This document shows positions 1 through 22,420 of a DNA stretch of 22,420 nt, piece by piece. Position 1 is the stretch's first letter. Each line of letters begins with the position of its first letter. The notes under the pieces are model-generated. The model ran no database searches. It was not told the origin of the DNA and saw nothing but the letters and a program-made list of their open reading frames with translations. The translations under genes and the position numbers were made by a program. The stretch comes from Neoconidiobolus thromboides FSU 785 (lineage: Eukaryota; Entomophthoromycota; Entomophthoromycetes; Entomophthorales; Neoconidiobolaceae): positions 1 through 22,420 of the forward strand of contig MU626533.1 of the NCBI GenBank assembly GCA_025603075.1. The letters are read 5' to 3'.

Positions 1-4
1 AAAA

Positions 5-973
5 ATGGCTTTAAATACTATTCCAAAAGAATATAGGAGTGTAGCTATTGTAGGTGGTACTGGTGAGCTTGGAAAATATATTGTTAGAGAATTTCTTAAA
101 CATCAACAAGTTAATATAAGAATAATTACCAGAAAAGGGAGTAACAATAAAGACGGCCTACTATCCGAATATAAATCTAATAATGCAGCAATTTATCCAG
201 TTGATTATAATAATATAGACAATTTAAATGAAGCTTTTAAAGGAATTGATGTCGTTATTTCAACTATAGGTAGTGAAGGGTTATCAACTATACAAAGCAA
301 TTTGATTAAAGCAGCCGTCAGTTCCAAGATCAAATTGTTTATACCATCCGAATTCGGTAGTGAAGTTGAGGGTAAAACTAATCCATTATTTTTACAAAAG
401 ATCGAAATTCGAAATCAAATTAAAGAATCTGGTTTGAATTATATTTATTATACCAACGGTTTTTTTATTCAACACATTATTACTGACTTTTATGGTATTG
501 ATATTAAGAATTCTAAGGCTCAAATTGTTGGTAAAGGAGATACTCAATTCACAGTAACTAGTTTGAATGATGTAGCTAAATTTGTTTATCAAACTTATTA
601 TTTATCAGTTTTTAAGAATACCACCGTAAATATTGTTGGTGAAAATACAACTATCAATAAGATATTAAAAGATATCACCAAAGTTACTGGTAAAAAGTTT
701 AAAGCAACTCATATTTCGTTAGCTGAGGTACAAAAAGTTTTGGATAATCCAAATATTGATTTCTTTGGTAAAATATCATATTATCTTCGTAAAGATATCG
801 AATTAGGTGATATTAAGTTGCCAAGTAATCATAATGATTTAGTAAATTTCAAATCTACTTCAGTTCTTGATGTTGTTAAAACTAATTATGCCAAAGTCTC
901 ATCTTGCTCTAATACTTTATCTACTTTTTGTACATCTTTAAAATCAAACAAGTTGCTTAACTTCTTTAAATAG
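5..973 (+). CDS. NmrA / isoflavone-reductase-like NAD(P)-dependent oxidoreductase
   Basis: This single-exon ORF of 322 residues encodes a Rossmann-fold protein of the NmrA/PCBER family. Residues 17-23 read GGTGELG, the dinucleotide-binding glycine loop. R43, after the second beta strand, is where this family usually contacts the NADPH phosphate. DVVISTIG (82-89) and LFIPSEFG (111-118) are family hallmarks. K132 aligns with the catalytic or substrate lysine of the reductase branch. These matches suggest a soluble cytosolic NADPH-binding reductase or a redox-sensing regulator; the substrate cannot be read from the sequence. The start is the ATG five bases into the window, so an upstream exon cannot be excluded. 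The length is normal for the family and no lesion is seen. The gene converges on the acetyltransferase pseudogene. AATAAA-like signals follow the stop at about 990-1000. Confidence 0.9.
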   Translation: MALNTIPKEYRSVAIVGGTGELGKYIVREFLKHQQVNIRIITRKGSNNKDGLLSEYKSNNAAIYPVDYNNIDNLNEAFKGIDVVISTIGSEGLSTIQSNLIKAAVSSKIKLFIPSEFGSEVEGKTNPLFLQKIEIRNQIKESGLNYIYYTNGFFIQHIITDFYGIDIKNSKAQIVGKGDTQFTVTSLNDVAKFVYQTYYLSVFKNTTVNIVGENTTINKILKDITKVTGKKFKATHISLAEVQKVLDNPNIDFFGKISYYLRKDIELGDIKLPSNHNDLVNFKSTSVLDVVKTNYAKVSSCSNTLSTFCTSLKSNKLLNFFK

Positions 974-1323
974 AGATACATTCATATTAAATAAATAAAT
1001 TTTAATCTTTTATTAATTTTATATTAGTTTTACTAATTTATAAATATTATTTTAAGACTATAAAAGCATAAACTCTATTACGCTTTATATGAAGCTAAAT
1101 CAAATTAATAGTTAATCGGTTCTTATGTGATAAACATAATTTCTAATTAAATCCTTTATTTATTTTAGATTATTTTTACATTATAGATTTAGAATAATTT
1201 TAACAAAGCATTAATTATTTAAAGGATAAAAACTTATAAATTAAAAAAAAACTCTGTTAATTTATATTTATTTCAAGTAATTATAAAAACAAGATTGGTC
1301 TATAAGGGAGATATTATAGTAAA
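974..1323. other. AT-rich intergenic stretch
   Basis: This stretch lies between two convergent genes. It contains AATAAA-like 3'-end signals just after the reductase stop. I see no further coding or structural signal. Confidence 0.5.
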
Positions 1324-2410
1324 CTATTTTTCGAAAGTAACAAATTTCTTGTTCAGAACTTCTTTGTATTTAGATAAATTAATACTGAGATAAGTAAGCA
1401 ATGCATTTATCCTTTGTTGTTCATTTTTCAAAATGAGTCTGTCTATTCTCACATCCTTATGAATGATTTTAACCTAAGTATTAAATATTCTTATTAAATA
1501 AGGCTCTGAACCAATTCTAATATACTTCTTTAATATTGAGTGTTGATTAAACTGATGAGTGATGTTTAATACTATCTGAGGATTTAAATACTTAAATGTC
1601 CTCTGGTAAAAGAGATTTCATTGTAAAAAAATATAATAGACACCAAAAAAAGTTTTGACTTTTTAATCTTTCATAAGTTTTATCATTAAAAGTATAGTAA
1701 GATACTTGATTACGAACTAAAGAAAAAAACTGAGCATTAAATTCCGATAAATGAGCATAAATAGGCACATATCTTTTTACAATTTATAGTTTAGTATTAT
1801 CAGTTAAAATAGCTTCTAGATATTTATTATCATTTAATATATCATTATGTATTGGAACTAGTTGGAAATCACTAATGGATCTACATCCTAAATCAACTAA
1901 AGATCTTCGTTGGACTAATAGAACCATTATTGCAAAATAGTGTATATTATCAATAGCCACTACACTTTCATGCTTACATCTATTTTGATTCATCAACCGA
2001 CAACGAATAGTATTTATCTTATATCCTAAACATTATAAAATATAAAGAAATGATTTATTATTTTCAAAACAACAATCATCTCTTTTTTCTATTATTAGTT
2101 TTTTATATATATTTCTAGATCACAAACTTACCCTTCTAGTAGTATGAAGGTCACTGGGACCACATGGTTCCTCCTATTCAAAGTCGTTACTTTCTAAATA
2201 GTAAAAGTACAAAGTATTCCGATACGCCATTGAAGTTAAACACAACGTCACCGTTCCTTTTAGAGTTTCGAAGCTAGCTGGTAGTAAATTCGCTTCATAA
2301 TCGGCTTTGATAAAGTCAACTCGCTTTAAATGGTCTATCACTTGCTCAGTGGTATATTTATTTACTCTAGAATTATAATCAAACTCAAATATTCCGTTTC
2401 CTTTAGTCAT
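1324..2410 (-). pseudogene. Arylamine N-acetyltransferase pseudogene
   Basis: Reading the minus strand across stops and frames gives about 345 codons resembling arylamine N-acetyltransferases, which use acetyl- or malonyl-CoA through a Cys-His-Asp triad. Exon 1 (2132-2410) carries the helical N-terminus. A 43-base GT-AG intron (2089-2131) contains ACTAATAATAG. Exon 2 opens with RDDCCFENN, where the family has R-G-G-x-C-F-E-x-N, followed by an LGY...R segment. The strand MVLLV and the triad aspartate in LVDLG follow. The C-terminus has a family-like end (NEQQRINALLTYLSINL). The lesions are TAG at 2174-2176, a one-base shift in the A run at 2083-2088, TAA at 2033-2035, TAA at 1784-1786, a frameshift near 1590-1598 and TAG at 1474-1476. 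The triad histidine is not seen at its expected place, and GG has become DD. It is therefore very unlikely to be functional. A hairpin element ends upstream of the ATG. Confidence 0.8.
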
Positions 2411-2445
2411 TTTAAAATATTTAGTAGCCCAAGTTAATAGTAAAC

Positions 2446-2552
2446 ATATAGGAGTGTTTTTTTTGACTTCATTATTTCTTCCATTTTTTAAGCGCTATTT
2501 AAGCGGAAAATTTATTAGTAAAATTCTTAAATACAAAAATACATCCCCATAT
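2446..2552 (+). repeat. Hairpin MITE-like element, copy 1
   Basis: This 107-base element has inverted ends: ATATAGGAGTG on the left, and the complement of ATATGGGGATG on the right. The centre reads TTTAAGCGCTATTTAAGCGG, flanked by TTTTCC/GGAAAA arms. It is in the same orientation as copies 2 and 9. It sits 36 bases upstream of the ATG of the acetyltransferase pseudogene. A 70-codon ORF at 2454-2666 is produced by this element and is not a gene. Confidence 0.85.
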
Positions 2553-3176
2553 ATTATTTCCTTTATTGATATATATCTAACAACAAAGAGAGTTAATAGA
2601 TCGGTTCAATCAATCCTTGCTTTTATATTTCTTCAGCACTCAATGATTTTTTATTCGCAGATATAATTATAGCCTAATCTAATCGTAAAATTATATATCC
2701 TTGCCTGTTTATTCAGAATACTGATATTAGAGGTTTATTTAGTTATACTATGGGTTTTAACAGAAATCAATATTAAGGATGCCTAGTTTCAAAAAGAGAG
2801 TGATCAATCTTTATAATCGATATCCTTGAAGAGATAAACTCAATTTTCCCACATACAATAATGACGCAATCTAAAGTAGTGTTACTATGTTTAGCCAATA
2901 AACCGCTAAGTGGCTTATAATAGTATCTTCTCAACCATGATTTTGGTAAATTTTGTAAACAAACACCCTTTATATTCATAATCTATATGAGATGAATTAA
3001 ATAAATTACACTTAAAAATTCTACAAAAATTGTAAGCGTTTGTTTATGTTTGTTTTTCAGTAGTTAATAGTTAAATAATAGTAGTTTTTATACTTTTATG
3101 CTTAATGTTTATGTATTTCTATTGATATAATATTGTTTTTATAAGGTTCATATTAAAAAAACAGTGATTTTAATAG
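2553..3176. other. Intergenic stretch with an unassigned short minus-strand ORF
   Basis: Between hairpin copies 1 and 3 there is a 68-codon minus-strand ORF (2773-2979) whose codons look more gene-like than the surroundings (segments such as LPKSWLRRYYYKPLSGLLAK). I recognise no family and see no convincing start, splice sites or continuation. It may be a relic exon. Nothing else is seen. Confidence 0.3.
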
Positions 3177-3274
3177 ATATGGAGATATCTTTTTTAAAGA
3201 ATTCTACTGCTAATTTTCCCACTCAAATAGCACTTAAAATGGAAAAAGTAGTGAAACCAAAAAGCACCTAATAT
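3177..3274 (-). repeat. Hairpin MITE-like element, copy 3
   Basis: This is a copy of about 98 bases, inverted relative to copy 1. It begins ATATGGAGATATC, has the core CCCACTCAAATAGCACTTAA followed by ATGGAAAAAG and a GTGAAACC segment, and ends near GCACCTAATATATTA. The right end is the most diverged part. Confidence 0.8.
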
Positions 3275-3344
3275 ATTAAAAACAACCCTCGTTTTAGAAC
3301 CAAATAAAAAAATAAATATAATTAATTTAGTTAATTAATGTAAT

Positions 3345-3451
3345 ATATGGGAGTGTCTTTTTTGATTTCATTATTTTTTCCATTTTTTAAGTGCTATTTA
3401 AGTGGAAAATTTGTTAGTAAAATTCTTAAACACAAAAATCCATCACCATAT
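3345..3451 (+). repeat. Hairpin MITE-like element, copy 2
   Basis: This 107-base element has the same length and orientation as copy 1. Its ends pair as ATATGGGAGTG and the complement of ATATGGTGATG, and both flanks extend the symmetry to TAATATATGG. The core reads AAGTGCTATTTAAGTGG. Copies 1 and 2 carry C and C, or T and T, at the two corresponding core sites. The ORF at 3347-3535 comes from this element. Confidence 0.85.
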
Positions 3452-4506
3452 ATTATAAAGATATTTAGTTCAATTAATCAGGTAGTTTTATTTCCTTTAT
3501 TAAATAAAAAGTACATGGCCATATTTCTAGAATAAAAGGCTTTATTTTATAGTAAGTTTTTAATAAATAATATGCAATACTACCTTTTCTTGTAAATACA
3601 TATCTAAGGCGGTGTTTATTTAGTAATAAAAAATAGAGTAAAAGATAGTAGAAAAGCCAATTGTAGCATTAAAGTAAGATAAGTACTTTAGAATCAACTA
3701 AAGTTTTTTATACCAAATAAACTCACTCCTAGAGCTCTTCTACCAGCTTTGGATTCATCCAATTTAAAGTAACTAAAAAAGTTTATTAAGTAGAAGGCGC
3801 TTCTATTCAAGAATAAATGAAGAAGTAGGAAATAGACCACGTTTGTTCCCAAATACCATTTCGCAGTAATGTTTATAAACAATTCATATCGCAGAGATTA
3901 TAAGAAGTGATAAATAGGAATTGGAATAAGGAGAAAATAGCATCCGAATAAAAAATAACACTTTATCTCAAAAAATATTAGTACTATCAGTGTTATTACC
4001 TACCTACAATACTATTTATAAAATATTTATTTTGTGACTCTATTGTTGAGCGATGATATTGTTATTTTTTCATCAAATAAAAACGAAATCAATATATTAT
4101 TAAACTGATATAATAATAGATTAATATATCAGTAAAGCCAAAAGATTAATGTACTGATTATGACAATAAAACCATATATCAATTTATCAATACACAGGTA
4201 AATTCAATACTTCATATCCATTCATTCTTATATTATAAATAAGTAAAATTAATCTATTAATATTCAAATTATAAATCTATATGATTAATTTATTGAAATC
4301 TCTTTAAATTAAATAGACAATCTGTTTTTAATAATCAATAAGATATCATTGGTATTTTGAAAATAAATCTATTTTTTGTTTATACAAAAATGATTAAACT
4401 ATAAATATCATAAATAATGTTATCTCTAATAAAAAATTAAAAGCAAAATAAATATCAAATGATTAAGCAACCTTATAATTTTTTATTACCTATTTTAAAA
4501 ATATCC
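3452..4506. other. AT-rich stretch without a supported gene
   Basis: A 62-codon minus-strand ORF at 3694-3882 contains a hydrophobic run followed by LDESKAGRRALG. I recognise no family and cannot extend it, so it is at best a relic. From about 4020 to 4506 the sequence is very AT-rich with no coding signal. Confidence 0.35.
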
Positions 4507-6732
4507 TCATTCTACCATATAAACTTGCATCATATTATTAATAATAAAATTGATTTTTTTAACATCACTTATTGATAATCCTATTTCATGAACCTCATTT
4601 AATTCCTCAGTAATTAAACTTAATCGTTTATTTAAATTTTTAAGTGAAGTAGTGATAAACCAATATCTTTTAATGCAATCAAATAATAGTGGAAAATCAG
4701 ATAGACCATAAATAGACCAATAACTTAATGGAGACATATCTTTATATTGTTCAATAGTTGACTTTTTAGAATTTATTATATAATCTAAATAATCTTCTAA
4801 TTCCTCAAGACATTCGGTATAATTTTTTGGTTGGTTTAAATTAAAATAATGTGCTTTTATATATTTTTGTATCTTTCGAATCGCTTCTTGAGTCCTTATT
4901 TTTGGTAGTTTATAACTTAATTTCGATCCTGGATATAACAAATAATAAATATCTAAATTGAAATTACATTGTTCCAATCTATTAGTCAATAAATTCATTA
5001 TTTGTTCCTTTGTAACATAATTGAAATTATGTGCTTTTATATCTTCTTTGGGTTGATTCTCTCGAATAATTCTCATATATTCGAAAAACAAATTAGAAAA
5101 TTCATTTAATGGACTTGTACAATAATGTATTATATTTTCAAGTAATTTAAATATTAAACATATATCATCCATTTGTTTTAAGATAGTCTCCCATTTATTT
5201 AGTGTAAACTCATTGCGTAAACTTTTATCCTTTAAAATGTCATTATAACTTAATTGTTTTAGTAGTTTGTTGAAATTGCTAAAAAATTTGGGCCATACTT
5301 GAATATTTTCATAACTTTTAATCCATAACAAAAGATCCTTAAACTCCAATTTATATTGATCAATCATTCTTTTTAAATAATTATAATAATGATTGTTATT
5401 AATTTCAAAACAATTGTTATTTAACAATAAAACTAAATTATTAAAAAATCCCTCAAACTCTTTTAATTCCAATATATCCTTTAAAAAAAGAGAAAATGAA
5501 TTGTTTAAAAAAGAGATTATAAAAACATTTGGAATTTTGTCTTTTGTTATATTTATAATATTGCTATAACTTTCTATATCATCTAGAACTAGTGAGATAC
5601 ATTTATTAAAACCAAATCTCTTTCCAATTAAATCCACAATTTTTGAAAATTCTTCACTTAAATTAACTAATCTATTATATATAATATATTTAAAAAAATA
5701 GTTGTTACCTTGATCTATATTAACTAAGATTGTCAAATACTTAACATTTTCTTTAATTTTCACCATTTTAACTACAATCGAATAAAATTGACATTGTTGA
5801 ATTTCGGTATTGATCTTATCTTTTAAATTTCTATAAACATCTTTAATCACTGGTCTATATAATAAATTTAAATTTAAATTTTCCTTTTTCTTTAGCTTAT
5901 TTTTACTTAATAAATTAATGAAATAATCCAAACTTATACTTTTATGAAGATACTGTTGATTATATAACTTAAATGACTTTTTAAACTTTGATAGATTTAA
6001 TGTTCTTGGTTTTTTATATTTATGCTCTACTTTAGTTTCTTCTTTTCCATTATTGATATTAATGTTTTTTATTTGATAATCTCCCGTTTCAATAGTAAAC
6101 TCCCCGGATTGTTTTAGATTGCTTATACTAGAGCATGTGGTTGATTCTTGTTGGAAAGATTCTAGGTCCGATATCACTGCTAAATCATTTTGCTTCTTTG
6201 AAAAATTAAGCTTCTCATCAAAAAAAGATTTTTGACTAAAACTACGATCTTTGAAATTATTTAACTGATTGTTCAATTGTAAATTAACATTCTGATTTTC
6301 TTCAATATTATTGTTATCCCCTTTTGTTTTATTAATAAAACTCTCGGTTGGATTTTGGAAATCAACATCAATATTATTTTCTAATTTATATTTACCACTA
6401 CAACTACCATTAAATAAATGAAAATATAAATCCACTTGATCTTTTCTAATATTTTTTTTACATTTTTTACAACAACCAATATCATTTCTTAAATTCTCTA
6501 TATAAATAGTATAATCAATCTGTTGATTTTTAAATCCTTTTAGTAAATGATTATTATAAAACTCTTTTTCTTGAGCTGATTGACTTATACATTGTCCATT
6601 AATTAAATGACGATAAACTTCTTTTTTAGATAAGAGTAAATTAGTTTGGCATCGTTTACAGGACCCATATGTTACACTGTTAATTAATGTTACATAATCC
6701 AATATATTAAACTGTTGAATTAAATTGGACAT
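4507..6732 (-). CDS. hAT-transposase-derived protein with twin CCHC fingers (possibly domesticated)
   Basis: One uninterrupted ORF of 741 codons runs from the ATG at 6732; the open frame continues 14 codons further upstream without an ATG. Two fingers share exact spacing C-x2-C-x13-H-x5-C (C25/C28/H42/C48 and C88/C91/H105/C111). Their ends are alike (YRHLINGQC, YFHLFNGSC), which suggests a tandem duplication. An Asn/Ser/Lys-rich linker (about 120-245) follows. About 315-440 resembles the RNase-H-like region of DUF659/hAT transposases, including LVLDDIESY where active proteins have a T-D-N motif, and LFLKDIL. Residues 667-736 resemble the hATC dimerisation domain (PLSYWSIYG, then DFPLLFDC). 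The first catalytic Asp, the usual Cys/His pair and the hATC SER motif are not seen, so transposition activity is unlikely. An intact frame with a dead core fits a host-adopted DNA-binding protein or a recently inactivated transposase. Confidence 0.78.
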   Translation of the reverse strand: MSNLIQQFNILDYVTLINSVTYGSCKRCQTNLLLSKKEVYRHLINGQCISQSAQEKEFYNNHLLKGFKNQQIDYTIYIENLRNDIGCCKKCKKNIRKDQVDLYFHLFNGSCSGKYKLENNIDVDFQNPTESFINKTKGDNNNIEENQNVNLQLNNQLNNFKDRSFSQKSFFDEKLNFSKKQNDLAVISDLESFQQESTTCSSISNLKQSGEFTIETGDYQIKNININNGKEETKVEHKYKKPRTLNLSKFKKSFKLYNQQYLHKSISLDYFINLLSKNKLKKKENLNLNLLYRPVIKDVYRNLKDKINTEIQQCQFYSIVVKMVKIKENVKYLTILVNIDQGNNYFFKYIIYNRLVNLSEEFSKIVDLIGKRFGFNKCISLVLDDIESYSNIINITKDKIPNVFIISFLNNSFSLFLKDILELKEFEGFFNNLVLLLNNNCFEINNNHYYNYLKRMIDQYKLEFKDLLLWIKSYENIQVWPKFFSNFNKLLKQLSYNDILKDKSLRNEFTLNKWETILKQMDDICLIFKLLENIIHYCTSPLNEFSNLFFEYMRIIRENQPKEDIKAHNFNYVTKEQIMNLLTNRLEQCNFNLDIYYLLYPGSKLSYKLPKIRTQEAIRKIQKYIKAHYFNLNQPKNYTECLEELEDYLDYIINSKKSTIEQYKDMSPLSYWSIYGLSDFPLLFDCIKRYWFITTSLKNLNKRLSLITEELNEVHEIGLSISDVKKINFIINNMMQVYMVE

Positions 6733-7311
6733 CAAAAGTTCAACTTTAGAAAATAAATGAAGCTTTTGATTCAAAATATTCTATCTTGGGATTTTTTTAA
6801 TTGGTTAATGAGTAGTGCTAAAATGCAATAACTAACTACATTGTACAGTGTTTTGCAAAGATGTTATAAAATAAGAGATGATTATTATAGATAATCAAAA
6901 CTTGAATGAATTTTATTTATGAAAGAAAAATGAACTAAAAACTTTAAAATAAATATTATGAATTATAAAAATTTACCTAAAGATCAGACTTTATCAATAG
7001 AAGGTGCAAAAAACATTATTTAAATTACAATTCTTTTTAATACAAACCTATTATATTAGCATACGATAAAAATATTGATTGAATTTATGCAAATCATTAA
7101 TATAGCATAAAAAATATAATTGTAATAAGCTAAAATCGAATTTACCTAATTTATTATTGAAAAATATACAAATTAAATTTAACAATATAATTAGCAATAC
7201 CCTTCAAAGACAAAATAAAATACGATTGGTTTATAAATCATATTACTATTCAAAGGTAATTTTGTATAAGCAAAGTCAAGTAAGTGTAATATAGTATAAT
7301 ATTTAGTTTAT
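6733..7311. other. Intergenic stretch between two minus-strand genes
   Basis: This region lies upstream of the hAT-derived gene and downstream of BRF1. It should contain the promoter of the former. I see only AT-rich sequence. I found no hAT-type terminal inverted repeats, though I could not search for them systematically. Confidence 0.5.
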
Positions 7312-9466
7312 TTATTTTTTCTTAACAAAAAGTTCATAATCAATTGGCTCATCTAAACATTTAGTCAATGAATCAAAATTAATTTTCCTAGTTTGTGGTA
7401 TTTGTTTTAGTACTTGTTTTGTTGCTTCAGCTAAATTATCGGAATCAGCATACAGTTTTTTTTTAGGGCCTCGCTACAATTAATAATTATAATTAATAAT
7501 TAAATTGAGTTTTAGACAAAATAATTGCTTGACTCTTACTTTAATCTTTTTCTTTATAATTCCATTCCTTTCTTCTTCTCTCAATCGTTCTTCTTTAGCT
7601 GAATTATATAAATTAATATAAACAATTGAATAATCAAAACTCAGAATAAAATAGTACCTTTTTGAGCTGCTAAATAGTCTGCATTTTCACCTGTCCAAAC
7701 TTCTGTTTTCCTTTCGATTTCATTTTGATTTAAAAACATATTTTGTAATTCAATATCATCATCTAACTCATTTAAATTTCCATCATCATCTCCTTCTTCT
7801 TCATTTTCTTCCCATTTTTCATAATCTAAAAATAACTATTTTGTTAAATTCAAATAAGATAAAATAAAATAAAATTGCCTGTTTTTATTTTAACAATTGA
7901 AGTTTTCGGTTCTGCTATATAATTATTAATTTCTTCTTTTAAATTAATTTCTTCTTCAGCTTCATCTAATGACATTTCTGAAGATGTTTTTTGATGGCTT
8001 TCCTCTATTCAAATTAATAAAATTTTTTACTTTAAACATTTAATCAACTTACCATCCACATTATTCGCTTCCTTTCCAATTCCTTTTTCGACTTCTATAT
8101 TACTGATTTTTATACTTTTATTAAGATTTCTATCATATTTATCTATTTCTATCACTTCATTTGATACTTTTCCATTAAAATTGGAAAGATTGGCTTCAAC
8201 AGTTTCTTCCTTTTTCTTAACTAACAGCGCTCTTTCAGCTAAGGATTCCGCTTTACGAGCACGCTTATAAGCAGGAGGATCTTCAAAAGCTTCCAAATTA
8301 ATGTTATGGAAATCATCTACCGTCATTTTTCCTGTTTCTGTACTTGCAAATTCTTCCAATCTATTTAAAAATGAATTTTCATTTTAATTAATTAAATTTT
8401 GATTGACCTCTTTTTAACCGTATCACTTGACATTCTTACGATTTTAACAATTTGATTAATATTTCGATTAAAATGATGGATACGAGATGCTATTAATAAA
8501 CCTAACGTTTAAATATAAATTTAAGAATCCCAACTAAACTTATAAAAAAAAGTACTAGCACCGCAGATCCCTGCTGGTCTTCTACCAGTCGTCATCCAAT
8601 CTCTTTTCATTCTGGTGACTAACCGAATAGCTGTTTCTGCCACTTTATGTTGTTTATCACCAAAGCCAAGACAAGCAGCAAATCTTGAAATATACAAAGA
8701 AGGATCAACTAAAGCTACTTCACTTTTTAAATTTAATAAACCAACTAATTTAACGAAGGCTGAACCTAAAGTAAATACACTAGCCTATTTATAAACCATA
8801 AATAAAAACAACTTAATAAATAAAATTTACTTCGGCTAAATCCGAAAAATCAATCAACATATGAGTGGTTTGATTCACTCGACAAGCAGCATATAAACAA
8901 ACTGCAATAGTGACTTCTGATTTACGACCACGAGAAAAATTATGAATCAATAAAAGTTTAAAAAAATTCATAGCTTTATCAACATAATGATCCGCCAAAT
9001 AAAGCGCAGTGCCAAATTTTCGTGCTAATTCATTAGCTAAGAAATATCAACATCAACACGATTCATTATTTCTTTTTTTTATTGATTTACCTTTTGTTAT
9101 TGTTAATTCATTATTTGAACTATTTGTAAATGAACCCAGTCCAGTTCTTAATTTAGCACCACCTAAAAAACCGAATTAAAAATCATCATTCTACTCAACT
9201 AATTAACTAACATTACTTTGCCCGAAGCCCACCATAGTACCAACTAAACTATGGCCACCAAAAGCATTATCAGCAAAAGCAAGTTCGGAAACAATTGTAT
9301 TTTCTTCTTGTACCTAAAGAAATGAAACATTGATTTTATTAACGATGATAATGAAATGTTGAAAATTCCAAAAAAAAAAACCTACCGTACCACAACCAAT
9401 ACAAACTTTATTGCCTTCAGCTTCATACGTTTCAAAATTTACTCCACCACAACTTTTACAAGTCAT
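7312..9466 (-). CDS. BRF1: TFIIIB subunit BRF1 (TFIIB-related factor), 11 exons
   Basis: BRF1 recruits TBP and RNA polymerase III to tRNA and 5S genes in the nucleus. Exons, read from the start: 9386-9466, 9217-9313, 9091-9162, 8831-9036, 8556-8784, 8408-8501, 8053-8360, 7879-8004, 7658-7825, 7540-7598, 7312-7473. They join in frame to 533 residues. The N-terminal zinc ribbon uses C3, C6, C22 and C25, followed by ENTIVSE. The first cyclin fold covers about 85-165 (HNFSRGRKSEVTIAVCLYAA, HMLIDFSDLAE). The second covers about 170-262 (ALVDPSLYI, GRRPAGICGA, LEEF). The Brf homology block near 425-465 has the WTGENADYLAAQ signature, and the end has the KINFDSL tail. Introns are 46 to 72 bases. Intron 8 is either GC-AG, as given here, or canonical GT-AG with exon ends 7895 and 7835. 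No lesions are seen. Confidence 0.93.
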
Positions 9467-9861
9467 TTTTTGTTATTTCACTAAAAATTGAATATATATT
9501 TAAAAGTTGATGATGTTTTTCTATAATTAGCAAATATTATAGGACAGATTGAAGACCTAATAAGACTTTGAATCTAGAAGTCGATTTTTCATTTTTTAGT
9601 ACGCAATTTTCAAGGCTTGGAACAGGATAAAAATTTCACTTTATCTTCAATAGAATAATATTTTAAAATAAATTCCAATATAAAAGTTGCCTGTTTAACG
9701 AATAAAGGGAACAAAAATCAAATACATAAATCGATAGAATAGATGTAAATATTATACTTAAAATCTATGGCTCTTTATTTTTATTATTTTTATTATTTTT
9801 ATTAACAAAGTAACTGATCAATCAGAAGTAAAAATTTATAACAGCAGAATTTTCAGGATAT
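9467..9861. other. BRF1 upstream region with a simple repeat
   Basis: This is the presumed promoter side of BRF1. A TTTTTATTA-type simple repeat lies at 9776-9804. No gene is seen. Confidence 0.5.
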
Positions 9862-9966
9862 ATATTGGGGGTGTATTTTTTTATCTAATAATTTACCAAC
9901 AATCTTTCCATTTAAATAGTGCCTAAAAAATGGAAAAAGTGGTGAAACTAAAAAAATATCCCCATT
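9862..9966 (-). repeat. Hairpin MITE-like element, copy 4
   Basis: This copy of about 105 bases starts ATATTGGGGGTGTATTTTTT, has the core CTTTCCATTTAAATAGTGCC followed by ATGGAAAAAG and GTGAAACTA, and ends ATATCCCCAT. It is inverted relative to copy 1. Confidence 0.82.
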
Positions 9967-10290
9967 AAATAATTATGTTTTAACTTGAATTTAGAAAATC
10001 GTTGTAGTATTAAAAGTGTATTGAACTGTTCTATCACATTTGTCCATTTCAAAAAAATAAAATTTTATACCATATTCTTATATTTCCAGTAGTTCACATC
10101 AAACTATTCAATTTTAATTAACGCTAGTTAGAAGGTACTAAATTTTGAAAAAAACAAGTTGGCTATTAAAGGTCACTACTACTTATAGTTATTTTTTTAT
10201 CATTATTTGGGATTTATCACTACATTAAAACAAAACAATATTTCTAAAAATGTGTATTTTTGAGATGCTTTTAATATATCGAACTTCCCA
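9967..10290. other. AT-rich intergenic stretch
   Basis: I see no coding frame, splice-like structure or repeat between hairpin copy 4 and the long direct repeat. Confidence 0.5.
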
Positions 10291-10544
10291 TCAATCTTTT
10301 TACTAAGTGAGTAAAATTTTATATAAAAGTCATGACAATGAAATCGATTTTTTAAAGCTCATCTTAAAGCCTCTCATAATTAATTAAATCTGATTTTAGT
10401 CAATAATTTGTAAACATATATCTATACAGTACCACTCATTAGTGATTTGTGGTTGATTTATAAACATTGTTTTATGTTTAAAAAATAGCTATTATATTTA
10501 GTTTATCTAGGTTATCTCTTGAATCTAAAAGATAAATAAAGCTT
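10291..10544 (+). repeat. Long direct repeat, left copy
   Basis: Bases 10296-10544 (249 bases) read identically to 12758-13006. The five bases before them match at four positions. The unit contains a TTTTACT/AGTAAAA stem near its start and a CACT/AGTG stem in its middle. It does not begin TG or end CA, carries no ORF and shows no clear target duplication, so it does not look like a classical LTR. Confidence 0.92.
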
Positions 10545-11392
10545 TATAAATAATAATTAGGTCACTTTAATCGGACTTTTAGGGTCTTTATAATTAAGGT
10601 TAAAATAATTAACAGGGAAAGAACGGTACCTCACTTTAAGTAGTTAATACTAAAACTCCCTAATAATGTAAAATACCCAATCAATACATCTATAATTAAT
10701 ATAAATATTCTTAATAATTGTTATTGTTTTGAACATTTAAAGGATCGTGCGATTTTGGATCATTAACAGTAACATTGAGGTAAATTGTAACTCAAATATC
10801 TAATTTGTAAAATAAAATACTTTATATTTTTATTTGATATATAACAATTATAAGACTATCCATTTAACTGATATATCAAAATAGCTACAATTTTTATTAT
10901 AAGTTTATTGTTAGAAGCCTAGTCACTGAAATAAAAAACACTTTTTTATTAGAATTACGTTAGTTTTACATTAATTAAACTCCTCTTAGGTGTAAAGAGT
11001 TATGTCCAATCTTAACAGTTTTAGATTTAAGCTGCACTTGCTTAATATGGATTTTATTATAAACGCAACCTACCTATTCTTTTAAATATTTCAGTATTAT
11101 ATAACAACCTTTATTAAATTAATTAAATATTATTACTATGCAATACTATTTTTTTCTTAAATTTAGTTTAAAGAACTTTATGCTTTATTTGTATGAAAGA
11201 CTTAACAGACACAGCTATTGAAGAGGGAGTATGATAAAAATAGGATCAGTACTTATAAGATAATCTTTAAATAATAATGAAATATGATAATAACTAGCAC
11301 TTCGGTTGTTTGGTATATAAACAACTTAAATATTGCAAAAATAAATATTATCGTTTAGGAAAAAATAGAATTGAAAACTAAAAATCTTTACC
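10545..11392. other. Upstream region of the secreted-protein gene, inside the direct repeats
   Basis: This is the unique left part of the segment between the two long repeats. It is AT-rich with no supported ORF. A TATA-like site occurs near its right end. Confidence 0.45.
11314..11321 (+). promoter_or_regulatory. TATA-like element upstream of the secreted-protein gene
   Basis: TATATAAA lies 72 bases upstream of the ATG at 11393, a reasonable place for a fungal core promoter. In AT-rich DNA such a match can arise by chance. Confidence 0.35.
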
Positions 11393-12034
11393 ATGAACAG
11401 CAAATTAGTCTTTTTACTCAGCGTTTTATTTACTTACATTATGTGTGAGCCAATTACTTTGTTTTTAGTAGGTTCCTATGGAATTGCTCTTGCTGGTGCT
11501 GCTATATTTAACGCTTTGGCTATAGGTACTGCTATTACTATCACTGGACTTGGTGTTGGTGCTGCATTAAAAGAGGCTGGGGTGTTTGATTCAAAGTCAA
11601 ATACTTTAAAATTAGATGATACTAAATATAAAGCTACTTTGTATTGCAAGAAATTCGAAGGTAATCTGGCTATAGTTGATTCTAAAATACAACGCTTCCT
11701 TACTAGTACTAACCTAAAACAGATGGATCTCTTACGTTATAAAGTTACTGATGAGGATTGGTTCTGTACTCAAACTGGACTAGCCAGTGGTAATATGATA
11801 ACTAAATTACAAGGTGAGATTGATTGTGAAATCTATGTTTCAAAAAAGAATGATAACTTAATTCCTTGTGGCGACCGTTATGGATGGAAATACGATAACA
11901 ATAATGCAACAAAAGTAATGTATTATAAAGTTGAGAATAAAGGGAAAACCGGTTACTATGTAATAGGTGATAATGGCCGTTTAGGTATAAGAGAATCCCT
12001 TGGCTACCCACCTTTGAAGCGTCGCTCTGTCTAA
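11393..12034 (+). CDS. Small secreted protein of unknown family, four cysteines
   Basis: This intact single-exon ORF encodes 213 residues. Residues 1-18 look like a signal peptide (a lysine, then a hydrophobic core, with likely cleavage near C18/E19). Residues 21-60 are strongly hydrophobic and rich in Gly and Ala (G27, G30, G35, G45, G52, G54, G56), which could be a membrane-inserting or buried segment. The rest is polar with four cysteines (C85, C125, C145, C159), compatible with two disulfides, and ends in KRRSV. I do not recognise a family and assign no function. Codons appear more balanced than in the flanks, and the ATG is preceded by ACC. The gene is the only one between the two 249-base direct repeats. 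A secreted effector-like or surface role is possible but unproven; a short membrane-anchored protein is the alternative. Confidence 0.72.
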   Translation: MNSKLVFLLSVLFTYIMCEPITLFLVGSYGIALAGAAIFNALAIGTAITITGLGVGAALKEAGVFDSKSNTLKLDDTKYKATLYCKKFEGNLAIVDSKIQRFLTSTNLKQMDLLRYKVTDEDWFCTQTGLASGNMITKLQGEIDCEIYVSKKNDNLIPCGDRYGWKYDNNNATKVMYYKVENKGKTGYYVIGDNGRLGIRESLGYPPLKRRSV

Positions 12035-12752
12035 TCCAAAAGTATCAATCACTCTGATGACAACTTTTTTGTTTTTGATCAGTCAATACTTTTGTACAAA
12101 TATCGAATCTTATTTTTGTTTTAAATTAGAATAAATTTAAACTATAGAAAAATACAGTCTTTATTTTAGCTTTAACTTGACCCTGATTTGGGCTTAGTAA
12201 CTGATAACAAAATTTTCAAAATGTATTAATACCATCTATTATGGCTGATTCACCTTGAATTTTAGGTCTGATTTTTATTTAAAATAGCTGTTTACTATTT
12301 TCAATTCAAGTAAAATTATATTAAAATTTTTAGTTCATAATTTTTGTTACATTTTAATAAGTTGTAGTTTATAAACTGATTTGAATTAGCTTTTTGACTC
12401 CCTTAATTTTACTGCTAAACTGATTTTGTACTATTATTTAAAATGAAAACTAACTCTCAAATGTTTTAGTTTTCTTTCATTTTTTTATTTCAAAATATTT
12501 CTAATTAATTATAATTTAACATTAGCAATACAAGAAAAAGATACTAGCAATAATAATAGTTGAAATAGTAGCATACTGGATTATATATATTTATAAGTAA
12601 GCTCTTAGTTTAAGTTTGGCATTGTAAGCTTTAATTCAAATCGTTGGTTTTAAGTACAAATCTTAAAAGATCAACCAACCAAATGACTGATTTTAAAAAG
12701 TATTGCTATTTCTTTTCAATTTGAGGTAAACCCAAGTATATAATATTTTATG
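12035..12752. other. Downstream region of the secreted-protein gene, inside the direct repeats
   Basis: Apart from the stem just after the stop codon, this AT-rich stretch shows no ORF or repeat that I can support. Confidence 0.45.
12037..12094 (+). other. Inverted repeat just after the stop codon of the secreted-protein gene
   Basis: CAAAAGTAT at 12037-12045 is repeated in inverse as ATACTTTTG at 12086-12094, with a 40-base loop. It would lie in the 3'UTR and could form an mRNA stem. Its role is unknown. Confidence 0.4.
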
Positions 12753-13006
12753 TCAACCTTTTTACTAAGTGAGTAAAATTTTATATAAAAGTCATGACAA
12801 TGAAATCGATTTTTTAAAGCTCATCTTAAAGCCTCTCATAATTAATTAAATCTGATTTTAGTCAATAATTTGTAAACATATATCTATACAGTACCACTCA
12901 TTAGTGATTTGTGGTTGATTTATAAACATTGTTTTATGTTTAAAAAATAGCTATTATATTTAGTTTATCTAGGTTATCTCTTGAATCTAAAAGATAAATA
13001 AAGCTT
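12753..13006 (+). repeat. Long direct repeat, right copy
   Basis: This is the partner of 10291-10544, in the same orientation. The 249 bases 12758-13006 match without a difference; the single difference is at the fifth base of the extended repeat. It lies about 250 bases upstream of the lipid kinase start, so it may overlap that promoter region. Confidence 0.92.
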
Positions 13007-13258
13007 CATTATAAATATGGAGTGACATATCATAATAATCTGTTTGATACTAATTCCTATCTGACCAATAAATAGTCAATATAGAGTAACAATGATTTAT
13101 TATTCTTCAAAATAATTTAAAAAGTTCCAACTTTCAAATGAAATTATTCGGAAACCTTTTTATAGCTAAAAAATGACCTAGTTCCTTTGTGGAAAATAAT
13201 ATAAAAACAATACAAAAACCTAACCATTTTTCTAAATATTCCTTTTTTACACCAAATT

Positions 13259-15031
13259 ATGATTAACGAAGAATTCGACTTAAAGATTAAAGAAGGCTTT
13301 TTTACCACATTGATTAATTGTAATTCTAAAGTATTGGCTAAAATTTCCATTTCTAATGAATGCATTGTATTGATCCCAAGTAAAATTTAAATAATTTCAA
13401 GTTTGCATTAATTAAGGTTTAGATCAAGAAGAAGAAGAAAACTTCAGCAAAAGTATTGGAAAATACATTGGAAAAAGTTTACAATTTGACGGAAGTCATG
13501 CAACAATCAATACGAAAACTTTATTTGCTGCAAGATTGACCAAAAAGAATCTTAATACTGAAAGTATATTATTAGAAAATGCTCCTAGTTTCTTACTCGA
13601 TGAATCGACAGTTATACAAGATGAAGAAAGTCTAGTGTATTTTACTTTATTTGGACTTGATTTTATTAGCAAATCTGGAAGTGGACAATTATGTGACAAA
13701 AAGCATCTTCCAAAGCTAAGAGCATTTACTTTTGAAGTATCAAATAAATTAGCAACATCCTTAATCGATTATTTTAATATTTATTTTCAAACGAATCAAG
13801 GTAATCAACTTTTTATCCTTAATTTATATAAGTATATCAAAAACTATTAGATCCGGGTAAAACAACGGAAAGTTACGTTAAGAAGAAATATTTGGCAATT
13901 ACAAATCCAGTCGGTGGTACTAAAGATGCACATAAAAAATTTCATAGTATTACTGCCCCTATGCTTAAATTAGCTGGTATCGAGGTGGATTACTTTGAAA
14001 CTACTTATTTATACCATGGTGAAAAGATAGTTAAAACTTCGGAAAACATTCAGCAATATCATGCAATAATAACCAATGGTGGGGATGGGATGATTTATGA
14101 AGGATTGGTAAATACATATCTATATTAGACAAATGCCTTATTTATAATTAGAATGGATTTTTAGGACGTGAAGATTATCAGCAATTTAAATCGATTCCAT
14201 TAGCAATTTTGCCTGGAGGTACCATTTAATCAGAATTATTAAAATCGATTTAATTAAAGAATAGGTACCGGGAATGGATTAGCAACTTCATTAGGGATTG
14301 TGAGCTTTGAAGCAGCTTCATTTACATTAATAAGGAACACAGTAAATAGATTTGATATATTAGCAGTTTATTCATCTCCAACATTAACCACACCAAGGTA
14401 TGGGATACTTGATTTTGCTTGTGGATTTTTAAATGATATAGATGATACTACCGATAAAATGAGATTTATGGGTCCCCTTAGGGTTGACTTATCGGCAGCT
14501 TATCTCTTCGCTCGAAACAAAAAATATCCTTTTAAAGTTTATTATAAACCGGTAAATAAAACAGCTTCAGAGCAAGTTGATAATGTAAGTGAAACAAATT
14601 CGCCACCAGAAAATTTATTAGCAAAAGATGGTGGAGAGTTGGGAGAAGGATGGGTTGAAGCTGATTTAAAAGTCTTCTTTTTAGCAGTTACTAATGTACC
14701 ATATGTTAGTCATAACCTTAAAATAGCAGAAAGATCAAAATATAATTCGAATGATATGTCTTTAGTTTATGATAAAGATCCTAAACTTGGAACAGTTAAA
14801 ATATCAGGAGCTTTTCTTAAAGAAGATGAAAATCCAGGAAAGGGTCATGTTACTTCCCTATTGACTGAAAAAAACATAACCAATTTCATTATAACTTCTT
14901 CAGATCCTAAAAAACCAGATAGCCTTTTACCATTTTGTCGCATTGATGGTGAGAAATTTGTTCGTTCTAAAGCTTTTCAAGTCACTGTTTTGCCAAGCCA
15001 TATCAATTTTTTAATCCCTATGAGGCTTTAA
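13259..15031 (+). CDS. Sphingosine/ceramide kinase family lipid kinase, five exons
   Basis: This protein probably phosphorylates a long-chain sphingoid base or a related lipid with ATP. Exons 13259-13379, 13417-13800, 13851-14107, 14152-14218 and 14265-15031 join in frame to 531 residues. The introns are 37, 50, 44 and 46 bases, all GT-AG. The diacylglycerol-kinase-type catalytic domain begins near residue 182. NPVGG (187-191) is the first conserved block. GGDGM, with the probable catalytic D247, lies at 245-249 and leads into YEGLNGFLGR. LPGGTGNG (274-281) is the nucleotide-binding block. A later block (FACGFLNDID, then FMGPLRVDL) fits the sphingosine-kinase C4 region, and DGE occurs near the end. 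The N-terminal 180 residues are poorly conserved, as is usual. The start was chosen because the preceding frame is closed. Which lipid is used cannot be told. Confidence 0.91.
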
Positions 15032-15186
15032 TTGATTTATTCTGCTTCATTAGCTTGTCTCTAACGATTAAAATAAATAATTATTAAGCTAAATATATTG
15101 ATACTGTTGTATCTTTCATTATAATAAATTTCCAACAAAATGTCTAATACTAAGGCTGTTTTTAATTTTACAATTTAATTTAAAAA

Positions 15187-16021
15187 TTAGATAATATATA
15201 CTATAATTAATGTGGATAGAATGTAAGAGAAGATATGGTAATTAAAGATTTTAGCTCCATGAGTAGCACTACTCAAGCAGGTAAGACATAGGTTAGCTAT
15301 ATTAAATAAAGTTAATAACTTAAAATGATAAACAAAGCAAAAAAACTTACATCCTCCATTCCCAGCTTTATACAGACGAAATTGCCTTGTAAAAGGATTC
15401 AATGCACCTGCAGGTGCACCAACTAAATAAGAACGAGCAGTATCGTAAACATACAGCTTATAGTTGTCCGATTCTATCAAAGGGGGATTTGTAGGGTCGG
15501 AAGTAAAGTTAGCCATATCCCAACTATATTCTGTAGTATCTCCAGGTAACTCTAAGCCTATATTATAAGTGATAACATTACCAGTTTCTTGACGTATAGC
15601 AATAATAGAAATGTTATTGGGTTTGATTTTTAAATTATCATCAAATTTCCATTTCATTTTAGCAACACTTCCTATGGCCCATCCAGCAACAAAGTTTTGG
15701 GCCACTGGTGGATCTAAAAAGGTGATCATGCCTCTAGCAGCATTAGGCGCGATCCTTGCTGATGATGAAGACTTCGAAGAGGAAGAGGACTTGGAAGGAC
15801 TTCCAGAGCTTTGTTCGTTTGAAGTACTTTTGCTAGGACTTGAACTTTCAGTGGCTGAAGCATTTGAAGATGAGGAGCTTGAGTTTGAAGAGTCTGACTT
15901 TTGACCATCTATAAAACAGTTAGATCAAGTAATGGTGATGTATGAAAGAATTACTTGTAACAACAAAGAAAATAGTAAGAATAAATAAAGTTAATAGTTT
16001 TGTATTGAAAATGTTATACAT
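15187..16021 (-). CDS. Serine-rich GPI-anchored cell-surface protein with Kre9/Knh1- or DUF7137-like domain
   Basis: Three exons (15955-16021, 15351-15908, 15187-15296) join in frame to 244 residues. The introns are 46 and 54 bases, GT-AG. Residues 1-22 form a hydrophobic signal peptide (LLTLFILTIFFVVT). Residues 24-75 are Ser/Thr-rich, a likely O-mannosylated stalk. Residues 83-208 start ITFLDPPVAQNFVAGWAIGS and end around YKLYVYDTARSY and FRLYKAG. This pattern of strands resembles fungal Ig-like domains of cell-wall proteins. The C-terminus has small residues (SSATHGA, 217-223) followed by a hydrophobic tail with no charge, typical of GPI attachment. A cell-wall or plasma-membrane location is inferred; a role in glucan assembly is only suggested by Kre9-type similarity. 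The gene converges with the lipid kinase, with 155 bases between the stops. Confidence 0.78.
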
Positions 16022-17001
16022 GATTAGATAATAAAGATAAAAAACAATTTCTAGATTTAAAGCTTTTAAATCTTTTGATATTATGTTGTGGGTGGTTTGT
16101 TTTTGAGATTTTGTAAACTATAACGGTAAGTGTTTTAAAATTTCCGTCAGCATTATATTTTTTATCCAAAGTCATGGCTTAAACTTACCATTTGTTTGGC
16201 TAAGGTTCTTTAAGCTGCTTAAAATTTCATTTGAAATTTACTTTATTAAGTAATTTGACATCAATTGAAATTTTATTATTTTATTAGTTTGGTCATTTAA
16301 GGCTTTATAACATTATTTAAAAACTTCAAAAAGCACATTGAAATCCATATTAAAATCAATTTAATATAAGCAAGTTTAATATAACTTCGCAATCAAAGTT
16401 TTGAGTTTTTATGAATAATAAGAAATTGTTACTATTATTTTTATTTTTATTTTTAAATTAATTTTATTATTATTTCGACATGTTAATTTGATAATAGTTT
16501 TTACATTTTATAAATAGCTCTATAAGCTCTTTGACAAGCTTGGCACAGAGTAAGAAATGCCATAACTTCAGCTAAAATTAGTTTTTAATGTTTAATATTA
16601 TTATAATCTTCTATAAATAACTAAAATATAGTTAAAGCTAATGATATAGATAAAAGATTCAACATAATAAAGTACCGAAATGGCTTACATTGTATCGCTT
16701 TTGTGAGTGTATGTTCACTTTAAATTACAGATTAAAGCTCATATTGTTTTAAATTAACTAATCTTATTTTGCTAAATTATTCCACAAAGCTAAAGGTAAA
16801 ATTATAAGGAGCTTTATCCAATTAATAAAAATATTATTAGTTGTTAACTCGAATTTAGTAAAATGAATGTCTATGAACATAGTTTGAAAGCCACTCTATA
16901 ATTAAGGGAGATTTACAGCATTTTCAACCTATTATGATTATTTTGAAAATCAGACAAAATGTTTTGAATTTTTTAAATAATTAACAACGAAAGTGAATAA
17001 A
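16022..17001. other. AT-rich intergenic stretch
   Basis: This should include the promoter of the GPI-anchored protein gene at its left end. I see T-rich simple sequence near 16435-16480 and no supported gene. Confidence 0.5.
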
Positions 17002-17105
17002 ATATGGTAATGTGTTTTTGTATTTAAGAACTTTATTAATCTTTCCACTTAAATAGTGCTTAAAAGGTGGAAAAAGTAATGAAATCAAAAAAAACATCCC
17101 CATAT
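17002..17105 (-). repeat. Hairpin MITE-like element, copy 5
   Basis: This 104-base copy starts ATATGGTAATGTGTTTTTG, has the core CTTTCCACTTAAATAGTGCT followed by GGTGGAAAAAG and ATGAAATC, and ends ACATCCCCATAT. Its right end is one of the best-preserved termini in the window. Confidence 0.87.
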
Positions 17106-17598
17106 AATATATTATGGTGAGAGCTATTAGGTTTAACAATTAAGAGATTTATTTCCATCATAATATTTTTATTTTATTCAGTTTTGTTGCATTTATAAGA
17201 AAACTCAGAATCTGTTTAAATTTTTTTGAGATAGCTGTCATGGGTTGAAAATATTAGATAAAATGCCATTAAATTAGGATTTAACGCAATAATTTACAAA
17301 GCGATATTAATTAGACGAATTTTCAAAACTAAACAGTATACAAACAATTTTAACATTATCTAACCAAAGGATAAAAATATACTAAACCCAAGTATCAAAT
17401 TGTATAGTACAGTTTTAGTAAATAATAAAAATTGAAAATCAATCTCAAAAAATCGATCTGCTCGAAAAGGATCAATTGACCAATCAAAGCTTTGGATCTG
17501 TGGTTTCAATCCAATTTTTGCAATAAAATGGGATGTAAAATTTTTTCCAAGCTTGTAGCAAATAAGGATTGAAGAAAAATTTTGATTTTATTGATAGG
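17106..17598. other. Upstream region of RPS19
   Basis: This AT-rich stretch between hairpin copy 5 and the pyrimidine tract probably contains the distal promoter. I see no defined motif. Confidence 0.4.
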
Positions 17599-17652
17599 CC
17601 CCTGTCGCCCTATTTCCTTCTCTTTTCTCTGACTACCAGAAAATACGCCAAG
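17599..17652 (+). promoter_or_regulatory. Pyrimidine-rich initiation region and probable 5'UTR exon of RPS19
   Basis: Bases 17599-17630 are dominated by C and T (CCTGTCGCCC, then TTCCTTCTCTTTTCTCT), unusual for this AT-rich window and typical of ribosomal protein gene start regions. They are followed by a short stretch ending CCAAG, next to the GTAAAC donor-like site at 17653. No ATG lies between the tract and this site. Confidence 0.5.
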
Positions 17653-17827
17653 GTAAACTAAAAATACAATATAATTAGTAATAGATGGCGATATAGTAAT
17701 TGAACAAAAAAAAAAGTGATACAAAGAATAAATTGGAAACAAAAAATTAGTTGAAGCTCAGCAAATGGAATACCAAATGAAGAAATTAAAAAGAAATTGG
17801 AATAAAATATTTAAATGTGATATTTAG
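17653..17827 (+). other. Probable 5'UTR intron of RPS19
   Basis: The sequence begins AAG|GTAAAC and ends TATTTAG directly before the initiator ATG, giving a 175-base GT-AG intron. It contains an in-range ATG (in AAATGG), so splicing would be needed for a clean leader. This is inferred from splice signals only, and no strong branch site is visible. Confidence 0.5.
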
Positions 17828-18361
17828 ATGACTAGCGGTATTACTTTAAAGGACGTCAACCATAATGAATTCATCAAAGCCTATTCTTCTCACTTGAAGC
17901 GTTCCGGCAAAATCGAAGTCCCAACCTGGGTTGACCTTGTCAAAACCGGTACCCACAAACAACTTGCTCCATATGACCCAGACTGGTATTTCGTTCGTTG
18001 TGGTAAGTAGTAAATTGTCAATTTTATTTCGTAAGCCTAATGATTGTTTTAGCTGCCACTGCCCGTCACATCTACCTCCGTCGTGGTGTCGGTGTAGGTG
18101 CTCTTAAAATGAGAACCGGTGGACCAAAGAACCGCGGTAACCGTCCTTCAAGACGCCAAGAAGGTTCCGGTTCCGTTGCCCGTAAAATTCTCCAATCATT
18201 AGAAAAACTCGGTATCCTCGAAAAAGAGGAGCGCGGGTAAGATTAATTTTAGCTAGTAGTTTAAATGTCTAACATTATTCAGTGGTCGTAAAATCACCGA
18301 AGCCGGACGTCGTGAATTAGATCGTATTGCTGTTCAAGTTGTTCGTGCTAAAGACGAATAA
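17828..18361 (+). CDS. RPS19: 40S ribosomal protein S19 (eS19)
   Basis: Ribosomal protein eS19 is a small-subunit protein needed for 40S maturation. Exons 17828-18002, 18053-18236 and 18283-18361 join in frame to 145 residues, the usual length. The two introns are 50 and 46 bases, with GTAAGT/GTAAGA donors and a CTAAT-type branch site. Family blocks are evident along the whole chain: [75 protein letters not shown] and GRRELDRIA. Codons are much richer in C- and G-ending forms than in neighbouring genes, consistent with very high expression. The start matches the family's N-terminus. AATAAA follows the stop within ten bases. Confidence 0.98.
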
Positions 18362-20002
18362 GCCAATAAAATTTAACCTAACTTAGATGCTGTTGTGATA
18401 AGTTATTTAACTAAAAATATTATTTTTATTAGGTATATTATATTTTGTTGAGTTTGTTTAAATTTTATTTTAGTGAGGTTTGTATGTTTAATTATTGATA
18501 GATACGCTACAAAGCCATAAACGATTGAAGTTTAGATCTATGTAATAATAAAACGGAGAGGCTTTAGGATATCACTTATGCTTGTAGTTTAGGGTAATTA
18601 GTTTTGTAACGAAAAGTGTTTACTACACAATACTGAAAGTCATTATACGCATAGTTTTTTATTAGTTAATAATTATATATAGCTTTACCGTATTAACTCT
18701 TACTATTGATTAAGTAAATATTACTTGCTATATGATAAATAGATTTACCTCCTATGAACAGGACATAAAACCTTTTAAATAAATGGTTTTAACATATTGA
18801 GATTAATATTTTTTGGATTTAGTAGTTATGTTTTATGTTCTTTTTACTTTATACTTTAGAATATTAACTACTTAGATTATTTACCAGCATGAATATATAC
18901 TGTTTAGTGATTTATTAAGTTTATTAAATGAAATTAATGTGAATGGAAATATTAAAAATAAAATTTAAGCTCTCGTGAACAAATAAGGGAGTGCATTGTA
19001 ATAAAATAATCTTATAGATATAACTATACAGGGCATATAAAATTCAACTACTTTTTTACCTTAATTATACAAAGCTAAGGCTATCAAATCTAAATATTAA
19101 ATATAGGTAGTGATATTAACTGAAACAGCTATTTTAGACTTGTATGATGTATCATTTCAAACCGAATCCATTAAAAAGAAGCTAATTTATAAAACTATCC
19201 CTGTTTAAATCTAAAAAAACCTTTGTTATCATATAAAATGTTAAATTTAAATAATATTATAGTGAAAAAATTTTAATGCTGAAAAACTAAATAAGAAAGA
19301 TAGAATTGTTTCATTATATAAAAGCTAATTTTGTTTAATTTTGTTTAGTTTATCCACTTTTTAAGCAATATGAAATCAAAACTCTTAATAGCAATCCTTA
19401 AATCAAAAAATACCACATTGATGCATCCCCTATTCTGAAAGCTTTAAAGAAAAATGATGTTTATTAACAGTCAGATTATCGAGCTATATAGCTTTAGTTA
19501 ACAACTTGGAGATTTTTGATGAATTCTTAATGACTAAAGGGGTGTTTTAAAGCTGCTATTGTTATTAAGAATAAGACTTTTTATAAGGTGTTTTTGCCTT
19601 TTTAGATTGGTACTTTATTAAACTGGGATATTTTAGTTTGCTCAATTAGAGTTGATTATCTTTATGTATACATTCAATGTATACTGGCGATCAAATATGA
19701 TTAAAGATGTGTAGCAAAGTTGTTGTACGAATTAAGTAGCTAAGGGTTTAATTTTGTCAAGTTAATATTACACTTTTTTAAGTTTTATTTTAAAGTTTAA
19801 TAATAATCTTTTATACATAGCCTATTGTAAATAAAATACTGTATAGCTTAATATACTATCACAATTAACATTTCAAATAAATCACACAGGCATAATCTAA
19901 ACTACTTTTTCCTATTTAGATATCTACTTTATAGAACTATAAACCTAAAAAATAAAAGCTAACAATTAAAATCATTCAATTTATTTGTAGCATAATATTG
20001 AG
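18362..20002. other. Long AT-rich stretch without a supported gene
   Basis: About 1.6 kb with no ORF, splice-like structure or family match. It holds a small palindrome GTATACAT-TCA-ATGTATAC at 19666-19684 and a possible decayed hairpin element near 19350-19435. Confidence 0.45.
19350..19435 (+). repeat. Possible decayed copy of the hairpin element
   Basis: TCCACTTTTTAAGC, a CTTAAATC segment, AAAAAATACC and a final GCATCCCC occur in the order of the family, with several gaps. The left terminus is not recognisable. This could be chance similarity in AT-rich DNA. Confidence 0.3.
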
Positions 20003-20395
20003 TTAAAAATGAGTTTGGTATTGGAATTTAAAGTAGATGATACCATTTTGATTATTATCAATGGTGATTGGCTCTTCATAAATTCTTCAACGTGGACTAT
20101 CCGGCATGTCCTCTCTACCTAAAGCCTTACACCTTCTCGTAAAAGTGCCCCAGCTCACCCCCTCTCTAATGACCTTCTTATCTCCCCAATTATTGACCAT
20201 GCATCGTGATTTAATAGCAAGAACAAAAGAATCTGAAAGAGAATGGATCTGTTTGCTTTGTTTGTTTTCTATTAAGTTAAAGTCATCTTGTTCTGCTAAT
20301 TTAGCTATCGGATCCTAAGCGATAATTATAAAAAATAAAATATTTTTTTTAGTTAAATTTACCTTTAATTGATGGAATAGCGTAACAATTAACAT
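20003..20395 (-). pseudogene. 3' fragment of an unidentified spliced gene with an internal TGA
   Basis: The minus strand from 20314 to 20003 is open for 104 codons, apart from one TGA at 20087-20089, and ends in TAA. The translation looks strongly gene-like (SDSFVLAIKSRCMVNNWGD, then REGVSWGTFTRRCKALGRED before the TGA, and RIYEEPITIDNNQNGIIYFK after it). A 48-base GT-AG intron (20315-20362) joins it in phase to an 11-codon open stretch (20363-20395) containing HQLK. That stretch begins at an ATG directly preceded by a pyrimidine-rich CCCCTTGTAG acceptor-like site. Upstream the sequence turns into an AGTTTTAT simple repeat, so the 5' part seems lost. I do not recognise the family. The local GC content is clearly higher than the flanks. 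The short plus-strand ORF here is its shadow. If the gene really ends at the TGA, it could instead be a truncated but intact exon. Confidence 0.55.
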
Positions 20396-20726
20396 CTACA
20401 AGGGGTAAGATTGATGACTATAGCTTATTTCAGTAGGATACTCTTATTAAAGTAAGTTAGGTTCAAATGATGATACTTTGTGTAGCTTATCAGTTTTATC
20501 AGTTTTATTAGTTTTATGAGTTTAAGTTTTATTATAGTTTAGTTATTTGTACATATTTTCCTATTTTTTTTAGTTTGATTTATTGTTTACTAGATTTATT
20601 TCTAGATTTATAACCTTTTACTACCTTTGGTTTGCTGTTGCTTTTTATTTGTATATTAACTACTATTACTTTTTGTTGGCTATTAGTTGAGCACTCAGTT
20701 TATTTGATTGTTAATTATTATTTAAT
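20396..20726. other. Intergenic stretch with an AGTTTTAT-type simple repeat
   Basis: Near-tandem AGTTTTAT(C/T) units lie at about 20488-20535, next to the 5' side of the gene fragment. No gene is seen. Confidence 0.55.
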
Positions 20727-20827
20727 ATATGGGAATATATTTTTGTGTCTAGGAGTTTTACTAACAGTTTTTCCGCTCAAATAGTGCTTAAAAGATCGAA
20801 AAAAATAATGAAAAAATACCCCAATAT
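20727..20827 (-). repeat. Hairpin MITE-like element, copy 6
   Basis: This copy of about 101 bases starts ATATGGGAATATATTTTTG, has the core TTTCCGCTCAAATAGTGCTT and ends TACCCCAATAT. The arm after the core (GATCGAAAAAA) is diverged. A 63-codon minus-strand ORF at 20788-20979 begins downstream and ends inside it; it is spurious. Confidence 0.8.
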
Positions 20828-21024
20828 TTAAATTTTAATAACCAAATTGACCTTAAAGATTGAAGATGATAAGTAAAATTTAAATAGTTGAGATTTTGAA
20901 TAGTTTTTTGAATAGCGGTTTGACACTGTTGATAAAATAGTTCTTGTATTTCATAATAAAATACCTTTTGAAAGTACATTTATTATGTAATAGCTTATCT
21001 GAGTCCACTATCTTTTATATAAAC

Positions 21025-21112
21025 GGGGATGTATTTTTTGTTTGAGGGTTTTACTACCTTTCCGCTCGGATAGCGCTCAGAAATGGAAAGTGATGAAACC
21101 AAAAAACATCTG
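21025..21112 (-). repeat. Hairpin MITE-like element, copy 7
   Basis: This copy of about 88 bases starts GGGGATGTATTTTTTG, has the core TTTCCGCTCGGATAGCGCTC followed by ATGGAAAG and ATGAAACC, and ends AACATCTGC. It is the shortest recognisable copy, and its right end lost the CCCC run. Confidence 0.8.
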
Positions 21113-21657
21113 CAAACAATAAGCCTTTTAGGAATACACCATATATTATAAGTAAATCTATGAGATGTATATTCGATTTAAATGTATAGATAATAACAAT
21201 AGATAATTTAAGTCTACAAAGTGGATTTATCAAATCTCAAAATAGATTTAACTGATGAAAATAGAGCCTAATAAATTAAAATATCGAATTATTTATAATT
21301 ATTAATAAAGCTGGTAAAAAGAGAATGTATAAGCTGATAAATATAGACGCACCTTTAAAAGACCATCAAAAATTGACAGACATTAAATTGAGCTCAACTT
21401 TTTATGGCTATAGTAAGGAATTGAAATAATTGCCATAAAAGATGCATTATCCATTGATACTAATATAAACATCAACTGGCAGAAAATCATTAATACAATA
21501 ATGCTAATGATAGTAACATTGACTATACAAAAGCCCTTCCATAAATCATTATAATATTAAATTTTAGAATTAGGTAACTAATATCTTAGAAGCATAAAAG
21601 GAATAAAAAAAGTTGGATTAAATGCAATCGATTAATAGTGAAGAGAAAATGAAGCAA
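21113..21657. other. AT-rich stretch between hairpin elements
   Basis: I see no coding or structural signal that I can support. Confidence 0.45.
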
Positions 21658-21706
21658 ATGGGGATATCTGAACTGATTTCATTTTTTTAATCCAATTTTT
21701 AAATTA
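21658..21706 (+). repeat. Truncated half-copy of the hairpin element
   Basis: ATGGGGATATCTGAACTGAT followed by TTCATTTTTTTAATCCAATT matches the left half of the family in the copy 1 orientation up to the TTTTTAA before the core. The right half is absent. Confidence 0.45.
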
Positions 21707-21762
21707 TAAATAGGGTAACCCAATAAAACGAGATAGTATTAAAATAAAACCCAGCTTTTTAA

Positions 21763-21868
21763 ATGTGGGGATATATTTTTTTGTTTAACAATTCTACTAA
21801 TAATCTTTCCACTCAAATAGCGCTTAAAAAACGGAGAAGTAATGAAATCAAAAAAAACATCCCCATAT
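21763..21868 (-). repeat. Hairpin MITE-like element, copy 8
   Basis: This 106-base copy starts ATGTGGGGATATATTTTTTT, has the core CTTTCCACTCAAATAGCGCT and then ATGAAATC, and ends ACATCCCCATAT. Both ends are well preserved. Confidence 0.87.
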
Positions 21869-22023
21869 ACTGTTTTATGTCAAGAACTTTGCTTGTAATT
21901 CTATAAAAATAAACTCTTTATCAAAAAGCAAAAGTACTTAATAGTTTTAAAAAGTCATAATAAAAAAAGTATACTAAAATATGTTATAGACTGAATTTTT
22001 TTTATTAAGTTTAAAATTGCCAG

Positions 22024-22044
22024 ATTGGTAAAAATTTTACCAAT
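22024..22044. other. Perfect 21-base palindrome
   Basis: ATTGGTAAAA and TTTTACCAAT flank a single central A. It lies in non-coding DNA 56 bases before hairpin copy 9. Its function is unknown. Confidence 0.6.
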
Positions 22045-22099
22045 ATAGTTTATGTATTAATACTAACTAAAATTAATATATATATATAAATACATAAGA

Positions 22100-22203
22100 A
22101 TGTAGGGGTGTTTTTTTTGGTTTCATAACTTTTTTCATCTTTTAAGCACTATTTGAGCGGAAAAATTGTTAGCAAAATTCTTAAACATAAATACATCCCT
22201 GTG
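22100..22203 (+). repeat. Hairpin MITE-like element, copy 9
   Basis: This copy of about 104 bases is in the orientation of copies 1 and 2. It starts ATGTAGGGGTGTTTTTTTTG, has the core TTTAAGCACTATTTGAGCGG and an ATTCTTAAACATAA segment, and ends ACATCCCTGT. Confidence 0.84.
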
Positions 22204-22420
22204 AAATATCGCTTTGTCAGTCCCATGGTTAATTATTTTGATTTGTTATGAGAATTTCTAGCTCCACCCAAAAGAATATTATCCTCCCATTTTGATACTT
22301 ATACTTTTCAGAGTATAAAAGAGTTTACAGAGTATAATAGTTCGAGGCTTTTTAACTGAATTATTCCCTGATATTTCGAACATTCAATAAAGCCACTAAG
22401 TTTTCTTAATAGTATTTTAC

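Follow-up and report, generated by a model that had tools for sequence, protein, structure and literature searches.

Tourist and Stowaway MITEs are short, non-coding elements with inverted ends that are present in very many copies and duplicate TWA or TA, and piggyBac and Kolobok target TTAA. Another arrangement is found in Sola transposons, which, according to the accessible portions of the sources cited here and below, generate 4-bp duplications, encode a DDD transposase and carry terminal inverted repeats of 11-1124 bp (PMC10741241). Dictyostelid Sola2 elements have inverted repeats of 12-13 or 21 bp and 4-bp AWWT duplications (ATAT, AAAT, ATTT) (PMC3627910). In the fungi, Sola-2 families are listed for Rhizophagus irregularis, and the accessible portion of that source describes no MITE of the kind reported here alongside them (PMC11075540). 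A literature search that covered few subscription papers found MITEs mentioned jointly with Conidiobolus or Neoconidiobolus only in a reference to MITE-Hunter (PMC12387763, accessible portion).

The stretch of DNA analysed here, hereafter the window, is a whole contig (C276) of 22,420 bases from the 23.1-Mb, 392-contig assembly of Neoconidiobolus thromboides FSU 785, whose genome has been described, in the portion of the source available, as predominantly non-repetitive with 13.5% repeats (PMC10515909). A preliminary description had reported nine copies of a hairpin element in the window, and read them as a non-autonomous DNA transposon that had spread widely. That reading is borne out by defined ends, a target duplication, empty sites, dispersed copies and a transposase-encoding relative. 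The copies belong to a single MITE family of about 99 bp, with ends GGGGATGT...ACATCCCC; the enzyme that most likely mobilises it in trans is the DDE transposase encoded by a Sola2-like transposon of 2.36 kb in this genome. Insertion duplicates 4 bp of target, an AWWT that is usually ATAT, and the larger element has like ends and the same target. The MITE thus resembles Tourist and Stowaway in being short, non-coding, inverted at its ends and very abundant, and differs from them in duplicating a 4-bp AWWT rather than TWA or TA.

We trained a profile HMM on 50 complete MITE copies from outside the window; it recovered the nine known copies, which lie on both strands, with scores of 45 to 84 bits, and added a tenth, degraded match (Table 1, whose scores are those of the profile after one misoriented copy among the 50 had been turned). 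The same profile had no match at E<=1e-3 in 20 dinucleotide-preserving shuffles of the window. Full-profile matches span 96-107 bp including the flanking ATAT, in keeping with the 98-107 bp first reported and too short for a gene. In the consensus, the terminal inverted repeats GGGGATGT and ACATCCCC agree exactly over 8 bp, and pairs of perfect ends spaced 60-90 bases apart occur 208 times genome-wide versus none in the control.

Table 1. Copies of the MITE in the window, with core limits, flanking bases and profile scores
Feature	Position	Strand	Core	Flanks and remarks	Score (bits)
MITE copy	2446..2552	-	2450-2548	ATAT 2446-2449 and 2549-2552	86.8
Degraded MITE copy	3177..3274	+		ATAT 3177-3180; right end decayed, approximate	48.0 (over 3177-3267)
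MITE copy	3345..3451	-	3349-3447	ATAT both sides	82.2
MITE copy	9863..9967	+	9867-9963	Flanking repeat decayed	67.8
MITE copy	17002..17105	+	17006-17101	ATAT both sides	80.7
Weak MITE relic	19334..19413	-		Absent from the preliminary description; weakest match at E<=1e-3	15.0-15.7
MITE copy	20727..20826	+	20731-20822		61.1
MITE copy	21021..21117	+	21025-21113	AAAC 21021-21024 and 21114-21117	54.0
MITE copy	21763..21868	+	21767-21864	ATGT left, ATAT right	86.7
MITE copy	22101..22199	-	22105-22199	Outer end cut by neighbouring repeat starting at 22200	82.3

The whole-genome search proposed at the outset yielded thousands of dispersed copies. There are 1107+1106 exact occurrences of ATATGGGGATGT and 0+3 of its reversed control; for the core CAAATAGYGCTTAAAA, with at most two mismatches, the figures are 2867+2849 (5,716) against 30+36 (66), from which we estimate about 5,650 MITE copies in 23.1 Mb. 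A density sample of 46.6 kb, made up of 14 loci chosen for their Tc1/pogo genes, contained 15 copies, or one per 3.1 kb, and extrapolates to perhaps 7,400 copies genome-wide; three of these 15 sit in L094, part of which also belongs to a locus picked because it contained a MITE. About seven copies are thus expected per 22.4 kb, so that nine in the window are ordinary for this genome. Four copies, on four contigs, are identical over 107 bases and five more are 99% identical; three of the identical copies (L001, L036 and L057) have different flanks. Such identity across four contigs suggests that the MITE was active recently. Divergence from the consensus has a median of 9% in 160 copies, a set biased towards well-preserved ones. 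Among 130 pairs of neighbouring copies, opposite orientation is mildly in excess (78 pairs: 39 +- and 39 -+, with 30 -- and 22 ++).

The ORFs listed in the window are consistent with the earlier remark that no exon is interrupted. At the examined loci, an ORF of at least 150 aa is overlapped by a single one of 223 copies, compared with a random mean of 20 and a minimum of 10 in 200 trials, and this ORF is a transposase fragment; with a cut-off of 100 aa, there are 11 overlaps against 32 at random. As an insertion itself breaks an ORF, the test leans towards low counts, and these figures do no more than suggest that the MITE avoids coding DNA.

A longer element with matching ends and a transposase, whose existence the preliminary description had proposed to check, is present in the genome. 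Its complete representative, at 795-3149 of locus L105 (C11:75200-79200), is 2,355 bp long and reads ATAT|GGGGCTGTCC...GACAACCCC|ATAT; of the first 17 positions of its two ends, 13 agree, and it has a 566-codon open frame in which 490 consecutive bases are N, leaving the catalytic region partly unread. The 415-codon ORF at L063 has no match in Pfam, where eight proteins of the partner transposase family likewise gave no convincing match; three hypothetical proteins of N. thromboides FSU 785 resemble it, at 69-76% identity across 33-57% of the ORF. One of the three (P0014) matches C236 at 97-99% in two pieces, and the genome contains 134 matches to it, from the 107 scored of 376 candidates, many of them fragments with stops. 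The partner transposase has an RNase-H-like DDD/E core; weak matches in the Foldseek viral library are largely RNase-H-like, and relatives occur in Smittium, Furculomyces, Dentiscutata and metagenome contigs. The end motif AWWTGGGGNTGTCYRAATTRG, with one mismatch, is found 96+97 times genome-wide against 0 in the control. It was derived from few copies including L105 and is biased towards the larger family, not towards orientation or distance: of the 100 places listed, 26 face inward within 1.3 kb of transposase loci (25 of 79 loci) and one faces outward, the 3' distance from motif to transposase being 736-816 bases in 15 of 21 cases. At 29 of the 100 places, the motif is no more than 1.6 kb from the start of a contig and the element continues past it, against none in the opposite orientation; the assembly breaks in the larger element, and has probably lost complete copies there. 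At L009:739-2231, a 555-bp inverted repeat, 97.7% identical and largely of Sola2-like sequence, has a MITE at its centre.

The MITE and the larger element are linked through their ends. Past the first 8 bases, the left end of the MITE resembles four 5' ends of the larger family to a degree reached in 9 of 2,000 shuffles, and the right end resembles three 3' ends to a degree reached in 24 of 2,000. Comparing the ends crosswise gave nothing notable (908 and 342 of 2,000), and the similarity to L105 alone is weaker, with 70 (left) and 12 (right) of 1,000 shuffles as good. Such in-register similarity is expected if the MITE arose by internal deletion from an element related to L105. For the central stretch of the MITE, CACTCAAATAGCGCTTAAAAG, no counterpart was found in the larger family. 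The same MITE might instead be moved by another transposase, the GGGG-TGT end and the AWWT target being common to both by convergence: identity with any examined larger-family member is limited to the 8 to 10 terminal bases and is partial beyond, and the genome has 22 Tc1-type matches over the cut-off and two pogo-type ones. We consider this unlikely, since both ends are similar in register, two members of the larger family (at L049 and L055) have exactly GGGGATGT after ATAT, and the 4-bp target is the same. Moreover, Tc1- and pogo-type transposases were rejected as partners because in 14 such loci, with up to about 1.5 kb per side, no GGGG-type end pair brackets the gene. In the window, decayed sequence from the 3' part of the larger element lies beside the copy at 21763, as a weak relic over 21619-22097 around the MITE core that starts at 21767. 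A composite element formed from inverted MITE pairs about 440 bp apart was also considered, and was rejected when the masked middle (21869-22101) went unmatched in a stringent comparison; a looser masked comparison links it to pieces of the larger element.

The alignment of flanks, another check proposed initially, defined the duplication. A core profile gave 219 copies. From the 165 that were near complete we took 160 distinct ones, among which 97 are not perfect at both ends. In these 97 copies, we compared the equality of left and right letters with shuffles over 8 by 8 positions, and found covariation of the flanks along four diagonals and no others (z 4.0, 8.1, 7.7 and 3.7; next highest cell 2.8). 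The four left positions are A in 85, T in 79 (A in 12), A in 78 (T in 12) and T in 92, a composition that also departs from the TTAA of piggyBac and Kolobok; in all 160 copies, some of which were picked for ATAT ends, the counts are A 148, T 142, A 141 and T 155. A palindromic preference extends outside the duplication, with A at -7 in 116 of 160 copies and T at +7 in 109. With a duplication of 4 bp AWWT, the G run is the true end of the element and ATAT is target, and the doubt as to whether copies have a defined boundary is dispelled. The TA or TAATAT duplications first suggested find no support; a 2-bp TA, as a few copies had seemed to show, was overturned by the covariation in 97. A MITE of the Tc1/mariner type that duplicated only the 2-bp TA, with the outer A/T belonging to the element or to a target preference, would account for the TA at the centre of ATAT and for the two inner diagonals being the strongest (z 8.1, 7.7), but it is very improbable given that the two outer positions covary as direct repeats too (z 4.0, 3.7), that the inverted-repeat partner cells have no complement signal (z -0.7, 0.6, 1.7, 1.8) and that one window copy, with its core at 21025-21113, has AAAC on both sides.

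Paralogous empty sites were found for nine of 226 masked copies, with 4 to 17 bases between flanks. A single ATAT is kept at those of L057 (within a TA run), L010:1973, L069 and window position 21764, the empty site of the window copy at 21763 being in L010. One ACAT, ACGT or ATGT is kept in several paralogues of the L009 site, and one ATAC at L063:160. Three of the nine are not clean: L022, L049 and the window copy at 2446, whose paralogue on C28 (L101) has no MITE and whose empty site lies in a TATATATA run and is ambiguous for duplication length. L044 was rejected as an empty-site case, its subject carrying 88-91 other bases there. As to other features of the window, positions 1-1065 are 99% identical to the start of C28 and 1326-2448 share 72% identity with C28:10304-11425, as would be seen if the two contigs represented related segments. 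The window also contains a direct duplication of 265 bp (10291-10555 and 12753-13017, 98% identical and 2.46 kb apart), a 741-codon ORF (4507-6732, minus strand) that lacks a Pfam match and has pairs of cysteines close to its N-terminus, and an NmrA-type protein whose best named matches in N. thromboides FSU 785 reach only 47%, which fits paralogues. Part of a second repeat family, 467 bp long, occupies 22200-22420, where it abuts the last MITE and is cut by the contig end; its ends are given as TGTGAAATCT...ATTTCACA, and some other copies have 4-bp direct repeats (CCAG, AGAG, ATAT). We rejected this repeat as a longer sibling of the MITE because its ends (TGTGAAAT...ATTTCACA) differ.

The central imperfect stem noted in the preliminary description stands for young copies only. 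Folded as single-stranded DNA, the near-consensus copy L001 has a z of -3.0, whereas six window copies range from -2.7 to +0.97, several folding no better than shuffles. The inner stem pairs more than slid registers, as expected of a stem derived from the consensus, and is paired in 89.0% of cells versus 88.6% in shuffles, hence without covariation beyond them. The hairpin appearance follows from the inverted ends together with a short inner repeat, likewise inverted, which decays in old copies. A family of structured RNA genes, or another functional hairpin under selection, to which the 86% mean column identity across 71 copies, the near-consensus fold and the 89% pairing might point, has a negligible probability in view of the absence of Rfam matches at gathering score in the window, the lack of consensus pairs from RNAalifold on the 71 copies, a stem with no covariation beyond that of shuffles, the poor folding of several window copies and the existence of empty sites; the known structured RNA that might have overturned the transposon reading has thus failed to appear.

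In the mechanism we favour, the MITE would be an internal-deletion derivative of the 2.36-kb element that kept roughly 45 bp per end. Lacking a gene, it would be moved in trans by the Sola2-like DDE transposase or by that of its GGGGATGT-ended sub-family, and it inserts, probably by cut-and-paste, into AT-rich palindromic sites with a preference for AAT-AWWT-ATT, duplicating 4 bp of target. Target, ends and fold suggest that the partner may belong to Sola2, and narrow the superfamily that the G-run ends had left unsettled to a Sola2-like type. The dictyostelid elements DFa and PPa share with it the 4-bp AWWT target, short terminal inverted repeats and a transposase of their own, and differ in being longer, with an 888-aa transposase and Fanzor cargo (PMC3627910, accessible portion). 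R. irregularis offers a parallel as an early-diverging fungus with Sola-2 (PMC11075540, accessible portion). Less probably, the partner could be a distinct, unnamed DDE lineage of early-diverging fungi with a 4-bp AWWT target and, in this genome, an extremely successful miniature derivative.

A family of 99 bp makes up an estimated 2.4-3.2% of this compact 23-Mb genome. Together, the MITE and its likely partner transposase form a small, testable two-component system, and the AWWT rule provides a simple marker for this type of transposon in other early-diverging fungi.
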